Part shown: in pieces, positions 1 through 64,000 of the stretch | Position numbering within the stretch: position 1 is the first letter of the stretch | How the letters are laid out: every line of letters starts with the position of its first letter | Assembly (NCBI GenBank): GCA_026415975.1 | Contig: JAOAFZ010000001.1 | Span: 186,001 to 250,000, forward strand | Direction: 5' to 3' | DNA length: 64,000 nt | Source: Patescibacteria group bacterium | GTDB taxonomy: Bacteria > Patescibacteriota > Microgenomatia > UBA1406 > GWC2-37-13 | The notes under the pieces: generated by a model | The model's input: only the letters and a program-made list of their open reading frames with translations | The model's database searches: none | What the model was told of the DNA's origin: nothing | Made by a program: the position numbers and the translations under genes

Positions 1-1140
1 CTGCTGAGATTGCTGAGCAGGCTGTCCCTGTGGTGAAGCGTTAAGCGGCGGCATTGGAGGCATCTGTGGTCGCTGTTGCATAGGTGGCATCGGCGGCCGT
101 TGCATTTGCGGTGGCGGCGGCATGAGATCTTCGTCGTCGAAGTCGTCCAGAGGGTTGTTCATAAAGTCCATACCTCCCTGTCCTGCAGGATATCCTCCGA
201 AGGGTGATTGCTGAGGCGGGCCACCAAAAGGAGACGATCCTCCAAAAGGAGGCTGTCCGCCGAATGGAGGCTGTCCGCCAAATCCTCTCATATCGAATGG
301 GCTGGGTGCAGGAGGAGCCATTCCCGGAAAACCCATTCCGCTACCGAAACCGCCTGCTGCTCCCGGAGCCGGTGAAACTCCGCCGAATGGGTCGGGTTTT
401 TGCCCCATCGCGATCTGCTTTTTTACCGCGCCTAGTTTCATTAGTGTTGCGGCTGTTTCGAATGTCTGTGGATTAACCGAATAGGAGGAAAAATTATTCG
501 TAGCAGAGAGAATGCCGTTATAGAGATTTGTGGCAATATCCTTATCCATTTCTATGCCAAGTTCCCGAATAAGTTGATACACCAGTTCACAGGTTGATGA
601 TATTTGTTTGTTTACCAAATTGACCGTTCCATAGTTGTTGTTTATCAGGTGCCGGTCGATATTCAAGATATTTTTCGACTGGAACTGATTTTGATTTTCG
701 GTATAAAGTGCTCCCAGACTGTTTAGACTGGGAACGTCAACAGTGATAATAAAGTCAATTTTTCCGCCCGTGTAGGAAAACTTGACATCTCTGGGATCAA
801 TTTTTGAGGAATCTCCCGAGGGAACAAGAATCAGATTAAAGGTGTCACCCGAAATGTTATAGTCAACTTTCTCGATTGCACCCTCTGTGTAGGGAAAGGA
901 TACCACCAGATGATTTCCCGAAGCGGCGAACTCTTTCTGAATTTTTTCCACTCCCAGAAGGTCGACTTTCTGGAAATTCTGACAGATAAGAGACACATGC
1001 TTATTCATCTTGGTCAGTGCAAGATAAAGAGCGGTACCAGCTGCGATACCATCCACAGTCGGATTATTTTGCAGTGCAATTATCCCCGAGCTATGGCGGT
1101 TCAAAAGTTCTGTGGCTTTGCTGAGTTGTGCCTGGTCCAT
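1..1140 (-). CDS. DHH-family phosphoesterase-like protein (NrnA-like), probably inactive, with Pro/Gly/Met-rich tail; C-terminus cut by window edge
   Basis: The frame is open from ATG at 1140 to base 1 (380 codons), so the C-terminus lies outside the window. Residues 1-245 follow the DHH fold of NrnA-type oligoribonuclease/pAp phosphatases: a motif I remnant NPTVDGIAAG (26-35), motif II Asp135 in ITVDVPSLNSLG, a DRH triad (162-164) where the family has DHH, and GILSATNNF (209-217) where the family has GI-x-x-D-T-G-x-F. At least two metal-binding positions are therefore changed (His to Arg163, Asp to Ala213). The DHHA1 substrate-binding domain is absent. Instead a disordered-looking tail begins near residue 246, with PFGG repeats, an acidic DDFDDED patch and a PPMPP/QRP-rich end. 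It lies 15 nt downstream of infB, a place where NrnA genes often occur. I infer a nucleic-acid-binding or regulatory role rather than catalysis; fold confidence is good, function unknown. Confidence 0.8.
   Translation of the reverse strand, partial: MDQAQLSKATELLNRHSSGIIALQNNPTVDGIAAGTALYLALTKMNKHVSLICQNFQKVDLLGVEKIQKEFAASGNHLVVSFPYTEGAIEKVDYNISGDTFNLILVPSGDSSKIDPRDVKFSYTGGKIDFIITVDVPSLNSLGALYTENQNQFQSKNILNIDRHLINNNYGTVNLVNKQISSTCELVYQLIRELGIEMDKDIATNLYNGILSATNNFSSYSVNPQTFETAATLMKLGAVKKQIAMGQKPDPFGGVSPAPGAAGGFGSGMGFPGMAPPAPSPFDMRGFGGQPPFGGQPPFGGSSPFGGPPQQSPFGGYPAGQGGMDFMNNPLDDFDDEDLMPPPPQMQRPPMPPMQQRPQMPPMPPLNASPQGQPAQQSQQ
222..285 (-). repeat. Short in-frame PFGG repeats in the DHH protein tail
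   Basis: Consecutive units of about six codons ([18 protein letters not shown]-type) give near-identical 18-bp DNA units. The repeats are purely coding and in register, so their number could change by slippage without breaking the frame. They form the core of the low-complexity tail described for the DHH-like protein. Confidence 0.6.
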
Positions 1141-1155
1141 ACGTATATAAAAATA

Positions 1156-2616
1156 CTATGAGATAGATTTTATCACATCACCGACCCGAATGTCAAGGAG
1201 AGGATAAAACAACATCCCGCACTCATTTTCCTTTTTGACTTCCTGTACAGATTTTGCCCGTATTCGAAGTGAAACAAGTTTAGATTTTGCTATAAGATTA
1301 TCGTTGCGGTACAGTTCAATCTGATCTCCATTTGCGATTTTCCCCTTTGTTACCTTTGCGCCGAACACCGTTTCACCCTCAATATTAAAGGTTGCAAGAA
1401 TTTTTGCTTCGCCCTTAATATTCTTTTCAGAGTTCTCTTTTTCCTGCAACAGCAGGGAAACTTCTTCCAGTTCCTCCAGAAGCTCATAGATAATATCGTA
1501 TGTTTTTATGATGACTTTTTCCTGTTTAGCAAGCTCTCGTGCAATCGGATCAATTATGACTGAAAAACCTATCACAAGTGCCTTGGTTGCTTTTGCCATA
1601 AAGACATCAGATTTGTTGATATCTCCAACGGAGGCACTCTGAATAACGATAGCATCATTATCGGCTAGCATACCGGTTATTGCATCCAGTGAACCCTGCG
1701 AATCACATTTTAGAACAATTACGAGCTTGCGTTTCTCATCTTCGGCACTCAAAACTATCATATTCGCCCAATCCTCGAATGTGCGTACCGCTTTAACGGC
1801 TTGTTCAACCTTTTCCTGTACAACCGGGGAGGTAGTTATGAATGTGCCAACCTCCGGAATTTCTGATAGTCCAAGCAACTCAACAGGCTGCGAAGGTTCA
1901 ATCTGCCGGACTGGTTTACCCAGATCATTGAACATGGTGCGGATTTTCGCCTTTTGTTCACCTGCATAAACGGTATCGCCGACTTTCAGAGTGCCGTTTT
2001 TAATAATGATACTTGCAACAATACCCCGGCGATCTTTTTTTGTTTCAATGATATATGCCTCAGCAGGTGCTTCCGTATCATATTCAAGTTGTAAGTCTGA
2101 AGTGATAAGAAGTAGTGATTCCAGAAGATCAGGGATACCGTCTCCGGTGAGTGCAGAAATATGAACAGCCGGCACAGTTCCCCCTTTTTCTTCGGTTATT
2201 ACCTCGTATTTAAGAAGATCATTTTTTACCCGGTTAGGATTTGCTTCGGGGAGGTCCGTCTTGTTGATCGCTACCACAAAGGGAATTTTTGCTTCTCTAA
2301 TGTGGTTAATCGATTCGACTGTCTGGGGCTTGATTGAATCTTTTGCATCAATTACCAGAATTGCCACATCTGCGACCGTTGCGCCACGGGAACGAAGTTT
2401 GGAGAAAGCTTCATGCCCGGGAGTATCAATGAATGTCAGCTTGTCGGTGGCATATCCCTTTATGCCGGTTGCAATCTCATAGGCCCCGATCCGCTGGGTA
2501 ATTCCTCCGTGTTCTTTTGCTGTGAGTCGGGATTTTCGGATGTAATCCAGCAGTGATGTCTTGCCATGGTCTACATGACCAAGAATGGTAACGATGGGAG
2601 GCCGTGGTTTCACCAT
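1156..2616 (-). CDS. infB: Translation initiation factor IF-2 (short form)
   Basis: GTPase that brings initiator fMet-tRNA to the small ribosomal subunit and promotes subunit joining. The P-loop GHVDHGKT is at residues 13-20, followed by switch II DTPGHEAF near 63, NKTD near 117 and SALTG near 151, then the beta-barrel domain II, domain III and the C-terminal fMet-tRNA-binding C2 domain. At 486 aa it lacks the long N-terminal extension of most bacterial IF-2 proteins, which is usual for reduced genomes. It follows nusA by 54 nt on the same strand and precedes the DHH gene, giving nusA-infB-DHH; rimP, ylxR and rbfA of the classical cluster are absent. No clear Shine-Dalgarno sequence precedes the ATG. 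Confidence 0.97.
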   Translation of the reverse strand: MVKPRPPIVTILGHVDHGKTSLLDYIRKSRLTAKEHGGITQRIGAYEIATGIKGYATDKLTFIDTPGHEAFSKLRSRGATVADVAILVIDAKDSIKPQTVESINHIREAKIPFVVAINKTDLPEANPNRVKNDLLKYEVITEEKGGTVPAVHISALTGDGIPDLLESLLLITSDLQLEYDTEAPAEAYIIETKKDRRGIVASIIIKNGTLKVGDTVYAGEQKAKIRTMFNDLGKPVRQIEPSQPVELLGLSEIPEVGTFITTSPVVQEKVEQAVKAVRTFEDWANMIVLSAEDEKRKLVIVLKCDSQGSLDAITGMLADNDAIVIQSASVGDINKSDVFMAKATKALVIGFSVIIDPIARELAKQEKVIIKTYDIIYELLEELEEVSLLLQEKENSEKNIKGEAKILATFNIEGETVFGAKVTKGKIANGDQIELYRNDNLIAKSKLVSLRIRAKSVQEVKKENECGMLFYPLLDIRVGDVIKSIS

Positions 2617-2670
2617 AAGTTTTTCAAAATATACAATTTCAGAATTTGGTTACCCAGTCAAGGAGGGGGT

Positions 2671-3738
2671 TTACGCTGCCTGCTCCGGTTCTGCTGCTGC
2701 CGGAGCATCTTCAACGGCTGCTGCATCAGATCCGGACTCCGGTTCAGGAGTTTCTTGGACTTGCGCTACTTCTTCCTTTGAACCCTCTACCGGAACCTGG
2801 ATAATATCAATTTCGTATCCTACCAGCCGGGATGCAAGGTTTACATTAACCCCGCCTTTTCCAATGGCAAGCGGAGCCTGTGATTCATCTACCGTAACCT
2901 TTGCCAGCTTTGCGACGGTGTCTATCTCGATGCCGAGTATTTTTGCCGGCGATAGTGCGCTCGTCAGGTAGGTTTTAGTGTCTTTACTCCACGGAATAAT
3001 GTCAATTTTTTCAGCTCCACCTAGCTCATCGGTGACTGTTTGTACACGCACACCTTTTTGCCCTACGCAGGCGCCAACCGGGTCAACACCACCCTGGGAA
3101 CTGTGAACGGCGATCTTAGCACGTTCTCCCGGCTCACGCACGACGTCTTTGATCTCCACGGTCCCGGTACCGATCTCCGGGACCTCCCGCTTGAACAGTT
3201 CTTTCAACAGATTAACATCAGAGCGGGAAAGAACTATCCGGGAATGTCCGAATTTATCCTCGACGATGTCTTTCAGAAGTGCTACAATCTGACTGTTTAC
3301 ACGGTATGTCTCGTTTCGGATCTGCTCCTCCCGTGGCAGTACTGCCTCCGACTTTCCGATGTCTACGTGTACATTATACGCATCTGTCCGGATTATTCTT
3401 CCACGGATTATACTTCCGACCTGATCACGAAACTGAGAGATGATATTCTTCTTTTCCGCTTCCCGTATCTTCTGGAGAATTACCTGACGCGCAGTCTGTG
3501 CAGCAATGCGACCGAAACCGGGCGGAGTGATGTCTTTTCCTGCTCTGATAACTTTCGTTTCACCGTTATCCTTACTAACTACGACAGCAACATCTTCATC
3601 CCAGATATCTGCGTGTTCTTTCTTAAACGCAGCAAGGACGGCAGCTTCGATAGAAGCCAGAACGTCCTGTGGAGAGATCCCCCGCTCGGTAGCAACCTGG
3701 TTTAGCGCGAGGGCAAACTCGCTTTTTACAATTCCCAT
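2671..3738 (-). CDS. nusA: Transcription termination/antitermination factor NusA
   Basis: RNA polymerase-associated factor acting in pausing, termination and antitermination. The 355-aa product has the N-terminal RNAP-binding domain (about 1-120), an S1 domain (IIRGRIIRTDAYNVHVDIG, about 127-145), and two KH domains (VGQKGVRVQTV and IGKGGVNVNLA GxxG loops), then an acidic Ala/Glu/Pro-rich tail. I chose ATG 3738 because the product then begins MGIVKSEF and a -10 box lies 6 nt upstream. A TTG at 3756 would add six residues but would lie upstream of the predicted transcription start. Upstream is rplY rather than rimP. Confidence 0.95.
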   Translation of the reverse strand: MGIVKSEFALALNQVATERGISPQDVLASIEAAVLAAFKKEHADIWDEDVAVVVSKDNGETKVIRAGKDITPPGFGRIAAQTARQVILQKIREAEKKNIISQFRDQVGSIIRGRIIRTDAYNVHVDIGKSEAVLPREEQIRNETYRVNSQIVALLKDIVEDKFGHSRIVLSRSDVNLLKELFKREVPEIGTGTVEIKDVVREPGERAKIAVHSSQGGVDPVGACVGQKGVRVQTVTDELGGAEKIDIIPWSKDTKTYLTSALSPAKILGIEIDTVAKLAKVTVDESQAPLAIGKGGVNVNLASRLVGYEIDIIQVPVEGSKEEVAQVQETPEPESGSDAAAVEDAPAAAEPEQAA

Positions 3739-3744
3739 GGGTAC

Positions 3745-3772
3745 ATTGTAGCACAAACACAGGGAAAATCAA
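3745..3772 (-). promoter_or_regulatory. Leaderless promoter of nusA
   Basis: On the minus strand, TTGATT (3772-3767), a 16-nt spacer and TACAAT (3750-3745), preceded by an extended -10 TGC. Six bases separate the -10 box from ATG 3738, so transcription would start at or next to the A of the start codon. Inferred from spacing only. Confidence 0.6.
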
Positions 3773-3811
3773 CGAAGGACGGGCATTGGTGAAGGCAGGT
3801 TTTTAACCTGG

Positions 3812-4495
3812 TTACTCTTTGCTCTCAGGTTGTCCGGCGTCTATGGATTCCGGAGCTTCCTCAACCTCTGATGTGCCGTCTTCTGTTTCGGGGATGGTAG
3901 AAGCGGTATCAGGATCTGTTGATTCTTCTTTGTGTTCGGTAACGGAAACTATCACCTGCTCTGGATCATCTTTTATAACATAATCTGCTGCGACCGGAAT
4001 ATCACCAACGGTAACGGACTGTCCGATTTCGGTAAGAGACTCAAGGTTGATTGTGATAGCAGAAGGAATATTTGTCGGAAGCGCTTCAATAGTGATTTTA
4101 TCCTTCTGATACAAAATTACTGCGCCCTCTTTTTCTGCTGGTGATGCCCCAATGAATTCCAGCGGAACAACCGTCTCGATTTTTTGTTTCAGGTTGATTT
4201 TCCTGAAATCCACATGCAACAGCCAGCCCTTGACCGGATTACTCTGGGTTTCTCCGATGAGCGTAGGAATTTCTTTCCCGTCAACTTTCAGGTAAACAAC
4301 ACCGGTTTGACCTGCCTGACTGTAGATTTTCCGGAAATCCCGTTCGTCTATTGCTATCGGGAGTGATGGGAAACCCTTTCCAAATACGTTGGCTGGAATT
4401 GTACCACCTTTCCGGAGTCTTTTTACACCTTTCCCGAGTATGCTGCGCCTATGCGCTTCTAGGTAAAGTTTTTCGGTGGAATTCGGGTTCGTCAT
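3812..4495 (-). CDS. rplY: 50S ribosomal protein L25 (Ctc/TL5 type)
   Basis: 5S rRNA-binding ribosomal protein of the long Ctc/TL5 form (227 aa). The N-terminal L25 domain (about 10-100) carries GKGVKRLRKGGTIPANVFGK and a conserved LLHVDFRKI block; the C-terminal beta domain (about 100-190) is typical of TL5, followed by an acidic, probably disordered tail. The gene starts 5 nt after the DUF4012 stop codon and ends 73 nt before nusA, which has its own promoter. It probably shares the transcript of the DUF4012 gene. Confidence 0.95.
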   Translation of the reverse strand: MTNPNSTEKLYLEAHRRSILGKGVKRLRKGGTIPANVFGKGFPSLPIAIDERDFRKIYSQAGQTGVVYLKVDGKEIPTLIGETQSNPVKGWLLHVDFRKINLKQKIETVVPLEFIGASPAEKEGAVILYQKDKITIEALPTNIPSAITINLESLTEIGQSVTVGDIPVAADYVIKDDPEQVIVSVTEHKEESTDPDTASTIPETEDGTSEVEEAPESIDAGQPESKE

Positions 4496-4500
4496 TTGGA

Positions 4501-6828
4501 TTATTCAAGAAAAAATTCTAGGAAAAATATTTTGTCTGCTGACAGAGAGGTATTATAGATAATCCTGTTGCCTTTTACAATAGGAGAAAAGTTTTTATTT
4601 ACCACATAAAAATTATCAGGCTTCTCAATCTCTAGAGCAAAGTCGGAATTAGGGGATCCGATCTGCTTTTGCAATATCAGTTGATAAATTCCGTTTCCAC
4701 GAACCGCCTTTTCACCATATTCATAGTCGATAACGATTTCACCTTGTTGCTGTGGTGCTACAGTGCTCAAAAAACCGATTCTGGTAATTTCTCCGGATTG
4801 CAAATCATAGGAATCAAGCTTTTTCCCCATATTGGTAATTCCTGTAATCCGGACGTTTTTTGGCAGAAGCAATTGAAAGTAATTCCGGTAGGGACCTCCA
4901 GGGAAAACCTGCGGTTCAGATTCATTTGCATAAAGTATCCGGAGCCGGTGTCGTATTGTTCCGTCGGGGAGGATGGTTACCTTGAATTCGTGACGCTTAG
5001 TAATAAAAAAATTCGCCTTATTCACTCCCAGATTCGCGTCGTAGGGGAAAAGATAGTCAACGATACAATTCGGATTTGAGGATATTGTGCAAACCGGTGC
5101 GATAGTTCTTCCCGCCCAGTAGTTTGCATCTATAAGAGATTGAAGTTCTCTGTTGGAAAAAGACATCACGATCTGTTTTTCATTGAGTGACTTAATTAGT
5201 GCAGAGAACAGTTTATCCGGACTTGCTTCCGTAATATCAATCAACATCTGGTTCATTACAGCCCCAAGAAATGTTTTTTTTTGACGGGATCCCGGAAAAA
5301 AGTTTTTTTCGGCATACAACTGCGCTTTTATATAAAAATTATCCGATGTAACCCGTTCCCGAAAGTCGGGGATATACAGCTCATCCATTGCGGCAAGAAT
5401 ATTCTGGACAGCACTGGTAGTTATCAGAATGACACCATCAAAATCTCGAATGTTCATTGTGCGGTCGAGAAAAAATTTTGCCTGGGAGGCATTTTCCGTG
5501 AAATCCGGTGAAAATGCAGAATCACGGAGAAACCAGTGCGGCTGGTCGAGGTATTCCCGGATTGGTGCAGGCGGTCGAACATGGGCCTGAAGCTGACCAT
5601 CCGCATCGTAAACGTCGTAAACGTCCAAATTCATAAGGGTATAGTCTTTTACCTTGACAACGGCAAACGAACCGATAAACCCGCCGCCCGGGCGGAGTTC
5701 CATGTTGTTTGCAAAGAGTATCAGATACTTCCGTTCTGCATTTTCCCCAAGTATCCAACCGAAGTATGGAAAAAACGGCTGTACCGTTTTTATTGCATCG
5801 GATATACTGTCCACGGTGAGTCGCAAGCCATCGAAACGGCTATCAAACCGAGGTATCTTAGATTTCAGAATGCTGAGATCATTAGCGGTCTTCCGTATCG
5901 TGGAAAAAAGTGATTCAGCGATTTGCCCGATATACTCGACGTCAGAGGAAGTCTTTCCGGTTTGAAGTATAAGATCCCGGAGTGTTTCCCCCCGTTGCTC
6001 CAGAAATGCGGCATTTTTCACCACATCGATGGTTGTCCGGTTCAGCAGGAACGCATCGTCAGGGAGGATTGCGAGCGAAAAGAGCGAATAGGTTGGGCGG
6101 ACAATGGCATATAGCCATTGTCCGGAATTAATCCCGAAACTTGCCAGTCTTGCATACTCTACCGCAGTCGCAGTATCCCGTTGCCACAATGAAACTGCAG
6201 CACGATACGTCAGGTAGGTTGCTCCGGCAAGTACCGGAAGGAAAGCCAGATGCAACAATCCGACTACTGCCAGAATAGCCAGTACCGCATTCCTTGGTTT
6301 GGCAAGAGATGCTATCCTTTTCCTGATTGCGATACGTTTCCGGTCAAATCTTTTTCGTGAATGGAGTTGGTGCTTTATAGCATGTTGTTGAGGGGTAAAA
6401 TGTTCTATCGGGAGAAAGACCTCTGAACTATGGGTAAAACTAAACCAGAGTATCTTCTCAATATCTTCCGGGTAATGCTCGGCAGTAGTCGTTAGTGAAA
6501 TAATTTTTACCGATCCGCCCTGGTAGTTTTTGACCAGGGCTCGCATGGCATCTGCACGTGCAGGTAGGTTAAGATAAATAAACACCAGCTTGCGGTGTGA
6601 CTTTGAGAATGCCTGCTTAAATACATGTTCGCTGGCATCAATGGTGAAAACTATGGAGTAGGATTGTAGATCAGCGGGCAGATCAGTCCGGCGGTCTACT
6701 ATGGAATCATACAGGGAGAGTCTTGATTGAAGTAAATCAGCAAGCGGGACGTTTTCAGGAGCGCATACCAGAATACGGGAAGCGGAAACTTCGGTCTGGG
6801 TAGTCAATCTGATCGGTTGCCGGTTCAT
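4501..6828 (-). CDS. DUF4012 domain protein with cytoplasmic N-terminal domain and membrane anchor
   Basis: A 775-aa protein with three parts. Residues 1-145 look like a Rossmann- or receiver-like alpha/beta domain (SRILVCAPE, KLVFIYLNLPA, VKIISLTTT strands). A basic stretch follows (155-175), then a transmembrane region at about 180-210. The large C-terminal region holds the DUF4012 hallmark, here KYLILFANNMELRPGGGFIG near 366-385, followed by conserved WFLRDSAFSPDF. DUF4012 proteins are common in CPR bacteria and their function is unknown; the topology suggests an inside N-terminal domain and an extracellular C-terminal domain. The start overlaps a bidirectional promoter shared with the nucleotidyltransferase at 6850. 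A second DUF4012 gene begins at 63080 beside polysaccharide genes. Confidence 0.85.
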   Translation of the reverse strand: MNRQPIRLTTQTEVSASRILVCAPENVPLADLLQSRLSLYDSIVDRRTDLPADLQSYSIVFTIDASEHVFKQAFSKSHRKLVFIYLNLPARADAMRALVKNYQGGSVKIISLTTTAEHYPEDIEKILWFSFTHSSEVFLPIEHFTPQQHAIKHQLHSRKRFDRKRIAIRKRIASLAKPRNAVLAILAVVGLLHLAFLPVLAGATYLTYRAAVSLWQRDTATAVEYARLASFGINSGQWLYAIVRPTYSLFSLAILPDDAFLLNRTTIDVVKNAAFLEQRGETLRDLILQTGKTSSDVEYIGQIAESLFSTIRKTANDLSILKSKIPRFDSRFDGLRLTVDSISDAIKTVQPFFPYFGWILGENAERKYLILFANNMELRPGGGFIGSFAVVKVKDYTLMNLDVYDVYDADGQLQAHVRPPAPIREYLDQPHWFLRDSAFSPDFTENASQAKFFLDRTMNIRDFDGVILITTSAVQNILAAMDELYIPDFRERVTSDNFYIKAQLYAEKNFFPGSRQKKTFLGAVMNQMLIDITEASPDKLFSALIKSLNEKQIVMSFSNRELQSLIDANYWAGRTIAPVCTISSNPNCIVDYLFPYDANLGVNKANFFITKRHEFKVTILPDGTIRHRLRILYANESEPQVFPGGPYRNYFQLLLPKNVRITGITNMGKKLDSYDLQSGEITRIGFLSTVAPQQQGEIVIDYEYGEKAVRGNGIYQLILQKQIGSPNSDFALEIEKPDNFYVVNKNFSPIVKGNRIIYNTSLSADKIFFLEFFLE

Positions 6829-6834
6829 ACGGAT

Positions 6835-6840
6835 AGTATA
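6835..6840 (-). promoter_or_regulatory. -10 box of the DUF4012 gene (leaderless)
   Basis: TATACT on the minus strand ends 6 nt before ATG 6828, so the predicted start falls at the A of the ATG. It overlaps the plus-strand -10 box at 6837-6842. No good -35 element is visible. Confidence 0.5.
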
Positions 6841-6842
6841 AT
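6837..6842 (+). promoter_or_regulatory. -10 box of the nucleotidyltransferase gene (leaderless)
   Basis: A perfect TATAAT ends 7 nt before ATG 6850. It shares four bases with the opposing TATACT, making a compact back-to-back promoter. The -35 region is weak. Confidence 0.5.
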
Positions 6843-6849
6843 TCTACTC

Positions 6850-7329
6850 ATGAACGAGAAAATTATCCCGGAATCGGAACTTGCGGTAAAAAGGCTAACG
6901 TGGCCGGACGACGTTGTGCTCGTTGGGGGCTGTTTTGACCTACTGCATTTCGGTCACTTTTCATTTCTGAAGTCTGCCCGTTCACAGGGTGAGTTTCTGG
7001 TGGTTGCCTTGGAGCCGGATGAGTTTATTCGCATCCGGAAAAAGCGGGAACCGGTGCATACCCAGCATCAGCGGGCGGAAATACTTGCTGGCATTGAATT
7101 TGTAAACGCAGTTATCCTTTTACCCTTTTACCAATCTGATAGCGACTATCACGGACTGGTAAAACAGGTGCGTCCGAAGGTTGTGGCAGTAACTGCTGAA
7201 GACCCGAATCTCAAGCGGAAAGAGATGCAGGCGAGAAATGTTGGTGCCCGTGTTGTGGAGGTTACCCCGATTATTAATTCATTTTCTACCAGTTCCATAA
7301 TACAATATGCGACTCTTCTTGGGGATTAA
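6850..7329 (+). CDS. Adenylyl-/cytidylyltransferase family protein (HxGH)
   Basis: A 159-aa nucleotidyltransferase of the superfamily containing TagD, PanC-type and RfaE/HldE C-terminal domains. The signature GGCFDLLHFGHFSFL carries the HxGH nucleotide-binding motif near residues 34-37, and the C-terminal NSFSTSSII resembles the S-T-T-x-I motif of the HldE/TagD group. The reaction would be NTP plus a phosphorylated substrate to a nucleotide-activated product and pyrophosphate; the substrate cannot be read from sequence. ATG 6850 is chosen because it sits 7 nt after a TATAAT box; a TTG at 6817 would be upstream of that start site. Its 3' end overlaps thpR by 23 nt. Confidence 0.8.
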   Translation: MNEKIIPESELAVKRLTWPDDVVLVGGCFDLLHFGHFSFLKSARSQGEFLVVALEPDEFIRIRKKREPVHTQHQRAEILAGIEFVNAVILLPFYQSDSDYHGLVKQVRPKVVAVTAEDPNLKRKEMQARNVGARVVEVTPIINSFSTSSIIQYATLLGD

Positions 7330-7843
7330 GGTGCCTGATGATTCAGCGCAGAAGATCTATCGGGCACTTGAAAATCTTCGGAATGATTATGCTTGGGCTC
7401 GTTGGGTAAATCCGGATAACTATCATATCACGATTCATTTTTTTGGAGAAAGGCCGGGTTTTAGTGATTTATTGCCGATACTCGAAGAAGCCGTATTTGA
7501 GGCGCCGCCTTTTGAGCTTGATCTCCTGAGTGGAGGAGTGTTTCAGTATCCTGAACTGGTTTTATATGTTGATTTTTACCGCGCTCGGGCTTTGGAGATT
7601 TTGGCGAAGAGGGTGGCTGAGCGCTTTTCAAACGGAGGAAAAATATACAGATTTATACCTCATGTTACTGTTGCGCGGATGAAAAAACCATCAAAACAGC
7701 AGTATCTCCATCTGAAAAAACGAATGACCGCGTTTCAGGTAGAGCACCGATTCCGGGTAGAGGAAGTATGCCTCTTTGAAAGTGTGCAGCACATGGGTAG
7801 GGTTGGATATATTTCACGGGCAAACTTTACCCTTGAGGGATGA
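7307..7843 (+). CDS. thpR: RNA 2',3'-cyclic phosphodiesterase (2'-5' RNA ligase family)
   Basis: A 178-aa member of the 2H phosphoesterase superfamily. Both HxTx motifs are present, HITI near residue 41 and HVTV near 121, with the canonical start MRLFLGIKVPDD and a NYHITIHFFGE block. The known activity is hydrolysis of 2',3'-cyclic phosphates on RNA ends. The start lies inside the preceding nucleotidyltransferase gene (23-nt overlap), so the two are likely translationally coupled. The last 17 nt overlap the convergent small membrane gene. Confidence 0.93.
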   Translation: MRLFLGIKVPDDSAQKIYRALENLRNDYAWARWVNPDNYHITIHFFGERPGFSDLLPILEEAVFEAPPFELDLLSGGVFQYPELVLYVDFYRARALEILAKRVAERFSNGGKIYRFIPHVTVARMKKPSKQQYLHLKKRMTAFQVEHRFRVEEVCLFESVQHMGRVGYISRANFTLEG

Positions 7844-8093
7844 ATGGGATCATGCCGCGGGAAAAAGCAGTAAATATTCCCAGCTCGAACAAGAAAATTA
7901 TGCCCGAGACAATAAGTGTTTTGCGAATATCTGCACGAAAGGCACTGGAGTCCGTGAACACGTCTTTAGGTGAAACAGGAGAGCGCGATGCTGCTGAAAC
8001 GGTGGTTTCAGAAAAACCGGAATTATCGCGGTGAGCAGCAGCCTCACGTCGCTTTTTAGCAAGGATTTTTCTGAGACGGGTTTTTTGCGGCAT
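7827..8093 (-). CDS. Small membrane protein of unknown function
   Basis: I do not recognise this 88-aa protein. The N-terminus is strongly basic (about 1-22, RLRKILAKKRREAAAH), a Ser/Val-rich linker follows, and a single hydrophobic segment TLIVSGIIFLFELGIFTAF lies near residues 59-77 with a short tail. It is probably a single-pass protein with its basic N-terminus inside. The call rests on a good promoter ending 5 nt before the ATG (TTACAA, 17 nt, TACAAT). A competing 64-codon plus-strand reading of the same bases lacks such support. Confidence 0.6.
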   Translation of the reverse strand: MPQKTRLRKILAKKRREAAAHRDNSGFSETTVSAASRSPVSPKDVFTDSSAFRADIRKTLIVSGIIFLFELGIFTAFSRGMIPFIPQG

Positions 8094-8098
8094 GGCTA

Positions 8099-8127
8099 AT
8101 TGTAACCGTATTGACTATGCTTTGTAA
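8099..8127 (-). promoter_or_regulatory. Leaderless promoter of the small membrane protein gene
   Basis: TTACAA (8127-8122), exactly 17 nt, then TACAAT (8104-8099), with only 5 nt to ATG 8093. It interleaves with the divergent DUF3048 promoter at 8111-8139. Confidence 0.6.
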
Positions 8128-8139
8128 AGAAGATAGAAT
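8111..8139 (+). promoter_or_regulatory. Promoter of the DUF3048 gene
   Basis: TTGACT (8111-8116), a 17-nt spacer and TAGAAT (8134-8139). The predicted start near 8146 leaves a leader of about 25 nt before ATG 8171, unlike the leaderless promoter facing the other way. Confidence 0.6.
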
Positions 8140-8170
8140 GTGTTCTTAAGCGTTATCAGCATTTTTTCAT

Positions 8171-9313
8171 ATGAACCAGAAGACCGTGTTGTTGGTTGGT
8201 GCAGTGCTATATCTTGCTGCAGCGGCAGGATCGTATGCCTTCTTTTCGATGTCCGCCCCGATGCAACCGGCAGAAAAGCCTGTTGCAGATGCCAGCCCAG
8301 ACAGGAAACAGGAAGATGCCGCTCCTAAAACGGAAGAGTGTCCCCTCAATGGGCAGCTCTACTCGAAAGCACAGCGCGCCGCCTGGGAAAAACGTCGCCC
8401 GCTTGGTATATCCATTGAAAACAGCGTGGACGCAAGACCGCAGTCCGGCCTGAGCTCTGCAGATATTGTGTATGAGGCTGTTGCAGAGGGTGGGATAACG
8501 AGGTTTCTTGGAATCTACTATTGTGACAGCGCTGAAACAGTTGGTCCTGTGCGTTCTGCCCGCATCTATTTTATACGGATCCTTCAGGGGTATGGGGTCT
8601 ACCCGCTTTATGCTCATGTCGGTGGGGCAAATACTCCCGGTCCGGCAGATGCCTTAGGCGAGATACGTGAACTCGGATGGGGTAACTATAATGATTTAAA
8701 TCAGTTTTCAGTGCCGTTTCCGAACTTCTGGCGTGACTATGAAAGACTTCCCGGTGTGGCTACTGAGCACACGATGTACACGGACACCGCAAAACTCTGG
8801 TCATTTGCTGCGAAGAACCGCAACCTTACCAACGTGGATGAGGAAGGTACTTCCTGGGATGAGTCCTTTACTTCATGGAAGTTTGCCGATGATGCCAAGA
8901 CCAAAGGCAATACCGTCAGCATTTCGTATGAGTTCTGGACAGCTTCTCGCTCGACAATGGGTGTTGACTGGGCATATGACCCGAAGACGAATAGCTATCT
9001 TCGGTCAAATGGGGGAAAGCCACACCTTGACAAGAATACCGAAGAGCAGCTTAGGGTAAAAAATGTCGTTGTGATGGAAGTGGATGAATCTCCGGCAAAT
9101 GATGGCTATCCGGGCGGCCATCTTCTGTATGACCTTATTGGCTCTGGGAAAGCCTACATATTCCAGAACGGCAACGCAATCGAGGGTAAGTGGAGTAAAG
9201 ACGATGAAGAAAGCCGTATCATCTTTACGGACGCGAAGGGTGCTGAGATCTCGATTGTACGCGGTAAGGTATGGGTATCTGTTGTACCGACCGGAGCGGA
9301 AGTCGAGTTCTGA
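8171..9313 (+). CDS. DUF3048 domain protein, exported and membrane-anchored
   Basis: A 380-aa protein with an N-terminal signal or anchor (VLLVGAVLYLAAAAGSYAFF, about 5-24), a low-complexity linker, and the two-part DUF3048 domain (about 57-375; the YerB lipoprotein family of Bacillus). Typical blocks are PLGISIENSVDARPQSGL, VGPVRSARIYFI and a GHLLYDLIGSGKAYIFQNG segment near the end. No lipobox cysteine is seen in the signal. Function in this family is unknown; the domain is expected outside the membrane. It is first in a run with the winged-helix gene (10-nt gap) and secDF. Confidence 0.88.
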   Translation: MNQKTVLLVGAVLYLAAAAGSYAFFSMSAPMQPAEKPVADASPDRKQEDAAPKTEECPLNGQLYSKAQRAAWEKRRPLGISIENSVDARPQSGLSSADIVYEAVAEGGITRFLGIYYCDSAETVGPVRSARIYFIRILQGYGVYPLYAHVGGANTPGPADALGEIRELGWGNYNDLNQFSVPFPNFWRDYERLPGVATEHTMYTDTAKLWSFAAKNRNLTNVDEEGTSWDESFTSWKFADDAKTKGNTVSISYEFWTASRSTMGVDWAYDPKTNSYLRSNGGKPHLDKNTEEQLRVKNVVVMEVDESPANDGYPGGHLLYDLIGSGKAYIFQNGNAIEGKWSKDDEESRIIFTDAKGAEISIVRGKVWVSVVPTGAEVEF

Positions 9314-9323
9314 TCGTTAAAAT

Positions 9324-9899
9324 ATGTTGCACCATATTATACCGTCTAAGACGCGGCGGAAAATTCTGGAATTGTTTTTCAAAAACACGAAAGAAAATTA
9401 TTACCTCCGGCGTATTGTTCGTGAGGTAAACGAAGAAGTAAATGCGGTTAAACGTGAGCTGGATATTCTTACCGAAGCGAAAGCGTTAATTCGTGAAAAG
9501 CGCCTAAATAAAGTTTTTTATTCACTGAATAAAAACTGGATATATTTTGACGAATTTCTTCGTATATTTGCTAAATCTGGGTCGGTGTATGTGCAGATTC
9601 ATAAGAATCTTTCTCGGATAGGAAAACTTAAGTATATTGCTATGGCAAAAAGTCTGGTAAAAGACGGTATGGAAAAGAAGGAAGATGTTGCGATCCTCTT
9701 TGTGGGAGTCGTTGTGATTCCTGAAATTGAACTGGTAATGGCTGAGGTTGAAAAGGCAATGGGTCGTGAGATAAACTACACCGTTATGACAGAAGAAGAA
9801 TTTGCATTCCGGAAAAAGAGCAATGACCCATTTATCTGGCGGTTTTTGCGCCAGCCGAAGATTATGCTTTTGGGACAGGAGGAAGAGCTTGTAAAATGA
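9324..9899 (+). CDS. Winged-helix regulator with a degenerate nucleotidyltransferase-like domain
   Basis: A 191-aa protein. Residues 7-75 form an ArsR-like winged helix (KTRRKILELFF, NYYLRRIVREV, VKRELDILTEAKALI, then the wing KVFYSLNKN). Residues 90-187 resemble the minimal nucleotidyltransferase domain found in archaeal and bacterial regulators, with the conserved tail GREINYTVMTEEEF and PFIWRFLRQPKIMLLG. The catalytic G-S...D-x-D motif is not recognisable (KKEDVAILFVG stands where SDIDLLVIG-like sequence is expected), so catalysis is doubtful. It overlaps secD by 4 nt (ATGA) and is probably co-translated with it. The regulatory target is unknown. Confidence 0.75.
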   Translation: MLHHIIPSKTRRKILELFFKNTKENYYLRRIVREVNEEVNAVKRELDILTEAKALIREKRLNKVFYSLNKNWIYFDEFLRIFAKSGSVYVQIHKNLSRIGKLKYIAMAKSLVKDGMEKKEDVAILFVGVVVIPEIELVMAEVEKAMGREINYTVMTEEEFAFRKKSNDPFIWRFLRQPKIMLLGQEEELVK

Positions 9900-11263
9900 A
9901 AATATTTACCCGGGGACTCGTAGCAATTGCTGTCTTTCTCCTTTTGTGGGTAAATTTACCGGTTTCTATTCCCTATAATTTCACCATTGGTGTCCGTACA
10001 TTCACTGGAGAGATCACACGCCCTACCTTTGTTCAAACAATAGACGGTCGTCAGCTGGTGCGCGATTTTTCATTGAAGCTAGGTCTTGATTTACAGGGAG
10101 GGAGCAGCCTGATCTTTCAGGCGGATACATCTGGGCTCGCGAAAGCTGATGTAAACGATGCCCTTGATTCAGCGCGCGATATAATCGAACGGAGGGTAAA
10201 CATGTTTGGCGTTTCGGAACCTTCGATACGCACTATCCGCTCGGGAGAATCCTACCGTATTGCGGTAGATCTTCCCGGAGTTGCCGATCCTGTTGAGGCA
10301 ATATCACTCATTGGATCTACTGCTCAGTTAACCTTTCAGGAAATTGCCACTCCTGAGGCAACTATCGCCACTGATGAGGCAAATCTGGCGACAGCATCCG
10401 CGCGTATGCCGACCTTCATCGAAACAGGTCTTTCTGGAAAAGATGTGAAAAAAGCCAGTGTAACGTTCAATTCGGAAACAGGAGAGCCCGAGGTACTACT
10501 TGAATTTAAGGAGGAAGGAAGAAAAAAGTTCGCCGAGATCAGTAAACGTAACGTCGGTCGGCAGGTGGCAATTCTACTGGATGATGAAGTTCTCTCTGCT
10601 CCGGTTGTCCAGACACCTATCCTGGACGGAAATGCGGTAATCAGCGGAAACTTTACTACGGATAGTGCCAAGCAGTTTGCTATTGCAATCAACTCAGGGG
10701 CCCTCCCGGTACCGGTTAAGTTACTAGAACGGAGGAATGTCGGTCCAACGCTGGGCGCAGTTGAGGTTAGGCAAAGTCTGATTGCAGGAATAGCCGGGTT
10801 GCTTATGGTTATGCTTTTTATGGTAGCGTACTATGGACGTCTTGGACTGATTGCCTGTGTAGCCCTTCTGTTTTATGGTCTTATTACTCTGGCAATCTTT
10901 CGGGCCATCCCCATCGTGCTGACCTTGCCGGGAATTGCAGGCTTTATTCTTTCCATCGGTATGGCGGTAGACTCTAATATACTCATTTTTGAGCGAATTA
11001 AGGAAGAAATACGAAAAGGAAGGGACTTTCGGCAGGCAATACGACTCGGTTTCGGGCGTGCTATGGATGCAATTAAGGACGCAAACGTCACAACCCTGTT
11101 GGTAGCTTTTATCCTGTTTAACCCCTTGAACTGGGATTTTCTCCCCCAGTTTGGACTCGTGCGCGGATTTGCTTTGACATTGGCAATTGGCGTGGTTACC
11201 AGTCTTTTTACGGGAATTATCATTACCCGTAAACTGATCCAGTTTTTTTACCGGAGCTCATGA
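9896..11263 (+). CDS. secD: Protein translocase subunit SecD
   Basis: Inner-membrane RND-type component of the Sec machinery that uses the proton motive force to assist export. The 455-aa protein has one N-terminal membrane helix (about 5-24), the periplasmic P1 base with LGLDLQGGSSLIFQAD (about 62-77), a second periplasmic region, and five C-terminal helices starting near residue 300, including the conserved AVDSNILIFERIKEE. It overlaps the upstream regulator and downstream secF by 4 nt each. Confidence 0.96.
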   Translation: MKIFTRGLVAIAVFLLLWVNLPVSIPYNFTIGVRTFTGEITRPTFVQTIDGRQLVRDFSLKLGLDLQGGSSLIFQADTSGLAKADVNDALDSARDIIERRVNMFGVSEPSIRTIRSGESYRIAVDLPGVADPVEAISLIGSTAQLTFQEIATPEATIATDEANLATASARMPTFIETGLSGKDVKKASVTFNSETGEPEVLLEFKEEGRKKFAEISKRNVGRQVAILLDDEVLSAPVVQTPILDGNAVISGNFTTDSAKQFAIAINSGALPVPVKLLERRNVGPTLGAVEVRQSLIAGIAGLLMVMLFMVAYYGRLGLIACVALLFYGLITLAIFRAIPIVLTLPGIAGFILSIGMAVDSNILIFERIKEEIRKGRDFRQAIRLGFGRAMDAIKDANVTTLLVAFILFNPLNWDFLPQFGLVRGFALTLAIGVVTSLFTGIIITRKLIQFFYRSS

Positions 11264-12126
11264 TTCCATTTCTTAAGTATTCCAAACTGTATGCAGCAAT
11301 CTCACTTATTGCTCTGGCAATAGGAACGTACTCGGTGATTACGTTCGGATTCAGATATTCTGTTGAGTTTATCGGTGGTTCCGATCTCCGGTATAAGGCT
11401 AATCCTCCGATTTCCGCTGAGTTAGTGCGGTCTGTTTTGGAAAAACAGGAAATAGAGGGGGCTACTGTATCGGTCAGCAATGGAATAGTGGACATTCGCA
11501 CTCCACCTCTTTCTGAAATTCAGGAACGTGATCTTCGCAACGCACTCTCGAAGGAAGCAAACACCAAAATAGAAGTTCTGAGATCGGAAACAGTTGGGCC
11601 GACAATGAGCCAGGATGCTGTTCGTAAAACCGTGATTGCAAGCGGGCTGGGAGTTCTCGGTATCCTGTTGTATGTTGCGTATGCATTTCGAAATTTTACG
11701 TTTGCAATAGCCGCAGTAATTGCCCTATTCCACGATGTCCTTATTCTAATAGGCAGTTATTCGCTCCTTTCGCGGTTTTTCGGGGCAGAACTGGATACAC
11801 TTTTTGTAACTGCTACTTTAACTACGATGTCTTTTTCAGTTCATGACACCATCGTCATGTACGATCAGTTGCGGTTTTATATCCGGAAACATGGTACTCG
11901 CGAGGTTGGTATTTTCGCAAATATTGCAATCACAGAGACGATAGTGCGTTCACTAAACAACTCACTTACAATTATATTTATGTTACTTGCCCTTGCACTA
12001 CTTGGTGGAGAAACGATTCGCTTCTTTGCGATCTCACTGCTAATTGGGACCATAGTCGGCACGTACTCATCGCCGTTTGTCTCAATGCCGATTGCTGTCT
12101 GGCTTATTCAGAGGAAGCATTCTTAG
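11260..12126 (+). CDS. secF: Protein translocase subunit SecF
   Basis: Partner of SecD in the SecDF complex. The 288-aa protein has a first membrane helix, the GxDxxGG-related FIGGSDLRYK motif, a short periplasmic loop, and a C-terminal bundle with the family motifs SVHDTIVMYDQLR (about 189-201) and the ETIVRSLNNSLTII segment (about 227-240). It overlaps secD by 4 nt, and its last 23 nt overlap the convergent cca gene tail to tail, leaving no room for a separate terminator. Confidence 0.96.
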   Translation: MIPFLKYSKLYAAISLIALAIGTYSVITFGFRYSVEFIGGSDLRYKANPPISAELVRSVLEKQEIEGATVSVSNGIVDIRTPPLSEIQERDLRNALSKEANTKIEVLRSETVGPTMSQDAVRKTVIASGLGVLGILLYVAYAFRNFTFAIAAVIALFHDVLILIGSYSLLSRFFGAELDTLFVTATLTTMSFSVHDTIVMYDQLRFYIRKHGTREVGIFANIAITETIVRSLNNSLTIIFMLLALALLGGETIRFFAISLLIGTIVGTYSSPFVSMPIAVWLIQRKHS

Positions 12127-13477
12127 AGCTCTGGTCGGCTTTCACTTCACGAAGACGCTTCAGAAGCGTTTCTCGGTCATTTGGCAACCCGGCCTCGATA
12201 ACCTCGGTGAAAATCTTATCAAGGATCTCACCAATCTTTCGTGAGGGTCTTAAAGAGAATATCTCCATCACGTCGTGGCCATTTATTTTCAGGTCTTTCA
12301 CGGAAAACGGCTCGTGCTGAACTTCTTCCAGTCGCTGTTTGAAAAGTTCGTACCGCCAGCTGGTAGGTTTTGCTCCGGAACCGATACGATCTCCGGTACG
12401 TAAGTCGAGCATATCCTGGAGGTTTTCCTTGCCCACGTTCCGAATAAAGCGACGAAGTGCCTTATCCGTCTGAAGTTCGGAGACGGTGAACTGGTGATGC
12501 TCCACCAGCTTGACGAGCTTTTCTTTTTCGGCATTTGACAACTTGAATCGCTCGGCAATCGCCTCTGCCATGTGTTTCCCGACGACTTCATGGTTATAAA
12601 ACGTTACCAGACCGCTCCGGGGGTTCTTTCGATACGTAGGCACTTTCCCGATGTCGTGAATCAGTGCGGCAAAGCGGACTATTGCCTTTTCTGAAGGACA
12701 GAACCGGAGCGACTCAACAAGATGGGTTCCTACGTCGTATTTATGGTGGCGCATCGGGCTCTTCTGATCGATCGCGAATGCGGCTTCAACTTCCGGAAGA
12801 ATATACCTCAGTAATCCTAGCTCACGGAGCAAGAGTACACCGCCTGCAGGATCGCGGGAGACGAGTATTCTGAAAAATTCGTCCCGGATCCGCTCCCAGG
12901 ATATATTCAATATCCGGTCGGCATTGCGGATAAGCGACTCTCGTGTCTCTGCTTCTATCTCGAAACTGAGTACGGTGGCGAATCGTACTGCACGAAGAAG
13001 CCTGAGAGCATCTTCTGCAAAACGGGTATCCGGATTTCCGACTGCCCGAATTACTTTCCGTTCGAGGTCTTTGCAACCAGAAAACGGATCTACCAGGACT
13101 GAGCCGTCATAGGCAATGGCGTTGATCGTAAAGTCACGGCGTGCCAGGTCTTCCTCGATCGAATCTGTCCACTCCACAGAATCGGGACGGCGGGAGTCAG
13201 TATAGTCGCTTTCCTTGCGGAAGGTGGTGACTTCAAACACGTGCTTTGTTCCGTTTGTCTCCACGGGGATTCCCACCGTTCCAAATGTATTGTTGTAAAA
13301 ACCATCAGGAAACAGCTCTAGAATCTGCTCAGGCCGGGCGCTCACGGCAAAATCCCAGTCTTCAGTCTCACCAAGCAACAGTAGATTCCGCACGGCTCCA
13401 CCCACAAGGTAGATGCGGTACCCGGCCTTCTGAAATGTATGCATGAAAGCAAGTACATGATCGGGAAGAGAAAGCAT
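12104..13477 (-). CDS. cca: CCA tRNA nucleotidyltransferase (class II) with HD domain
   Basis: Builds or repairs the 3' CCA end of tRNA. The 457-aa protein has the polymerase-beta-like head (LVGGAVRNLLLL near 24-35; the EDWDFAV metal motif near 38-44; RRDFTINAIAY near 114-124), the tRNA-binding neck, and an HD phosphohydrolase domain (RFAALIHDIGK near 265-275). The GGxVRD motif ends in N rather than D. The class II fold cannot by itself exclude a poly(A) polymerase role. The start sits 5 nt after an extended -10 TATAAT. Its 3' end overlaps secF. Confidence 0.92.
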   Translation of the reverse strand: MLSLPDHVLAFMHTFQKAGYRIYLVGGAVRNLLLLGETEDWDFAVSARPEQILELFPDGFYNNTFGTVGIPVETNGTKHVFEVTTFRKESDYTDSRRPDSVEWTDSIEEDLARRDFTINAIAYDGSVLVDPFSGCKDLERKVIRAVGNPDTRFAEDALRLLRAVRFATVLSFEIEAETRESLIRNADRILNISWERIRDEFFRILVSRDPAGGVLLLRELGLLRYILPEVEAAFAIDQKSPMRHHKYDVGTHLVESLRFCPSEKAIVRFAALIHDIGKVPTYRKNPRSGLVTFYNHEVVGKHMAEAIAERFKLSNAEKEKLVKLVEHHQFTVSELQTDKALRRFIRNVGKENLQDMLDLRTGDRIGSGAKPTSWRYELFKQRLEEVQHEPFSVKDLKINGHDVMEIFSLRPSRKIGEILDKIFTEVIEAGLPNDRETLLKRLREVKADQSSKNASSE

Positions 13478-13482
13478 ACGCT

Positions 13483-13491
13483 ATTATAGCA
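13483..13491 (-). promoter_or_regulatory. Extended -10 promoter of cca (leaderless)
   Basis: TGCTATAAT on the minus strand; the -10 box ends 5 nt before ATG 13477. The extended TG motif could compensate for the lack of a clear -35 element. Confidence 0.55.
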
Positions 13492-13531
13492 TTAGCCCGT
13501 TATAATTGAATATTTAAGAAGTTTGGGAACT

Positions 13532-13940
13532 TTACCAGAGCCGCCTTATCTTCTCGACTACCGGCTTAAAGGCTGCGGTTTTAATACGTAAAACCGCTTT
13601 GTCGTACGGCATCCACCCGGCATCATAGAACTCTGACTTCTGAAAGGTAAAGGGAACCATCTCTTCCATATGTACTAGATACCAGATATCCAGGTGTGTT
13701 TGGTATCCAGTCGTCTGCTTTCTTATGATGCCCCATATAGATAAGCCTTCTCCCGGGTACAACGGGTACGAAAAAAGCGCAGAGATGGTGCTCCGGTGCA
13801 CCGGCATCACGGTAGAGAAAGTCATTCGATTCTACATACTTGCGGATACGCGACAGTGTAATCGTATCTACATGGGATAACCGGGCCAGAGCATCCAGTT
13901 CTGCCAAAATCGGGTCTTTATCTGCCGGGGAAAAAGTCAT
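13532..13940 (-). pseudogene. Nudix hydrolase pseudogene (Nudix box deleted, frame shifted)
   Basis: Two overlapping frames give the two ends of one Nudix protein. The first (from ATG 13940) reads through HHLCAFFVPVVPGRR and YMGHHKKADDWIP, the strands just before the Nudix box. The second resumes at GYQTHLDIWYLVHMEEM and runs to EFYDAGWMPYDKAV and a stop at 13532, the usual C-terminal half. The segment that should contain the catalytic GX5EX7REUXEEXGU helix is missing, and the frames do not match across the junction near 13700-13715. The start still overlaps the nfo stop as ATGA, so the gene was once coupled to nfo. A catalytically useful product is unlikely. Confidence 0.8.
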
Positions 13941-14812
13941 AGGGATGGATTGTGATTTATAAATGACCGGGCTATAGTAATATTTCGAGCATCCGGGCCA
14001 TTTCCGTCGAAGCCTGGGGTTTCAAGGATAGCGGGGATGGTTTGCAGGCGAGGATGATTCAGGAGGTTGAGAAAGACGCTCTTTGGTACCAGACCCTCGC
14101 CCAGGTTTTCGTGACGATCACGGAACGAGCCGAAGGGATCGCGACTATCGTTCAGATGAAACAGGGCGACTGAATTCCAGCCGATCAGCGAATCCACGGT
14201 TGCCATGAACGCTTGAAATGACTCAGCTGTTGAAAGATCGTAGCCGGCTGCGTGGAGGTGACAGGTATCCAAACATACTCTTACGCGCGGGCTGTTTATG
14301 TCCGAAAGAATCTGCCCCAGTTCTTCCAGAGTTCTTCCGATTTTCCGCGTCGCAACATTCTCGATGATAAGGATACTCTCTTCCGGAGTTTCCGCGAGTA
14401 TTTCCCGGATATTTCCCAGAAGTATCGGGTACTTTTCGTGCATGAAGAGGCCATCTGTAGCGTATCCTTTATCCTTATAGGAGCCAAGGTGGACAACACT
14501 GCCGGACACTCCCATTCGCGGTTGTAGCCGGAGCTCTGCAATGAGAGCCGTTTTCGAGACTGCTCCGATCCGTTCGCTGTCTGCCAGATTAATCAGGTAA
14601 CTGGCATGAAAAAATACCGGCCCCACACCAAGTTCTACCGCCCGTTTCCTGAAAGCTGTCGCGGAAACATCGCTAACGGTTGCCGGTTTCCAGATGCGGG
14701 GTGAAGTAGAGAAGATCTGGAGAGCGTTCCCCCCCATTGCCACAATCCTCTCAAGGGCGGATTCATAACCGCCTGAAACCGAAAGATGGGCACCGATTTT
14801 CAGCTCAGTCAT
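13937..14812 (-). CDS. nfo: Deoxyribonuclease IV (endonuclease IV, AP endonuclease)
   Basis: Zinc-dependent AP endonuclease of base-excision repair with a TIM-barrel fold (291 aa). Characteristic blocks are IGAHLSVSGG (6-15), FFHASYLINLA, VVHLGSY, ILIIENVA, VCLDTCHLHAAGYDL and FHLNDSRDPFGS, with the RHENLGEG motif near 237-244 supplying the expected His, Glu and Asp ligands. The gene is intact, although both neighbours that overlap it by ATGA junctions are decayed. It probably depends on the promoter upstream of the serine-hydrolase pseudogene. Confidence 0.95.
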   Translation of the reverse strand: MTELKIGAHLSVSGGYESALERIVAMGGNALQIFSTSPRIWKPATVSDVSATAFRKRAVELGVGPVFFHASYLINLADSERIGAVSKTALIAELRLQPRMGVSGSVVHLGSYKDKGYATDGLFMHEKYPILLGNIREILAETPEESILIIENVATRKIGRTLEELGQILSDINSPRVRVCLDTCHLHAAGYDLSTAESFQAFMATVDSLIGWNSVALFHLNDSRDPFGSFRDRHENLGEGLVPKSVFLNLLNHPRLQTIPAILETPGFDGNGPDARNITIARSFINHNPSL

Positions 14813-15395
14813 AATGATTGATTTTCCGACTCATATTCGGGCCGATTTGCAATCCAGTAACGGTGTTGCAACGCAATCCTAGTCTCGACCCCTACTACCG
14901 TCAGAGGTAACAATACACCCCCCCAGTGGTCAGTATACTTCCCTTCCTAATCGGTGAACCCACGCTTTTGCTCCGGGGGTTTAACCGCGACAAAAGTTTC
15001 TCGATCCGGCAACGGGGCACCGTCCCAGTGTGCTGTCGTACCGTTGCGGGATACCCCGCCGGCTAGATGCCGGATTGTCATCATTTTCCCGGCAAGAAGC
15101 TCTGGCAGGCAATACTGGACATACTGGTCCAGATGCAGTTTTTTTCCTGCACGAGTTGCAGCACAACGATCGCCGTAAATATTTTTGAGATTGATGCGAT
15201 ACGACAAGTTATATCAAGCGTGAAGCGCTCACCACTGATTTGATTTGCATGTCTTATTCCGGTTGTAATGGTTGTTTCCCGGTTATGAACTATACCAATG
15301 GAAATACCGGGAATTCGATCATAAAAGCGCTGGCAATCTGCTGATTGGGTAATAACCCGCGAAAAAGTGGAAAAATCCGGATGGATACTAAGCAT
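14809..15395 (-). pseudogene. Serine hydrolase (class C beta-lactamase/DD-peptidase-like) pseudogene
   Basis: From ATG 15395 the frame reads IPGISIGIVHNRETTI and CRIASISKIFTAIV, carrying the SxxK nucleophile motif (SISK). At a run of seven A near 15135 the frame slips; the next frame continues KKLHLDQYVQYCLPELLAGK and TIRHLAGGVSR, as expected for this family. It reaches an in-frame TAG at 14947-14949. Beyond that, the same frame stays readable for 45 codons (EGKYTDHWGGVLLPL onward) to a TGA at 14809 that overlaps the nfo ATG. The YxN and HxG/KTG regions are missing. So it has a frameshift, a premature stop and an internal deletion. The promoter is retained. A single sequencing error could explain the slip but not the rest. 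Confidence 0.8.
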
Positions 15396-15401
15396 TAGTA
15401 T

Positions 15402-15407
15402 ATTGTA
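15402..15407 (-). promoter_or_regulatory. -10 box of the serine hydrolase pseudogene/nfo unit
   Basis: TACAAT ends 6 nt before ATG 15395, the same leaderless spacing as the intact genes. It is the only candidate promoter seen for nfo. No clear -35 element. Confidence 0.45.
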
Positions 15408-15507
15408 CCGTATGATCATCACGGTAATATCGATTCTCATTTGATACGTACTGCAGTAGGATGTAAAACGCAAACGGCTTACGTGAAGTGCTGATTTATT
15501 ATCCCTC

Positions 15508-15536
15508 TTGACAGTGTTTAGCAGAGTTGATATATT
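15508..15536 (+). promoter_or_regulatory. Promoter of the hrcA-grpE-dnaK-dnaJ operon
   Basis: A perfect TTGACA (15508-15513), 17-nt spacer and TATATT (15531-15536). The start near 15543 gives a leader of about 24 nt. It is the closest match to the sigma-70 consensus in the window and overlaps the CIRCE-like operator. Confidence 0.75.
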
Positions 15537-15544
15537 TGTGCTAA
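15518..15544 (+). promoter_or_regulatory. CIRCE-like HrcA operator
   Basis: TTAGCA and TGCTAA form a perfect 6-bp inverted repeat laid out as 9-9-9 (TTAGCAGAG, 9 nt, TTGTGCTAA), the geometry of the CIRCE element TTAGCACTC-N9-GAGTGCTAA; the three inner bases of each arm diverge. It covers the spacer, the -10 box and the predicted start site, so HrcA binding would block transcription. Position before hrcA supports autoregulation. Confidence 0.75.
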
Positions 15545-15566
15545 TTACCAGTGTGGAATATACCGT

Positions 15567-16310
15567 ATGAATGATCTAACGCAGCGTCAAATAGACATTC
15601 TCCGTGCAGTTATCTTGGAATATAATGAGACGGGTGAGGCGGTTGGTTCAGAGGTGCTCGAAAAAAAATACAAGCTGGGAGTTTCCCCTGCAACTATCCG
15701 TAACGAAATGGCGGAGTTATCCAAAAAAGGATACCTGACCAAGACACATTTCTCCTCCGGTCGTATTCCATCAGCAAAAGGCTACCGGTTTTATATTCAA
15801 AACCTGATGAAGAAGCGCGAGCTCTCAACGTTCGATGAAGTGGCATACAAGAATAGTATCTGGGATGAGCGTAACAACCGGCACCGCCTTATGACTCATG
15901 CTGCCAAGGCACTTGCCCAGCGCACTGGACTTCTCTCGCTGGTAGCTACAAATTACGGTGATGTTTATTATGCCGGAGTGGCAAATTTGCTGGATAAAAA
16001 CGAGTTCCTAAATCTTGATGTTTCAAAAAACCTCTTTACGCTACTTGACGAGACGTTTTTTTGGGAAAGTATATTAAAGCGTTTCGTTACTGTAGAAGAG
16101 GATGTAATGTACATTTTGGGTGAAGAAGACTTTCATAATCCTGTTTTTGAACCCTGTGCCAGCGTTTTTGCCTCGTTTGAGGGTGGTGATGAAATTCGCG
16201 GTATTGTTGGAGTCGTAGGTCCGAAACGAATGTACTACGAGGTTATAACTCCGCAGGTAGAGCATCTTTCGAATTTGATTGAAGATATTATGCGGGAAAG
16301 TACGAAATAA
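15567..16310 (+). CDS. hrcA: Heat-inducible transcription repressor HrcA (short form)
   Basis: Repressor of class I heat-shock genes that binds CIRCE. Residues 1-75 are the winged helix (LTQRQIDILRAVI, SPATIRNEMAELSKKGYL, SSGRIPSAKGYRFY); the rest is the GAF-like dimerisation domain ending with the conserved IVGVVGPKRMYY motif. At 247 aa it is well below the roughly 340 aa of typical HrcA, so part of the central region or inserted domain is reduced. It is the first gene of the chaperone operon, with the CIRCE-like site just upstream. Confidence 0.9.
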   Translation: MNDLTQRQIDILRAVILEYNETGEAVGSEVLEKKYKLGVSPATIRNEMAELSKKGYLTKTHFSSGRIPSAKGYRFYIQNLMKKRELSTFDEVAYKNSIWDERNNRHRLMTHAAKALAQRTGLLSLVATNYGDVYYAGVANLLDKNEFLNLDVSKNLFTLLDETFFWESILKRFVTVEEDVMYILGEEDFHNPVFEPCASVFASFEGGDEIRGIVGVVGPKRMYYEVITPQVEHLSNLIEDIMRESTK

Positions 16311-16331
16311 AGTTGCTATTTTAATTCTTAT

Positions 16332-16835
16332 ATGAAAGATTCAAGCAGCAAACGAAAACAAAAAGACGAATCCCCAAAAAAAACGGAGGCTGCTCCGGCG
16401 CATACTGGTGATGAACTTGCGAGTGCACTTGAACAAGGAGCAGAATACAAGGATAAATATCTGCGTGCCATGGCCGATTACCAGAATCTTGAGCGGCGGG
16501 TTCAGGATGAACGCCAGGAACTGATACCGATGATTCGAAGACAGATCATCAAAGAGTTTCTTCCGGTACTTGCCAATCTGGATACGGCGGAAAAGTTCAT
16601 CACCGATCCCGGCCTGAAGATGATCAAGGATCAGTTCATGCAGACTTTGGGAAATCTTGGTGTCACGGAAATCGATGTTGTTGGCAAGCCCTTTGACCCG
16701 CACACTGCGGAAGCAATCGAAGCAGTACCTGGAAACGAAGATGGTATTGTTGTCGAAGTACTACGCAAAGGATATCAGATAAATGGCAAAGTAATCCAGC
16801 ACGCACAGGTAAAAGTTAGCAAAAAATCGTCGTAA
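16332..16835 (+). CDS. grpE: Nucleotide exchange factor GrpE
   Basis: Exchanges ADP for ATP on DnaK. The 167-aa protein has a charged, disordered N-terminus (1-30), a coiled-coil dimerisation helix with KDKYLRAMADYQNLERR (about 39-56), and the C-terminal beta domain with GKPFDPHTAEAI and VEVLRKGYQINGKVIQHAQV. It lies 21 nt after hrcA and 29 nt before dnaK. Confidence 0.96.
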   Translation: MKDSSSKRKQKDESPKKTEAAPAHTGDELASALEQGAEYKDKYLRAMADYQNLERRVQDERQELIPMIRRQIIKEFLPVLANLDTAEKFITDPGLKMIKDQFMQTLGNLGVTEIDVVGKPFDPHTAEAIEAVPGNEDGIVVEVLRKGYQINGKVIQHAQVKVSKKSS

Positions 16836-16864
16836 AACATTATTAACATTTCTAATTAAACCCA

Positions 16865-18781
16865 ATGGCAAAAATCATCGGTATTGATCTCGGAACAACC
16901 AACTCTGCTGTTGCCGTCATGGAGGGCGGCAAGCCGAAAATTATCCATTCGCAGGAAGGACGAAACGTTATCCCGTCCGTCGTGGATCCCGTGAAAAACG
17001 TAGTCGGCGATGTGGCCAAGCGGCAGATGGTCATCAACCCTAAACAGACCATCTTCTCCGCAAAGCGACTCATGGGTCGTCGCTTCAGTGACGAATCGGT
17101 GCAGCGCGATATTAAGCTTCTCCCTTACACCGTCAAAGCTGGCCGTGACGATATGGCGGTGATCGAGGTGAATGGAAAGGAGTATACTCCGCAGGAGATT
17201 TCTGCGAAGATTCTTCAAAAGATCAAGGCAGATGCGGAAGCCTATCTTGGCGAGAAAGTGGAAAAAGCGGTTATCACAGTGCCGGCTTACTTCGACGATG
17301 CTCAACGCCAGGCAACCAAGCAGGCGGGCGAAATCGCTGGGCTTGAAGTGGTCCGCATCATCAACGAACCAACTGCAGCTGCTCTGGCATATGGTTTGGA
17401 CAAATCGCATGCGCACACTATTGCGGTTTACGATCTTGGCGGAGGTACGTTTGACATTACGATTCTTGAACTCGGCGACGGTGTATTCCAGGTGAAGGCC
17501 ACAAACGGTGATACGCACCTCGGTGGAGATGATTTTGATCAGTTGATTATCGATCACATTGCCAGTGAATTCCAGAAAGAGAACGGCGTGGATCTTCGGA
17601 AGGATACCCAGGCGCTCCAGCGTCTTAAGGACGTCGCGGAAAAGGCAAAGATCGAATTATCCAGCTCGATGGAGGCGGAAATTAACCTGCCGTTCATCAC
17701 GGTAAAAGACAACGTGCCGCAGCATCTTGTCATGAAGCTCTCTCGCTCCAAGCTGGAATCGCTGGTGGATGATCTGATCAAGAAGACATTCCAGCCTGTC
17801 AAGGAAGCCCTTAAAGATGCAAAGCTCACCAAGGATGAGATTGATGAAGTGGTCTTAGTTGGTGGAATGACACGCATGCCAAAGATCATTGAGTCAGTGA
17901 AGGAGTTCTTCGGCAAGGAACCGAACCGCTCGGTAAACCCCGACGAGGTTGTTGCTATCGGTGCTGCTGTACAGGCTGGGGTTCTTACTGGTGAAACAAA
18001 AGATGTGGTGCTCTTAGATGTGACGCCGCTTACCCTGGGTGTAGAAACACTCGGTGGTGTGGCAACCCCACTTATTCCCCGCAACACTACAATCCCGGCC
18101 ACCAAGTCAGAAGTCTTCTCGACGGCCGCCGACAATCAGACCCAGGTCGAGATCCATATTGTCCAGGGAGAGCGTCCGATGGCGGCCGATAATAAGTCGC
18201 TGGGCCGCTTTATACTGGACGGCATTCCGCCTGCGCCGCGGGGCGTGCCGCAAATTGAGGTTTCATTCGATATCGATGCGAACGGTATTCTTACCGTAAC
18301 CGCAAAGGACAAGGCCACCGGCAAGGAACAGTCCATCAAGATCACCGGTTCTACTGGTCTCACCAAAGAAGAGATTGAGCGCATGAAGGAGGAGGCAGAA
18401 AAGAATGCCGAAGCCGATAAAGCGCTACGTGAGAAGGTCGAGGCCAAAAATAAGGCGGATCACATGATCTTTGTCGCCGAGAAATCTCTCAAGGATGCGG
18501 GTGATAAAGCTCCGGCCGACGTTAAGGCAGAGGTACAAGGAAAGATTGAAGAACTTAAGAAGATTATCGAGTCAGGTACGGCGCAGGAAATTGATGCCAA
18601 GACTAGCGAGCTATCCTCTGCGATCCAGAAGCTCGGTCCTGCGATCCAAGAAAACCAAAAGAGTGAAGCGCAGGATGCCTCTAGCTCAAACGGGACAACG
18701 GACGGAGCTGGTGAAAATACGGAGGTCGGCGGCTCTAAAAACACGGATAAAGACGTTGAGGAGGGCGAAGTAGTTAGCTAA
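16865..18781 (+). CDS. dnaK: Molecular chaperone DnaK (Hsp70)
   Basis: ATP-dependent Hsp70. The 638-aa protein begins with [18 protein letters not shown], has [13 protein letters not shown] near 191, [10 protein letters not shown] near 335, and a substrate-binding domain with [14 protein letters not shown] near 386; the C-terminal lid ends in a disordered tail with EEGEVVS. Codon use is richer in C-ending codons than in the neighbouring genes, consistent with high expression. Substrate capture is helped by DnaJ, encoded 6 nt downstream. Confidence 0.98.
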
Positions 18782-18787
18782 CGTCCT

Positions 18788-19660
18788 ATGGCCGACTATT
18801 ACGAACTGCTCGGGTTGAGCAAAAATGCCTCAGTCGCGGATATCAAGGCAGCATACCGGAAAAAAGCGCTCGAGTGGCACCCGGACCGGAATAAGTCCCC
18901 CGATGCCGAAAAGACCTTTAAAGAGATCAACAGAGCGTATGAGGTCCTTTCCGACCCCAAAAAGAGGCAGATCTATGACCAGGTTGGCCATGCTGCATAT
19001 GAAAAGTTTGGAGGTCGAGCGGCCGGCGGATACCCCGGCGGGGGGGCAGCTGCAGGACAGGGGCCATTCGGGGGGTACACTTATACTGGTCGGCCGGAGG
19101 ACTTCGGCTTCGATTTCGATGTCAACTTTAACGATCCCTTCGAGATCTTCGAGCAGTTTTTCGGCGGCCAGTCGCCATTTGGCGGGCGGGCTCGCACCAG
19201 ACGGCCGCTATACCAGATGAAGCTGACATTTGATGAGGCGGTAAAGGGGGTGGAAAAGGAGACCGTTATAGGGGGGAAAACCCGTAAAATCAAGATTCCT
19301 GCCGGTGTCGATTCCGGTACCACGATCCGCTTCGAAGACTTTGATCTGACGGTTGAGGTGGCTCCACACAAGTACTTCAAGCGCGAGGGTCAGAACGTGA
19401 TCTATGAGCAGGAAATCTCGATTCCGGATGCGGTTCTGGGGACGACCATTGAAGTTCCTACGATTGATGGCAGTGTGAAGCTTAAGGTTCGTCCCGGGAC
19501 GGCCAGTGGTTCCGTGGTGCGCCTGAAAGATCGTGGAATTCCCTATCCGCGGTCGAACAGGAGAGGGGATCAGTATATTGTCTTTAAGATCAAAATACCT
19601 GAGAACCTCTCCGGTAAAGGAAAAAAACTTATGGAAGAGTTGCGAAAGGAGCTAAGCTGA
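18788..19660 (+). CDS. dnaJ: DnaJ-type co-chaperone without zinc finger (CbpA-like)
   Basis: A 290-aa Hsp40. The J domain (1-68) carries the HPD motif ([20 protein letters not shown]). A Gly/Phe-rich linker (about 75-110) and the two beta-sandwich peptide-binding domains follow. The four CxxCxGxG zinc-binding repeats of DnaJ type I are absent, making it a type II (CbpA-like) protein. It lies directly after dnaK (6 nt) in the HrcA-controlled operon and would stimulate the ATPase of DnaK. No type I DnaJ is seen in the window. Confidence 0.93.
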
Positions 19661-19685
19661 AAAGAACGCTCGTTTTTGGTACAAT
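19657..19685 (+). promoter_or_regulatory. Promoter of efp
   Basis: CTGAAA (19657-19662), 17 nt, then extended -10 TGGTACAAT (-10 at 19680-19685). The predicted start near 19692 leaves a leader of about 26 nt to ATG 19718. The -35 element overlaps the dnaJ stop codon. Confidence 0.5.
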
Positions 19686-19717
19686 AAGCTTTCCATAGAT
19701 TCTGTTTATCACGTCAC

Positions 19718-20278
19718 ATGAAAATCAATGCCGGTAATATCAAAAAAGGTGAGTTCGTTCTGTATCAGGATAAGCCTCATCAGGTGCTGAAAGCCGAGTT
19801 CTATTCTCCCGGCAAGGGATCTGCTCTTATGCGCACCCGGCTCAAGAATGTCGAATCGGGTAAACAGGTTGACTATACCTTCAAATCAAACGAAATTGTG
19901 GAAACTATCGAAGTGGTATCCCTCGAAATGCAGTATCTGTATAAGGATGCTGAAAATATGTACGCTATGGACAAAGACTATGAACAATATACGATTCCGC
20001 TCACAGTAGCCGGGGATGCGGTAAACTATTTAAAAGAAGGAGAAACAATCTTCGTATATATGTATGCCGAGCGTCCGCTTGCAATCAGGCCGCCGGCGAC
20101 TGTTCGCCTTACCGTTATTGAAACGGAAGATGCAGTAAAGGGTGATACTGTGTCTGGTGCACGCAAACCGGCAATAGTTGAAACCGGTATTACCGTCATG
20201 GTTCCTCTCTTTGTAAAACAGGGAGAAACCATAGTTGTCAATCCGGAAACCGGCGAGTACACAGAACGCGCCAATTGA
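19718..20278 (+). CDS. efp: Elongation factor P
   Basis: Rescues ribosomes stalled at polyproline stretches. The 186-aa product has the KOW-like domain I with the loop YSPGKGSALMRTRLKN (about 28-43), whose Lys is the usual modification site, and two OB domains; the EF-P signature appears as KPAIVETGITVMVPLFVKQG. No modification enzyme (EpmA, EarP or YmfI type) is seen in the window. A client could be the polyproline-rich tail of the DHH protein at 1-1140; that is inference. Confidence 0.96.
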   Translation: MKINAGNIKKGEFVLYQDKPHQVLKAEFYSPGKGSALMRTRLKNVESGKQVDYTFKSNEIVETIEVVSLEMQYLYKDAENMYAMDKDYEQYTIPLTVAGDAVNYLKEGETIFVYMYAERPLAIRPPATVRLTVIETEDAVKGDTVSGARKPAIVETGITVMVPLFVKQGETIVVNPETGEYTERAN

Positions 20279-20318
20279 AAACGGCTCTTCCGTCCCGTTC
20301 GGGATTTCCGCCACCGCT

Positions 20319-20939
20319 ATGCTATCAGTAGGGACAATTTTATCCAGACAACGGAAAAATAAAGGACTTTCGATCAGACAAGTCGAGGAGAAAACCCGTA
20401 TTCGGGAAAAATTTCTGCGCGCACTTGAAGAAAATGACTGGAAAGTTTTTTCATCAAAGGTTTATATCACGGGTCTTATAAAGAATTATTCGGAGTTTCT
20501 TGATCTGGACACCGAATCGATGATTGCTTACTTCCGCCGTGACTATGAACGGCAGGAAGAAGTGAAGTTCAAGAAAAAAGTCGAGTCAAAATATTTTAAA
20601 TCGGAGACCCGGCGAATAGTAATTGCAGGGGTGGCGGTCCTGCTCCTGGTATTTGCGGTTTATTTTGGTTATCAGGTTAAGCTGTTTCTTACACCGCCGA
20701 GTCTTTCAATTACCCAACCGACGGAAGGAACATTTCGCGGTATCGAGGCAATTACCGTGCAAGGCATTACAGAAAAGGATGCGAGTGTGTATATTTATGG
20801 TGAGCGGGTATATCAAAATCAGAAAGGGGTATTCGAATACACCATGCCGCTTAAGAAGGGAAGTAACACCATCGTTATAGAGGTTATAGGCGCAAACGGT
20901 AAGAAAAACCGAGTTGAACGAACCTTTATTTTGCAATAA
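20319..20939 (+). CDS. RodZ-like membrane protein with HTH and Ig-like domain
   Basis: A 206-aa single-pass protein. Residues 1-70 form the RodZ-type helix-turn-helix (GTILSRQRKNKGLSIRQVEE, ending in GLIKNYSEFLDLD), a basic juxtamembrane stretch follows, then a membrane helix (IVIAGVAVLLLVFAVYFGYQ, about 105-124) and an external Ig-like domain with the FEYTMPLKKGSNTIVIEV strand. RodZ links MreB to the cell wall in rods; no mreB is seen here, so a shape role is inference. ATG 20319 is preferred because earlier in-frame starts lie inside efp. It converges with radA, overlapping by 14 nt. Confidence 0.8.
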   Translation: MLSVGTILSRQRKNKGLSIRQVEEKTRIREKFLRALEENDWKVFSSKVYITGLIKNYSEFLDLDTESMIAYFRRDYERQEEVKFKKKVESKYFKSETRRIVIAGVAVLLLVFAVYFGYQVKLFLTPPSLSITQPTEGTFRGIEAITVQGITEKDASVYIYGERVYQNQKGVFEYTMPLKKGSNTIVIEVIGANGKKNRVERTFILQ

Positions 20940-22209
20940 GCCTCTTCATAAGCTGCTTTACATCTTTCGTATCATGGCTTGATATGACTGACGTAAACTG
21001 AAGCCGTTTCGACTCAGAAGCAATTCGCTTCTGGTGGGGAACTGATCGGATTTCACCAAGTAATCCCACTTCTCCGACAAATATCGTTTTTTCCGGCAGT
21101 CGCAGGTTTTTCATCGAAGATATCAGCGCTGCCATAATTCCCATATCTGCCGCTGGTGAACGAACTTCAAGTCCGCCCACGACATTGACATAAATATCCA
21201 TGGCATCAAAACTCAGATTCAAGTGTTTGCGCATTACGGCAAGGAGGAGAAGGAGTTTGTTATAGTCGATTCCTTTTACTACCCGTCTCGGTACTGGTAA
21301 CGACGTAGGCACTGTCAGAGCTTGTATCTCAAAGAAAAGAGGGCGGTTCCCATCGATGATTCCGGCCACAGCTTTTCCCGGTACTGAGACGTCTACCTCG
21401 CCTACAAAAGCGATCGATTCTGTTATCTCTTCCAGGCCACCGCCTGCCATCTGGAAAATGCCGATCTCGTCCGTGGAAGCAAACCGATTCTTCTGATTTC
21501 GTAAAATACGGTATTGTGATATACGCTCGCCTTCAAAGAGCAACACTGCGTCGACAATATGTTCCAAAGTTTTCGGACCCGAGACATCACCTCCTTTTGT
21601 TACATGTCCAACAATCACCATAGGAATACGAAGCTCCTTTGCCAACTGTACCAGCCGGTATGTCAACTCCCGAATTTGTGCGATGCTTCCAGGCTGACTT
21701 TCGATGCGGTTTGAATAGAGTGTCTGGATGGAATCGATGACGATAATTTCAAATTCATTTTTACGCTCACGAATACCGTCTTCCAGTGCTTCCAGTTGAA
21801 GCGTATTTGTAAAAATAAATTTCCCATGGTCAACACCGAGTCTATCTGCACGCCCTTTGATCTGTTCTCCACCCTCTTCACCGGAAACGTAGAGAGTACG
21901 GAAGTTCTGCATCGCCTGCAAAATTAGTGTTGATTTTCCGATACCCGGTTCGCCTGTTAGAAGTACGACAGCACCTTTGACGAAGCCGCCTCCCAGTACA
22001 CGGTCGAACTCATGTATACCGCTCGGGTAACGGGTCATGTCCCCTTTGCCAAATGAAGAGAGCGATACTGTCTTCATTGTATCCGAAGTTTTACGATTAC
22101 TGCCATCGGGTGTGTCTTGCATTTTCTTGAATGTATTCCACTCACCGCAACCCGGACACCTTCCGAGCCAGCTAGCTGATCCGTAACCACAATTACTGCA
22201 TACATGCAT
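20926..22209 (-). CDS. radA: DNA repair protein RadA
   Basis: RecA-like ATPase that drives branch migration in recombination. The 427-aa protein has an N-terminal C4 zinc finger (CSNCGYGSASWLGRCPGCGEW, with the finger at about 4-22), Walker A GEPGIGKST (about 85-93), Walker B IIVIDSIQTL, the RadA-specific KNRFx motif and a Lon-like C-terminal domain. The KNRFG motif reads KNRFA (Gly to Ala), a mild change. It starts 6 nt after a TATAAT box. Confidence 0.96.
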   Translation of the reverse strand: MHVCSNCGYGSASWLGRCPGCGEWNTFKKMQDTPDGSNRKTSDTMKTVSLSSFGKGDMTRYPSGIHEFDRVLGGGFVKGAVVLLTGEPGIGKSTLILQAMQNFRTLYVSGEEGGEQIKGRADRLGVDHGKFIFTNTLQLEALEDGIRERKNEFEIIVIDSIQTLYSNRIESQPGSIAQIRELTYRLVQLAKELRIPMVIVGHVTKGGDVSGPKTLEHIVDAVLLFEGERISQYRILRNQKNRFASTDEIGIFQMAGGGLEEITESIAFVGEVDVSVPGKAVAGIIDGNRPLFFEIQALTVPTSLPVPRRVVKGIDYNKLLLLLAVMRKHLNLSFDAMDIYVNVVGGLEVRSPAADMGIMAALISSMKNLRLPEKTIFVGEVGLLGEIRSVPHQKRIASESKRLQFTSVISSHDTKDVKQLMKRLIAK

Positions 22210-22215
22210 AGCGGC

Positions 22216-22221
22216 ATTATA
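22216..22221 (-). promoter_or_regulatory. -10 box of radA (leaderless)
   Basis: TATAAT on the minus strand with 6 nt to ATG 22209. No strong -35 element; the divergent PEGA promoter lies just beyond it. Confidence 0.5.
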
Positions 22222-22238
22222 CCCGACACTCCGCCACC

Positions 22239-22267
22239 TTGCATATTAGCTCTAACTCAATTAGAAT
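22239..22267 (+). promoter_or_regulatory. Promoter of the PEGA/SH3 gene
   Basis: TTGCAT (22239-22244), 17 nt, TAGAAT (22262-22267). The predicted start near 22274 gives a leader of about 8 nt if ATG 22282 is used; ATG 22270 would lie upstream of that start site. Confidence 0.45.
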
Positions 22268-22281
22268 GGATGAGCACGTTT

Positions 22282-23196
22282 ATGAAAAAAAAGATCGTGT
22301 ATGTACTCTTTCTCGTCACGGGATTCGGGATTTTCATTCTCCTGAAAGATGTAATTTTCAAGCGGGAGGCGGATATGGGACGTCTAAGAATTCATTCGTC
22401 ACCGTCTGCAGGAGTTTTTATTGATTCCACAGCTGTCGGAAAAACCCCATTCGAAGATAAGTTAAAAGCAGGAGAATACACTGTCAAACTTATTCCCGAG
22501 GGAATGGCATCAAATATTGTTTCCTGGCAGGGAAAAGTCCGGGTTACTCAGCATGCATTAACATACGTCAACAGAGAACTTGGTTCTTCTGAGGTGTCAT
22601 CCGGAGGAGAAATTATGACTATGCAGCGGGTGGAAGGAAAGATGAAGTCAGGTAACCATGGTCAGGTCTATGTGGAAACAGATCCGCCAGGCGCAATAGT
22701 TTATTTTGACAATGATGAAAAGGGAGTTGCCCCCATTGCGTTAAATGATATCTTGAGTGGAAATCACGAGGTCTCCGTCTATCTTCCGGGATTTTTCCGC
22801 CGCACACAAAAGATTAATGTCGATGGCGGATACCGTACCAGTATCTCCTTTTCGCTAGTAGTCGATTCTACTAAAAAAGATGTCAATCAATTACTAAAGG
22901 AAAAACAGGCACAACGTGAGAAGGAGAAGAAGGAAGCGACAGAGAGTGCAGAGCTGGACACATCCGGGGCTGAAGACAACTCACCAAAAGTGACGATACA
23001 GAATACTCCGACTGGATTTCTTCGTGTGCGTTCAGAACCGACTGTCAACTCAATCGAGATTGCGAAAGTATCACCAAATGAGACCTATGTTCTGGTGGAG
23101 GAGACCGACGGCTGGTTTAAAATACGCCTTGAATCCGGAAGTGAAGGCTGGATCTCAAGTGACTACGCAGTGAAACAGGAGAAATCAGATAATTAA
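22282..23196 (+). CDS. Exported PEGA-repeat protein with C-terminal SH3 domain
   Basis: A 304-aa protein. The signal anchor (KKKIVYVLFLVTGFGIFILL, residues 2-21) is followed by PEGA domain 1 (GRLRIHSSPSAGVFIDS), PEGA domain 2 (GQVYVETDPPGAIVYFDN), a highly charged coiled segment (KEKQAQREKEKKEATES) and a bacterial SH3 domain (GFLRVRSEPTVNSIEI to WISSDYAV). PEGA and SH3b domains are typical of cell-surface proteins; the SH3b part may bind peptidoglycan. A start at 22270 adds four residues. The stop is followed by a 42-nt gap before the convergent GT2-GtrA gene, the only convergent pair here that does not overlap. Confidence 0.8.
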   Translation: MKKKIVYVLFLVTGFGIFILLKDVIFKREADMGRLRIHSSPSAGVFIDSTAVGKTPFEDKLKAGEYTVKLIPEGMASNIVSWQGKVRVTQHALTYVNRELGSSEVSSGGEIMTMQRVEGKMKSGNHGQVYVETDPPGAIVYFDNDEKGVAPIALNDILSGNHEVSVYLPGFFRRTQKINVDGGYRTSISFSLVVDSTKKDVNQLLKEKQAQREKEKKEATESAELDTSGAEDNSPKVTIQNTPTGFLRVRSEPTVNSIEIAKVSPNETYVLVEETDGWFKIRLESGSEGWISSDYAVKQEKSDN

Positions 23197-23238
23197 TAAC
23201 TTTAGATCTAACCCCACTCTTGAGCGACGCGAGCCATC

Positions 23239-24348
23239 CTATCGGGAATCTTTCCAGATGAATTTGTTATAGAAGAAATAGGAATAGGGAATCACAAGTA
23301 ATATTATTATCAGCGCGTTGTAAAGGATAATATTTGATTTTCCGAAGAGATATGTCATTACACTGATGCCGATCGTCTGAATGAAAATGTTTCCGGAAGA
23401 TACAATATTAAATTTCAGAAGCCCTCTGAAATACGTTTTCCACCTTAGATCAAGCTGCTTATGTGAAAAGCTCCAGAAATTATTAAGCGTAAAGTTCGAG
23501 ATGATAACAGTTTCGGCACTGATGAGTTTTGCGAACCATGGCGGGAAATGCAATTTCAAAGCAAGAATATACAAGATAATTGAATCAAGAAGAAAACCTG
23601 TTCCGCCAACAAGAACAAACTTGACGAACGACGATTCCAAGAATACATAGAGGAGTGTCTGGATGATGTACTCAATAGAGTCAATCTTCGATTTTCCTTC
23701 CTTCCGGTCCTTGAACTGAATCGGGAGTTCCTTTACCGTCGCTCCATTCTTAAGTGCATTATCGAGAATTGCCACCTGAAATACATATCCGGAAAAATTA
23801 TCTACCTTGGCAATGATATTTCGAATCAGTGGCGCACGAATTGCCCGGAATCCAGAGGTCCAATCTGTGATCTTCATGTTCATGAAGCCGATGCGAATTA
23901 TCCAATTTCCCAGGACAGAAAATAGTTTCCGGTGAAAATCCCAATTTTCCGGGATACTTCCCCCTTTCGTATACCGCGATCCGATAACAAAGTCGGCTCC
24001 GGATTCGATCAAGCTCAGGAAAGCCGGAATTTTAGCCGGTTCATGTGATAAATCAGCATCCATCTGAAATATAATGTCTGCGTTCAGTATATTCAGTGCA
24101 TACTCAAATCCTCGGATATACGCCTTACCAAGTCCTTCTTTTTTAGTCCGTAGGATGTGTAGTTTCTTGTAGTTTTTCTGGAGCCCTGTAACTATTTCGT
24201 CGGTTCGGTCCTGAGAGGTGCTTTCTACCACGAGAATATGCAAATCCCATGATGGTTTTTTCCCAGCCTGTGCAAAAACGCCCTCGATTACACTGCGAAT
24301 ATTCCCTTCCTCATTATAGGTTGGAAGGATGACAACTGCACGACTCAT
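23239..24348 (-). CDS. Polyprenol-phosphate glycosyltransferase (GT2) fused to GtrA domain
   Basis: A 369-aa protein. Residues 1-235 are a DPM1-like GT2 domain (VILPTYNEEGNIRSVIEG at about 6-23; the DxD motif in QMDADLSHE; ITDWTSGFRAIRAP), which transfers a hexose from a nucleotide sugar to a polyprenyl phosphate. Residues 245-365 form a GtrA-like four-helix membrane domain (FVKFVLVGGTGFLLDSIILY), often linked to flipping or docking of the lipid-linked sugar. It overlaps the preceding decarboxylase gene by 4 nt and closes the minus-strand run. The sugar is not determined. Confidence 0.92.
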   Translation of the reverse strand: MSRAVVILPTYNEEGNIRSVIEGVFAQAGKKPSWDLHILVVESTSQDRTDEIVTGLQKNYKKLHILRTKKEGLGKAYIRGFEYALNILNADIIFQMDADLSHEPAKIPAFLSLIESGADFVIGSRYTKGGSIPENWDFHRKLFSVLGNWIIRIGFMNMKITDWTSGFRAIRAPLIRNIIAKVDNFSGYVFQVAILDNALKNGATVKELPIQFKDRKEGKSKIDSIEYIIQTLLYVFLESSFVKFVLVGGTGFLLDSIILYILALKLHFPPWFAKLISAETVIISNFTLNNFWSFSHKQLDLRWKTYFRGLLKFNIVSSGNIFIQTIGISVMTYLFGKSNIILYNALIIILLVIPYSYFFYNKFIWKDSR

Positions 24349-25286
24349 AAAAGATTTCTGAAATACTCAACAGTATAGACGAGACCTGCCTCTAGCTCAA
24401 CAGCAGGTTCCCAGCCAAGAAGTAATCGTGCCTTTGTAATATCTGGCCGTCTTCTTTGTGGGTCATCTTTACCTATGGGTTTATAGACAATTTCCGAGTC
24501 GGAACCAGTGATAGTCTTAATAATTTTTGCTATTTCAAGAACAGTTTTCTCGTTTGGGTTTCCAAGATTGATTACCTCCATCCCGAGACCGTCTCTGGTT
24601 GCAAGTTCATAAAGGCCATGTACCATGTCTGATACATAGCATAGCGAGCGGGTCTGAGAACCGTTTCCGAATACTGTGATATCTTTGCCGGAAATACACT
24701 GGGTGATAAAATTTGAGACAACCCTTCCATCGTCAGGTTCCATTGCAGGACCGTATGTATTGAAGATTCGGGCGACTCTCACATCTATCCCGTACGTTGT
24801 ACCGTAGGTATAGGTGATTGCCTCTGCGTATCGTTTAGCCTCATCATAACAGGAACGGGGCCCGAATGAATTTACATTTCCCCAGTATTCCTCCTTTTGC
24901 GGATGCTCCTTAGGGTCACCATACACTTCAGAGGTGGATGCCAACAGAAATCTCGGAGAATTTGTGCGACGCATGAACTCCAGCACCCGATGTGTTCCCT
25001 CAGCGTTCGTGCGAAGAGTCTGAAGAGGATACTTCGAGTACTGTACCGGTGATGCCGGCGAAGCCAGGTGAAAAACCACGTCGAAACTGTCCAAAGTGTT
25101 GAAGTCAAAACTCACGATGTCAGCCTCCAGAAAAGTGCATCCAGGCTTCGAAATTAGGGGTTCAATGTTCCGGTGATTACCCGTAATAAGGTTATCAATA
25201 ATCGTTACTTCATGATCATGCAACAAACAGTGCTTTGCAAGATGTGATCCTATGAAGCCTGCACCGCCGGTTATTAATACCTTCAT
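24345..25286 (-). CDS. UDP-glucuronate decarboxylase (UDP-xylose synthase-like)
   Basis: Extended short-chain dehydrogenase (313 aa). GGAGFIGSHL (7-16) binds NAD; the UXS-type signature FHLASPASPVQYSKYPLQTL, the YGDPKEHPQKEEYWGN stretch and the GPRSCYDEAKRYAE segment with the catalytic Y-x-x-x-K all match UDP-xylose synthases closely. Product: UDP-xylose from UDP-glucuronate. The gene lies 3 nt after a UDP-sugar dehydrogenase that would supply its substrate. Confidence 0.9.
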   Translation of the reverse strand: MKVLITGGAGFIGSHLAKHCLLHDHEVTIIDNLITGNHRNIEPLISKPGCTFLEADIVSFDFNTLDSFDVVFHLASPASPVQYSKYPLQTLRTNAEGTHRVLEFMRRTNSPRFLLASTSEVYGDPKEHPQKEEYWGNVNSFGPRSCYDEAKRYAEAITYTYGTTYGIDVRVARIFNTYGPAMEPDDGRVVSNFITQCISGKDITVFGNGSQTRSLCYVSDMVHGLYELATRDGLGMEVINLGNPNEKTVLEIAKIIKTITGSDSEIVYKPIGKDDPQRRRPDITKARLLLGWEPAVELEAGLVYTVEYFRNLL

Positions 25287-25289
25287 ACC

Positions 25290-26600
25290 TTATTTAGGGG
25301 TGCCGGTAACCGGAACGCGACCGGTAGAAATATAGGTGAATCCCAGCTCTTGCATTTTGTCCGGGCGATAGAGATTCCGACCGTCGATGATAACCGGAGA
25401 TGCGAGCAATGACTTAACCTTCTCAAGGTCTGCATTCTTGAATTCATTCCACTCAGTCAGTATGCACAAACCGTCGGCACTCTTGACTGCGTCATATGCG
25501 GAAGTGTGATACGTAATCTTGTCATGGTACTGTAAACGAATATTGTCCATTGCTTCTGCATCGTAGACATGCACGTCGTATCCTTCCTTCAAAAGCGCAT
25601 CAAGAACATCAAGTGACGGTGCAAAACGGATGTCATCGGTGTCCGGTTTAAAGGCAAGTCCCCAGAGTGCAACCCGTTTTCCGGCAATGTGCCGGAAAAT
25701 TTTCCGGATAAAGTTCTGTTTTGCCTGAATGTTTACCTCTTCCACAGCATCAAGAAGCGCAGTATCAATATTTAGAGACATTCCGGTAGTAACAATTGCC
25801 TTTACGTCCTTTGGCAGACAGGATCCGCCGTAACCCAGACCGGGATACAGAAACTCACGGCCTATGCGCGCATCGAGTCCCACTGCTTCCAGAACTTCCT
25901 CTACATCTGCCCCGCATGCTTCACAATAGAATGACATAAGATTTGCAAAAGAAATCTTAGTCGCAAGCATCGCGTTCGATGCATACTTGATCAGTTCTGC
26001 AGACGCAAGATCGGTGACAACTCTCGTTCCCGGAAGCGGTTCGTGAAGTCTTAGGAGTAATTCTGCCGCTTTCTGACTTTGTGTCCCTATAACAACCCGG
26101 TCGGGATACAAGGTATCATTTATGCCGGTACCCTCACGGAGGAATTCGGGACAGGAAGCGACATCAACTTCTGCTCCATCGGGCTTTACAGAATCGATAA
26201 CTTTCTTGACTTCAAGATTTGTCCCTACGGGAACGGTACTTTTGCAGGAAACAACCGTGTACCCAGTACGCAGATTCCTGCCAATATTTTCAGCTACCTG
26301 CAGTACCATGCTTAGATCAGCTTCACCTTTTGCTTTGGGAGGTGTACCTACGGCAGTAAATACTATTTCTGAGGCTGGAATTGCTTGGTCGTATGCATCT
26401 GTAAAAAGTATACGACCCGCGCTTAGATTCTTTTTCAACAACTCTTCCAGTCCGGGTTCAAAAATAATCGGATCTCCGCCCTTCAGACGCTTCAGTTTCT
26501 CAGGATTGCGTCCGATCACCCAAACCGTGTTTCCGAAATGAGCAAAGACACAGGCAGTAACCAGGCCAACATAACCGTGACCTACGATAGTAATTGTCAT
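25290..26600 (-). CDS. ugd: UDP-glucose/GDP-mannose dehydrogenase family (UDP-glucose 6-dehydrogenase)
   Basis: NAD-dependent oxidation of a nucleotide hexose to the uronate (436 aa). The N-terminal NAD domain (GHGYVGLVTACVFAHFG, 7-23), the middle dimer domain with the catalytic-cysteine region GYGGSCLPKDVKAI (about 257-270) and the C-terminal UDP-binding domain (GLAFKPDTDDIRFAPSL) are all complete. With the decarboxylase gene 3 nt downstream, UDP-glucose to UDP-glucuronate to UDP-xylose is the likely path. UDP-glucose specificity is inferred from this context. Confidence 0.93.
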   Translation of the reverse strand: MTITIVGHGYVGLVTACVFAHFGNTVWVIGRNPEKLKRLKGGDPIIFEPGLEELLKKNLSAGRILFTDAYDQAIPASEIVFTAVGTPPKAKGEADLSMVLQVAENIGRNLRTGYTVVSCKSTVPVGTNLEVKKVIDSVKPDGAEVDVASCPEFLREGTGINDTLYPDRVVIGTQSQKAAELLLRLHEPLPGTRVVTDLASAELIKYASNAMLATKISFANLMSFYCEACGADVEEVLEAVGLDARIGREFLYPGLGYGGSCLPKDVKAIVTTGMSLNIDTALLDAVEEVNIQAKQNFIRKIFRHIAGKRVALWGLAFKPDTDDIRFAPSLDVLDALLKEGYDVHVYDAEAMDNIRLQYHDKITYHTSAYDAVKSADGLCILTEWNEFKNADLEKVKSLLASPVIIDGRNLYRPDKMQELGFTYISTGRVPVTGTPK

Positions 26601-26631
26601 AAAGGTTAATGATAATAAATAATGTGTAAAT

Positions 26632-27480
26632 TCACAACTCCTTCGCGTCAGGATGAACCATTAACGCATTCAATCCTTCATCAAGAGTACGCATTCCGGT
26701 TGCAAACCCCAAAGAAGGGAGAATTCGTGACCGACGGGGACGCTGTGCTTTTCCGGCGAAGTAAGCTTTGTAGCTGGTAGGACTGATCAGGGACGAATCA
26801 TAGCCGAATTTGTCAGCAATTGCGTGACCTATCTCTAAAGGGGTATGACTGGATGCTCCTACTGCATGAACTATTCCCGGTTTAAATTCGGTCAGGAGTC
26901 TGGACAGCACCGCCGCGATATCGTCAATAAATGTCGGGGTTACCACCGAGTCCTCGATCAATGATAACGGCCTTCCTTGCTCAAGGTGCGTTTTCAGAGT
27001 CCGGATAAAATCCCGTTTTTTTTCGAAAGCAGCTCGGTACGGATACGAAATCCTGATAATACACCCGTCTTCTTCTACCAGCTCTTCCGCTTCAGCCTTT
27101 GTGCGACCGTAAACCGAGATCGGGTTCCGTGACGAATATTCCGTGTAGGGAGGATTTTCTCCGTCAAATACAAAATCGGTAGAAAAAAAGACGAAGGGGA
27201 TGCCTCGTTCATGGATTGGTTCATATACATTTCGAGTTCCCTCTACATTCAGCAATCTCGCTGCTTCCGGGTCTCGTTCCGCTCCGTCAACATCGGTGTA
27301 TGCTGCAAGATGAACGAATGCGTCACACTCTAGGCTCGAGAGCATATCACGGGCAGCGGTGGCTTCCCTGATGTCAAGTTTCTCAGAAGTAATATCAATG
27401 AAATTGAACCGTGAGTATAGGAGCTCTTTGAGACGTGAACCTACCAGGCCGCTTCCTCCGGTTATGGCGATTGATTTCAT
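26632..27480 (-). CDS. rmlD: dTDP-4-dehydrorhamnose reductase-like protein
   Basis: RmlD-type short-chain reductase (282 aa) with ITGGSGLVGSRL (5-16), the HLAAYTDVDGAERDPEAA block, FFSTDFVFDGENPPYTE, and the catalytic VYGRTKAEAEE. It overlaps rmlB by 4 nt. RmlD makes dTDP-L-rhamnose from the 4-keto sugar; rmlA and rmlC are not in the window, so the final product (rhamnose or another 6-deoxyhexose) is not certain. Confidence 0.88.
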   Translation of the reverse strand: MKSIAITGGSGLVGSRLKELLYSRFNFIDITSEKLDIREATAARDMLSSLECDAFVHLAAYTDVDGAERDPEAARLLNVEGTRNVYEPIHERGIPFVFFSTDFVFDGENPPYTEYSSRNPISVYGRTKAEAEELVEEDGCIIRISYPYRAAFEKKRDFIRTLKTHLEQGRPLSLIEDSVVTPTFIDDIAAVLSRLLTEFKPGIVHAVGASSHTPLEIGHAIADKFGYDSSLISPTSYKAYFAGKAQRPRRSRILPSLGFATGMRTLDEGLNALMVHPDAKEL

Positions 27481-28493
27481 TCAGTTACCGAGTATTGATT
27501 TTGATAATATTCACGATAGGCACCGGATTTGATCCGCTCCCACCATTGTCTGTTCGATTCAAACCAGTGTATAGTCTCTTGGAGTGCTTGGTCAAAGCTG
27601 TAGGCGGGTTTCCAGTTAAGCTCACGTTTGATAGTGGTCCAGTCGATTGCGTACCTTCGATCGTGACCAGGACGATCCTTAACATACTCAATCATCTCTT
27701 CCCCCTTTCCCATGATACGAAGAATTCTGCGGATTACTTCGATATTCGGTATATCCTCCGTTAGTCCTCCAACCAGGTATGTGCGTCCGATTTTACCATT
27801 TGTCAAGATGGCGTCAATTGCAGTGCAGTGGTCCTTAACATACAGCCAGTCGCGCACGTACAGACCATCACCATAGACCGGTACTTTTTTCCCTTCCAGG
27901 ATATTCGTAATTGCAAGCGGTATCAGCTTCTCCGGGAAATGGTACGGGCCGAAGTTATTTGAACAGTTTGAGATGGTTACCGGAAGTCCGTAGGTATCGT
28001 GATAGGCCCGGACCAAATGATCCGATGCAGCTTTCGAGGCAGAGTATGGGCTATGCGGATCGTACTTTGTATCATCTGTAAACTTGCGTTTTGAATCGAG
28101 CGGAAGTGCGCCAAACACCTCATCGGTCGAGATGTGATGAAACCGGGAGATGGAATGCTTAAGAGCCGATTCGAGTAATACAAACGTACCCTCAACGTTG
28201 GTTTTTATAAACGGCATCGGATCGCTTATAGACCTGTCTACGTGAGACTCGGCTGCGAAGTGAACTACGGTATCCACGCGGGACATCACGGCATCTACTG
28301 CATCACGGTCACAGATATTACCTTTAACGAATTCGTAATTCGGGTTGTCCTCGATATCTCGCAGATTTTCAAGATTGCCGGCGTAGGTAAGGGCATCGAA
28401 GTTGATAACCTGATCATCAGGGTGAGTCGTAAGCCAGTAGCGAATAAAGTTTGATCCGATAAATCCGGCACCACCGGTTACCAACAGTCTCAT
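27477..28493 (-). CDS. rmlB: dTDP-glucose 4,6-dehydratase
   Basis: Converts dTDP-glucose to dTDP-4-keto-6-deoxyglucose. The 338-aa protein starts MRLLVTGGAGFIGSNF and has VVHFAAESHVDRSI, FHHISTDEVFGALP, the catalytic YSASKAASDHLVRAYHDTY, NCSNNFGPYHFPEKLIPL and RPGHDRRYAID, all diagnostic of RmlB. ATG 28493 is chosen because an upstream start at 28529 would run into the preceding gene and lacks homology. Two TATAAT boxes stand directly before it, one of them 6 nt upstream. Confidence 0.95.
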   Translation of the reverse strand: MRLLVTGGAGFIGSNFIRYWLTTHPDDQVINFDALTYAGNLENLRDIEDNPNYEFVKGNICDRDAVDAVMSRVDTVVHFAAESHVDRSISDPMPFIKTNVEGTFVLLESALKHSISRFHHISTDEVFGALPLDSKRKFTDDTKYDPHSPYSASKAASDHLVRAYHDTYGLPVTISNCSNNFGPYHFPEKLIPLAITNILEGKKVPVYGDGLYVRDWLYVKDHCTAIDAILTNGKIGRTYLVGGLTEDIPNIEVIRRILRIMGKGEEMIEYVKDRPGHDRRYAIDWTTIKRELNWKPAYSFDQALQETIHWFESNRQWWERIKSGAYREYYQNQYSVTE

Positions 28494-28505
28494 ATTATAA
28501 TTATA
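28494..28505 (-). promoter_or_regulatory. Tandem TATAAT boxes before rmlB
   Basis: Two back-to-back TATAAT hexamers (28505-28500 and 28499-28494) lead directly into ATG 28493. The distal copy has the 6-nt leaderless spacing and contains the TAA stop of the preceding gene (28503-28501). AT-rich chance cannot be excluded. Confidence 0.4.
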
Positions 28506-29253
28506 AATATTGCAAAACTTGTGACACATACCGTTCCGATCCGGCTACTACTGCGGGATTGTCCCATCGTGATGGTTTACCAGCCCAGTCAAAAAAGACC
28601 CCCCCCGCCTCTGCCAGAACTAGCGATGCGGCGGCAACATCCCAGGGCCTTAAATCAGAGTGAAGGTACACATCTATTCTACCAGAGGCTGCCCAGCAGA
28701 GCTCGGGTGCAGCCGCCGCAAACATCACAATAAACGGGGTCGGATCGATCTTTTGCAGGATTTCGAGATGGTGGCGCGTTTTTGCAGCTTCGTATGAGAT
28801 ATCGCTGCCGACGATCCAGTGATGTCCATCAGCACGTTCAGGAAGGGAAAAACGCTCCCCATTTCGGAATGCGCCTTCGCCCGCTTCGGCGCTATATAGT
28901 TCTCCAATGAAGGGGTTGTATACCGCACCTGCGATAATGGTGCCCCGCTCTGCATAGGCAAGTGAAATCGCTGAAAACGAACGTCCGAACGCGTAATTAT
29001 TTGTCCCGTCTATCGGGTCCATTATCCAGAGATGAGAAGCATCAATAGAATAATTCGTATGGGACTCTTCCGAGAGAATGGCGTGATCGGGATACGCATC
29101 ACGAATTGCAGTTACGAGATACTTTTCAGTTGCAAGATCAGCTTTGGTCTGGATGTTTCCACCGGAGCCTTTGGTGGTTCTTCCCGTTTTCTGTTCCAGT
29201 TCGACAATAAGCTGCCCGGCCTTTACTACGTGCTGTTCAAGGAATTTACGCAT
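28501..29253 (-). CDS. Inositol monophosphatase family protein
   Basis: Mg-dependent, Li-sensitive-type phosphatase fold (250 aa). The metal motifs are present: EES in ILSEESH, DPIDGTNNYAFG (the D-P-x-D-G-T motif, about 79-90) and PWDVAAASLVLAEAGG near the C-terminus. Substrates in this family include inositol phosphate, sugar phosphates, fructose 1,6-bisphosphate and pAp; the gene context does not decide. ATG 29253 gives an 8-nt overlap with miaB; an earlier ATG at 29286 would overlap by 41 nt. Confidence 0.88.
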   Translation of the reverse strand: MRKFLEQHVVKAGQLIVELEQKTGRTTKGSGGNIQTKADLATEKYLVTAIRDAYPDHAILSEESHTNYSIDASHLWIMDPIDGTNNYAFGRSFSAISLAYAERGTIIAGAVYNPFIGELYSAEAGEGAFRNGERFSLPERADGHHWIVGSDISYEAAKTRHHLEILQKIDPTPFIVMFAAAAPELCWAASGRIDVYLHSDLRPWDVAAASLVLAEAGGVFFDWAGKPSRWDNPAVVAGSERYVSQVLQYL

Positions 29254-30490
29254 GGGGTCGGGAATAATGAAATTTATATGCTGCATTAGATAGATTCGGA
29301 GTGTTGATCAGATCTTCCAGTACCTGCCAGCGCCTTTTTTTCTCTGCGTGTGGAACATCATCGGGGAAAACCTTGGTGGCTGCAGTCATCGGGCGTTGAG
29401 AGTACATGGCAATGTAGGCTTTCAGGAAACCTACACGTTTACACAAGGCGACGGTGTTTTCAAATTCAGCCTCTGTTTCACCACAGAACCCTACAATAAT
29501 GTCTGTGGTAAAACGGATACCGGGAACCTGTTGTTTCAGGCGATCGGTGAGCGCGATATACTCTTCAGCGGTGTACCAGCGGTTCATGCGCTTTAGGACA
29601 TTTGAATCTCCGGATTGGACGGGAAGATGTATCGTTCGTGAAATATTCTGGTTTTGGGCTATTACTTGTATGAGTTCTTCCGAAAAATCCCAGGGATTTG
29701 AAGAAATGAAGTCAACAAGCGTAAACCCCATCCTGGCAACATCTGCAAGTAGTGCCGGAAACAGTGTAGGAATGCGCTGTCTTCCGAGATGCTTTACATA
29801 TACCGGTTTTACTACCTTCCCGTTCACCTCGTATTCCCGTATCTCTTTTTGCGTATTCTGAAAATATGTCTTATCAATATCCCGCATAACCTGGATGTTA
29901 GACTCTCCAACTATCAGATCTGCTCCATACGAGTTTACATTTTGCCCAAGAAGCATCACGGAGGTATATCCCTCATCCCGGAGGCGCTGGCATTCAGAAA
30001 TAATGTCCGTATACGGCCGGCTGATCTCCCGTCCTCTGGTAAAAGGGACAATACAAAAAGTGCAGAAGTTATTACAGCCGTTCGAGATAGGAACCCAGGC
30101 ATGTTTTCTGTCTTTTCGAACGGGTTCGTTATCGAAGCCAACTTCCTCGATGGGCATGAATTCGTCGACATCAGGCATGAGCGTCCGGATTTTATCAAAA
30201 TAGGCACCCGTTTTGTCGCGAAACGCGACACCGACCATACAGCCCGTAACGATGATTTTAAACAGTTCGTTGTGCTTCAGTTTCCGTTTCTTGATTTCCG
30301 CCAGGTTCCGTACCAGACCGTATACCCGGTCCTCGGCTTTCTGCCGGATCATACAGGTGTTTATGATGACATAGTTTGCATCTTCGTATGACTCGGTTGG
30401 GGTCATTCCTCTGGCATTAAACGCAGCTGAAATCCGTTCAGAGTCGGCAACGTTCTGCTGGCAACCGAAGGTTTTAATGCAGTATTTCAT
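29246..30490 (-). CDS. miaB: tRNA-2-methylthio-N6-dimethylallyladenosine synthase (MiaB) lacking TRAM domain
   Basis: Radical SAM methylthiotransferase acting at A37 of tRNA. The UPF0004 N-terminal domain has its three cluster cysteines (TFGCQQN, INTCMIR, VTGCMVG), and the radical SAM motif CNNFCTFC lies near 138-145. The protein continues through GFCGETEAEFENTV and YSQRPMTAATKV. The chain then ends shortly after EKKRRWQVLEDLIN; the RNA-binding TRAM domain of about 60 residues is missing, and no remnant is seen because the next gene begins there. A middle insertion (about 197-235) is also larger than usual. MiaB, not RimO or MtaB, is favoured by the motifs. Confidence 0.88.
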   Translation of the reverse strand: MKYCIKTFGCQQNVADSERISAAFNARGMTPTESYEDANYVIINTCMIRQKAEDRVYGLVRNLAEIKKRKLKHNELFKIIVTGCMVGVAFRDKTGAYFDKIRTLMPDVDEFMPIEEVGFDNEPVRKDRKHAWVPISNGCNNFCTFCIVPFTRGREISRPYTDIISECQRLRDEGYTSVMLLGQNVNSYGADLIVGESNIQVMRDIDKTYFQNTQKEIREYEVNGKVVKPVYVKHLGRQRIPTLFPALLADVARMGFTLVDFISSNPWDFSEELIQVIAQNQNISRTIHLPVQSGDSNVLKRMNRWYTAEEYIALTDRLKQQVPGIRFTTDIIVGFCGETEAEFENTVALCKRVGFLKAYIAMYSQRPMTAATKVFPDDVPHAEKKRRWQVLEDLINTPNLSNAAYKFHYSRPHA

Positions 30491-30499
30491 TATGTGCCG

Positions 30500-30505
30500 A
30501 TTATA
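30500..30505 (-). promoter_or_regulatory. -10 box of miaB overlapping the upstream stop codon
   Basis: TGG-TATAAT (extended -10) on the minus strand; TATAAT (30505-30500) encloses the TAA stop (30503-30501) of the WecA-like gene and ends 9 nt before ATG 30490. Confidence 0.45.
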
Positions 30506-31568
30506 CCAGTTTGGACTTTTTGAGGCGCTCTATAATTACTATGAAAACAATAAGGAGTATGCCAATGGTCAGGAAGGTTATTGCCTTTTCATATCCATCC
30601 AGAAACAAACTGGTTACACCAAGAAACAGCGAAATTATCCAGTAGAACAACGCAATCCTTCGCTTTCCCCAGCCGATCTCAAGGAGCCGATGGTGAAAAT
30701 GTCCCCAGTCCGCTTTGAACGGTGATTTCCGGTTTTTGAGGCGTCGAATGATTACATATACAGCATCAATGGTAGGAATAGCAAGGACAAGAACTGCCGT
30801 TCCCAGTTTACCGAACGAGAGAATTGAGAGTACGCCGAGCAAAAACCCCGCCAGCGCTCCTCCACCGTATCCAGGCATAATTCGCTGTGGGTAAAAATTA
30901 TGAGGCAGAAATCCCAGAAATGCTCCCGAGACCATAAATGAAAGCAGGGCAACTGTCTGAGTAGAAATGTCATGTGAGGTGAAACGCTGGGAGAGGAGAC
31001 CGAGAAACAAAGCAGTTATCGAGACAAAGCCCGGCAACTGACCATCAACCCCTTTGCTCCAGTTAACCATATTCATAATCCAGGTAAGCCAGAGGACGGC
31101 AAGCGCATTTGCAACAATAAGTACTGTGTGAGTACCGAAAAGCTGGAATGTAACAACCCACTGGTCCAGACGGATGACTTCTTTAGAAAATGGATTGGAG
31201 ATATAGGGAATTCCAAGTCCGCAGGAAACCACCAGTACCGCGATAAGGATGTTGGCACCAAATCGCCAGTACGGTGAAACATCGTAATAATCATCCAGAA
31301 GTCCAACTATCAAGAGTAGAAACGTTCCGAGCAGAATTCCAATAATGATTTTATTTATCGGTAAAAATAGAAGACTCATTATAAGGATTGTCAAATAAAT
31401 CGGAATACCACCACCACGGGGAATAATACCCGTATGAACATGTGCCGGATGGAACCGTTTTGATATATCTGTAACAAGTCTAAATCGACGCGCGATAGCT
31501 ATCGTTGGAAATGTTAGCAGATAAGAGATAAGAGCACTTAAACCTATAATAAGAAGTGGGTTAATCAT
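30501..31568 (-). CDS. WecA/MraY-family undecaprenyl-phosphate GlcNAc-1-phosphate-type transferase
   Basis: Integral-membrane phosphoglycosyltransferase (355 aa, about ten helices). Motifs are the Mg-binding GLLDDYYDVSP (about 102-112), the MVNWSKGVDGQLPG segment (N-x-x-x-G-x-D-G, about 173-186) and the C-terminal GHFHHRLLEIGWGKRR that marks WecA/TagO-like proteins. It would attach a sugar-1-phosphate to undecaprenyl phosphate, starting a surface glycan. ATG 31568 overlaps the upstream stop as ATGA. The sugar (GlcNAc or other) is inferred from the family. Confidence 0.9.
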   Translation of the reverse strand: MINPLLIIGLSALISYLLTFPTIAIARRFRLVTDISKRFHPAHVHTGIIPRGGGIPIYLTILIMSLLFLPINKIIIGILLGTFLLLIVGLLDDYYDVSPYWRFGANILIAVLVVSCGLGIPYISNPFSKEVIRLDQWVVTFQLFGTHTVLIVANALAVLWLTWIMNMVNWSKGVDGQLPGFVSITALFLGLLSQRFTSHDISTQTVALLSFMVSGAFLGFLPHNFYPQRIMPGYGGGALAGFLLGVLSILSFGKLGTAVLVLAIPTIDAVYVIIRRLKNRKSPFKADWGHFHHRLLEIGWGKRRIALFYWIISLFLGVTSLFLDGYEKAITFLTIGILLIVFIVIIERLKKSKLV

Positions 31569-31876
31569 GTGACTAATAGAATAAGTTTCAGAAATACTCC
31601 ACAAAATGAAAGCATGATAAACCAGTTAGCCGCGTTCAGCAATCCGTTCATAAATGAATCTTTCGCAAAGTAACGCATTCTGAGCCAGTTGTTGAAGAAG
31701 AAGGAAGTGTGCAAGAGAAAGGGTACCAGAGCAAGCATCCAAATGTCTGCAAGCTGTTCTTCACCCCATGGCCTAGTATAAAAGAGGGGAACCTGTGGAG
31801 GAAGGGTCTGATATGTCAGCCCGGTAACAAGGGCCATGATCAGATTGACTGCAATCAGCGCATATAGCAACGGCAT
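31565..31876 (-). CDS. Small multi-pass membrane protein of unknown function
   Basis: A 103-aa protein with three predicted helices (LLYALIAVNLIMALVTG at 3-19; IWMLALVPFLLHTSFFF; NWFIMLSFCGVFLKLILLV at the end). The LPPQVPLFYTRPWGEEQL segment between helices 1 and 2 faintly recalls DUF1648, but I cannot assign it. It overlaps the WecA-like gene as ATGA, suggesting a partner role, and begins 7 nt after glyA with its own -10 box. Confidence 0.75.
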   Translation of the reverse strand: MPLLYALIAVNLIMALVTGLTYQTLPPQVPLFYTRPWGEEQLADIWMLALVPFLLHTSFFFNNWLRMRYFAKDSFMNGLLNAANWFIMLSFCGVFLKLILLVT

Positions 31877-31882
31877 ACGCCT

Positions 31883-31888
31883 ATTATA
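31883..31888 (-). promoter_or_regulatory. -10 box overlapping the glyA stop codon
   Basis: TATAAT (31888-31883) ends 6 nt before ATG 31876 and contains the glyA TAA (31886-31884). The upstream stop codon and the -10 element share the same bases. Confidence 0.45.
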
Positions 31889-33188
31889 CGTCAGACCCTG
31901 AGCTATCGCTGGGCAGTTTGAAGCGAATACAATATTCCCGGACTTCAGCAGACATCTTTGTCAGATATGTCGAATCATTGGCATGTGTGACTGCCCGGTA
32001 CATCCAGTCTGCGATAGTTTCCATGTCTTGCTCCTTCATGCCACGGGTAGTAACTGCCGGAGTACCAAGCCGGATTCCGCTTGGGTCATATGGTGGAAGC
32101 GGGTCGTCCGGTATAACATTTTTATTTAACGTTAGTCCAATCTGGTCGAGTACAGACTCGGCCTGTTTCCCTTTCATTTGAAAAGAGGACATCATGTCTA
32201 CCAGCATGAGATGGTTATCGGTTCCATTCGTAATCAGCTTAAATCCTCTTTTCATCAGATGTTTTGCAAGGTGTTTCGCATTTTTTACTACCTGTCTCGC
32301 GTATTCTGCAAATTCCGGCTGGAGTGCTTCGCCAAATGCGACTGCTTTTGCAAAAACAATATTCATAATTGGCCCTCCTTGGACTCCGGGGAAAACTGCA
32401 CGATCAACCAGAGTAGGCAGGTTTTCACGTTTCTTTTCAGGCTGTTTAAGTGGATTTCCTGCGATTCCCCGTGTAAGAATCATACCGCCACGTGGACCAC
32501 GTAGAGTCTTATGTGTAGTTGTAGTACACATATCAAAACCATGATCAAACGGATTTTCCAGTACACCTCCTGCAATAAGACCCGCGATATGTGCAATATC
32601 CATTACAGCTATGGCATCTACCTCTTTGGCAATCTCTGCGATTCTTGCGTAGTTCAACTCCCGCGGATAGGCGGAAAATCCGGCAAGTACAATTTTCGGT
32701 CGCTCCTTTTTTGCGACTGCACGCAACTGATCATAGTCAATCTCACCGGTTTCAGTATCCTTCATTTTATAGCGAACAAAACGGTACATGGTTGCCATCA
32801 AGGTAAGCGGATGACCGTGTGTCAGATGTCCGCCATGACTTAAATCCATTCCAAGTATCGTATCACCAAGCTCAAGCCATGATGAAAACGCCGCCATGTT
32901 CGCGATAGCACCGGAGTACGGCTGAACATTAGCATGATCGCAGCGGAAAAGCTTCTTTGCACGGTCAATTGCTATCTGTTCTATCTGATCCGTGAACTCC
33001 TGTCCTCCGTAATACCTTTTACGCGGAAATCCCTCAGAGTATTTATTTGTGAACACTGTCCCCATTGCCTCGAGAACTGCAACACTGACATAGTTTTCAG
33101 AGGGGATGAGTTCAATACCCTCCCGCTGGCGGGTTATTTCACCTTCGAGTAACCGATAAAGGTCAGGTTCTGAAGTACGCAGTGACAT
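31884..33188 (-). CDS. glyA: Serine hydroxymethyltransferase
   Basis: PLP enzyme converting serine and tetrahydrofolate to glycine and 5,10-methylene-THF (434 aa). NKYSEGFPRKRYYGG (about 48-62), the PLP-binding TTTHKTLRGPRGG with its lysine (near 229), and FPGVQGGP are diagnostic. It is divergent from folC, which makes polyglutamated folates, so the two starts form a small folate locus with facing leaderless promoters. Confidence 0.97.
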   Translation of the reverse strand: MSLRTSEPDLYRLLEGEITRQREGIELIPSENYVSVAVLEAMGTVFTNKYSEGFPRKRYYGGQEFTDQIEQIAIDRAKKLFRCDHANVQPYSGAIANMAAFSSWLELGDTILGMDLSHGGHLTHGHPLTLMATMYRFVRYKMKDTETGEIDYDQLRAVAKKERPKIVLAGFSAYPRELNYARIAEIAKEVDAIAVMDIAHIAGLIAGGVLENPFDHGFDMCTTTTHKTLRGPRGGMILTRGIAGNPLKQPEKKRENLPTLVDRAVFPGVQGGPIMNIVFAKAVAFGEALQPEFAEYARQVVKNAKHLAKHLMKRGFKLITNGTDNHLMLVDMMSSFQMKGKQAESVLDQIGLTLNKNVIPDDPLPPYDPSGIRLGTPAVTTRGMKEQDMETIADWMYRAVTHANDSTYLTKMSAEVREYCIRFKLPSDSSGSDV

Positions 33189-33194
33189 GGCACA

Positions 33195-33200
33195 ACTATA
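33195..33200 (-). promoter_or_regulatory. -10 box of glyA (leaderless)
   Basis: TATAGT ends 6 nt before ATG 33188; no clear -35 element. It faces the folC promoter 36 bp away. Confidence 0.45.
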
Positions 33201-33235
33201 CAGTTGGGTTCAGGGAAAATCAAGAAGCAGTAAAG

Positions 33236-33241
33236 TATACT
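33236..33241 (+). promoter_or_regulatory. -10 box of folC (leaderless)
   Basis: TATACT ends 7 nt before ATG 33249, matching the spacing seen at other starts in the window. Confidence 0.45.
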
Positions 33242-33248
33242 ATTCGCT

Positions 33249-34604
33249 ATGAAACCGGGGAATTACCAGGAAACATTACGCTTTCTGTACAGTTTTCTAC
33301 CGAAAACAAACATGGAGAAGTTTCCGGGCGAATATGGTCTCCGGAGAACCCGTCATCTTTTACAGGAGCTAGGTAATCCCCAGGAGTCGCTACGGGTCAT
33401 ACACATCGCCGGAACCTCCGGAAAGGGCTCAACTGCCGTGATTACTGAACGGCTTCTTCGAGAGCACGGGAAGAGAACCGGGCTGCATGTAAAGCCGCAT
33501 CTGCTGGATGTCCGGGAGCGATTTCAAATAGATGGAAAGCTCATTACCGAGTCACAGTTTGTTTCCGCCGTTAACAGTATGCTTCCGGCAATTGAAAGAA
33601 CGAATTCACGCGGGTGGGGACTCCTCACCTATTTTGAGGTTTTAATATCGCTCGCGTACTCAATTTTCGAAAAAATGAAGGTTGATTATGCCGTTATCGA
33701 GACGGGAGTCGGCGGTTTGTTTGACGGCTCCAATACGGTTGAAAACCCCGATAAAATCGCAGTAATAACTACCATCGGCTACGACCACGTACCGCTTCTC
33801 GGTAACACTCTTCAGGAGATTGCAGCACAGAAAGCGGGAATTATCCGTCCGGGAAACAGGGTGTTTGTACTTAAACAGCCGCTTCTAGAATCTATATTTG
33901 ATAAAGCAGCGGAGCATGCGGTCGCACGTATCGAATACGTCGAACCGGAAAAGGTATTAAATGAATATGATCAGGGAAGGTATCGGGTAGAGGTAGAAGA
34001 CATCCTGATTGATAATGTAACACTCGGTTTGAAGGGAGCATACCAGCGCGACAATGCAGCAATGGCACTATCTGCCGTCACCTATGCCGCAAAGCGGGAT
34101 GGGTTTTCTCTAAAGCCTGATCTGATAAAAAGGGCACTTTCAGGTGTCCGCTATCGCGGCAGGTATGACTGCATAACCTATGCAGGCAAGAAGCTTATTC
34201 TGGATGGGGCTCATAACACACAGAAAATCCAATCGTTCCTCTCGAGCATTACGGAAGCTGCTCACGGGAAAAAATGGGCCTTTATTCTTGCCTTTAAACA
34301 GGGGAAAGAGATCGGGTCAATGCTGGAATTGATTATTCCCTATGCCAGCGAAATCATAGTAACGGATTTCTTTGACAATCAAGCTGATTTTGTAAATATC
34401 TCTGCAGATCCTCATGAAGTTGCCTCCAGTCTAGACCGGCTCGGCTTCCGGAACTACCGTACAGTATACTCTGCCGCAAAATCACTTGATTTGGTGCTTG
34501 CAGGAATAAGTTCTCCTGAGGTGATCTGTACCGGTTCACTGTACTTTCTTGCGGACGTATACTCATTTCTGACGGGTCAGAAAAAAGTAGACTCTATACG
34601 GTAG
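33249..34604 (+). CDS. folC: Folylpolyglutamate/dihydrofolate synthase
   Basis: Mur-ligase-family enzyme adding glutamate to folates (451 aa). The P-loop GTSGKGSTAVI lies near 57-67, the VIETGVGGLFDGSNTV block near 148, and the C-terminal ligase domain carries the LILDGAHNTQKIQSFL stretch. Dihydropteroate synthesis genes are not in the window, so the cell may salvage folate and retain it by polyglutamylation; that is inference. The 3' end overlaps the convergent GT39-like gene by 28 nt. Confidence 0.93.
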   Translation: MKPGNYQETLRFLYSFLPKTNMEKFPGEYGLRRTRHLLQELGNPQESLRVIHIAGTSGKGSTAVITERLLREHGKRTGLHVKPHLLDVRERFQIDGKLITESQFVSAVNSMLPAIERTNSRGWGLLTYFEVLISLAYSIFEKMKVDYAVIETGVGGLFDGSNTVENPDKIAVITTIGYDHVPLLGNTLQEIAAQKAGIIRPGNRVFVLKQPLLESIFDKAAEHAVARIEYVEPEKVLNEYDQGRYRVEVEDILIDNVTLGLKGAYQRDNAAMALSAVTYAAKRDGFSLKPDLIKRALSGVRYRGRYDCITYAGKKLILDGAHNTQKIQSFLSSITEAAHGKKWAFILAFKQGKEIGSMLELIIPYASEIIVTDFFDNQADFVNISADPHEVASSLDRLGFRNYRTVYSAAKSLDLVLAGISSPEVICTGSLYFLADVYSFLTGQKKVDSIR

Positions 34605-35929
34605 TCTCGTTTGCCAACGTTACTGATGATTATTGCCCGGCCAGGAAATTTCGGGACTTCGGTGCGGATCCGGCTTTTGGGTATTAATACCTTTCCCACA
34701 TAATGAGGTATGGTTTCATATTGGACACCATAAAGATACACCCTGTTTTCGCCAAAGTAATATTGTGCTTCTATCAAGTCCAGCTCGGATTCCACATAAA
34801 TTACTGTTGATTCGTTCATGAGTTGTCGTAACTCAAAGGAGAGTTCGCGCATAGAACCTTTGTCGCGGTATTCAAGCTGGAAAAGTTGCCCCTGAATAGC
34901 AACCGCTGCAACTATCAGCCCGAACACCAGCTGCCAGGGTCGTGAAAGATCATGCAGAATCAAGATTGCAAGTACCGAGAGTGCTGCTGAAGCCATCACG
35001 AGGTACCTTGGTACGAAAAGAGGCTGAAAAAATGACACAAACACGACGGCAGCAATAGGGATAAACGCGAGGTAAAGATAATAACGTCTTACACGTAGTA
35101 CTTGCATACTCTGAGCACGCAACGTGAGTGCTACTCCGGCAATGAGCGTAAACAGCAGACTGGTCAGGTAAAGGTACTGTCTTAGGGTGGCAACTTGGAA
35201 TACCGGAGCCCAGTAGTCTTTATATATTCCGGTAAAAAGATATCCCGGCAGCAGGATGTAGTCGCCAAGCTGAAGGTAGGAAACCCAGAATCCGTTCTGC
35301 ACTGCGCGGTTTTGCGAAAGAAAAAAGATAAGCCATGGAATTACCAGAGCGATAGATCCAAGCATATAGGGCAACCTGACAGTTTCTTGTTTTTTACTGC
35401 TTTTTTTCCAGAGATTATGTTCAATAAGATAAAAGAGGATTTGGGTAACTACAACAAGCCCCATAAAAAGGTGTGTCCATAAACCTGCTACCGTTACAGC
35501 CAGATACGCACGATTCTTTCCGGTTAGGAAAAAGTAAGAAGAAACCATTGCAAGAGCAAAAAGAGTACTGTACATCCTCCCTTCAAACGCATAATACAGC
35601 ACCAATGGGTTAAGTATCAGAAGTAATGTGTACACGATGGCACGCCTGTGTGATGTCTTTAGTATGTTTTTAAAGTGCTCATAGACTGCGAAACATCCGA
35701 CACAGTACATAAGAAGAGAGAAACTTCGGATAGCAACTTCCGATGTGCCGAAGATATTCATCCAGTTGTGGATGATCACGTAGTAAAACGGTGGATTGAA
35801 GTCCTGTGCCGTAGTGTTTAGTATCCCAGGCAGATTTTGTTTTGCAAGAAGCCAGGTAAATGCCTCATCGCGCCAGAAGCTGTCAACCATGTACCGAAGT
35901 GGAGTCCGGGTAAACAGGAACTCGAGCAT
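34577..35929 (-). CDS. GT39-like (ArnT/PMT superfamily) membrane glycosyltransferase
   Basis: A 450-aa GT-C-fold protein with about ten membrane helices. The first loop has the WRDEAFTWLLA acidic motif (about 19-29) and a DFNPPFYYVIIHNWMN stretch typical of this superfamily, which uses lipid-linked sugars on the outer side of the membrane. The acceptor is unknown. It begins 4 nt after the GT2 stop, where GTATAGACGTATG leaves only a weak -10-like element. The downstream end overlaps folC. Confidence 0.85.
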   Translation of the reverse strand: MLEFLFTRTPLRYMVDSFWRDEAFTWLLAKQNLPGILNTTAQDFNPPFYYVIIHNWMNIFGTSEVAIRSFSLLMYCVGCFAVYEHFKNILKTSHRRAIVYTLLLILNPLVLYYAFEGRMYSTLFALAMVSSYFFLTGKNRAYLAVTVAGLWTHLFMGLVVVTQILFYLIEHNLWKKSSKKQETVRLPYMLGSIALVIPWLIFFLSQNRAVQNGFWVSYLQLGDYILLPGYLFTGIYKDYWAPVFQVATLRQYLYLTSLLFTLIAGVALTLRAQSMQVLRVRRYYLYLAFIPIAAVVFVSFFQPLFVPRYLVMASAALSVLAILILHDLSRPWQLVFGLIVAAVAIQGQLFQLEYRDKGSMRELSFELRQLMNESTVIYVESELDLIEAQYYFGENRVYLYGVQYETIPHYVGKVLIPKSRIRTEVPKFPGRAIIISNVGKRDYRIESTFF

Positions 35930-35933
35930 ACGT

Positions 35934-37424
35934 CTATACTTTCTCCGTAACTTTATAGGTTATCTTTTTACCGATGAGAATTCGTGTATGAGCTTCCAGT
36001 GCAGGTAGTGCAGACAAAATAAAAGACACCACCGGAAGGAGATACCACTGAATAAGAAGGAGCGGAAGGAACATTATTTTATTCCCCACCTTAAGCCGGT
36101 GCCTGAGTCTGAAATCGAGATATACATATACTATAAGTAGCAACGATGAAAACGTTAGTATAAGCGCTGCAAGTTCCGGCAGGAGGAAGCCCAGAACCGT
36201 TCTTTTAAAGGCAGGATTGATGAGTGGCGGAATGGAAGCACTTATTGTAAGAATGAAGAAGGATGTAGGCCAGAGGAGATGTGTTTCTGCAAGATAAAAT
36301 ATTTTTTTAGCTTTGGCGATGACCGGAATGTGGGGAGTGGTCCAGAAATGTTTCCATGCATAGGCAACATCGGTGACACCCCATGCCCAGCGTTTTTCCT
36401 GGTCATACCTACTCAGGAAGGTTTTGAATATTCCTCCTGCATATACCGCATCACCATTTATTATGGTATATAACGGCATTGTACGCACCTTTTCCCCAAA
36501 TCGGAAATATGCCTGGAAATAAATATGCCAGTCTTCGGGGATAATATCCGTATCCCAATATCCGATATTTTTTAACATCCAGAGATTTGTGGAATAGGTT
36601 GAAATCTGAATCAGTTTTTTCTTTTCATTGAGGAATGCCAGTCGCAGCACAGAGGATAATGTCGCCTGGAGACGCACAAAGAAAGGCAAGTCCCAGAAAT
36701 TGTTATAGAGTAGCACCGGAGCCCAGTAGAAGTGAAATTGACGTTCCGGATCGCGGAGATATGTATAGGTTAAGTAGGAGAAATAGTTATGAGGCATTTG
36801 ACTGTCAGCGTCGCAAATTGTTATTATGCAGTCGTGCTCGCTCCAGCCATGCCTGCTAACGTAATTCTCTACAACTCTTGCTGCAAAGGTCTGATTGCTT
36901 GCTTTTCCGGGGACCTCGTTTTCCGTAAGGACATGATATGACGAGATGATGTCTGCGAAGTCTTTGGAAAAATGTTTCCGGAAATAGGCATCTTTTTCTT
37001 GTGCTTCCGCTTCACGTTTCTCAAAAGCAAGAACCAGGTAGAGATTACGATGGGGGTTATCATTGGCAACGATACTGCGGATGGTTGCTTCGATCTTATA
37101 GACTGGCTCTTTATAGTTCGGAATGATTACAAAGTGCTTCAGCTCGCCGGCACGTGATGATTTTGAGATTTTCTTTGCAAAATCGATCCGGGAAGCCTGT
37201 TGTATCTTTCTGTATGAAATAGTAGCGTTAAAACAAGTCGTTACAGATTTATAGAGAAAATACAGCTCAAACGCGATGATAAAATACGCCACCACCGCAG
37301 GGTGGAAGGGAGAGAGCCAAATTGGCAGGGTAATGATAACCCATGTTAACACCGGAATAATTATCTCTCCGAGGCGAATCATTACAAAATGCTTTACCTT
37401 GCGCACCATATGAAAAGGATACAT
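35934..37424 (-). CDS. Processive-type membrane glycosyltransferase (GT2)
   Basis: A membrane GT2 of up to 496 aa. Two helices near the start (IIIPVLTWVIITLPIWL, VVAYFIIAFELYFLY) precede the catalytic domain: VIIPNYKEPVYKIEATI, a DxD in TICDADSQMP, the EDW motif in IIPEDWHIYF, and QEKRW as the Q-x-x-R-W motif of cellulose/hyaluronan-synthase relatives. Three or four C-terminal helices follow. ATG 37424 is inside its own TATAAT box, so translation may begin at ATG 37409 instead (491 aa). It is encoded just after the helicase gene and just before the GT39-like gene. Confidence 0.85.
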   Translation of the reverse strand: MYPFHMVRKVKHFVMIRLGEIIIPVLTWVIITLPIWLSPFHPAVVAYFIIAFELYFLYKSVTTCFNATISYRKIQQASRIDFAKKISKSSRAGELKHFVIIPNYKEPVYKIEATIRSIVANDNPHRNLYLVLAFEKREAEAQEKDAYFRKHFSKDFADIISSYHVLTENEVPGKASNQTFAARVVENYVSRHGWSEHDCIITICDADSQMPHNYFSYLTYTYLRDPERQFHFYWAPVLLYNNFWDLPFFVRLQATLSSVLRLAFLNEKKKLIQISTYSTNLWMLKNIGYWDTDIIPEDWHIYFQAYFRFGEKVRTMPLYTIINGDAVYAGGIFKTFLSRYDQEKRWAWGVTDVAYAWKHFWTTPHIPVIAKAKKIFYLAETHLLWPTSFFILTISASIPPLINPAFKRTVLGFLLPELAALILTFSSLLLIVYVYLDFRLRHRLKVGNKIMFLPLLLIQWYLLPVVSFILSALPALEAHTRILIGKKITYKVTEKV

Positions 37425-37428
37425 TATA
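37423..37428 (-). promoter_or_regulatory. TATAAT box at the start of the membrane GT2 gene
   Basis: TATAAT (37428-37423) overlaps ATG 37424 and lies 13 nt before ATG 37409. If it is a true -10 box, the later ATG is the start. No -35 element is visible. Confidence 0.35.
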
Positions 37429-37465
37429 CAAAACCTCTTGCGGCGAGGAGATCTACGGCCCCACT

Positions 37466-40400
37466 TTAGATAGACATATACCTGCGGAGGGCACAATATT
37501 CACAATCCGGATCTTCACAGTAGCGGTCTATAAATCCAAGCTCAGAGATATCCCGGCGAAGACGTTCTATATCATCCAGCAGCTTCTTTACATCATCAGC
37601 TGTTATTGAAAAAAATTCACTTTTGTAGGTGCCTGCTTCAGTAGGCTCTACAAAGTCAATCTGAGCGCCCCGGAAAATATAGAATCCATTCCGGTAGCCG
37701 TCAATTAGCAGCTTGTAAAAGACAAGTTGCCGTTTATAATCGCCGTTTGATGATTTTGTGCTTCCTTCAATTTCACCACGTGATTTCGGTTTTCCGGTCT
37801 TAAAGTCGTGAATTATTACTTCGTTAGACGCGGAGACTATCTCAATCATATCGATTTTTCCTTTGAGAAATAGATTCCCGTGAACGGGCACACCGGTTAT
37901 AGTAATTTCTGACTCGACGGGGTTATTCCAGTCGCGGATCACAAAATCATAATATCCGCCGAGTGCCTTGATACCTCGCTCAAGCCAGATTTCGAATTCG
38001 TCTGAACGAAAGGGTTGAGCCTCCATTGCTTTTCTGAAGGCAGTAAGTAAAAAGACCTGATCCGGCTTTCTTTTTTGTCGCTCATGTAAATACCGGTCAA
38101 GGGCCTCGTGAATTGCAGTCCCGAATAATTGCGAAGCATCTTTTACTTCTGGCATGCGAATAAGCGAACGGAAAAAGAATCGCCAGGGGCAGGTCAGATA
38201 ATTATTCAGGGCAGTAACGGAAAGGCCCTGCTGCTCAAGCCGGGAAACCAGAAAATTAGTGTGCTCGTGAAATATCTTCCGCAGATCAGCGCTTTTTTTG
38301 GGACTGAGGATTACCGCTTTATCTTTTGCGAAACGGTGATTAAAGGATATTGTGTCGCGTTTCCTGCGGGTTTCCGGGTTAATTTCAGAGATGTAGCGGG
38401 AAGGGAGTTGCTTATTTCCATCCAGAGCTGATGACGAATAAGTGAGAATTACCTCTTGCTTTGCCCTGGTGAGTGCAACGTAAAAAAGCCGTCGTTCATC
38501 GGAATCTTCTGTACCCTCAGCTTCTGCCTGCGTAATGCCGAGAATATCCCAGGGTAATGTAAAATGGGTATGTCCTTTTCCTGATTTTCCCCATCTACCC
38601 TCAGTTACATTTAGGATAAAGACGTAACCGAATTCGCGGCCCTTTGATTTATGCGCTGTCATTAACTGAACGGCGTCGCTTGTGGCGACTGCGGGACGCG
38701 AACGGAGTTGCAGGCGGTGTTTAGCGAGATCATCAAGATACACGATGAAGTCTTTCAATGAAAACTGCCGGTTCCGGAAAAGGTTTAGTTGACAATCCTT
38801 AAATAACGAAGTGAGTTTACCGATAAAATCAAACGCAGAAGGTTTTCCAAGTGAAGAGCGTAAGAATCCCGATTCGTTTATAACTGTGATAAATAGTTCA
38901 TCAAAGCGAACCTGATGACTCAGTGAGTTCCATTTAACCAGATTGCGGAAGAATTCTGCGGGAGGCCCTGGATGACGTAGTCCAACCGGGGATTCAGTTG
39001 CATGTCTTTCAAGGATTTCCCAGAAAGGAATCCGCAGGTGGTGTGCTTCATCTAGCAAGCGATAAATATCCATCACATAGATTCCGAAACAGTCAAAGTG
39101 CATTATGCGGACAAGCAATTCATCGTTATTAGGTTCTGCAATAGCTCGAAAGAGTAGCAAAACCTTTTCTATCTCGAGATCCTCGAGTATATTCAGATCA
39201 GAATCAAAGGTATAAGGAATCCCCTGCCGCTCAAAAACGTATGTAACTGGAGCAAGGTCTGCGTTGCGGCGCGCAATAACAGCAATCTCAGCATATGGTA
39301 TCCCGGATTCAGCCAGTTTTTTCACTTCTTCTGCGACGTAATAATACTCAGCGTAATAGTCTTCCAGCACGGCCACCGAAACCGGCACATTCGGAATCAT
39401 ATTACCCGCTTTCAACGTGGCGCTTTCCCGGAATAGAACGGTTGTACCGTCTGCCAGAATTAGGGATGCGGCTGCATCGAGCAATACTTGAGAAGAGCGG
39501 TAGTTCGTGTCCAATTGAATCAGAGTTGCAGCGGGATAGCGCTTCCTGAAATAGAGAAAGTTCTCAAGACTTGCCCCCTGGAACCTGAAAATTGCCTGTT
39601 TTTCATCACCGACAACGAAAAGATTCGGGTTATCGTGGAAACTGCAAAGTAGTTCAACAAGCCGGTTCTGGGCAGCATTGGTATCCTGATGCTCGTCTAT
39701 GAGTATGTACTGAAACTGTTCCTGTAACCTGAGCAGGAGTTCGTCCTGTTTTTCAAGCTGAACGATCACTTTCAGTATCATGTCATTAAAGTCATAGACA
39801 TCATGTTCCCTAAGTTGAGCCTGGTATCTACGATACACATCGGCGAGTTCTGTATTCTTTCGAATACTCTTCTCCATTGCACGATACTTTCCCCGCATTT
39901 TACCAGCATACCTACCCGATTCATAATAGAGGTCGGGCATCGATTCCAGCTGATTTTGCTGTTTAAAGACCGCATCTGAGAGTTCTTCGGGAGTGATACC
40001 CTCTTTTTTCAGCTGGTTAATGGCAGAAACGAGAGGTTTGAGATAATACAGAACTTTTCCTGTAGGTTTTATATACTTATAGGGCTGTGATTCAAGGATC
40101 CCCTGCACTATGCGAAGCTGGTCGAGTTCTGCAATATCCGTGGCTGAGAGAAGGTCATCGAAAGACTCCGGATTCTGCTTTATGACGTGATTACAGAAAC
40201 CATGAAAAGTATAGATGGGTACCCTGTAGCCATCATTTCCGGTAAGCCCCACGAGTCGTAACCTCATTTCATGGGCGGCTGCCTCGGTGAAGGTAAGCGC
40301 CAGGATGTTCTCAGGATTCATCTGGGTTTTCCTGAGAATATTTGCAATTCGCAGAATGAGGATCTGGGTTTTTCCAGTTCCAGGTCCGGCAATGACCATA

Positions 40401-40483
40401 ACCGGACCCTCCACTGTCTGGACTGCCTGCTGCTGTGCTGAGTTCAGTCTGGAATACGCACTATCAAATGGCGACTCGTTCAT
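37466..40483 (-). CDS. UvrD/Rep-type helicase with C-terminal RecB-like Fe-S nuclease domain
   Basis: A 1005-aa superfamily 1A protein. The helicase part (about 1-690) has Walker A GPGTGKTQ near 31, motif II LIDEHQDTN, GDEKQAIFRFQGA, and motif V/VI TAHKSKGREF and YVALTRAK. The C-terminal part is a PD-(D/E)xK nuclease (LKGKIDMIE, then DFKTGKPKSR). Four cysteines fit an iron-sulfur cluster: one in CPWRFFF and three in CEDPDCEYC, the C...C-x4-C-x2-C layout of AddB/Cas4-type nucleases. It may replace RecBCD/AddAB in end processing. ATG 40483 starts MNESPFDSA; ATG 40498 would add five residues. Confidence 0.88.
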   Translation of the reverse strand: MNESPFDSAYSRLNSAQQQAVQTVEGPVMVIAGPGTGKTQILILRIANILRKTQMNPENILALTFTEAAAHEMRLRLVGLTGNDGYRVPIYTFHGFCNHVIKQNPESFDDLLSATDIAELDQLRIVQGILESQPYKYIKPTGKVLYYLKPLVSAINQLKKEGITPEELSDAVFKQQNQLESMPDLYYESGRYAGKMRGKYRAMEKSIRKNTELADVYRRYQAQLREHDVYDFNDMILKVIVQLEKQDELLLRLQEQFQYILIDEHQDTNAAQNRLVELLCSFHDNPNLFVVGDEKQAIFRFQGASLENFLYFRKRYPAATLIQLDTNYRSSQVLLDAAASLILADGTTVLFRESATLKAGNMIPNVPVSVAVLEDYYAEYYYVAEEVKKLAESGIPYAEIAVIARRNADLAPVTYVFERQGIPYTFDSDLNILEDLEIEKVLLLFRAIAEPNNDELLVRIMHFDCFGIYVMDIYRLLDEAHHLRIPFWEILERHATESPVGLRHPGPPAEFFRNLVKWNSLSHQVRFDELFITVINESGFLRSSLGKPSAFDFIGKLTSLFKDCQLNLFRNRQFSLKDFIVYLDDLAKHRLQLRSRPAVATSDAVQLMTAHKSKGREFGYVFILNVTEGRWGKSGKGHTHFTLPWDILGITQAEAEGTEDSDERRLFYVALTRAKQEVILTYSSSALDGNKQLPSRYISEINPETRRKRDTISFNHRFAKDKAVILSPKKSADLRKIFHEHTNFLVSRLEQQGLSVTALNNYLTCPWRFFFRSLIRMPEVKDASQLFGTAIHEALDRYLHERQKRKPDQVFLLTAFRKAMEAQPFRSDEFEIWLERGIKALGGYYDFVIRDWNNPVESEITITGVPVHGNLFLKGKIDMIEIVSASNEVIIHDFKTGKPKSRGEIEGSTKSSNGDYKRQLVFYKLLIDGYRNGFYIFRGAQIDFVEPTEAGTYKSEFFSITADDVKKLLDDIERLRRDISELGFIDRYCEDPDCEYCALRRYMSI

Positions 40484-40518
40484 AAGTATAAATGGCATTT
40501 ACAACAAAGCAGTTTCCC

Positions 40519-40524
40519 ATTATA
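40519..40524 (-). promoter_or_regulatory. Candidate -10 box of the helicase-nuclease gene
   Basis: TATAAT on the minus strand, predicting a start near 40512 and a leader of about 29 nt to ATG 40483 (14 nt to 40498). A GAAACA-like -35 element sits 17 nt upstream. Confidence 0.4.
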
Positions 40525-40567
40525 CTAGGAATGAGGAAGATTGTTTCATCAGAATAGAAAATACCCG

Positions 40568-40599
40568 TTGACTTTTCTAGTTGGGCTGGGTATTATAAT
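40568..40599 (+). promoter_or_regulatory. Promoter of tuf
   Basis: TTGACT (40568-40573) with TATTAT (40591-40596, 17-nt spacer) overlapping a perfect TATAAT (40594-40599, 20-nt spacer). The transcript would have an AT-rich, U-rich leader of about 43 nt before ATG 40649, far longer than at most genes here. Confidence 0.65.
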
Positions 40600-40648
40600 C
40601 GCTCTGGTGTTATTGTTTTATTAATTATTTTCATTTTTTTACACATCC

Positions 40649-41833
40649 ATGGCAGAAGGTGTCTTTCAGCGAACGAAACCCCATTTGAATATTGGTACGA
40701 TCGGACATGTGGATCACGGAAAGACCACAACGACATCTGCTATCTCCTACGTACTCTCCAAAAAAGGTCAGGCCAAGTTCATGAAATACGAGGAGATTGA
40801 TAAGGCTCCAGAAGAAAAAGCACGCGGAGTCACTATCAATATCCACCATTCAGAATACGAAACTGATAAGCGCCATTATGCACACATTGATGCTCCCGGT
40901 CATGCCGACTACATCAAGAACATGATCACTGGTGCTGCTCAAATGGATGGTGCTATTCTTGTTGTTTCCGCTCCTGACGGTCCTATGCCGCAGACCCGTG
41001 AACACATCCTCCTTGCAAAGCAGGTTAACGTTCCGGCGATCGTCGTTTACCTGAACAAAGTAGATATGGTTTCTGATCCAGAAATCCTTGAGCTCGTGGA
41101 AATGGAGGTCCGAGATCTTCTTACGAAGTACGGATATCCGGGCGACGAAGTACCGGTCATCAAGGGTTCTTCCTTGAAGGCACTTCAAGACGATCCAGAT
41201 TCCGTGAAGGCAATCGAGGATCTCATGAAGGCGGTCGACGAGTATATTCCGGATCCAGTCCGCGATATCGACAAGCCGTTCCTGATGCCGATCGAGGATG
41301 TGTTCACGATTTCCGGTCGCGGAACTGTTGTTACCGGCCGCGTAGAGCGCGGAGTCCTCAAGCTAAACGAAGAAGTCGAGATCGTCGGAATCAGGGAAGC
41401 GAAAAAGACTGTTGTTACGGGAATCGAAATGTTCCGCAAGACACTGGATACTGCAACCGCAGGCGACAACACTGGAATTCTGCTTCGCGGAATTGACAAA
41501 ACCGAGGTCGAGCGCGGTCAGGTTCTTGCCAAACCGGGTACGGTTACTCCGCATACCGAGTTTGAAGCTGAGATCGTCGTCCTCACCAAGGAAGAAGGCG
41601 GCCGACATACGGCGTTTTTCTCCGGCTATCGTCCGCAGTTTTACATCCGCACCACGGATGTGACTGGAGAGCTGACCCTTCCTGCTGGTGTTGAAATGGT
41701 CATGCCTGGTGACAATACCAAGATTACCGCGAAGCTGATCTACCCGATTGCACTGGAAGAGGGATTAAAATTTGCGATCCGCGAAGGCGGTCACACCGTC
41801 GGCGCAGGCGTTATTACCAAGATAATCAAGTAA
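40649..41833 (+). CDS. tuf: Elongation factor Tu
   Basis: Delivers aminoacyl-tRNA to the ribosome. The 394-aa protein has [11 protein letters not shown] (19-29), [32 protein letters not shown] (Ala in place of the usual Cys in DCPGH) and NKVDM, then domains II and III complete. Codon choice is strongly biased toward C-ending codons, as expected of the most abundant protein. Only rpsJ follows before the next promoter; rpsL, rpsG and fusA are not adjacent. Confidence 0.98.
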
Positions 41834-41891
41834 TATCGTCATCGTACGTCGCACGGGATGGACCCGGGATTAACAGCACCTTAATAGACCT

Positions 41892-42200
41892 ATGCCAAAA
41901 GGAAGAATTAGAATCAGACTCAAGGCCTACGATCATAGGCTGGTAGATGAAACGTGCCAGAAGATCGTAGACACGGCTATTAAGACAGGTGCTACTATAA
42001 TCGGGCCCATCCCGTTGCCGACGAAAAAAGAAGTGTACGTCGTAAACAAGTCAACCTTTATTGACAAAGATGCACGCGAGCACTTCGGCATGAAAATCCA
42101 CAAGCGGTTACTTGACATCGTAAATCCGACGAATCAGACCATCGACTCGTTGATGCACCTCGAGCTTCCCGCCGGCGTAGAGGTAGAAGTAAAGATGTGA
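41892..42200 (+). CDS. rpsJ: 30S ribosomal protein S10
   Basis: Small-subunit head protein and NusB partner in antitermination (102 aa). [15 protein letters not shown] (5-19) and the [17 protein letters not shown] loop are the family signature. It lies 58 nt after tuf, and a separate strong promoter follows before rplC, so S10 may be made mainly from the tuf transcript rather than with the rest of the S10 operon. Confidence 0.97.
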
Positions 42201-42211
42201 TCGCTTTCGAG

Positions 42212-42240
42212 TTGAATATAAGCGGTTAGTGCGGTATAAT
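42212..42240 (+). promoter_or_regulatory. Promoter of the rplC-led ribosomal operon
   Basis: TTGAAT (42212-42217), 17 nt, TATAAT (42235-42240), one of the best matches in the window. The start near 42247 gives a structured leader of about 48 nt. Confidence 0.7.
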
Positions 42241-42244
42241 CAGT

Positions 42245-42292
42245 ACTCTGTTCAGCCTGCCCGAAACTCGCTGAAGTAGTTCACAAAAGAGT
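42245..42292 (+). promoter_or_regulatory. Possible structured mRNA leader before rplC
   Basis: TTCAGC (42251-42256) pairs perfectly with GCTGAA (42270-42275) across a 13-nt loop; ACTCT (42245-42249) can pair with AGAGT (42288-42292) as an outer stem that ends 2 nt before the ATG. The first bases may lie upstream of the transcription start, so the inner stem is the safer part. It could serve ribosomal-protein autoregulation. Confidence 0.35.
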
Positions 42293-42294
42293 GT

Positions 42295-42969
42295 ATGTTA
42301 CGCTATCTTATTGGAAAAAAAGGCCAGATGAGCCAGACGTTTGATAATGAAGGGAAAAGAATTCCCGTCACTACAATTGAGACTGGTGATTGCTACATTG
42401 TAGACATCAAAAAAAATCCTCTGAACGGCAGAGTGTATTTTGTACTCGGGTTCCAGAAAGCCAAACATGTCACCAAACCAATAAAGGGAATACTTGATAA
42501 GGCCGGCATCCCTGTTGCCCTTCGCTGTTTCCGCGAGTACCCTGCGGGTGATTCAATCAGCGATATTGTAACGGAGGGAAATAAAAAAATGGTAACAGCC
42601 GGTGAATTTACCTATCGAGTCGGTGATAAAATCTCAGCATCGGATCTATTCAAAGAAGGTGATGTGATTAATGTCACTGGCACCTCAAAAGGAAAAGGTT
42701 TCCAAGGCGTTGTCAAACGTCATAACTTTCGTGGCGGTCCTCGTACACATGGTCAGTCGGACCGTGAACGCGCCCCTGGATCCCTTGGTCAGACGACCAC
42801 TCCGGGTAAAGTTTATAAAGGCAAGCGCATGGCAGGACGCATGGGTAATGAGCGCATTACAGTCCGGAACCTGGTCGTGATCTCGGTCTCCGGGACGGAA
42901 ATGACTGTCAAGGGTCTCGTGCCCGGGTTCAAAAACGCCGTGCTAGAAATTACGAACAAGACAGCATAA
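42295..42969 (+). CDS. rplC: 50S ribosomal protein L3
   Basis: Early-assembly 23S rRNA-binding protein near the peptidyl transferase centre (224 aa). GKKGQMSQTFDNEGKRIPVT at the N-terminus and the VKRHNFRGGPRTHGQSD loop are diagnostic. It heads the long ribosomal transcript behind its own promoter, 2 nt before rplD. Confidence 0.97.
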   Translation: MLRYLIGKKGQMSQTFDNEGKRIPVTTIETGDCYIVDIKKNPLNGRVYFVLGFQKAKHVTKPIKGILDKAGIPVALRCFREYPAGDSISDIVTEGNKKMVTAGEFTYRVGDKISASDLFKEGDVINVTGTSKGKGFQGVVKRHNFRGGPRTHGQSDRERAPGSLGQTTTPGKVYKGKRMAGRMGNERITVRNLVVISVSGTEMTVKGLVPGFKNAVLEITNKTA

Positions 42970-42971
42970 TA

Positions 42972-43631
42972 ATGGCTACTCAATCAACCACTGCTACCGT
43001 TCCAATTCTCGATCTAGCCGGAAAATCAATAGGGACCAAAGAGCTTAACCCTGAAATATTCGGAGGCGAAATAAACAAAAAAACCCTTCGCTATTATCTG
43101 CATGTCTATCTAAAAAACCAGCGCCAGGGAAACGCAGCTACAAAGACCCGTGGAGAAGTGAACGCTACTACAAAAAAACTTTACCGTCAGAAAGGCACCG
43201 GCGGAGCCCGCCACGGTTCAAAGCGCGCACCTCTATTTGTCGGTGGTGGCGTTACATTTGGTCCGCAACCGAAGGACATATCAGTAACAATTACAAAAAA
43301 ACAGAAAAGAATTGCACTTTTTTCCTCACTCGCGGCAAAATCACAGGAGAAAGCAATACTATGCCTGACAAATGAAGCAACAAAGATCGAAAAGCCATCA
43401 ACGAAATCTGTTTACGCGTTTTTAAAGAGCACTGAACTTACGGGTAAAAAAGTGCTGATGGTAGTTGATTCCGTTGGTAATAATTTGGTACGGTCGTCAC
43501 GAAACCTGAAATCTGTAGATCTTGCTGAAGTTTACACTCTGGATGCATATACGATACTTTGCCATGATGCTATCGTTTTTACCGAAGAAGCACTTGATTC
43601 ATTAACAACCCATTTCCTCCGGACCATATGA
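42972..43631 (+). CDS. rplD: 50S ribosomal protein L4
   Basis: Lines the peptide exit tunnel with its long loop (219 aa). The loop RQKGTGGARHGSKRAPLFVG (about 72-91) is the signature; RQGNAATKTRGEVNATTKK precedes it. L4 is the classical autoregulator of the S10 operon in enterobacteria; whether it binds the predicted leader here is unknown. The stop overlaps the rplW start (ATGA). Confidence 0.96.
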   Translation: MATQSTTATVPILDLAGKSIGTKELNPEIFGGEINKKTLRYYLHVYLKNQRQGNAATKTRGEVNATTKKLYRQKGTGGARHGSKRAPLFVGGGVTFGPQPKDISVTITKKQKRIALFSSLAAKSQEKAILCLTNEATKIEKPSTKSVYAFLKSTELTGKKVLMVVDSVGNNLVRSSRNLKSVDLAEVYTLDAYTILCHDAIVFTEEALDSLTTHFLRTI

Positions 43632-43915
43632 GAGCCGATTTAATACTGGTTAAACCGGTTGTAACTGAAAAAGGTACCCGTCTGCAGAACAGCAATACGT
43701 ATGCTTTTTTTATCCATCCGGATGCTAATAAACACATGGTCCGAGAGTTAATAGAAAAACTGTATAACGTGGAAGTCGGTGCTGTACGTATCACAAACCG
43801 GAAAGGAAAGGTAAAACCTACAGGGCGCCAGCGACGTTTAAAAGCACGCGCTAATAAAAAAATTGCCTACATCACCCTGTTTAAAGGGGCAATTGGCACA
43901 GTGGAAACTAAATAA
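43628..43915 (+). CDS. rplW: 50S ribosomal protein L23
   Basis: Protein at the tunnel exit that docks trigger factor and SRP (95 aa). LVKPVVTEKGTRLQNSNTYAF at the N-terminus and VRELIEKLYNVEVGAVRITN are typical; the C-terminal loop ends early. Overlaps rplD by 4 nt and is 2 nt before rplB. Confidence 0.96.
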   Translation: MRADLILVKPVVTEKGTRLQNSNTYAFFIHPDANKHMVRELIEKLYNVEVGAVRITNRKGKVKPTGRQRRLKARANKKIAYITLFKGAIGTVETK

Positions 43916-43917
43916 CA

Positions 43918-44700
43918 ATGAAAAAGCAAAAGATAAAGCGTGAGTTTAAGCTCAGTAATACAAAGCCGAAAAAAGGCCTGACTGTTATACTCAAGAAACA
44001 CTCGGGCCGTGATAACTCGGGTAAAATTACGGTACGGCATCAGGGCGGGCGGCAAAAGCGCCGCTATCGTGTTATTGACTTCAAGCGGAGTAAACGAGAT
44101 ATATTCGGTACTGTTATGGAGGTCCAATACGATCCAAACCGGAATGCCCACATTGCACTTGTACAATACGAGGACTCTGAGTTGCGTTATATACTGCATC
44201 CGAAGGGATTAGCCATCGGATCAAAGATCATTGCTGGAGAGTCTGTGGAAATTGCTACCGGAAACGCCACGATGTTAAAGAATATCCCGATTGGTATTGA
44301 GGTGCATAACGTTGAGATGCACCCGAATCAGGGAGGCTCTATAATCCGGAGTGCAGGATCTTTTGGTGTAGTTATTGCAAAGGACGGTGGCTACGTGGCC
44401 GTAAAGATGCCTTCCGGTGAAGTCCGGAGAATCATCGAGACGTGCTATGCCACTATTGGCAGGGTAGGAAATGTTGAACATAAAGATATAATTCTCGGAA
44501 AAGCAGGCCGGAAACGCCTCATGGGAATCCGTCCCACCGTACGCGGTACTGCACAGAATCCTCGATCTCACCCGCATGGCGGCGGCGAGGGACGAAGCGG
44601 TGAGGGTATGCATCCCAAGACTCCCTGGGGAAAGAAAGCTCGTGGAAAAAAGACAGCATATAAAAAACGTTGGAGCAAGAAGTTTATCGTCAGTAAGTAA
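43918..44700 (+). CDS. rplB: 50S ribosomal protein L2
   Basis: Peptidyl-transferase-centre protein (260 aa). The KKGLTVILKKHSGRDNSGKI stretch and the C-terminal PHGGGEGRSGEGMHPKTPWG motif (about 221-240) are complete. It is somewhat shorter than the usual 275 aa at the N-terminus. It is followed after 3 nt by rplV; the rpsS gene that normally sits between them is missing here and found at 48128. Confidence 0.97.
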   Translation: MKKQKIKREFKLSNTKPKKGLTVILKKHSGRDNSGKITVRHQGGRQKRRYRVIDFKRSKRDIFGTVMEVQYDPNRNAHIALVQYEDSELRYILHPKGLAIGSKIIAGESVEIATGNATMLKNIPIGIEVHNVEMHPNQGGSIIRSAGSFGVVIAKDGGYVAVKMPSGEVRRIIETCYATIGRVGNVEHKDIILGKAGRKRLMGIRPTVRGTAQNPRSHPHGGGEGRSGEGMHPKTPWGKKARGKKTAYKKRWSKKFIVSK

Positions 44701-44703
44701 ACT

Positions 44704-45204
44704 ATGGAATCGCGCACTTATTTCAAAAATATGCAAATCACACCTGACAAATATCGGGATGTTGTTCGTCTGGTACGTGGCAGGAAACCGCTTGAGGCGG
44801 TGCACATGCTTGAAAACATAAACAAAAAAGCAGCACGATCATTACGCAAGATTATTCTCTCCGCGATTGCAAATGCGCGGAACTCTTTAAATGTTGGCGA
44901 TGATATGCTAGAATTTAAACTTTTCACAATCGAGGAAGGAAACCGGCTGAAGCGTTTTCGTGCAGTCAGTCGGGGAATGGCAAAAGCATTTTATCGCCGC
45001 ATGTCGCATGTGAAGATCATACTTACCACCACAGAAGATGCGGTAGTAACGCCGGTTACCGGTCAAAAAAAGCAGGGAACTGAGAAAAAGACTGCTAAAG
45101 AACCGGTATCTGCGAGACCGGGGCAGGCGAAAGAAGTAAAGCCAGATGCGCGCACGGCTGAAAAAAAAGTCACAATATCGAAAGTTACAGAATCCAAAAA
45201 ATAA
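44704..45204 (+). CDS. rplV: 50S ribosomal protein L22 with lysine-rich C-terminal tail
   Basis: Exit-tunnel protein. Residues 1-110 are the L22 domain (ITPDKYRDVVRLVRGRKPLE; KSARSLRKIILSAIANA-type helix; the loop with RFRAVSRGMAKAFYRRMSHV). Residues 115-166 are an extra tail rich in Lys, Ala, Thr and Glu with no known domain. Standard L22 is about 110 aa, so nearly one third of the protein is extension, probably disordered and RNA-binding. Confidence 0.94.
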   Translation: MESRTYFKNMQITPDKYRDVVRLVRGRKPLEAVHMLENINKKAARSLRKIILSAIANARNSLNVGDDMLEFKLFTIEEGNRLKRFRAVSRGMAKAFYRRMSHVKIILTTTEDAVVTPVTGQKKQGTEKKTAKEPVSARPGQAKEVKPDARTAEKKVTISKVTESKK

Positions 45205-45207
45205 CCT

Positions 45208-45861
45208 ATGGGTCAGAAAGTTCATCCGAAAGGCTTGCGTTTGGGAGTAATCTATAACTGGGATTCCCGCTGGTTCTTCTCTGATAAAGGGAAGTTCCGT
45301 TCGACGCTTCTCGAGGATATTCAGATGCGCCAGCATCTAATGCAGATGTTTAAATTTGCATCAGTGACTCATGTACATATAGAACGCGCTATTAATAAAA
45401 TTACCGTTGTTATTCATGCTGTTAAACCCGGTATGATAATAGGTCGCGGCGGAAAAGGGCTTGAAGAAGTAAAAAAGAACATTGTAAAGTTTGTGAAGAC
45501 CAAAGGAAAGGGCAGTAAGGAAATGAAGGTTGAATTAAAGATTGAACCGATTAAACGACCATATCTTGACGCATACTATGTTGCAACCTCGATTGCGGAA
45601 AAGTTGACCCGTAATTTTCCACATCGGGCCGCTGTCCATCAGACTATTGACCGTGTCATGGAATCCGGTGCCAAAGGTGTGAAAATTCAGTTGGGAGGTC
45701 GTATTAACGGAGCGGAGATTGCCCGCCGTGAGAAGTATTTTGAGGGTTCGATTCCCGCATCGACAATCCGCGAAGACGTCGATTTTGCAAAGTTCCCAGC
45801 ACTCACCAAATCAGGCTATGTTGGTGTAAAAGTCTGGATTTGCCGAAAGGCACAATCGTAA
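45208..45861 (+). CDS. rpsC: 30S ribosomal protein S3
   Basis: Head protein at the mRNA entry (217 aa). The N-terminal MGQKVHPKGLRLG, the KH domain with PGMIIGRGGKGLEEVKKNI (about 73-92) and the C-terminal GRINGAEIARREKYFEGSIP are complete. Three nucleotides separate it from rplV and from rplP. Confidence 0.97.
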   Translation: MGQKVHPKGLRLGVIYNWDSRWFFSDKGKFRSTLLEDIQMRQHLMQMFKFASVTHVHIERAINKITVVIHAVKPGMIIGRGGKGLEEVKKNIVKFVKTKGKGSKEMKVELKIEPIKRPYLDAYYVATSIAEKLTRNFPHRAAVHQTIDRVMESGAKGVKIQLGGRINGAEIARREKYFEGSIPASTIREDVDFAKFPALTKSGYVGVKVWICRKAQS

Positions 45862-45864
45862 CCT

Positions 45865-46272
45865 ATGTTAGCACCCAAAAGACAAAAACATCGCAAACAG
45901 TTTCGAGGTGTATGGCGCCGTATAGCAACAAAGGGCCACGAGCTGAACTTCGGAAGCTATGGGCTTCGTACGATGGAGCCGGGATGGATAAAGGATCGTC
46001 AAATAGAAGCGTGCCGTGTTGTTCTTGCACGTGCAACAAGGAAAAGCGGGAAATTCTGGATTCGTATATTTCCGGATAAGCCGTACACTAAGAAACCGCC
46101 TGAAGTCACAATGGGTGCAGGAAAAGGAGATGTTTCACACTTTGTAGCATCGGTAGTTCCGGGCCGGATAATGTTTGAAGTCGACGGCATACCGGAAGCT
46201 GACGCCCGTAAGGTTCTTGCAGTCGTGTCGTCAAAGCTGTCTGTTACAACGAAATTTGTCAAAGAAGAGTAA
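45865..46272 (+). CDS. rplP: 50S ribosomal protein L16
   Basis: Large-subunit protein near the A-site and 5S rRNA (135 aa). LAPKRQKHRKQFRGVWRRIA at the N-terminus, followed by GSYGLRTMEPGWI and the GAGKGDVSHFVASV loop. It starts 3 nt after rpsC and ends 2 nt before rpmC. Confidence 0.97.
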   Translation: MLAPKRQKHRKQFRGVWRRIATKGHELNFGSYGLRTMEPGWIKDRQIEACRVVLARATRKSGKFWIRIFPDKPYTKKPPEVTMGAGKGDVSHFVASVVPGRIMFEVDGIPEADARKVLAVVSSKLSVTTKFVKEE

Positions 46273-46274
46273 CA

Positions 46275-46472
46275 ATGAAAAAACAAATGGATGAGATTCG
46301 AAAAAAGTCACGGGACGAGCTTATAAAAGAGGTCGAAAAAACAATTGAGGAGCTGGCCCGTATGTCTGTGGAAAACTCGGTAAATCCACTAAAAGATACG
46401 AATGCGCTTCACAAGAAGCGAAAGTATCTCGCACGGATAAAGACCGTTTTACAAGAAACAATACAGAAATGA
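46275..46472 (+). CDS. rpmC: 50S ribosomal protein L29
   Basis: Two-helix coiled protein near the tunnel exit (65 aa). The helix beginning EIRKKSRDELIKEVEKTIEE and the ALHKKRKYLARIKTVLQE helix match the family. The stop overlaps the rpsQ start (ATGA). Confidence 0.92.
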   Translation: MKKQMDEIRKKSRDELIKEVEKTIEELARMSVENSVNPLKDTNALHKKRKYLARIKTVLQETIQK

Positions 46473-46702
46473 AAAAAATGCTTACTGGCTATGTTGTATC
46501 GAACAAGATGGAAAAGACCGTCGTGGTTCGGGTTGAACGGAAGTTCCGTCATCCGAAATACTTAAAAGTCGTAAAGACACACAAAAAGTACAAAGCTCAT
46601 TACGAGAATATTGATCTAGCAGAAGGTGATAAAGTAGTTATTGCCAGCACTGCTCCCATTTCCCGTCACAAGAGCTTTATGGTAATTAAAAAGATAAGCT
46701 AA
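46469..46702 (+). CDS. rpsQ: 30S ribosomal protein S17
   Basis: OB-fold 16S-binding primary protein (77 aa). GYVVSNKMEKTVVVRVERKF and HYENIDLAEGDKVVIASTAP are the family motifs. Translationally coupled to rpmC by a 4-nt overlap. Confidence 0.95.
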   Translation: MKKMLTGYVVSNKMEKTVVVRVERKFRHPKYLKVVKTHKKYKAHYENIDLAEGDKVVIASTAPISRHKSFMVIKKIS

Positions 46703-46708
46703 CCGACT

Positions 46709-47083
46709 ATGTTACAACTGAGATCCATGCTGAATGTTGCCGATAACACTGGAGCAAAAATAGTTCAGCTCATTGGAATACCGAAAAAAGGCGGGCGCAA
46801 GATGGCCTACCTGGGCGAGATCTTTACTGGTGTTGTGAAACAGGCGATGCCGTTCGGCCAGGTAAAGAAAGGTGACATTGTAACTGCGGTGATAGTACGT
46901 ACCCGAAAAGAAGTTCGCAGGAAAGACGGCAGTTACATCCGGTTCGACGATAACGCAGCTGTAATTTTGCAAGGGAAAGATAATCTCGAACCTAAGGGGT
47001 CCCGTGTTTTCGGTCCCGTTGCGAAGGAAATTAAGGATAGAGGGTTTAACAAGATTGCCAGTTTAGCCCCAGAGATTTATTGA
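46709..47083 (+). CDS. rplN: 50S ribosomal protein L14
   Basis: Subunit-interface protein (124 aa). MLQLRSMLNVADNTGAKIVQ at the start, GDIVTAVIVRTRKEVRRKDG in the middle and GSRVFGPVAKEIKDRGFNKI at the end are canonical. Six nucleotides follow rpsQ. Confidence 0.97.
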   Translation: MLQLRSMLNVADNTGAKIVQLIGIPKKGGRKMAYLGEIFTGVVKQAMPFGQVKKGDIVTAVIVRTRKEVRRKDGSYIRFDDNAAVILQGKDNLEPKGSRVFGPVAKEIKDRGFNKIASLAPEIY

Positions 47084-47084
47084 T

Positions 47085-47393
47085 ATGAAATTCAAAAAAG
47101 GCGATCAGGTTATCGTTATAGCAGGAAAAGATAAAGGAAAAGAAGGAACAATAGAGCGAGTGTACGAAGGCTCTAATACCGTTCTGATTCGGGATATTAA
47201 CATGTTTACGAAAGCAGTTAAAAAAAGCGACCAGATGCCGGCAGGCGGATTCGTTAAGGTGCCGCGTCCAATCGATGCTTCGAATGTAATGCTGAAAGAT
47301 CCGAAAAGCGGAAAACCAACTCGCATCGGCGTCAAGGAAATTGATGGTAAGAAAGTTCGTATCGCAAAGAAAAGCGGTACAGAAATCAAATAA
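47085..47393 (+). CDS. rplX: 50S ribosomal protein L24
   Basis: Assembly-initiating large-subunit protein (102 aa) with the KOW motif KFKKGDQVIVIAGKDKGKEG (2-21) and the later DPKSGKPTRIGVKEIDGKK segment. It starts 1 nt after the rplN stop. Confidence 0.95.
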   Translation: MKFKKGDQVIVIAGKDKGKEGTIERVYEGSNTVLIRDINMFTKAVKKSDQMPAGGFVKVPRPIDASNVMLKDPKSGKPTRIGVKEIDGKKVRIAKKSGTEIK

Positions 47394-47394
47394 T

Positions 47395-47934
47395 ATGCAA
47401 CATAGTGCAGTTCTAACTCAGGAACAGAAAAAAAAGATCATGGATGAGATGAAGTTCGACAATCCGATGATGGTTCCAAAGATCGAAAAAGTAGTTTTGA
47501 ATATAGGCGTTGGTGAAGCAACGGTTAATAAAAATGCAATCGCAAACGCCCAGGAGCAGCTAACATTGATTGCCGGCCAGAAGGCGGTAGTGACACTTGC
47601 AAAGAAGTCTATTTCTACCTTTAAAATTCGGAAAGGGTTTCCGAATGGCGTTAAAGTTACGCTTCGAGGTAAGAAAATGCATACGTTTTTGGATAAGTTG
47701 ATCCGGATTGTCATTCCACGCATCAAAGATTTCCGTGGAATCAACCATTCAGCAGTCGATCCGGGCGGCAACCTTAACCTCGGTTTTTCCGAGCAGACAA
47801 TTTTTCCCGAGATAGAATACGATAAAATTGATAAAATTAGAGGCTTACAAGTAACGATTGTTTCTTCCGCCCGTGACCGGGATACCGGAAAGAAGCTGTT
47901 CGAAATTATTGGGATACCATTTAAGAAAGACTGA
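47395..47934 (+). CDS. rplE: 50S ribosomal protein L5
   Basis: 5S rRNA-binding central-protuberance protein (179 aa). [20 protein letters not shown] (about 23-42), the [17 protein letters not shown] block and the [20 protein letters not shown] stretch are typical. ATG 47395 lies 1 nt after the rplX stop; an in-frame upstream start would lie inside rplX and add no homology. Confidence 0.96.
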
Positions 47935-47936
47935 GT

Positions 47937-48122
47937 ATGGCAAAAAAATCAGACATGGTTAAGTTTATGCACAAACAGAAGTTCGCGGTTCGGCATGTGA
48001 ACAGATGTCCGCTTTGCGGTCGTTCACACGGATATATGCGCAGGTTTAACATGTGTCGCATTTGTTTCCGAGAAAACGCATTAAAGGGATTTATTCCCGG
48101 CATTCGAAAAATTTCCTGGTAA
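47937..48122 (+). CDS. rpsZ: 30S ribosomal protein S14, type Z (zinc-binding)
   Basis: The short zinc form of S14 (61 aa). The CPLCG and CRICF pairs (24-28 and 40-44) make the C-x2-C...C-x2-C site, and the protein ends with the conserved IPGIRKISW. It starts 2 nt after rplE. Confidence 0.96.
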
Positions 48123-48127
48123 TCCCT

Positions 48128-48412
48128 ATGGCACGATCACTAAAGAAAGGACCATATGTCGACGAAAACCTCCTGGAAAAAATCCATAAGCAGATCGAAG
48201 AAAAAAAGTTTCAACCGATTAAGACATACGCGAGAAATTCGCAGATTGCACCAGTGATGGTCGGGCAAAAAATAGCAGTATATGATGGACAGCGTTTCAA
48301 GGAAATTTCCATCACAGAGGGTATGGTTGGTCACCGGCTTGGAGAGTTTGCACCAACCAGGCGTTTCCGGTCACACGGAAAGGTTACCAAGCGTATTGAG
48401 TCCAAGACATAA
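48128..48412 (+). CDS. rpsS: 30S ribosomal protein S19, displaced in the operon
   Basis: Small-subunit head protein (94 aa). MARSLKKGPYVDENLLEKI at the start, then TYARNSQIAPVMVGQKIAVY and GHRLGEFAPTRRFRSHG, all canonical. ATG 48128 is chosen since earlier in-frame starts lie inside rpsZ. The gene stands between rpsZ (S14) and rpsH (S8) instead of between rplB and rplV, where only 3 nt remain. Confidence 0.96.
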   Translation: MARSLKKGPYVDENLLEKIHKQIEEKKFQPIKTYARNSQIAPVMVGQKIAVYDGQRFKEISITEGMVGHRLGEFAPTRRFRSHGKVTKRIESKT

Positions 48413-48430
48413 TATTTTTACGAAAGAACA

Positions 48431-48814
48431 ATGGGAATCAGTGATTTAATGATCAGAATAAAGAATGGTTACATGGCACGCCGAAGCACTGTCGACGCAC
48501 CATACTCCAGCTTTGGAGCTGCTGTCCTTGATAAGCTCAAAACAATCGGTTTTTTGGAAGGATATGAAATAACCGGAGAAACTATCAAAACGATTACAAT
48601 CAAGTTATCATATGATGAGGATATGAACCCTGCGTTCACCGACCTTGAGCTCGTCTCCAAGCCTGGTCAGCGTATATATGTCGCTGTCGATGATCTAAAA
48701 CCCGTCCTGAGCGGGTTCGGATATTCTATTTTATCTACCCCTAAGGGTATCATGACAAACGTTGAGGCACGACGGGCGCGAACAGGTGGGGAGTTACTAT
48801 TTAAGATCTGGTAA
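48431..48814 (+). CDS. rpsH: 30S ribosomal protein S8
   Basis: 16S rRNA primary binder (127 aa). SDLMIRIKNGYMARRSTVD at the N-terminus, a central VSKPGQRIYVAVDDLKPVLS stretch and the C-terminal STPKGIMTNVEARRARTGGE are characteristic. The gap of 18 nt after rpsS is one of the longer ones in the operon. Confidence 0.96.
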   Translation: MGISDLMIRIKNGYMARRSTVDAPYSSFGAAVLDKLKTIGFLEGYEITGETIKTITIKLSYDEDMNPAFTDLELVSKPGQRIYVAVDDLKPVLSGFGYSILSTPKGIMTNVEARRARTGGELLFKIW

Positions 48815-48815
48815 A

Positions 48816-49355
48816 ATGTCGAAAATTGGATACAAGGAAATTTCGGTCCCCCAAAGCACTACGGTAACTATCACCGATAGGGCTGTGACGGTAAAGGGCA
48901 GTAAAGGCGAACTTGCCTTTGCTATTCCGCCCGGCATCTCCGTAGAGCAGACCGATGGGATTCTCCGGGTACGGCGTGCGAACGAACGCAAAGAAACAAA
49001 AGCTCTTCACGGTCTATTTCGCAGTATACTCGCGAACGCTGTTCGCGGCGTTGAGAGCCCGTGGGAGAAACGTCTTCAGATTGTTGGCACAGGCTTTAAT
49101 GTGAAGATGGAAGGCGAGAATCTTGTCTTTAAGGTAGGATACTCTCATCTTGTTACCTTTCAAAAGCCGCCCGGAGTTGTGTTCAAGACCGATGGTCCGA
49201 ATAAAATTATCGTTTCCGGAATAGATAAGCAACTCGTCGGAGAGATTGCTCATCGCATTAAGTGTATCCGTAAACCGGACGCTTATAAAGGGAAAGGAAT
49301 CCGTTACGAAGGAGAGGAAATCAAGTTGAAGCCCGGTAAGAAAGCCAAGGCATAA
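48816..49355 (+). CDS. rplF: 50S ribosomal protein L6
   Basis: Large-subunit protein near the sarcin-ricin loop (179 aa) made of two repeated domains: the N-terminal VTITDRAVTVKGSKGELAF and the C-terminal IVSGIDKQLVGEIAHRIKCI followed by PDAYKGKGIRYEGE. ATG 48816 directly follows the rpsH stop (1 nt between). Confidence 0.96.
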   Translation: MSKIGYKEISVPQSTTVTITDRAVTVKGSKGELAFAIPPGISVEQTDGILRVRRANERKETKALHGLFRSILANAVRGVESPWEKRLQIVGTGFNVKMEGENLVFKVGYSHLVTFQKPPGVVFKTDGPNKIIVSGIDKQLVGEIAHRIKCIRKPDAYKGKGIRYEGEEIKLKPGKKAKA

Positions 49356-49363
49356 ATGAAACT

Positions 49364-49729
49364 ATGAATAGAGTAATCCAAAGAGATCCCGTCGCACGCA
49401 GAAAGTATCGTGTACGGGTAAAAGTTCGGGGGAGCGGAAGTAAGCCGCGAATAAGCGTCTTCCGTTCTAGCAAGTATCTGTACGCGCAGGTCATCGATGA
49501 TACAGCCGGTAGAACGGTTGCCTCATTTTCAACTTTGCATCTCAAGCGCGACGGAAAAAATAAAGGTGTAAAACCGGTGGAACTCTCAAAAGTAATGGGG
49601 AAAGAGCTTGCGGCAATTTTAAAAACGCTAAAAATTGAGTCGGCAGTCCTGGACCGCGGATCGTACGCATACAGAGGGAGTATTGCAACTTTTGCGAACG
49701 CACTTCGCGAAAACGGGATTACCATTTGA
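49364..49729 (+). CDS. rplR: 50S ribosomal protein L18
   Basis: 5S rRNA-binding protein (121 aa). RKYRVRVKVRGSGSKPRISV, RSSKYLYAQVIDDTAGRTVA and a C-terminal DRGSYAYRGSIATFANALRE stretch fit the family. Eight nucleotides follow rplF. Confidence 0.96.
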   Translation: MNRVIQRDPVARRKYRVRVKVRGSGSKPRISVFRSSKYLYAQVIDDTAGRTVASFSTLHLKRDGKNKGVKPVELSKVMGKELAAILKTLKIESAVLDRGSYAYRGSIATFANALRENGITI

Positions 49730-49750
49730 TCATCACGAAGAGGAAATACT

Positions 49751-50212
49751 ATGCAACGTTCACAAAAACAACAAATAGACCGGGCGCACGAGCAGGTCCT
49801 TGAGATTAAACGGGTTTCCAAAAAAACGTCGGGTGGGAACTATATCACTTTTACAGCACTTGTCGCGGTAGGCGATGGGCAGGGAAAGGTGGGGCTTGGA
49901 ACCGGCCGAGCAATGGAGGTTCCGTCTGCAATCCAGAAAGCTATCATAAAGGCACGGAAAAATATGATCTCCGTTCCTGTTGTTGAAGCATCATTGCCCC
50001 ATCAGGTAATGACTAAATTTAAATCCGCGAAGATCCTCTTAAAGCCCGCACCCTTAGGTACCGGACTGAAAGTTGGAAGCGTAGCGCGTACTATTCTTGA
50101 GCTGTGTGGTATACAAAACGCATCGGGAAAGATTATCGGTACCCGGAATCATTCAGCAAATGCCTATGCGGTAATGGCTGCACTGGGTCAGTTGAAAGAT
50201 ACATCGAAGTAA
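49751..50212 (+). CDS. rpsE: 30S ribosomal protein S5
   Basis: Decoding-fidelity protein (153 aa) with the dsRNA-binding-like domain (VLEIKRVSKKTSGGNYITF) and the GDGQGKVGLGTGRAMEVPSA stretch; the C-terminal ELCGIQNASGKIIGTRN is typical. AGAGGA lies 8 nt before the ATG, one of the very few Shine-Dalgarno-like sequences in the operon. The next gene is rplO; rpmD (L30) is missing. Confidence 0.96.
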   Translation: MQRSQKQQIDRAHEQVLEIKRVSKKTSGGNYITFTALVAVGDGQGKVGLGTGRAMEVPSAIQKAIIKARKNMISVPVVEASLPHQVMTKFKSAKILLKPAPLGTGLKVGSVARTILELCGIQNASGKIIGTRNHSANAYAVMAALGQLKDTSK

Positions 50213-50216
50213 TACT

Positions 50217-50654
50217 ATGTTGAACAAACTCAGTCCTATCGGGACTAAAAAAAAGAAACGGCTTGGTAGAGGTATCGGGTCCGGTCGTGGTTCTAAATCC
50301 GGTCGCGGTACAACACGGCATCAGAATGCGCGCGAGAAGATCCCACTTTGGTTTGAAGGCGGTCAAAACAGGCTCGTCAAACGATTTCCCTTGCTTAGAG
50401 GAAAAGGAAAAAACAAATCGGTAAAGCAGGTAATTGAGGTTCGAAGCGGGTCTTTGAATATCTTTAACGATGGAGATGTTGTAAACGCAGCTACACTGAT
50501 GGCACAGGGTTTAATTGGTAAAAATGACGGCAAAAAAGATATAAAAATTATTCTGAACGGCGCAGTAGAGAAAAAATTAACAGTTGAGGTACGTACTACA
50601 AAAGGCGCGAAAGATTCCATAGAGAAAATTGGTGGTTCAGTCACAATTTCATGA
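50217..50654 (+). CDS. rplO: 50S ribosomal protein L15
   Basis: Late-assembly large-subunit protein (145 aa) with the Gly-rich N-terminal [20 protein letters not shown] and the C-terminal L18e/L15 domain. It follows rpsE by 4 nt with no L30 gene between, as usual in CPR. Its stop overlaps the secY start (ATGA). Confidence 0.96.
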
Positions 50655-51940
50655 AACGGATTTCACAAAAGCTGAAGTTGTTCTGGAATGACAAGACGCT
50701 CCGTGCAAAGTTTCTCTTTACAATAGGAATTTTTCTCGTATATCGTATCTTTGCCTTCCTTCCTGTGCCGGCGGTAGATCTGCAACAGCTCCGCGCACTC
50801 TTTTCCCAAAGTCAGTTTCTTTCACTCCTCGATATCTTCTCCGGAGGCACATTGGTCAATTTTTCTGTAATGGCGCTTGGATTAAGCCCCTACATAAATG
50901 CTTCGATCATAATGCAGATGCTAACAATTATTATTCCACAACTTGAAGCCTTACAAAAGGAGGGTCAGTACGGGAGATTTAAGATTAATCAATATACCCG
51001 GTTCCTTACACTCCCACTTACCCTTTTGCAGGGTGTTGGAATTTATGTGCTCCTCCGTAATCAAAATATCCTTGAAAACCTGTCATTCCTGGAGTTTGTC
51101 TCATTTATCCTCACTCTCCTTGCCGGAACATATATTCTCATGTGGTTTGGCGAACTGATCTCTGAGAGAGGGCTCGGAAACGGCATTTCTCTGATTATCT
51201 TTGCCGGTATTGTCGCCCAGTTTCCAGTTATTGCCGGGCGCACGTTTACGACCGTCGACCAGGAAACAATCATAAACGTGGGAATATTTATGATTCTGAG
51301 TCTGCTTATGATCGCTGGAGTAGTATACATTAACCAGGCGGTGAGAAAAATACCGGTTTATTATGCGAAGCGAATCAAGGGAAACAAACAGATTTCATCC
51401 GGAGGGGCGACCTACCTGCCCCTGAAGTTGAATCAGGCTGGGGTTATTCCGATTATCTTTGCGGTATCGTTCGTATTATTTCCACAGCTTATCGGAAACT
51501 ATCTGGTTTTCTCTCCCAATCAGACTATTCAAGGCATAGCACAATGGCTTGTGGTGGCATTTAACCCCAACTCGGTGCTTTATAATATCGTGTATTTTGG
51601 ACTGGTAGTAGCATTCACGTTCTTTTATACTACGGTCGTGTTCAACCCGAAAAAAATCTCCGAGGATATCCAGAAGCATGGAGGATTTATACCCGGAGTG
51701 CGGCCAGGCAGCGAAACGCGTGAGTATCTGACTCGGGTAGTATATCGGATTACCGCAGTGGGTGCGGTATTTTTGGGTGCAATTGCGGTTTCACCGGTGG
51801 TGCTCTCAGCATTCACCGGAATCTCCAATCTGGTAATCGGAGGGACTGGAATTTTGATAGTGGTATCTGTTATACTAGAGACTTTCAAATCTATAGAAGC
51901 ACAGCTTGTAATGAAGAGTTACGATCGGTATACACGTTAA
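50651..51940 (+). CDS. secY: Preprotein translocase subunit SecY
   Basis: Channel subunit of the Sec translocon (429 aa, ten helices). [20 protein letters not shown], the plug region with [20 protein letters not shown], the [18 protein letters not shown] stretch and the C5 loop with [18 protein letters not shown] are all conserved. Coupled to rplO by a 4-nt overlap. Its partners SecD and SecF are encoded at 9896-12126. Confidence 0.98.
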
Positions 51941-51954
51941 GTTATATTTTCCCT

Positions 51955-52131
51955 ATGGCAAAAAAAAGTTCACGCATCAAAGTGGGTCTGGTCTGTAAGG
52001 AAACGGGTCGCTTAAACTATGTAACAACCATGAATAAGCTCAACCTGGAAACCTTCCAAAAGGTTTTTATGCGCTACTGTCCCTTGCTGATGAAGCACAC
52101 ACCTCACGTGGTCAAAAAAAAATTGGACTAA
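51955..52131 (+). CDS. rpmG: 50S ribosomal protein L33, zinc-free variant
   Basis: A 58-aa gene between secY and adk. The product begins MAKKSSRIKVGLVCKETGRL and continues NYVTTMNKLNLETF and YCPLLMKHTPHVVKKK, aligning with L33 over its length (TG-x-x-NYVTT-x-NK core and the C-terminal KHTPHVV segment). The two C-x2-C zinc pairs of the C+ form are reduced to single cysteines (CKET, CPLL), so zinc binding is not expected. It starts 14 nt after secY and ends 3 nt before adk. This place in the spc operon is unusual for L33. Confidence 0.85.
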   Translation: MAKKSSRIKVGLVCKETGRLNYVTTMNKLNLETFQKVFMRYCPLLMKHTPHVVKKKLD

Positions 52132-52134
52132 TTC

Positions 52135-53259
52135 ATGAAAATCGTTCTCATCGGTATCCAGGGAGCCGGAAAGTCGACACAGGGAAATCTGCTTTCAAAG
52201 CAGTTGAATCTCCCATATCTCTCAACAGGACATATTTTCCGGGAGATTGCCAAGGAAAAAACACAGTTAGGCCGCTACGTCAAAGAACTGATTAACTCAG
52301 GCGCGCTCATTCCGGACGAAAAGACAATTGAGATTGTAAATAGCTATCTGTCGCGTCCAGAATATCGGAATGGTTACATTCTCGATGGTTTTCCCCGTAC
52401 CTTGAAACAGGCAAAGGAATTTATAAACAATGTCGATCGTGTTGTACACATTGACATTGATGACAAAGAGGCTCTCTGGCGTCTTGCGTATCGCAAGGAT
52501 GACCGCGATGATGACAATATACAGGCCATACGAAAACGTATAGAACTCTTCCACAAATACACCAAGCCGGTTCTTGATTACTATGCAGCACAGGGAAAGC
52601 TTGTCGTGGTGAATGGTATGCGGGAAATCAAGGAGATTAATGAAGAAATTCTCAAATCGCTGGGGTTCAGTCTTGAAAAAAATCATGCAGTTTCATGGAA
52701 ACAGAACAAAAAGACAATCATTGCTCTGGTAGGCATGCCTGGTTCGGGCAAGTCAGAGGCTGCAAAGTTTTTTCGGGATAAAGGAATCGATGTCATCTCT
52801 TTCTCGAATGTAATAAATGATTACATCGATGCAAAAGGTCTGAAGCATACAGAACAGACTCACAGCAAGCTCAGGCGTGAGTTTCGCGAAAAATACGGTC
52901 CTGCAGCACTTGCTGTGCTGAATAAAGATCTCCTCGAAAAAAAGCTGCAGGAAAAAAACATCGTCTGTATAGAAGGCATGCGTTCTTGGGAAGAATACAC
53001 ATTTATTAAAAAAGAATTTCCCCATGTCCGCATTTTTATTGTGGCACTCTATGCCGATAAAAAGCTTCGGCATAAGCGAATCTCAATGCGAAAGCACAGA
53101 TCCGGTTTGTACGGTGAAGAACGGGATGTGAACGAATTGATCGAGACGAATATGGGTCCCACGATTGCATATTCTGACTTCCTTATCAAAAATAATTATT
53201 CCCTGGATGATCTTAACGATAAACTTGAAGAAGTATATCGGGCAATCTACTACACTTGA
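52135..53259 (+). CDS. adk: Adenylate kinase fused to a UPF0200-type P-loop kinase domain
   Basis: A 374-aa two-domain protein. Residues 1-182 are adenylate kinase: GIQGAGKST (7-15), the STGHIFREI AMP-binding helix, DGFPRT (84-89), and a short LID (RKDDRDDD) without zinc cysteines. After a short linker, residues 193-374 begin with a second P-loop, LVGMPGSGKSEAA (198-210), and continue FREKYGPAALAVL and CIEGMRSWEEYTFIKKEF, matching the UPF0200 family known mainly from archaea, a dephospho-CoA-kinase-like group. The first half makes ADP from AMP and ATP; the activity of the second half is unknown. Located between rpmG and map in the standard adk slot. Confidence 0.9.
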   Translation: MKIVLIGIQGAGKSTQGNLLSKQLNLPYLSTGHIFREIAKEKTQLGRYVKELINSGALIPDEKTIEIVNSYLSRPEYRNGYILDGFPRTLKQAKEFINNVDRVVHIDIDDKEALWRLAYRKDDRDDDNIQAIRKRIELFHKYTKPVLDYYAAQGKLVVVNGMREIKEINEEILKSLGFSLEKNHAVSWKQNKKTIIALVGMPGSGKSEAAKFFRDKGIDVISFSNVINDYIDAKGLKHTEQTHSKLRREFREKYGPAALAVLNKDLLEKKLQEKNIVCIEGMRSWEEYTFIKKEFPHVRIFIVALYADKKLRHKRISMRKHRSGLYGEERDVNELIETNMGPTIAYSDFLIKNNYSLDDLNDKLEEVYRAIYYT

Positions 53260-53262
53260 CCG

Positions 53263-54015
53263 ATGGTACACCTAAAGACACGCGAAGAAATCGAAATCAT
53301 GAAGACAGGGGGAGCCATTCTTGTAAAGTCTGTTAATGAGCTTCTACCGAAGATCAAGCCCGGTATGTCAACAAAGGAGGTTGATGCACTAGCTGAACAG
53401 TTAATTAAAGCAAACGGTGGGGAAATATCCTTTAAAACGGTGCCGGGGTTTAACTGGACGACCTGTCTTCCGGTGAATGAGCAGGTTGTTCATACACAGC
53501 CTTCAGACAGGATTCTTCAGGAAGGAGATGTGCTTACAGTTGATATCGGGGTTCTCTATAAGGGCTTTCATACCGATTATGCAACTACAATTGTCGTTGG
53601 AAAATCAAAAGATGCTGCTGTAACCCGGTTTCTTGATGCTGGAAGTGCAGCTCTTGAAAACGCAATCTCAGTTGCCGGCTCAGCAAGCTACATTGGTGAA
53701 ATTTCAAGGTCAATAGAGAACGATATTTACGGCTCCGGCTATTTTATCCTGCACGAACTGACCGGACATGGTATCGGAAAAGAACTTCATGAGGCTCCAT
53801 ATGTTCCCGGAATTCTGGACCGGCCCGTTGAGAAGACGTATAAAATCGAAGATGGACTTGTAATTGCGATAGAAGTAATATATTCTATCGGAACTGAACG
53901 AATAGCCCACGAAAAAGATGACAAATGGTCAATCGTTACGGCAGACGGGAGCTTATCAGCCTGTTTCGAGAAGACTGTTGCGTTTTTCGATAAAAAGATG
54001 TTTATTTTGACATAG
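53263..54015 (+). CDS. map: Methionine aminopeptidase, type I
   Basis: Removes the initiator methionine (250 aa, pita-bread fold). The metal ligands are present: Asp in [17 protein letters not shown] (two), His in [12 protein letters not shown], Glu in [10 protein letters not shown] and the last Glu in CFEKTVAFF. It follows adk by 3 nt and precedes infA, which has its own -10 box. Confidence 0.96.
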
Positions 54016-54020
54016 AACTG

Positions 54021-54029
54021 TGTTACAAT
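54021..54029 (+). promoter_or_regulatory. Extended -10 promoter of infA
   Basis: TGTTACAAT with the -10 hexamer at 54024-54029, 9 nt before ATG 54039, giving a leader of about 2-3 nt. No -35 element at the right distance; TTGACA at 54007-54012 is only 11 nt away. Confidence 0.4.
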
Positions 54030-54038
54030 ATACGTTCT

Positions 54039-54284
54039 ATGAAGAACGATGTTATTGTCGTGGATGGTGAAATACTGGAAAACCTTCCAAACACGCTGTT
54101 TAAGGTAAGACTGATCCCGGGTAATTCGGGAATGCCATCACAGGAAGACATTGAGCGGATCATGATTTGTTATCTTTCTGGCAAGATGCGGAAGAATTAT
54201 ATCAAGATTCTGCCAGGCGACAAAGTCCGAATCGAATTAACACCGTACGATCTCCAGCGAGGGAGAATAATTTATCGCAAATAA
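54039..54284 (+). CDS. infA: Translation initiation factor IF-1
   Basis: OB-fold factor that blocks the A site during initiation (81 aa). [20 protein letters not shown] and the [20 protein letters not shown] block with [10 protein letters not shown] at the end match the family; it is a few residues longer than the usual 72. It has a candidate internal promoter and is 2 nt from rpmJ. Confidence 0.95.
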
Positions 54285-54286
54285 CT

Positions 54287-54403
54287 ATGAAAGTCCGAGC
54301 ATCCGTAAAACCAAAATGTGAATGGTGCCAGGTCGTTGTAAGACGTGGACGCATGCGTATTATCTGTTCTCGTTCGCCCAAGCATAAACAGACGCAGGGC
54401 TAA
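54287..54403 (+). CDS. rpmJ: 50S ribosomal protein L36
   Basis: A 38-aa zinc-ribbon protein: [20 protein letters not shown], then [11 protein letters not shown]. The ligands Cys11, Cys14, Cys27 and His33 are intact, so unlike L33 it should bind zinc. The small gene lies between infA and rpsM. Confidence 0.94.
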
Positions 54404-54412
54404 TTTTTCTCT

Positions 54413-54820
54413 ATGGCACGAATTTTAGGAGTGGTATTACCTGATGACAAACGCGTCGAGTATGCATTGACACTGATTTTTGGTATCGGATGGGCCCGTT
54501 CAAAAGAAATCCTCAAAAAGAGTAACATCGACAGCTCAGTGCGGATGAAAGATCTTTCAGAAGAACAACTGAAGACTCTCATCTCAAATGTTGAGACTTT
54601 TAAGGTCGAAGGTGATCTGCGGGAAGAAATAAACGAAAATATTAAGCGCTTGCGCGAAATAGGATCATATCGGGGAATGAGACATGCTATGGGATTGCCG
54701 ACACGTGGTCAGCGTACAAAATCAAATGCCCGCACCCGGAAAGGAAAGAAAAAGACCGTCGGTGCTCTTACAAAAGAAGCATGGGCTAAGTTAGAACAGT
54801 TGCAGAAGAACGCAAAATAA
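54413..54820 (+). CDS. rpsM: 30S ribosomal protein S13
   Basis: Head protein at the subunit bridge (135 aa). [34 protein letters not shown] and the C-terminal [19 protein letters not shown] are typical; the tail is slightly long. Nine nucleotides follow rpmJ. Confidence 0.97.
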
Positions 54821-54826
54821 TCACTT

Positions 54827-55216
54827 ATGGCAGACCAGAATAAGAAAAAGAAGAAGGTTTCCCGGACTGTTGAAGAGGGGAGAATATATATAAAGGCAAC
54901 CTTTAACAACACCCTTGTAACTATTACTGATGTAAAAGGAAATCCTATTCTCACCAGCTCATGCGGTATGCACGGTTTTTCTGGTACTCGTAAGTCCACT
55001 CCCCATGCGGCAACGATCACCACCGACGCGGCAGTGCGGAAAGCAATTAGTGACTATGGTATGCAAACTGCTGAAATTTTCGTAAAGGGAATCGGCCCCG
55101 GGCGTGAAGCTTCCCTCCGTGCCATCAAATCAACGCAGCTCGATATAAAAAAGATTACGGACATTACTCCGATACCGCACAACGGCGTGCGTCCGCCAAA
55201 AATTCGTCGAGTATAA
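54827..55216 (+). CDS. rpsK: 30S ribosomal protein S11
   Basis: Platform protein (129 aa). ATFNNTLVTITDVKGNPIL, followed by FVKGIGPGREASLRAIKS and ITDITPIPHNGVRPPKIRRV at the end, the family signature. The N-terminus is a run of lysines (KKKKKVSRTVEEG). Confidence 0.97.
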   Translation: MADQNKKKKKVSRTVEEGRIYIKATFNNTLVTITDVKGNPILTSSCGMHGFSGTRKSTPHAATITTDAAVRKAISDYGMQTAEIFVKGIGPGREASLRAIKSTQLDIKKITDITPIPHNGVRPPKIRRV

Positions 55217-55237
55217 CAGTCAATTCCAGTAATAAGT

Positions 55238-55858
55238 ATGAGATATATAGGACCAAAAAACAGAGTCACACGCCGGGAAAACATGGATCTTGGTTTCAAG
55301 ACTCCCGGATCAAATTCCCACGCATCTATGATGCGAAGACTGAACATTCTTCCCGGACAACATGGTGCTGCACGCCGGCGGAAGGTATCGGAACGTGGTA
55401 GACAGCTTCGTGAGAAACAGAAATTAAAATCTATTTTTGGACTTTCCGAGCGACAGCTGAGCAACTATTTTAAGAAAGCAAGCCGGCAGAAGGGTAATAC
55501 AGCTCAAAACCTCGTTCGACTTCTTGAAAGCCGGCTCGATAACGTAGTCTTCCGAATGGGTTTTGCACCTACCCGTGCCGCAGCAAGGCAGCTTGTAAGC
55601 CACAAACACATTCTTGTCAATGGTAAGCCGGTAAGCATTCCATCCTATCACTTGCATGCGGCTGATGTGGTTTCTTTTGCCCGTGAGTCCTCTGCGAAGA
55701 TTCCTGCGATCGAAGCTGCGCTAGCCCGTCCGGATATTATCTTGCCTGTATGGCTGGAAACGAAGGGAACACAGGGTCGCCTGTTGACCGAGCCAGCTAC
55801 GGAAGATATGGAAAAGCAATTGAACTTGCGTTTAGTAATTGAATACTACTCCAAGTAA
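55238..55858 (+). CDS. rpsD: 30S ribosomal protein S4
   Basis: Primary 16S rRNA binder (206 aa) with the S4 RNA-binding domain near the middle (LESRLDNVVFRMGFAPTRAA, then LVSHKHILVNGKPVSIPSYH). The N-terminal zinc cysteines of the C+ form are absent. S4 autoregulates the alpha operon in some bacteria; no leader structure is obvious in the 21-nt gap here. Confidence 0.96.
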   Translation: MRYIGPKNRVTRRENMDLGFKTPGSNSHASMMRRLNILPGQHGAARRRKVSERGRQLREKQKLKSIFGLSERQLSNYFKKASRQKGNTAQNLVRLLESRLDNVVFRMGFAPTRAAARQLVSHKHILVNGKPVSIPSYHLHAADVVSFARESSAKIPAIEAALARPDIILPVWLETKGTQGRLLTEPATEDMEKQLNLRLVIEYYSK

Positions 55859-55890
55859 TTACTAGTTGTTATCTATACAACGGTTTCAGT

Positions 55891-56814
55891 ATGGTAGAGC
55901 CTATTTTTCAGACGAAAGTTGAGTTGCAGTCCCAGGATTATGCGAAGATTATATTTGAACCATTACATCCCAGTTTTGGCAACAGCCTGGGAAACAGTAT
56001 CCGCAGAACCCTTCTCTCGTCCTTGAAGGGAGCTGCTATCGGATATGTAAGGATTGAGGGTGCTCCGCATCTTTTCTCTACTATTCCCGGTGTCAAGGAG
56101 TCCGTGCTGGACATAGTACTTAACCTTAAGCAGGTGCGTTTTTCCACAGCAGGAGACGGCCCCTTCGTAGTACGAATGAGTGTGAAAGGTGCTCGGAAAG
56201 TTACGGCTTCGGACCTCGTCGGTGAAGCTGAAGTTGTAAACGGGGATCTCTACCTTGCGGAGATTACTGACGAAAAAGCACAGCTCGAAATCGAGGCAAT
56301 AGTCGAGACCGGTTATGGTTTTGTTGCATCCGAAGAGAAAGAAGAAAAAAAATCGGGATTTATCACAGTTGATTCAGCTTTCTCGCCGGTATCACGGGTG
56401 AATTTCAAGGTTGAAGAGGCTCGTGTCGGCCGGAAATCAAACTATGAGCGTTTGATAATGGAGGTATGGACCGACGGCAGTATTGCGCCCAAGGATGCCG
56501 TTGCAACTGCTGTTGAGACGATTCGCGGTTACCTTTCTCATATTTTCTCCGGCAGAGACACCGAGACAGCATTTGACAGCTCAGCCGCTCATGCTGCTGA
56601 AGTTGATGCAAACCAGTCGAAGCACTTTGATACAATCATTGATGAGCTTAATTTACCATCCCGGGTTATTAACGCACTCCTTCGGGAGAACATTGAGACC
56701 GTGGGGGATCTGGTAAAGCGCGGAAAAGAAAATCTTGTCGGGCTCAAAGGTGTGGGTCGAAAATCTATCGATCTCGTCGAAGAAGAGCTCAAGAAGATGA
56801 ACATAAAATTATAA
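55891..56814 (+). CDS. rpoA: DNA-directed RNA polymerase subunit alpha
   Basis: Alpha subunit (307 aa). The N-terminal assembly domain has EPLHPSFGNSLGNSIRRTLL (about 23-42) and the C-terminal domain (about 245-307) has LNLPSRVINALLRENIETV and LKGVGRKSIDLVEEELKKM, so promoter UP-element contacts should be possible. A 32-nt gap follows rpsD. Confidence 0.97.
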   Translation: MVEPIFQTKVELQSQDYAKIIFEPLHPSFGNSLGNSIRRTLLSSLKGAAIGYVRIEGAPHLFSTIPGVKESVLDIVLNLKQVRFSTAGDGPFVVRMSVKGARKVTASDLVGEAEVVNGDLYLAEITDEKAQLEIEAIVETGYGFVASEEKEEKKSGFITVDSAFSPVSRVNFKVEEARVGRKSNYERLIMEVWTDGSIAPKDAVATAVETIRGYLSHIFSGRDTETAFDSSAAHAAEVDANQSKHFDTIIDELNLPSRVINALLRENIETVGDLVKRGKENLVGLKGVGRKSIDLVEEELKKMNIKL

Positions 56815-56823
56815 TCTGAAACT

Positions 56824-57348
56824 ATGAAACATCAGATAAAGAAAATAAAGTTCCGTGGAGGCAAAGACGCCAATAAAATGCTTATGAGGAAGCTTTGCGT
56901 CAATTTTCTTTCTGAGGGGGTGCTCACGACTACCGAGGCAAAAGCAAAGGCGGTGAAGTCTGTCCTGGATAAGATTATCGCGCGCGCGGCCAAGGAATCC
57001 GAATCCAGCCGGAGATTTATCCAACAGCAGGTCGGTCGCAGAAAGCTGGTTGATGCTCTAATCACAAAAGTGGGACCGAAGGTAAAAGAAATCCAGGGAG
57101 GGTATGTTTCTCTGAAACGGGCACATATCCGTATTAACGACGGTTCTCAGATGGTTACCGTGCGCTGGGCACATGAGATAGAGTCTCTCATGCGGGAAGA
57201 GCCAGAAGCTCCGGCTAAAAAAAAATCGAAGTCAAAGCCGCAACAGATAACAAAAACTTCAGAAAAGCAGGCAGATGAGAACCTGAAGGGAAAGAAAGAC
57301 GCAGAAAAACTCAAAAAAAGCACGGTAAAAACTGAGGTAAAGAGTTAA
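56824..57348 (+). CDS. rplQ: 50S ribosomal protein L17 with lysine-rich C-terminal tail
   Basis: Residues 1-118 are L17 (KANKMLMRKLCVNFL-type helix, TTTEAKAKAVKSVLDKIIA, GGYVSLKRAHIRINDGSQMV). Residues 120-174 are an added tail rich in Lys, Ser and Gln that belongs to no domain I recognise. L22 has a similar added tail. It lies 9 nt after rpoA and 8 nt before rplM. Confidence 0.94.
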   Translation: MKHQIKKIKFRGGKDANKMLMRKLCVNFLSEGVLTTTEAKAKAVKSVLDKIIARAAKESESSRRFIQQQVGRRKLVDALITKVGPKVKEIQGGYVSLKRAHIRINDGSQMVTVRWAHEIESLMREEPEAPAKKKSKSKPQQITKTSEKQADENLKGKKDAEKLKKSTVKTEVKS

Positions 57349-57356
57349 GAAATCCT

Positions 57357-57782
57357 ATGAATATCACGCAAACGACCAAACCAGTTTCAGGTAAAACAAT
57401 TCAGCGCAAATGGCATTTAATTGATGTAAAGGGTAAAGTTCTCGGGCGGATTGCCACCGAGATAGCCGTAAAGCTCATGGGCAAAGAAAAACCCAATTAC
57501 ATGCCTAACCTTGATATGGGCGACGCCGTTGTCGTGATTAATGCAAAAGATGTTACAGTGACAGGTAAAAAAGAAACTGAGAAAGTCTATGACCGCTATT
57601 CCGGTTACCCCGGAGGACGCAGTGAACGTACGCTCTCTGAGATGCGTGAGAAAAACGCGGCGGAAATAGTCCGGCTCGCGGTAGCTGGTATGCTTCCGAA
57701 AAACAAACTCAGAGCCCGCCGACTTGCACGGTTATTTATTTTCAATGACGAGAATCATCCCTACGGGAATAAGATCTCCTGA
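57357..57782 (+). CDS. rplM: 50S ribosomal protein L13
   Basis: Early-assembly protein (141 aa). RKWHLIDVKGKVLGRIATEI, the DAVVVINAKDVTVTGKKETE block and HPYGNKIS at the end are conserved. With rpsI it forms the usual L13-S9 pair, here attached directly to the alpha operon. Confidence 0.97.
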   Translation: MNITQTTKPVSGKTIQRKWHLIDVKGKVLGRIATEIAVKLMGKEKPNYMPNLDMGDAVVVINAKDVTVTGKKETEKVYDRYSGYPGGRSERTLSEMREKNAAEIVRLAVAGMLPKNKLRARRLARLFIFNDENHPYGNKIS

Positions 57783-57787
57783 TACCT

Positions 57788-58243
57788 ATGGCGAAGAAAA
57801 CGAAAGATATTCAATATTATGAAGGCGTTGGTCGTCGTCGTGAGGCCATTGCCCGTGTGCGACTTCACATCCTCACCAAGGAAAAAGAAATTACCGTTGC
57901 CGGTCAGAAAGTTGCGAAAGGACAGATATTAGTTAATGGCAAACCTCTAGAAGTTTTTGCAGTAAATGACTATGACAAAGTACGAATTCTCAAGCCGCTT
58001 CGACTGACCGAGTCCGACGCACGTTTTGCGATCACTGTCAAAACAGTGGGTGGTGGTTTCAATGGTCAGGTAGAGGCGATTCGACACGGTATCAGCCGTG
58101 CGCTTACGCTGGTTGATAAGGAAGAATACAAGCCGCTTCTCAAAAAAGAAGGTTTGCTCACTCGTGATCCCCGTGCCCGCCAGCGTCGTATGGTGGGGAA
58201 AGGCGGCAAATCACGGCGAGCCAAGCAGTCGCCGAAGCGATAA
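57788..58243 (+). CDS. rpsI: 30S ribosomal protein S9
   Basis: Its C-terminal tail reaches the P-site tRNA (151 aa). YEGVGRRREAIARVRLHIL, VRILKPLRLTESDARFAITV and the C-terminal DPRARQRRMVGKGGKSRRAK are typical; the chain extends past the universal S9 ending with KQSPKR. Last ribosomal gene of the run; a glycosyltransferase gene starts 4 nt later. Confidence 0.96.
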   Translation: MAKKTKDIQYYEGVGRRREAIARVRLHILTKEKEITVAGQKVAKGQILVNGKPLEVFAVNDYDKVRILKPLRLTESDARFAITVKTVGGGFNGQVEAIRHGISRALTLVDKEEYKPLLKKEGLLTRDPRARQRRMVGKGGKSRRAKQSPKR

Positions 58244-58247
58244 GTGT

Positions 58248-59120
58248 ATGGCTGATCTTTCCGTCATAATTCTTTCGTATAATACGAAAGAAATTACCAG
58301 GCAGTGTATTTCATCTCTGCAGATCGCTATTGCGAACTGTCCTCCCCGGAAAATAGAGATTATTGTTGCAGACAATGCCTCTTCTGACGGCTCCCGCGAG
58401 ATGCTCTCCGAGTTTCCGGTAAAAAAAATATTCCTCGAAAAAAATCTGGGCTTTGGGGCTGCAAATAACCGGGCGCTCAAACAAGCTTCGGGAAAGTATA
58501 TTCTCTACCTGAATTCTGACGTTATTCATGAGAATGTTGATTACAATGCGATTCTTTCTTACCTTGATGATCACCCTGATGTTGGAGGACTGACGGTAAA
58601 AGTACTTTTGCGTGATAAAAAGTCTATTGATCCCGCATCTCACCGGGGTTTTCCCACACTATGGCGCTCATTTACCTATTTTTCCGGTTTAGAACGTACG
58701 CTTGGGTCTATTCCTATTCTCTCCCGGGTCTTCGGAGGATATCATCTTCTCCATGAAAATCTGGAGGTGTTACACGAAATTGATTCGCCTTCCGGTGCTT
58801 TTTTTATTTCCCGTTCTAGTCTATTACGCGAACTTGGAGGTTTTGACGAAGCATTCTTCATGTATGGAGAAGATCTCGATCTTGCCTACCGGATAAAACA
58901 AAAAGGGTACCGGATCATGTGGTATCCGGAGTATAGCGTAATACACTTAAAGTACAGTAGCGGGATTAAAAACAATAATTCAGCGATTAAAAAACGTATA
59001 AAAAAGTGTTTCTACGATTCAATGCTGATTTTCTATAAAAAACACTATGCCCGCTTCCATAATCCGATTGTAAATTCACTGGTTACGGCAGTTATTCGAT
59101 TGCAAGCTAGTCGAGTATGA
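58248..59120 (+). CDS. Glycosyltransferase family 2 (rhamnosyltransferase-like)
   Basis: Cytoplasmic GT2 (290 aa) with the GT-A fold: VIILSYNTKEITRQCISSLQ (6-25), VADNASSDGS, NLGFGAANNRAL, the DxD-equivalent YLNSDVI, and GAFFISRSSLLRELGGFDEA followed by MYGEDLDLAYR. It resembles dTDP-rhamnosyltransferases, which would fit the rmlB/rmlD genes at 26632-28493, but the donor is not certain. ATG 58248 is chosen since homology begins there. It is 4 nt after rpsI and overlaps the next gene by 4 nt. Confidence 0.9.
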   Translation: MADLSVIILSYNTKEITRQCISSLQIAIANCPPRKIEIIVADNASSDGSREMLSEFPVKKIFLEKNLGFGAANNRALKQASGKYILYLNSDVIHENVDYNAILSYLDDHPDVGGLTVKVLLRDKKSIDPASHRGFPTLWRSFTYFSGLERTLGSIPILSRVFGGYHLLHENLEVLHEIDSPSGAFFISRSSLLRELGGFDEAFFMYGEDLDLAYRIKQKGYRIMWYPEYSVIHLKYSSGIKNNNSAIKKRIKKCFYDSMLIFYKKHYARFHNPIVNSLVTAVIRLQASRV

Positions 59121-60214
59121 AAACACTTGGTATCGACGCGCGCTTGTATTTTCAGACTGGCGTTGGTACGTACTTGAGAAATCTTCTCTCCCGGCTTACT
59201 GAATTGAATTCTGGTCAAATAGAATACAAACTCTTTGTTTTACAAAGCGACCTTCCCGGGATAAATCCAGCACGTTTACCGGGAGAGATGGTTCCTACTA
59301 CGGTGCGTTGGCATGGATTTGCCGAACAGACAGTTTTTATGAAAGAATTAATTGATGCTAAGCTGGACTTGGTACATTTTACGTATTTCAGCTACCCGGT
59401 TCTATACCCTGGACCATTTCTCGCGACCATTCATGATCTTACTCCTCTAAAATTCCGTACGGGCAAAGCATCCAGCAAGCATCCGGTGATATATCGTGCG
59501 AAACATGCGATATTTTCCGGAGTTCTTTGCAGTCAGGCAATGCGTGCCAAAGCTATAATTACCCCTACTCGTTCGATAAAAAACCAACTTCAGGAAGTTT
59601 ATGGGAAGGGCATAGGAAAAAAAATTTTTCCAATCTATGAGGGCATCAACGAAGATTTAATCCATGCTACCCCCACGCAACCGGCACACAAACCCGAAAA
59701 ACCGTATCTGCTTTATGTCGGAAACTTTTATCCCCATAAAAATGTGAGTTCTCTCATAGAAGCCTTCCGGAATATCCAAGGAGATTACCAGCTGATACTG
59801 GTCGGTCCTGCAGATTATTTTTCCCGAGAGATTACCCGCAAGATACACTCTCTAAGACTGGAGAGTCGCATTCGCATGTTGCATGAGGTCTCGAGTGGTG
59901 AGCTGGTATGGTTGTACCGGAATGCACATCTTTTCGTGCATCCCTCACTTGCGGAAGGATTTGGGTTGCCGCTGGTTGAAGCTGCATATTTCGGGCTTCC
60001 GATTGTAGCATCCGATATTCCGGTGTTTCACGAACTCTTTGGCGATGCTGCGTTCTATTTCAATCCGTACAGAACCCAGGAGATGGCGCAGGTAATTACG
60101 CAAGTTGCTGGGCTGCGGCCCAAGGTAGATTACCGCAGCAGTATAACCCGTTTTAGTTTTCAGCGCATGGCTAATGAACACGCCTTGTTATACCAGCGTC
60201 TACTAGAGATATGA
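59117..60214 (+). CDS. Glycosyltransferase family 4
   Basis: Retaining GT-B enzyme (365 aa). The N-terminal half starts GIDARLYFQTGVGTYLRNLL; the C-terminal half has LLYVGNFYPHKNVSSLIEAF and FVHPSLAEGFGLPLVEAAYF, with the E-x7-E motif (EGFGLPLVE). It probably extends a lipid-linked oligosaccharide on the cytoplasmic face using a nucleotide sugar, possibly GDP-mannose made by the product of 61311-62396. Overlaps both neighbours by 4 nt. Confidence 0.92.
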   Translation: MKTLGIDARLYFQTGVGTYLRNLLSRLTELNSGQIEYKLFVLQSDLPGINPARLPGEMVPTTVRWHGFAEQTVFMKELIDAKLDLVHFTYFSYPVLYPGPFLATIHDLTPLKFRTGKASSKHPVIYRAKHAIFSGVLCSQAMRAKAIITPTRSIKNQLQEVYGKGIGKKIFPIYEGINEDLIHATPTQPAHKPEKPYLLYVGNFYPHKNVSSLIEAFRNIQGDYQLILVGPADYFSREITRKIHSLRLESRIRMLHEVSSGELVWLYRNAHLFVHPSLAEGFGLPLVEAAYFGLPIVASDIPVFHELFGDAAFYFNPYRTQEMAQVITQVAGLRPKVDYRSSITRFSFQRMANEHALLYQRLLEI

Positions 60215-61314
60215 GCCGGAAAAAAATTGCAATTGTATACGACTGGGTAGATAAGATGGGCGGTGTAGAGAGACTGCTTGAGTATCTTTTCTCTCTTTTT
60301 CCTGATGCCGACCTACTTACTTCGACACATTCCCCCGAAGCTCGCTGGGCAACCGGAAAACGGATTATTCCTTCGTTTATGCACTACCTTCCTCAGTTTA
60401 TCAGGAAAAATCGAGTGCTTTCACTTCCATTTTATCCCTTTGCATTCGAATCATTCGATCTTCGTGGCTATAGTGCAGTAATTTCGGTATCATCTTCATT
60501 TTCAAAAGGAGTAATTACCCGTCCCGAAACTCCGCATGTTAACATAATGCTCACTCCGCCACGGTGGCTATGGGATTTAAGCAAGGAATACCGTAACTCA
60601 GGATTTTTGAATGCTGCCGGTGCACCGCTTGCCGCTGCTTTGCGCCGGTGGGACTATCTGGCGGCTCAGCGCCCCGATAAGATACTTGCAATTTCCCGGC
60701 TTGTAGCCGCTCGCTGCCGGAAGCACTACGGAAGAGATGCAACAGTTGTTTATCCGCCCTTTGATACAAAACGGTGGGCGAGTCTTCGCCGGGAAAACTT
60801 CAGATTTCCAAAACCGTACTTTCTGGTTGTCTCTCGACTAGAGCCGTATAAAGCTGTTGAAATTGCGATTCAGGCATTTGCGAAGCTTCCGGAACGACAT
60901 CTGGTTATTGTCGGAACGGGAAGTCTGGAAACCAAACTCAGGAAAATGGCAGGCCCGAATGTTACGTTCCTGGGGACGGTCCGGGATGAGCAGCTTGGGG
61001 GTATATATGCCGAGGCACAGGGACTATTGATGCTGCAGGAAGAGGATTTCGGTTACACAGCACTGGAAGCACTTTTTTTTCAGTGTCCGGTCCTATCCTT
61101 CCGGCAGAGCGGAGCTGCAGAGATCATCGAGGACGGGAAAACAGGCATGCTTATACCAGATCGCGCGCCGGATACTGTCTCTGCCGCTATTGAAAGATTT
61201 GCGAACGTACCATACAATGTATCTACCCGCAGGGAAGCGATACTGCGACGTTTTTCGCCCGGTGTGTTCCGTGCACATATCATGAACGCATTAGCAATTA
61301 ACTCCACTCTATGA
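60211..61314 (+). CDS. Glycosyltransferase family 4 (WbaZ-like)
   Basis: Second GT4 (367 aa). VYDWVDKMGGVERLLEYLF, the DLLTSTHSPEARWATGKR stretch, HVNIMLTPPRWLWDL and VVSRLEPYKAVEIAIQAF, with the E-x7-E region LQEEDFGYTALEALFF. WbaZ-type enzymes transfer mannose; this is inference. It overlaps the upstream gene by 4 nt and manC-like downstream by 4 nt. Confidence 0.92.
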   Translation: MSRKKIAIVYDWVDKMGGVERLLEYLFSLFPDADLLTSTHSPEARWATGKRIIPSFMHYLPQFIRKNRVLSLPFYPFAFESFDLRGYSAVISVSSSFSKGVITRPETPHVNIMLTPPRWLWDLSKEYRNSGFLNAAGAPLAAALRRWDYLAAQRPDKILAISRLVAARCRKHYGRDATVVYPPFDTKRWASLRRENFRFPKPYFLVVSRLEPYKAVEIAIQAFAKLPERHLVIVGTGSLETKLRKMAGPNVTFLGTVRDEQLGGIYAEAQGLLMLQEEDFGYTALEALFFQCPVLSFRQSGAAEIIEDGKTGMLIPDRAPDTVSAAIERFANVPYNVSTRREAILRRFSPGVFRAHIMNALAINSTL

Positions 61315-62396
61315 AAGCAGTAATATTTGCCGGTGGAATAGGTACGCGCCTTTGGCCGCTTTCCCGTAAGAAATTGCCAAAACAGTTCGAAAAGATTATT
61401 GGCGATAAATCAACGCTTGAGCTCGCCGTTGAACGACTGCTTCCTGAGTTTAAACCGGAAGACATCTATGTTTCTACCGGCAGCGAGTACACAGGCAAGG
61501 TTGCAGAATTACTTCCGTTTATCCCCCAGGAAAATATTATAGGTGAGCCTGAAAAGAAAGACGTGGGGCCCGCAGTAGGACTTGCCATTTCGCTTATTCA
61601 TAAAACACACTCTGACGAGCCTGTTGTAATACTCTGGAGCGATCATCTTGTTAAACATGACCGTATCTTTAAGCACATAATACTGACATCCGGAATGCTG
61701 GTACAAAATGATCCGAACCGCATTGTTTTTATTGGTCAGAAACCGCGTTTCGCATCGGAAAATCTTGGGTGGATCGAGACCGGTGACATACAGAAAACTC
61801 TCGATGGGGTAAACTTCCGTGAGTTCACCGCGATGAAATACCGGCCGGATGAGCAGACAGCACGGGAATATTTTCAGCAGGCGAATTTCTGCTGGAACCT
61901 TGGTTATTTTGTTTCAACACCGCGATTCCTGATGGATATGTTTAGGGAGTTTGCACCGGATATCTATCGTATTGCCCGTCTTATTACACAGAATGGCCCT
62001 GGAGCCGAATTTCGTGAATCTCTCGCAGTACATTACCATGAGATGCCGGAAATAAACTTTGATAAAGCTGTTCTTGAAAATCTTAAATCTGGCTCTGCCT
62101 ACGTAGTTATGGAAGATATCGGCTGGAGTGATGTAGGAGCATGGGAAGCACTGAAGGAGGCGCTCGCGGGAAAAAAGAGTGACACCGTCACAAAAGGGAA
62201 TGTATTAGTGGATAAATCCTACGACAGCCTTGTCTATAATTTTCAGGATGATAAACTGGTAGTTGCCGTGGATCTTGAAGATATTGTGGTAGTCAATACC
62301 AGGGACGTGATACTTGTAGGTAAGAAATCCACCAGCTCAAAGATAAAAGGAATTGTTGAAAGTTTTGCAGGAACCGAGCGGGAAAAGTATACTTGA
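61311..62396 (+). CDS. manC: Mannose-1-phosphate guanylyltransferase
   Basis: Makes GDP-mannose from mannose 1-phosphate and GTP (361 aa). The pyrophosphorylase signature FAGGIGTRLWPLSRKKLPKQ (6-25), IGEPEKKDVGPAVGLAI, the FCWNLGYFVSTPRFLMDMF stretch and EDIGWSDVGAWEAL are diagnostic. The fused mannose-6-phosphate isomerase domain seen in some ManC enzymes is absent. Phosphomannomutase is not in the window. It gives the two GT4 genes upstream a likely donor. Confidence 0.93.
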   Translation: MKAVIFAGGIGTRLWPLSRKKLPKQFEKIIGDKSTLELAVERLLPEFKPEDIYVSTGSEYTGKVAELLPFIPQENIIGEPEKKDVGPAVGLAISLIHKTHSDEPVVILWSDHLVKHDRIFKHIILTSGMLVQNDPNRIVFIGQKPRFASENLGWIETGDIQKTLDGVNFREFTAMKYRPDEQTAREYFQQANFCWNLGYFVSTPRFLMDMFREFAPDIYRIARLITQNGPGAEFRESLAVHYHEMPEINFDKAVLENLKSGSAYVVMEDIGWSDVGAWEALKEALAGKKSDTVTKGNVLVDKSYDSLVYNFQDDKLVVAVDLEDIVVVNTRDVILVGKKSTSSKIKGIVESFAGTEREKYT

Positions 62397-62415
62397 ACAG
62401 CTAATTCTACTGCGT

Positions 62416-63069
62416 ATGTATCTGCGGACTTTCTATATACGACATCTAAAGCGCATACTTGACGTTGCCCTAGCGTTGGTATTGATTGTTTTTTTTTCTC
62501 CGGTTTGTGCCGTGCTTGCCATAGCAATCCGCCTCGACTCGGAGGGTCCGGTACTCGCTGATGTTCCGGAACGTATAGGCCAAAATGGTAAGCCATTTAA
62601 GATGTTCAAGTTCCGTTCCATGGTTACGAATGCACATGAGCTACTTCGCACAGATCCTTCTTTTGCAGAGTTATTCAAAGAATATAAGAAGGGGAGTTAT
62701 AAACTGAAGAATGACCCCCGTATCACCCGGGTCGGTAAATTTATTCGAAAACACTCACTTGATGAGATACCACAATTAATCAATGTGCTCATGGGAGATA
62801 TGAGCGTTGTAGGACCGCGGGCATATTACCCGGATGAGCTCGAAAATCAGCAGCGGGAATTTCCTCATGTTCGCAAGCTCGTGAAGAAGGTTCTCTCGGT
62901 TAAGCCCGGTATGACTGGACTTTGGCAGGTAAGCGGCCGTTCAGAAATTAACTTTGACGAGCGCATTGTAATTGACGCACGTTACGTAGATACGTTATCA
63001 TTGCTGAACGATCTAGTTATAATATTCAAGACCCCGTGGGTTATGCTTACGGGCAAAGGTGCAGTATAG
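62416..63069 (+). CDS. Polyprenyl-phosphate sugar-1-phosphate transferase (bacterial sugar transferase family)
   Basis: Monotopic phosphoglycosyltransferase (217 aa). A membrane re-entrant helix near the start (ILDVALALVLIVFFSPVCAV) precedes GKPFKMFKFRSMVTNA, DPRITRVGKFIRKHSLDEIP and the QLINVLMGDMSVVGPRAYYP block with KPGMTGLWQVSGRSE. This family (WbaP, ExoY, PglC) primes glycans by adding a sugar phosphate to undecaprenyl phosphate. With the WecA-like gene at 30501 the window has both known priming chemistries. ATG 62416 follows the manC stop by 19 nt. Confidence 0.93.
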   Translation: MYLRTFYIRHLKRILDVALALVLIVFFSPVCAVLAIAIRLDSEGPVLADVPERIGQNGKPFKMFKFRSMVTNAHELLRTDPSFAELFKEYKKGSYKLKNDPRITRVGKFIRKHSLDEIPQLINVLMGDMSVVGPRAYYPDELENQQREFPHVRKLVKKVLSVKPGMTGLWQVSGRSEINFDERIVIDARYVDTLSLLNDLVIIFKTPWVMLTGKGAV

Positions 63070-63079
63070 TTCTACCGTC

Positions 63080-64000
63080 ATGATAAAAACAAAACGTAAT
63101 AAAAAATTGAAGTTTCTATTTATCGGACTTGGTGTGATCGGAGCACTGCTGCTTGCTGTTGCCGTATTTGCCTACTTCTCTCTCTATTTGCCTTACACCC
63201 GTATCAGGGCGAAAGGTGAAGTTCTTGTTGCAACTGCACAAACGATGCGAGAAGACTTCAAGAAAAACGATATTGATATCCTGAAGGAAAAAATGAAAAC
63301 AATTGACTCACAGTTTCAGGATTTTGAGAAAGAAGCTCGAAGTGTATATTGGCTGTCGTTTGTTCCCCAGATCGCTGATTTCAAGAGTGCAGTGGAAGCA
63401 GGCGACTACTTGATAGAGGCCGGTAAACAGAGCATTGATGCAATCTATCCGTATGCAGATCTTATCGGTTTCAAGCAGGGACAAGCGTCCTTTGTTGAAA
63501 AATCTGCGGAAGATCGTTTGCAGACCGCAGTCCTGACTCTCGATAAAATGCTTACGAAAGTTGACAGCATATCGGCGAACGTTGAGAAGGCCCAGGAAAA
63601 GATTGCAACGATTGATCCGCAACGATATCCGGAGAGAATTGGCACGACGGAGGTGCGTAGTCGTCTGGTGCAGGTAAAAGACGGTTTTAACGGTGCGGCT
63701 TCATTTTTCGTCCAGGCAAAACCACTTGTAAAGCAGCTGCCGAAGATGCTTGGGAAAGACAAAGAGATGACGTACCTTATCCTCTTTCAAAATGAGCACG
63801 AGCGACGTGCAACAGGTGGCTTCCTTACAGCCTATGCTGTCATGAAAATAAAGGACGGCAAAATTGAGCTTGAGAACTCAACAAATATTTACGATCTTGA
63901 CGACACAATCTCCAAACGTCCTCCGCTTCCCGATAAGATCAGAAAATATCATCTTAATGTAAACCAGTTCTGGATTCGGGACAGTAACCTTTCACCTGAC
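63080..64000 (+). CDS. DUF4012 domain protein, second copy; C-terminus cut by window edge
   Basis: Open from ATG 63080 to the end of the window (307 codons). The N-terminus is a short basic stretch and one membrane helix (FLFIGLGVIGALLLAVAVFA, about 12-31), then a helical, coiled-coil-rich region (about 45-215) and the start of DUF4012 with YLILFQNEHERRATGGFL and FWIRDSNLSPD. It lacks the 145-residue cytoplasmic domain of the copy at 4501-6828. It ends a glycosyltransferase cluster (10 nt after the sugar transferase), so a surface or glycan-linked function is plausible but undemonstrated. Confidence 0.85.
   Translation, partial: MIKTKRNKKLKFLFIGLGVIGALLLAVAVFAYFSLYLPYTRIRAKGEVLVATAQTMREDFKKNDIDILKEKMKTIDSQFQDFEKEARSVYWLSFVPQIADFKSAVEAGDYLIEAGKQSIDAIYPYADLIGFKQGQASFVEKSAEDRLQTAVLTLDKMLTKVDSISANVEKAQEKIATIDPQRYPERIGTTEVRSRLVQVKDGFNGAASFFVQAKPLVKQLPKMLGKDKEMTYLILFQNEHERRATGGFLTAYAVMKIKDGKIELENSTNIYDLDDTISKRPPLPDKIRKYHLNVNQFWIRDSNLSPD

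Follow-up and report, generated by a model that had tools for sequence, protein, structure and literature searches.

The locus studied here raises the question of how an intact gene for deoxyribonuclease IV (Endonuclease IV, nfo) came to lie between two decayed genes, each joined to it by a stop-start overlap, and of how such a gene could still be expressed. According to the original prediction, a serine hydrolase gene, nfo and a Nudix gene once formed a single unit, of which only the middle gene survives, with the promoter kept because nfo needs it. The locus was found in a window of 64,000 nucleotides (the whole stretch of DNA that was analysed) from a Patescibacteria group bacterium, the genome of which is a 1.31-Mb draft of 10 contigs. 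The minus strand carries cca (12104-13477), what is left of a Nudix gene (13532-13940), nfo (13937-14812) and the remains of a PF00144 serine hydrolase gene (14809-15395), with hrcA (15567-16310) divergent from them. The features are as follows.

12104-13477, minus strand: cca, tRNA nucleotidyltransferase, the next gene in the conserved neighbourhood
13483-13488, minus strand: TATAAT, 5 nt before the cca ATG, a leaderless-type start
13532-13700, minus strand: C-part of the Nudix remnant (THLDIWYLV...KIRRLW, then a stop), in the other frame, with ~150 nt including the Nudix box gone at the junction
13701-13940, minus strand: N-part of the Nudix remnant, up to HHKKADDWIP, its ATG overlapping the nfo TGA
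13937-14812, minus strand: nfo, deoxyribonuclease IV (Endo IV), intact, 291 aa, from TIGR00587, PF01261 and the 4hno alignment
14809-14811, minus strand: TGA that runs into the nfo ATG and is in frame with the middle and 3' hydrolase pieces
14920-14994, minus strand: probable hydrolase piece from beyond an internal loss of ~210 aa, interrupted by an in-frame stop (...FTD, stop, EGKYTDHWG); weak match
15004-15138, minus strand: next part of the hydrolase, other frame (LHLDQYVQ...TIRHL...SRNGTTAHWDGAPLPD), by homology
15141-15395, minus strand: N-part of the hydrolase (PF00144) with SISK; ATG 15395-15393, frame stop 15083-15081
15402-15407, minus strand: -10-like TACAAT, separated by 6 nt from the hydrolase ATG; candidate promoter for a leaderless start of the unit
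15518-15544, plus strand (noted region 15508-15544): CIRCE-like repeat TTAGCA-N15-TGCTAA overlapping the hrcA -10
15567-16310, plus strand: hrcA, divergent neighbour, conserved in relatives

The surviving gene was as intact as had been predicted. Its open frame scored 196.3 bits against TIGR00587 (cut-off 129.65), which places it in Endonuclease IV, and 119.3 bits against PF01261 (threshold 31.1; E 2.9e-34). It aligns with the solved Endo IV structure 4hno over residues 4-276, including the stretches FFHASY, VVHLG, IENV, LDTCHLH, LFHLND, DRHE and ILETPG, which presumably carry the metal-ligand His, Asp and Glu positions. A second PF01261 protein of the source genome (L002) looked by eye more like a barrel of the sugar-isomerase type than like another Nfo, and a PF03372 protein matched the xth models only below cut-off. 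Within the family, no nfo match was found in 10 of 37 genomes (the source genome counted), some of which are incomplete drafts, and nfo was partial at contig ends in two more (G005 and G021); nfo is thus dispensable in the family to some degree.

For the comparison, 57 relatives were searched, among which there was no second genome of the window's genus; nfo identity to the best of them was 53-56%. Relatives bearing names are largely Candidatus Roizmanbacteria, several of them identical in sequence to genomes of the family. The synteny set, drawn from L003-L094 by an nfo match with hrcA or cca in reach, comprised 33 distinct loci, the window included and copies merged. Three family loci with neither gene within 1.5 kb (L018, L025 and L027), one with cca far off (L087) and named records in which neither gene was close to nfo, most of them from other lineages to judge by their titles, were left out. 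hrcA was in reach in 30 of the 33 loci, the window's counted, which gives 29 relative loci for the hrcA-nfo gap. Two genomes of the family (G010 and G006) kept hrcA, the Nudix gene and cca without nfo (L041 in G006, L036 in G010), and a TANNNT box was then seen by eye ~9 nt before the Nudix ATG. In another locus (L051), a Cas12a/Cpf1 gene (994-4929, minus strand; TIGR04330, 584 bits) lies directly upstream of nfo and divergent to it.

On the other side of the gap, hrcA has a promoter-like pair (TTGACA-17-TATATT). The repeat TTAGCA-N-TGCTAA, which looks like a variant of the classic HrcA operator, was present in the 110 nt before hrcA at 28 of 30 loci (a raw count). The predicted HrcA of the window has 247 aa, and 246 aa in most of the relatives listed; a typical HrcA has roughly 340 aa. 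An Rfam search of 9000-20000 gave nothing at gathering scores, and a sequence scan detected five promoter-like sites (shuffle mean 3.1) and five terminator-like sites (shuffle mean 1.9).

Downstream, the nfo TGA overlaps by 4 nt (13940-13937) the ATG of a 105-aa open frame. This frame and the one that follows match intact Nudix genes colinearly in two frames, and the intact genes of relatives lie at the same place, which shows descent from an nfo-linked Nudix gene. Matches to the N-part were found in 20 other genomes of the 57 (21 with the source genome; best 39% identity, E 4e-13), in a genome-wide search; not all of them lie at the nfo locus. The consensus of the Nudix box is GX5EX7REUXEEXGU; this box, the mark of PF00293, is missing from the remnant, and neither of its open frames had a Pfam match at E up to 1. 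The spacing between WIP and HxDxW is 50-52 residues in seven intact relatives and, as measured by eye, 4 nt in the window. This indicates a net deletion of ~150 nt, not a multiple of three, that contained the Nudix box. Both parts are otherwise open in their own frames, and a single event, which removed the whole box and shifted the frame of an ancestral gene downstream of nfo, accounts for the damage seen. Three Nudix matches occur elsewhere in the source genome. A different Nudix gene (PF00293, 4.8e-19) was observed in L006 (2363-2812, minus strand); it points the opposite way and fills the place between nfo and cca from which the usual one is missing.

The arrangement in which hrcA diverges from nfo, followed by the Nudix gene and cca, recurs in relatives, mostly Roizmanbacteria, which makes the Nudix gene ancestral. 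The 33 loci have an intact Nudix gene in 12, a damaged one in three (the window, L051 and L053) and none in 18, a gene missing from the locus being not always missing from the genome. The class "intact" was based on the whole sequence in seven of the 12, on open-frame length in four, and on match span alone in L084, where the gene lies ~1.2 kb beyond nfo. Both other lesions differ from that of the window: in L051 the frame shifts inside a C run, perhaps through a sequencing error, and in L053 the 3' half is gone as far as cca. On a tree built with nfo, hrcA and cca, in which damaged copies were counted as present and several nodes are weak (window plus L053, support 0.04), the Nudix gene was lost 11 times both by Fitch and by no-regain counting. 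L048 and L049, which are grouped with support 1.00, differ in having the gene. Comparison of the loci thus shows nfo and the Nudix gene to be an ancestral pair, the second member of which has been lost repeatedly. Among the 14 relatives that have the Nudix gene, intact or damaged, the -4 overlap between the two genes was found in five and other distances in seven, and the Nudix start was not located in two; since five relatives share it, the downstream overlap is more than chance.

The upstream remnant seems to have a different history. Its N-part matched PF00144 (1.8e-9, 37.7 bits, cut-off 27) over profile positions 13-71 of 329, and SISK, a match to the SxxK motif, is present in this frame. 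A complete PF00144 serine hydrolase domain also includes a YxN region and a C-terminal half; here the KYSNLGY region and ~210 residues have no counterpart. The open frames of homologs measure 447-504 aa; in the window the homology changes frame at about 15141 and continues to about 15004. Beyond this point, the match at 14920-14994 was weak (E 0.15, with two short stretches searched); of 1000 shuffles, the score was reached by 5 with L047, 0 with L132, 94 with L046, 142 with L134 and 724 with L133. For the last ~25 residues before nfo no alignment to intact hydrolases was obtained. The TGA of these pieces overlaps the nfo ATG by 4 nt (14812-14809), so both predicted overlaps are present. ATGA is common at nfo starts (22 of 32, the window's included), and a TGA is therefore expected there; only the one-in-three match of frame is informative, which makes the upstream overlap the weaker evidence.

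Both flanks of nfo are thus homologous to real genes, as had been predicted. Pure chance open frames were considered as a source of the remnants and ruled out by the PF00144 match, the homologs and the colinear Nudix matches. An alternative genetic code behind the hydrolase stops would still leave the frameshift and the long deletions. The genome is a draft, and a relative's frameshift falls inside a C run (L051), where such errors are common, which would suit lesions created by chimeric or low-coverage assembly or by binning. Yet a net deletion of ~150 nt, a probable one of ~210 codons, a frameshift and several stops at distinct places are not single-base errors, the hrcA-nfo-cca neighbourhood is correctly ordered and its neighbours are intact; such an artefact is hardly credible. 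A further possibility is that the shortened pieces, the 105-aa N-part of the Nudix protein or a 104-aa N-part of the hydrolase, are still translated and kept for a new role. Both open frames have kept their starts and the Nudix piece its overlap with nfo, but the former has lost its catalytic box in the Nudix case, little of the hydrolase fold is left and the hydrolase frame ends 268 nt before nfo, which makes this very unlikely. The hydrolase carries more lesions than the Nudix gene and probably died earlier, an order that rests on lesion counts in two different genes.

A homolog of the hydrolase N-part was found in three of the 57 relatives and five of 379 genomes of the phylum (the source genome counted in each), thus in two others of the 57. 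The PF00144 model matched in six of the 57, four above cut-off with the source genome included; in the three other genomes above cut-off none was near nfo, and there was no other match in the source genome. Homologs elsewhere in the family do not share a contig with nfo. For the 29 loci of relatives that have hrcA next to nfo, a tblastn scan with one full hydrolase (L047) and the window piece as queries (L046 being used in alignments and shuffles) detected no such gene in the hrcA-nfo gap.

Other genes do occupy this gap. A same-strand gene precedes nfo in seven relatives (L020, L021, L022, L052, L065, L069 and L084). Pfam placed the seven gap genes on which it was run in families other than PF00144. 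The same-strand genes include MutT-like Nudix genes in L065, L069 and L084 (PF00293) and, by eye, in L020, L022 and L052, "MutT-like" being a loose term, as L065 matches MutT models below their cut-offs. They also include alpha/beta hydrolases in L021 and L052 (Pfam); the gap genes of L020 and L022 and the first of L052 were named by eye and not by Pfam. In L055 and L088 the gap holds a PF13354 gene on the other strand (Pfam). The seven upstream junctions with nfo were -4 in four relatives, -8 in two and +2 in one. A coupled gene before nfo thus recurs while its identity changes between relatives, so that upstream coupling is plausible as anatomy, not as ancestry.

These observations bear directly on whether hydrolase, nfo and Nudix gene were one ancestral, translationally coupled operon, which is now losing both flanks and retains its promoter for the sake of nfo. 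The two overlaps in the window, and the 4-nt and 8-nt junctions of relatives, fit such an operon; the empty record for PF00144 before nfo, the other families found there and the 3' end of the hydrolase that cannot be aligned speak against it, and we consider it unlikely. Of the predicted three-gene unit, the nfo-Nudix pair stands and the hydrolase does not; a full-length hydrolase-nfo-Nudix operon was not found in the 29 loci. As an ancestral member of the operon the hydrolase was rejected. It is better read as putative lineage-specific cargo placed before nfo, as other genes were in the seven relatives.

The position of -10-like boxes followed the gene order. With nfo starts chosen as the ATG nearest the match start, and loci classed by the analyst after inspection, a TANNNT box lay 5-8 nt before the ATG in 18 of 21 loci where nfo comes first (shuffle mean 3.7, maximum 11, 2000 rounds). 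Behind a same-strand gene it was found in one of eight loci, the window included (the one being L069), and in none of three loci with opposite-strand or unclear gap content. By chance alone, about one start in six would carry so loose a pattern; the contrast between first and behind-gene nfo gave a Fisher p of 0.0005, and 0.0014 without the window. The first upstream gene had the box in all six relatives tested and in the window (the L020 start was left out), and the second cargo gene of L052 had none. Before the cca ATG, TANNNT was present at 5-8 nt in 31 of 32 loci.

The same tendency was seen in 340 kb of the source genome (contig C2, 1-340000; L142-L158), where open frames were started at the first ATG, so that some starts are wrong. 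Among 148 first-position open frames, which have no same-strand neighbour close upstream, TANNNT peaked at a gap of 6 nt (26 frames; gaps of 13-25 averaged ~4), and 119 frames behind a same-strand neighbour showed a weaker rise (29 matches at gaps 5-8). Shine-Dalgarno-like motifs preceded only 19 of 267 frames, although the 16S 3' end keeps CACCTCC. Leaderless starts of units, marked by a putative -10 box ~6 nt before the ATG, thus seem to be usual in these bacteria.

In the window this box is the TACAAT before the hydrolase ATG, as for a leaderless unit; a sigma-70 scan found no -35/-10 pair there and no minus-strand pair before nfo or the hydrolase. The promoter proposed in the original prediction is thus present as a candidate box, while the reason given, that nfo needs it, is unproven, nfo matches being missing from some genomes of the family as noted above. 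The nfo gene itself has no -10 box, nor, by eye, a Shine-Dalgarno-like motif, and a predicted 9-codon frame (MSRKINHYD) overlaps its start. The frame opened by the hydrolase ATG stops at 15083-15081, far outside the range of a coupled pair, in which a translated upstream frame ends no more than about 20 nt from the start of the second gene. No terminator-like site was found on the minus strand between 15395 and 14812, so that read-through transcription would be possible.

It is quite probable, from sequence comparison, that the window holds a family neighbourhood of hrcA divergent from optional cargo, nfo, an optional Nudix gene and cca, caught after two separate gene deaths. The serine hydrolase would have entered the hrcA-nfo gap in the window lineage, occupying the promoter-proximal place, and then decayed by a shift of frame, by stop codons and, probably, by a large internal deletion. 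Leaderless transcripts would start the units and many inner genes would be reached by stop-start overlap. As a -10-like box survives at the hydrolase start and is missing at nfo, transcription of nfo probably still begins ahead of the dead hydrolase. With the ribosome path to it cut, nfo would have to initiate alone, weakly, or be on its way out.

A bolder reading, which we hold as possible and rather doubtful, extends this to a rule. Protein synthesis in this Roizmanbacteria-type family would begin largely on leaderless messages. Whichever gene faces hrcA would own the -10 box ~6 nt before its ATG and inner genes would depend on overlaps. The window's nfo would then be stranded with no leaderless start, Shine-Dalgarno motif or coupled frame, and be either translated by an unrecognised internal route or nearly silent. 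The death of one gene could thereby silence an intact neighbour and trigger loss of the unit. The decay itself is an ordinary process; the noteworthy part, which appears worth testing, is the apparent loss of start signals before an intact gene.

The locus can serve as a small model of gene loss in reduced genomes, the same Nudix gene having been lost ~11 times, in which the gap beside hrcA takes varying cargo and the promoter position belongs to whatever gene comes first. Should this group generally rely on leaderless starts and overlaps, intact genes would be at risk whenever the gene ahead of them in first place breaks, and gene starts should be annotated by the -10 box rather than by Shine-Dalgarno motifs.

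Compared with known Endo IV proteins (TIGR00587; PDB 4hno and 1qtw), the window's nfo is predicted to be alike in its full-length AP endonuclease domain and to stand apart only by the genes around it and by the start signals that it lacks; a search of open-licence PMC papers gave nothing linking Endonuclease IV with Roizmanbacteria. A TANNNT -10-type box ~12 bp upstream of the start codon is described as a mark of leaderless genes (PMC3160421; PMC12340547), reported in Actinobacteria, Deinococcus-Thermus, Aquificae, Chloroflexi and Firmicutes (PMC3160421). Among the titles and abstract openings listed in open-licence PMC, none was on leaderless gene starts in Microgenomates, Patescibacteria, Candidate Phyla Radiation or Saccharibacteria; one paper deals with YchF and leaderless mRNA generally, and another mentions the term just in the title of a reference. 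The present case differs from those reported in PMC3160421 in concerning a family of Roizmanbacteria type, in which the box goes with whichever gene comes first in the unit. Inner-gene overlaps of -4 and -8 are shared with described termination-reinitiation at ATGA overlaps (PMC10666635; PMC6728339). As reported for Haloferax volcanii and E. coli, reinitiation is nearly gone beyond ~20-40 nt (PMC10666635); in the window, by contrast with such coupling, the upstream partner is dead, so that hydrolase-nfo coupling cannot work as described for ATGA overlaps. Pseudogene loads in CPR bacteria are already known, with 4.9% and 9.4% pseudogenes given for two Parcubacteria genomes (PMC11188291). The window likewise presents dying genes in a small Patescibacteria genome, whereas here a single locus was followed across 33 related loci, in which the same gene has been lost repeatedly.

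Follow-up and report, generated by a model that had tools for sequence, protein, structure and literature searches.

An adenylate kinase fused to a UPF0200-type P-loop kinase, a candidate (d)CMP kinase, in the spc operon of Roizmanbacteria-like Microgenomatia

A gene in a ribosomal operon of Microgenomatia encodes, in a single polypeptide, an adenylate kinase (Adk) followed by a second P-loop kinase domain of the UPF0200 type (here called D2). The gene is probably a bifunctional nucleoside-monophosphate (NMP) kinase, in which the AMP kinase is joined to a (d)CMP kinase that is non-orthologous to the canonical cytidylate kinase, Cmk. For D2 we infer catalysis and substrate from homology, active-site conservation, exchange of genes in an operon slot and gene neighbourhood. 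The strongest functional clue is the alternation of D2 with cmk in one operon slot, between adk and map. The window, i.e., the whole stretch of 64,000 nucleotides that was analysed, comes from a genome whose family is Roizmanbacteria-like Microgenomatia; this placement rests on the nearest named relatives.

The fused gene and its operon

The open reading frame at 52135..53259 (+) starts with ATG and encodes 374 amino acids plus a stop codon, with no internal stops. The surrounding genes follow the order of an spc-type operon, ...rplO-secY-bL33-[Adk::D2]-map-infA-rpsM-rpsK-rpsD-rpoA, in agreement with an initial annotation of the window that had placed the gene in the spc operon. The same annotation had described two complete P-loops in one frame, and both are found, GIQGAGKST at residues 7-15 and GMPGSGKS at residues 200-207; the frame is real and intact, and it encodes two complete P-loop kinase domains. 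The features of the gene and its neighbours are as follows.

50651..51940 (+), secY, upstream neighbour (synteny in relatives)
51955..52131 (+), rpmG (bL33), between secY and the fusion (read directly from the sequence)
52135..53259 (+), fusion coding sequence Adk::D2 (single open reading frame; full length conserved in relatives)
52135..52665 (+), adenylate kinase domain, residues 1-177, with a short LID, R120-KDD-R124 (PF00406, NF001381, PDB adenylate kinases, fold match)
52153..52179 (+), P-loop 1, GIQGAGKST, residues 7-15 (sequence; conservation)
52666..52710 (+), linker of residues 178-192, a beta hairpin in the AlphaFold prediction for the whole fusion
52711..53256 (+), D2, UPF0200-type P-loop kinase domain, residues 193-374 (phmmer, profile against PDB, AF2, Foldseek)
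52732..52755 (+), P-loop 2, GMPGSGKS, residues 200-207 (sequence; conservation)
52972..52998 (+), EGMRSWEEY motif, residues 280-288, counterpart of DGVRS in SSO1041 (alignment, conservation)
53068..53127 (+), arginine-rich LID of D2, residues 312-331, with R312, R315, R319, R330 and D331 (conserved in type I and SSO1041)
53263..54015 (+), map, for methionine aminopeptidase; next gene downstream, at the far end of the adk-[D2 or cmk]-map slot (synteny)

A single fused frame of about 370-413 amino acids is found in the 40 genomes sampled from the window's family (one frame is shorter and one reaches the contig end), and six contigs named as Candidatus Roizmanbacteria encode the full-length protein at 57-63% identity. 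The possibility that a frameshift had joined two separate genes, raised in the initial annotation, was tested and does not hold; the single frame is kept across relatives, and its conservation in the family and in the Roizmanbacteria contigs rules out a frameshift, an assembly join or a chance join. In two sister families the fused frame is present in four of the five D2-bearing genomes. Genome G160 has it split, and family f18 has an independent Adk-D2 fusion (G329). In other members of the class, D2 is a gene of its own, directly between adk and map, so the fusion arose from two neighbouring genes. In one genome a second D2, as a stand-alone gene, stands in tandem behind the fused adk::D2 (G349, L049:3985-5688).

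The adenylate kinase domain

The N-terminal half matches short-LID bacterial adenylate kinases over the whole domain. PF00406 aligns to residues 5-154 at 1.6e-37 (129 bits against a gathering threshold of 26.8; model positions 1-150 of 151), and residues 1-177 align to positions 1-186 of NF001381 with 176 bits, 11 bits below the curated cut-off of 187. Adenylate kinases in the PDB are matched as well, with 8pvw as a fold match (TMt 0.78). In an alignment of 37 fusions, the P-loop residues G7, G10, G12, K13 and T15 are invariant, as are R36, R88, R120, R124 and R135; the catalytic P-loop and arginines are thus kept. Although this half has all catalytic-type residues of the short-LID enzymes, its LID is shorter still, as minimal as first described, and a second kinase follows at the C-terminus. 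A search of the window's genome with the whole protein gave one match, which makes this half the only adenylate kinase detected in the genome. The eukaryotic adenylate kinase AK5 also carries several NMP-kinase domains in tandem in one chain, but these are copies of Adk, whereas the two domains of the fusion belong to different families.

The UPF0200-type domain

D2 belongs with UPF0200 by sequence, profile and fold. Among solved structures, residues 190-374 match SSO1041 (3e-15, phmmer), which the PDB describes both as 'UPF0200 protein' and as 'Adenylate kinase related protein'; dephospho-CoA kinase is the next family, at 0.06. A profile of 34 relatives searched against the PDB gives 122 bits to SSO1041 and 41 bits to the best dephospho-CoA kinase. 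Because a fold search with the whole fusion is dominated by the first half and returned only adenylate kinases, D2 was modelled alone (AF2; pLDDT 93.1, pTM 0.88). Foldseek places the SSO1041 structures 3lw7 and 3h0k at ranks 1-4 (TMt 0.82-0.88, best 3lw7), followed by adenylate and UMP-CMP kinases (approximately 0.62-0.72) and dephospho-CoA kinases (approximately 0.5-0.68). The proposed Adk and UPF0200 fusion is therefore confirmed, and no ordinary bacterial NMP kinase matches the second half better than UPF0200 does. The family, also known as arCOG01045, occurs in nearly all archaea and has two solved structures and no assigned reaction (PMC6650551); a literature search for UPF0200 by name was without result. 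Its earlier description as mostly archaeal is incomplete, since 118 of the 286 Patescibacteria genomes that were sampled also have UPF0200-like domains.

With SSO1041 (3lw7, 3h0k) and archaeal members such as TK1334, D2 has in common a G-x-P-G-S-G-K P-loop, a DG/EG-x-R-S motif, an arginine-containing LID and an AD-x-x-I-x-N motif. D2 domains fall into two types. Type I, which includes the D2 of the window, typically carries the motif [DE]G-x-[RY]-S-[WFY]-x-E-[YF], and the arginine of DGxRS is replaced by tyrosine in most stand-alone members; type II, a paralogue, has a longer LID and a motif of the DGIRN type. In a tree, type II lies apart from type I, at whose base SSO1041 forms a long branch; the survey described below separates the two types in part by a score threshold. 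In type I the P-loop, the arginines and the AD/N positions show little or no variation, and SSO1041 has them as well; G200, G203, G205 and K206 do not vary in any of 94 type I domains. By comparison with the archaeal family, type I has its own nearly invariant R247 (glycine in most type II domains, alanine in SSO1041) and SWEEY-type motif, is bacterial, and is fused to or located beside adk in most of the class. D2 is presumably catalytic; residues of catalytic type do not vary in either half of the fusion.

Above cut-off, only generic P-loop models of Pfam match residues 190-374. The guanylate kinase model PF00625 gives no match to D2, and the Cmk model PF02224 gives none to D2 alone at E <= 1. 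Since the PF02224 match is absent, D2 may work like Cmk without being a member of that family; the two are different branches of P-loop kinases.

The initial annotation had offered CoA metabolism as one possible role. CoaE is a related P-loop kinase, with a fold shared by D2 and a weak profile similarity to it, and 79 of 80 genomes have no CoaE; D2 might on these grounds be a dephospho-CoA kinase. Such a role is extremely improbable. The PF01121 (CoaE) score of D2 is 19.6 bits, below the gathering threshold of 27, the fold match is poorer than that to SSO1041, and all fusion partners and most of the recognisable neighbours of D2 are nucleotide enzymes. Moreover, dephospho-CoA kinase is unlikely because the archaeal arCOG01045 members TK1334 and TK2192 were purified and had no dephospho-CoA kinase activity (PMC6650551).

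Alternation with Cmk in one operon slot

The distribution of type I D2 and of canonical Cmk (PF02224) was surveyed in 373 Microgenomatia genomes. Type I D2 is present in 93 and Cmk in 84, and no genome has both, compared with approximately 21 expected (p = 1e-12, Fisher, phylogeny ignored). When the window's order is left out, 48 genomes have type I D2, 84 have Cmk and again none has both (p = 3e-7, Fisher, phylogeny ignored). In 46 of the type I genomes, all candidates from the first look were scored. The only Cmk-like matches among type I genomes are divergent frames of 267-300 amino acids (81-96 bits) in five genomes of genus g73, and these are also found in Cmk-bearing sisters; one of them, a protein of 285 amino acids (G048, L113:4747-5604), is of a kind that occurs beside both D2-bearing and Cmk-bearing slots. 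Type II and Cmk are not mutually exclusive (both in 16 genomes; p 0.75), and the thymidylate kinase gene Tmk is present in 78 of 80 genomes whatever their D2 or Cmk state. Neither type I D2 nor Cmk is found in 196 of the 373 genomes; these genomes may do without the activity or obtain it from other enzymes.

In families f4, f9, f12 and f18, genomes with Cmk carry cmk exactly in the position of D2, in the order secY-adk-cmk-map; the cmk genes examined in f5 and f10 are outside the slot. For 61 genomes chosen for bearing D2 or Cmk, a tree was built from SecY, Map and ribosomal proteins; it requires at least 9 switches between the two genes on well-supported branches and 13 on the best tree. Switches also occur inside genera: g73 has D2 in G048, G064, G112, G189 and G217 and cmk in G085 and G133, and g189 has D2 in G259 and cmk in G206 and G232. 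A sign test on the tree gives p 0.004, on rows chosen for one gene or the other; because of this preselection, weight is placed on the switch count and on the class-wide zero overlap instead.

Since one operon slot serves both genes, part of the exclusion could reflect exchange of cassettes. Against cassette exchange as the whole explanation, three genomes hold two genes in the slot (adk-typeII-cmk-map in G225, G127 and G095), and the exclusion persists where D2 is located elsewhere. In a further genome, type II is fused to Cmk within the slot (G213, L045:4041-5282).

The adk gene varies too. In f9, it alternates between two types within one genus (for example, L118 and L124 versus L120, L123 and L099), which have about 60% and 29-31% identity to the window's Adk, and the adk-map segment thus looks like a hot spot for exchange of NMP kinases. 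Two loci (L138 in G166 and L141 in G266) have adk, a second Adk-like gene, cmk and map, so that the spc operon there carries three consecutive genes for NMP kinases.

Neighbours of D2 outside the slot

Type I D2 is also found outside the operon, in f19, in f30 and in other classes of Patescibacteria. At 16 of approximately 33 such loci, most of which show 1.5 kb on each side, it adjoins genes for dCMP deaminase and/or dUTPase; by our estimate, a given gene would be this close by chance at well under 1% of loci. One gene (G529, L071:1501-3060) is an in-frame triple fusion, D2::dCMP deaminase::dUTPase, of 520 amino acids. Type II domains are fused to dCMP deaminase at three loci (L046, L047 and L053) and, in reverse order, to an Adk-like domain in G210 (L044:4012-5163). 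The nucleotide enzymes that partner or adjoin D2 act particularly on deoxycytidylate and deoxyuridylate. The earlier interpretation of the gene is supported for the fusion, the minimal LID, the spc operon and the link to (d)NMP metabolism, and unsupported for the CoA option.

These loci also bear on a different kind of role. AK6/Fap7 is an NMP-kinase-like protein with a ribosomal or regulatory role and a fold related to that of D2, and D2 sits among ribosomal genes, so D2 might be an ATPase of this sort whose function is reflected in its ribosomal operon. We consider this quite improbable: adk and cmk themselves sit in the ribosomal operon, D2 outside the operon adjoins dCMP deaminase and dUTPase, and type I D2 shows exclusion with Cmk.

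Nucleotide kinases of the genome and alternative substrates

Candidate-phyla bacteria have been described without gmk and cmk, which left CMP and GMP phosphorylation unexplained (PMC4508563, PMC9166423); the two genes are puzzlingly rare in Parcubacteria (PMC4508563), and a published survey reported Microgenomatia without guanylate kinase (PMC9166423). A search of the window's genome found an archaeal-type UMP kinase (180 bits) and Tmk, and no Cmk, CoaE or bacterial PyrH; for Gmk it gave just a 31-bit Gmk-like match inside a frame of 680 amino acids, which is not convincing. Because the archaeal-type UMP kinase is present even though PyrH is absent, D2 was rejected as a stand-in for a missing UMP kinase. 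The archaeal-type UMP kinase itself shares one frame of 440-445 amino acids with a SAM-dependent methyltransferase domain, and the fused gene lies directly upstream of a RecF-like gene (L159:491-1828, which is contig C2 83090-84427 of the window's genome, and L162:498-1820); frames of similar length are found in G005, G030, G131, G197 and G010.

The missing guanylate kinase of Microgenomatia invites the proposal that D2 is their GMP kinase and perhaps that of archaea, in which arCOG01045 is nearly universal (PMC6650551) and whose GMP kinase gene had yet to be identified in PMC4177761. There is little probability of this. In the 286 Patescibacteria genomes, 52 have both a D2-like domain and Gmk, 66 a D2-like domain only, 46 Gmk only and 122 neither, a positive association (odds ratio 2.1, p 0.004); Gmk is also present in approximately 10 of the 25 type I genomes outside Microgenomatia. 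Because D2-like domains and Gmk co-occur above expectation, a GMP-kinase role for D2 is unsupported.

The main rival to a (d)CMP kinase is a broad-specificity (d)NMP kinase that acts on CMP, UMP, GMP and dNMPs and fills several gaps, replacement of Cmk being one consequence. It would suit a genome without a convincing Gmk, Cmk or bacterial PyrH; in addition, three D2-like members match PF21448, the phage deoxynucleotide monophosphate kinase, weakly (1e-4), and SSO1041 was crystallised with AMP (3lw7), the sole ligand among the UPF0200 crystal structures examined. Against it, the archaeal-type UMP kinase is present, Tmk is nearly universal, D2-like domains often coexist with Gmk, and exclusion is seen with Cmk. 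A broad kinase is a serious but rather unlikely reading, and a (d)CMP kinase is preferred.

Proposed function and implications

As a bifunctional enzyme of this preferred kind, the fusion would provide in its N-terminal half the only adenylate kinase of the cell (ATP + AMP = 2 ADP), and D2 would most likely act as a CMP/dCMP kinase (ATP + (d)CMP -> ADP + (d)CDP). D2 would thereby replace the unrelated canonical Cmk, absent from the window's lineage and carried in the same adk-map slot by sister genomes, with the same reaction. The neighbouring adk and D2 genes of a secY-adk-D2-map operon have fused, and the fusion may keep ADP from the D2 reaction near Adk.

We know of no UPF0200 protein that phosphorylates CMP. 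For the family as a whole, the chances are about even that UPF0200 type I is an unrecognised, non-orthologous family of (d)CMP kinases which, within a single operon slot of Microgenomatia, has traded places with Cmk no fewer than nine times, and which became fused to Adk in the Roizmanbacteria-like lineage. Archaea have their own Cmk, and PF02224 matches are present in two archaeal controls; the archaeal UPF0200 proteins thus need not have the function of type I. If the proposal is true, these relatives, present in nearly all archaea, would be nucleoside-monophosphate kinases too. Through the exchange with cmk in the operon slot and the dCMP deaminase and dUTPase neighbours, an orphan kinase family gains a specific, testable prediction.
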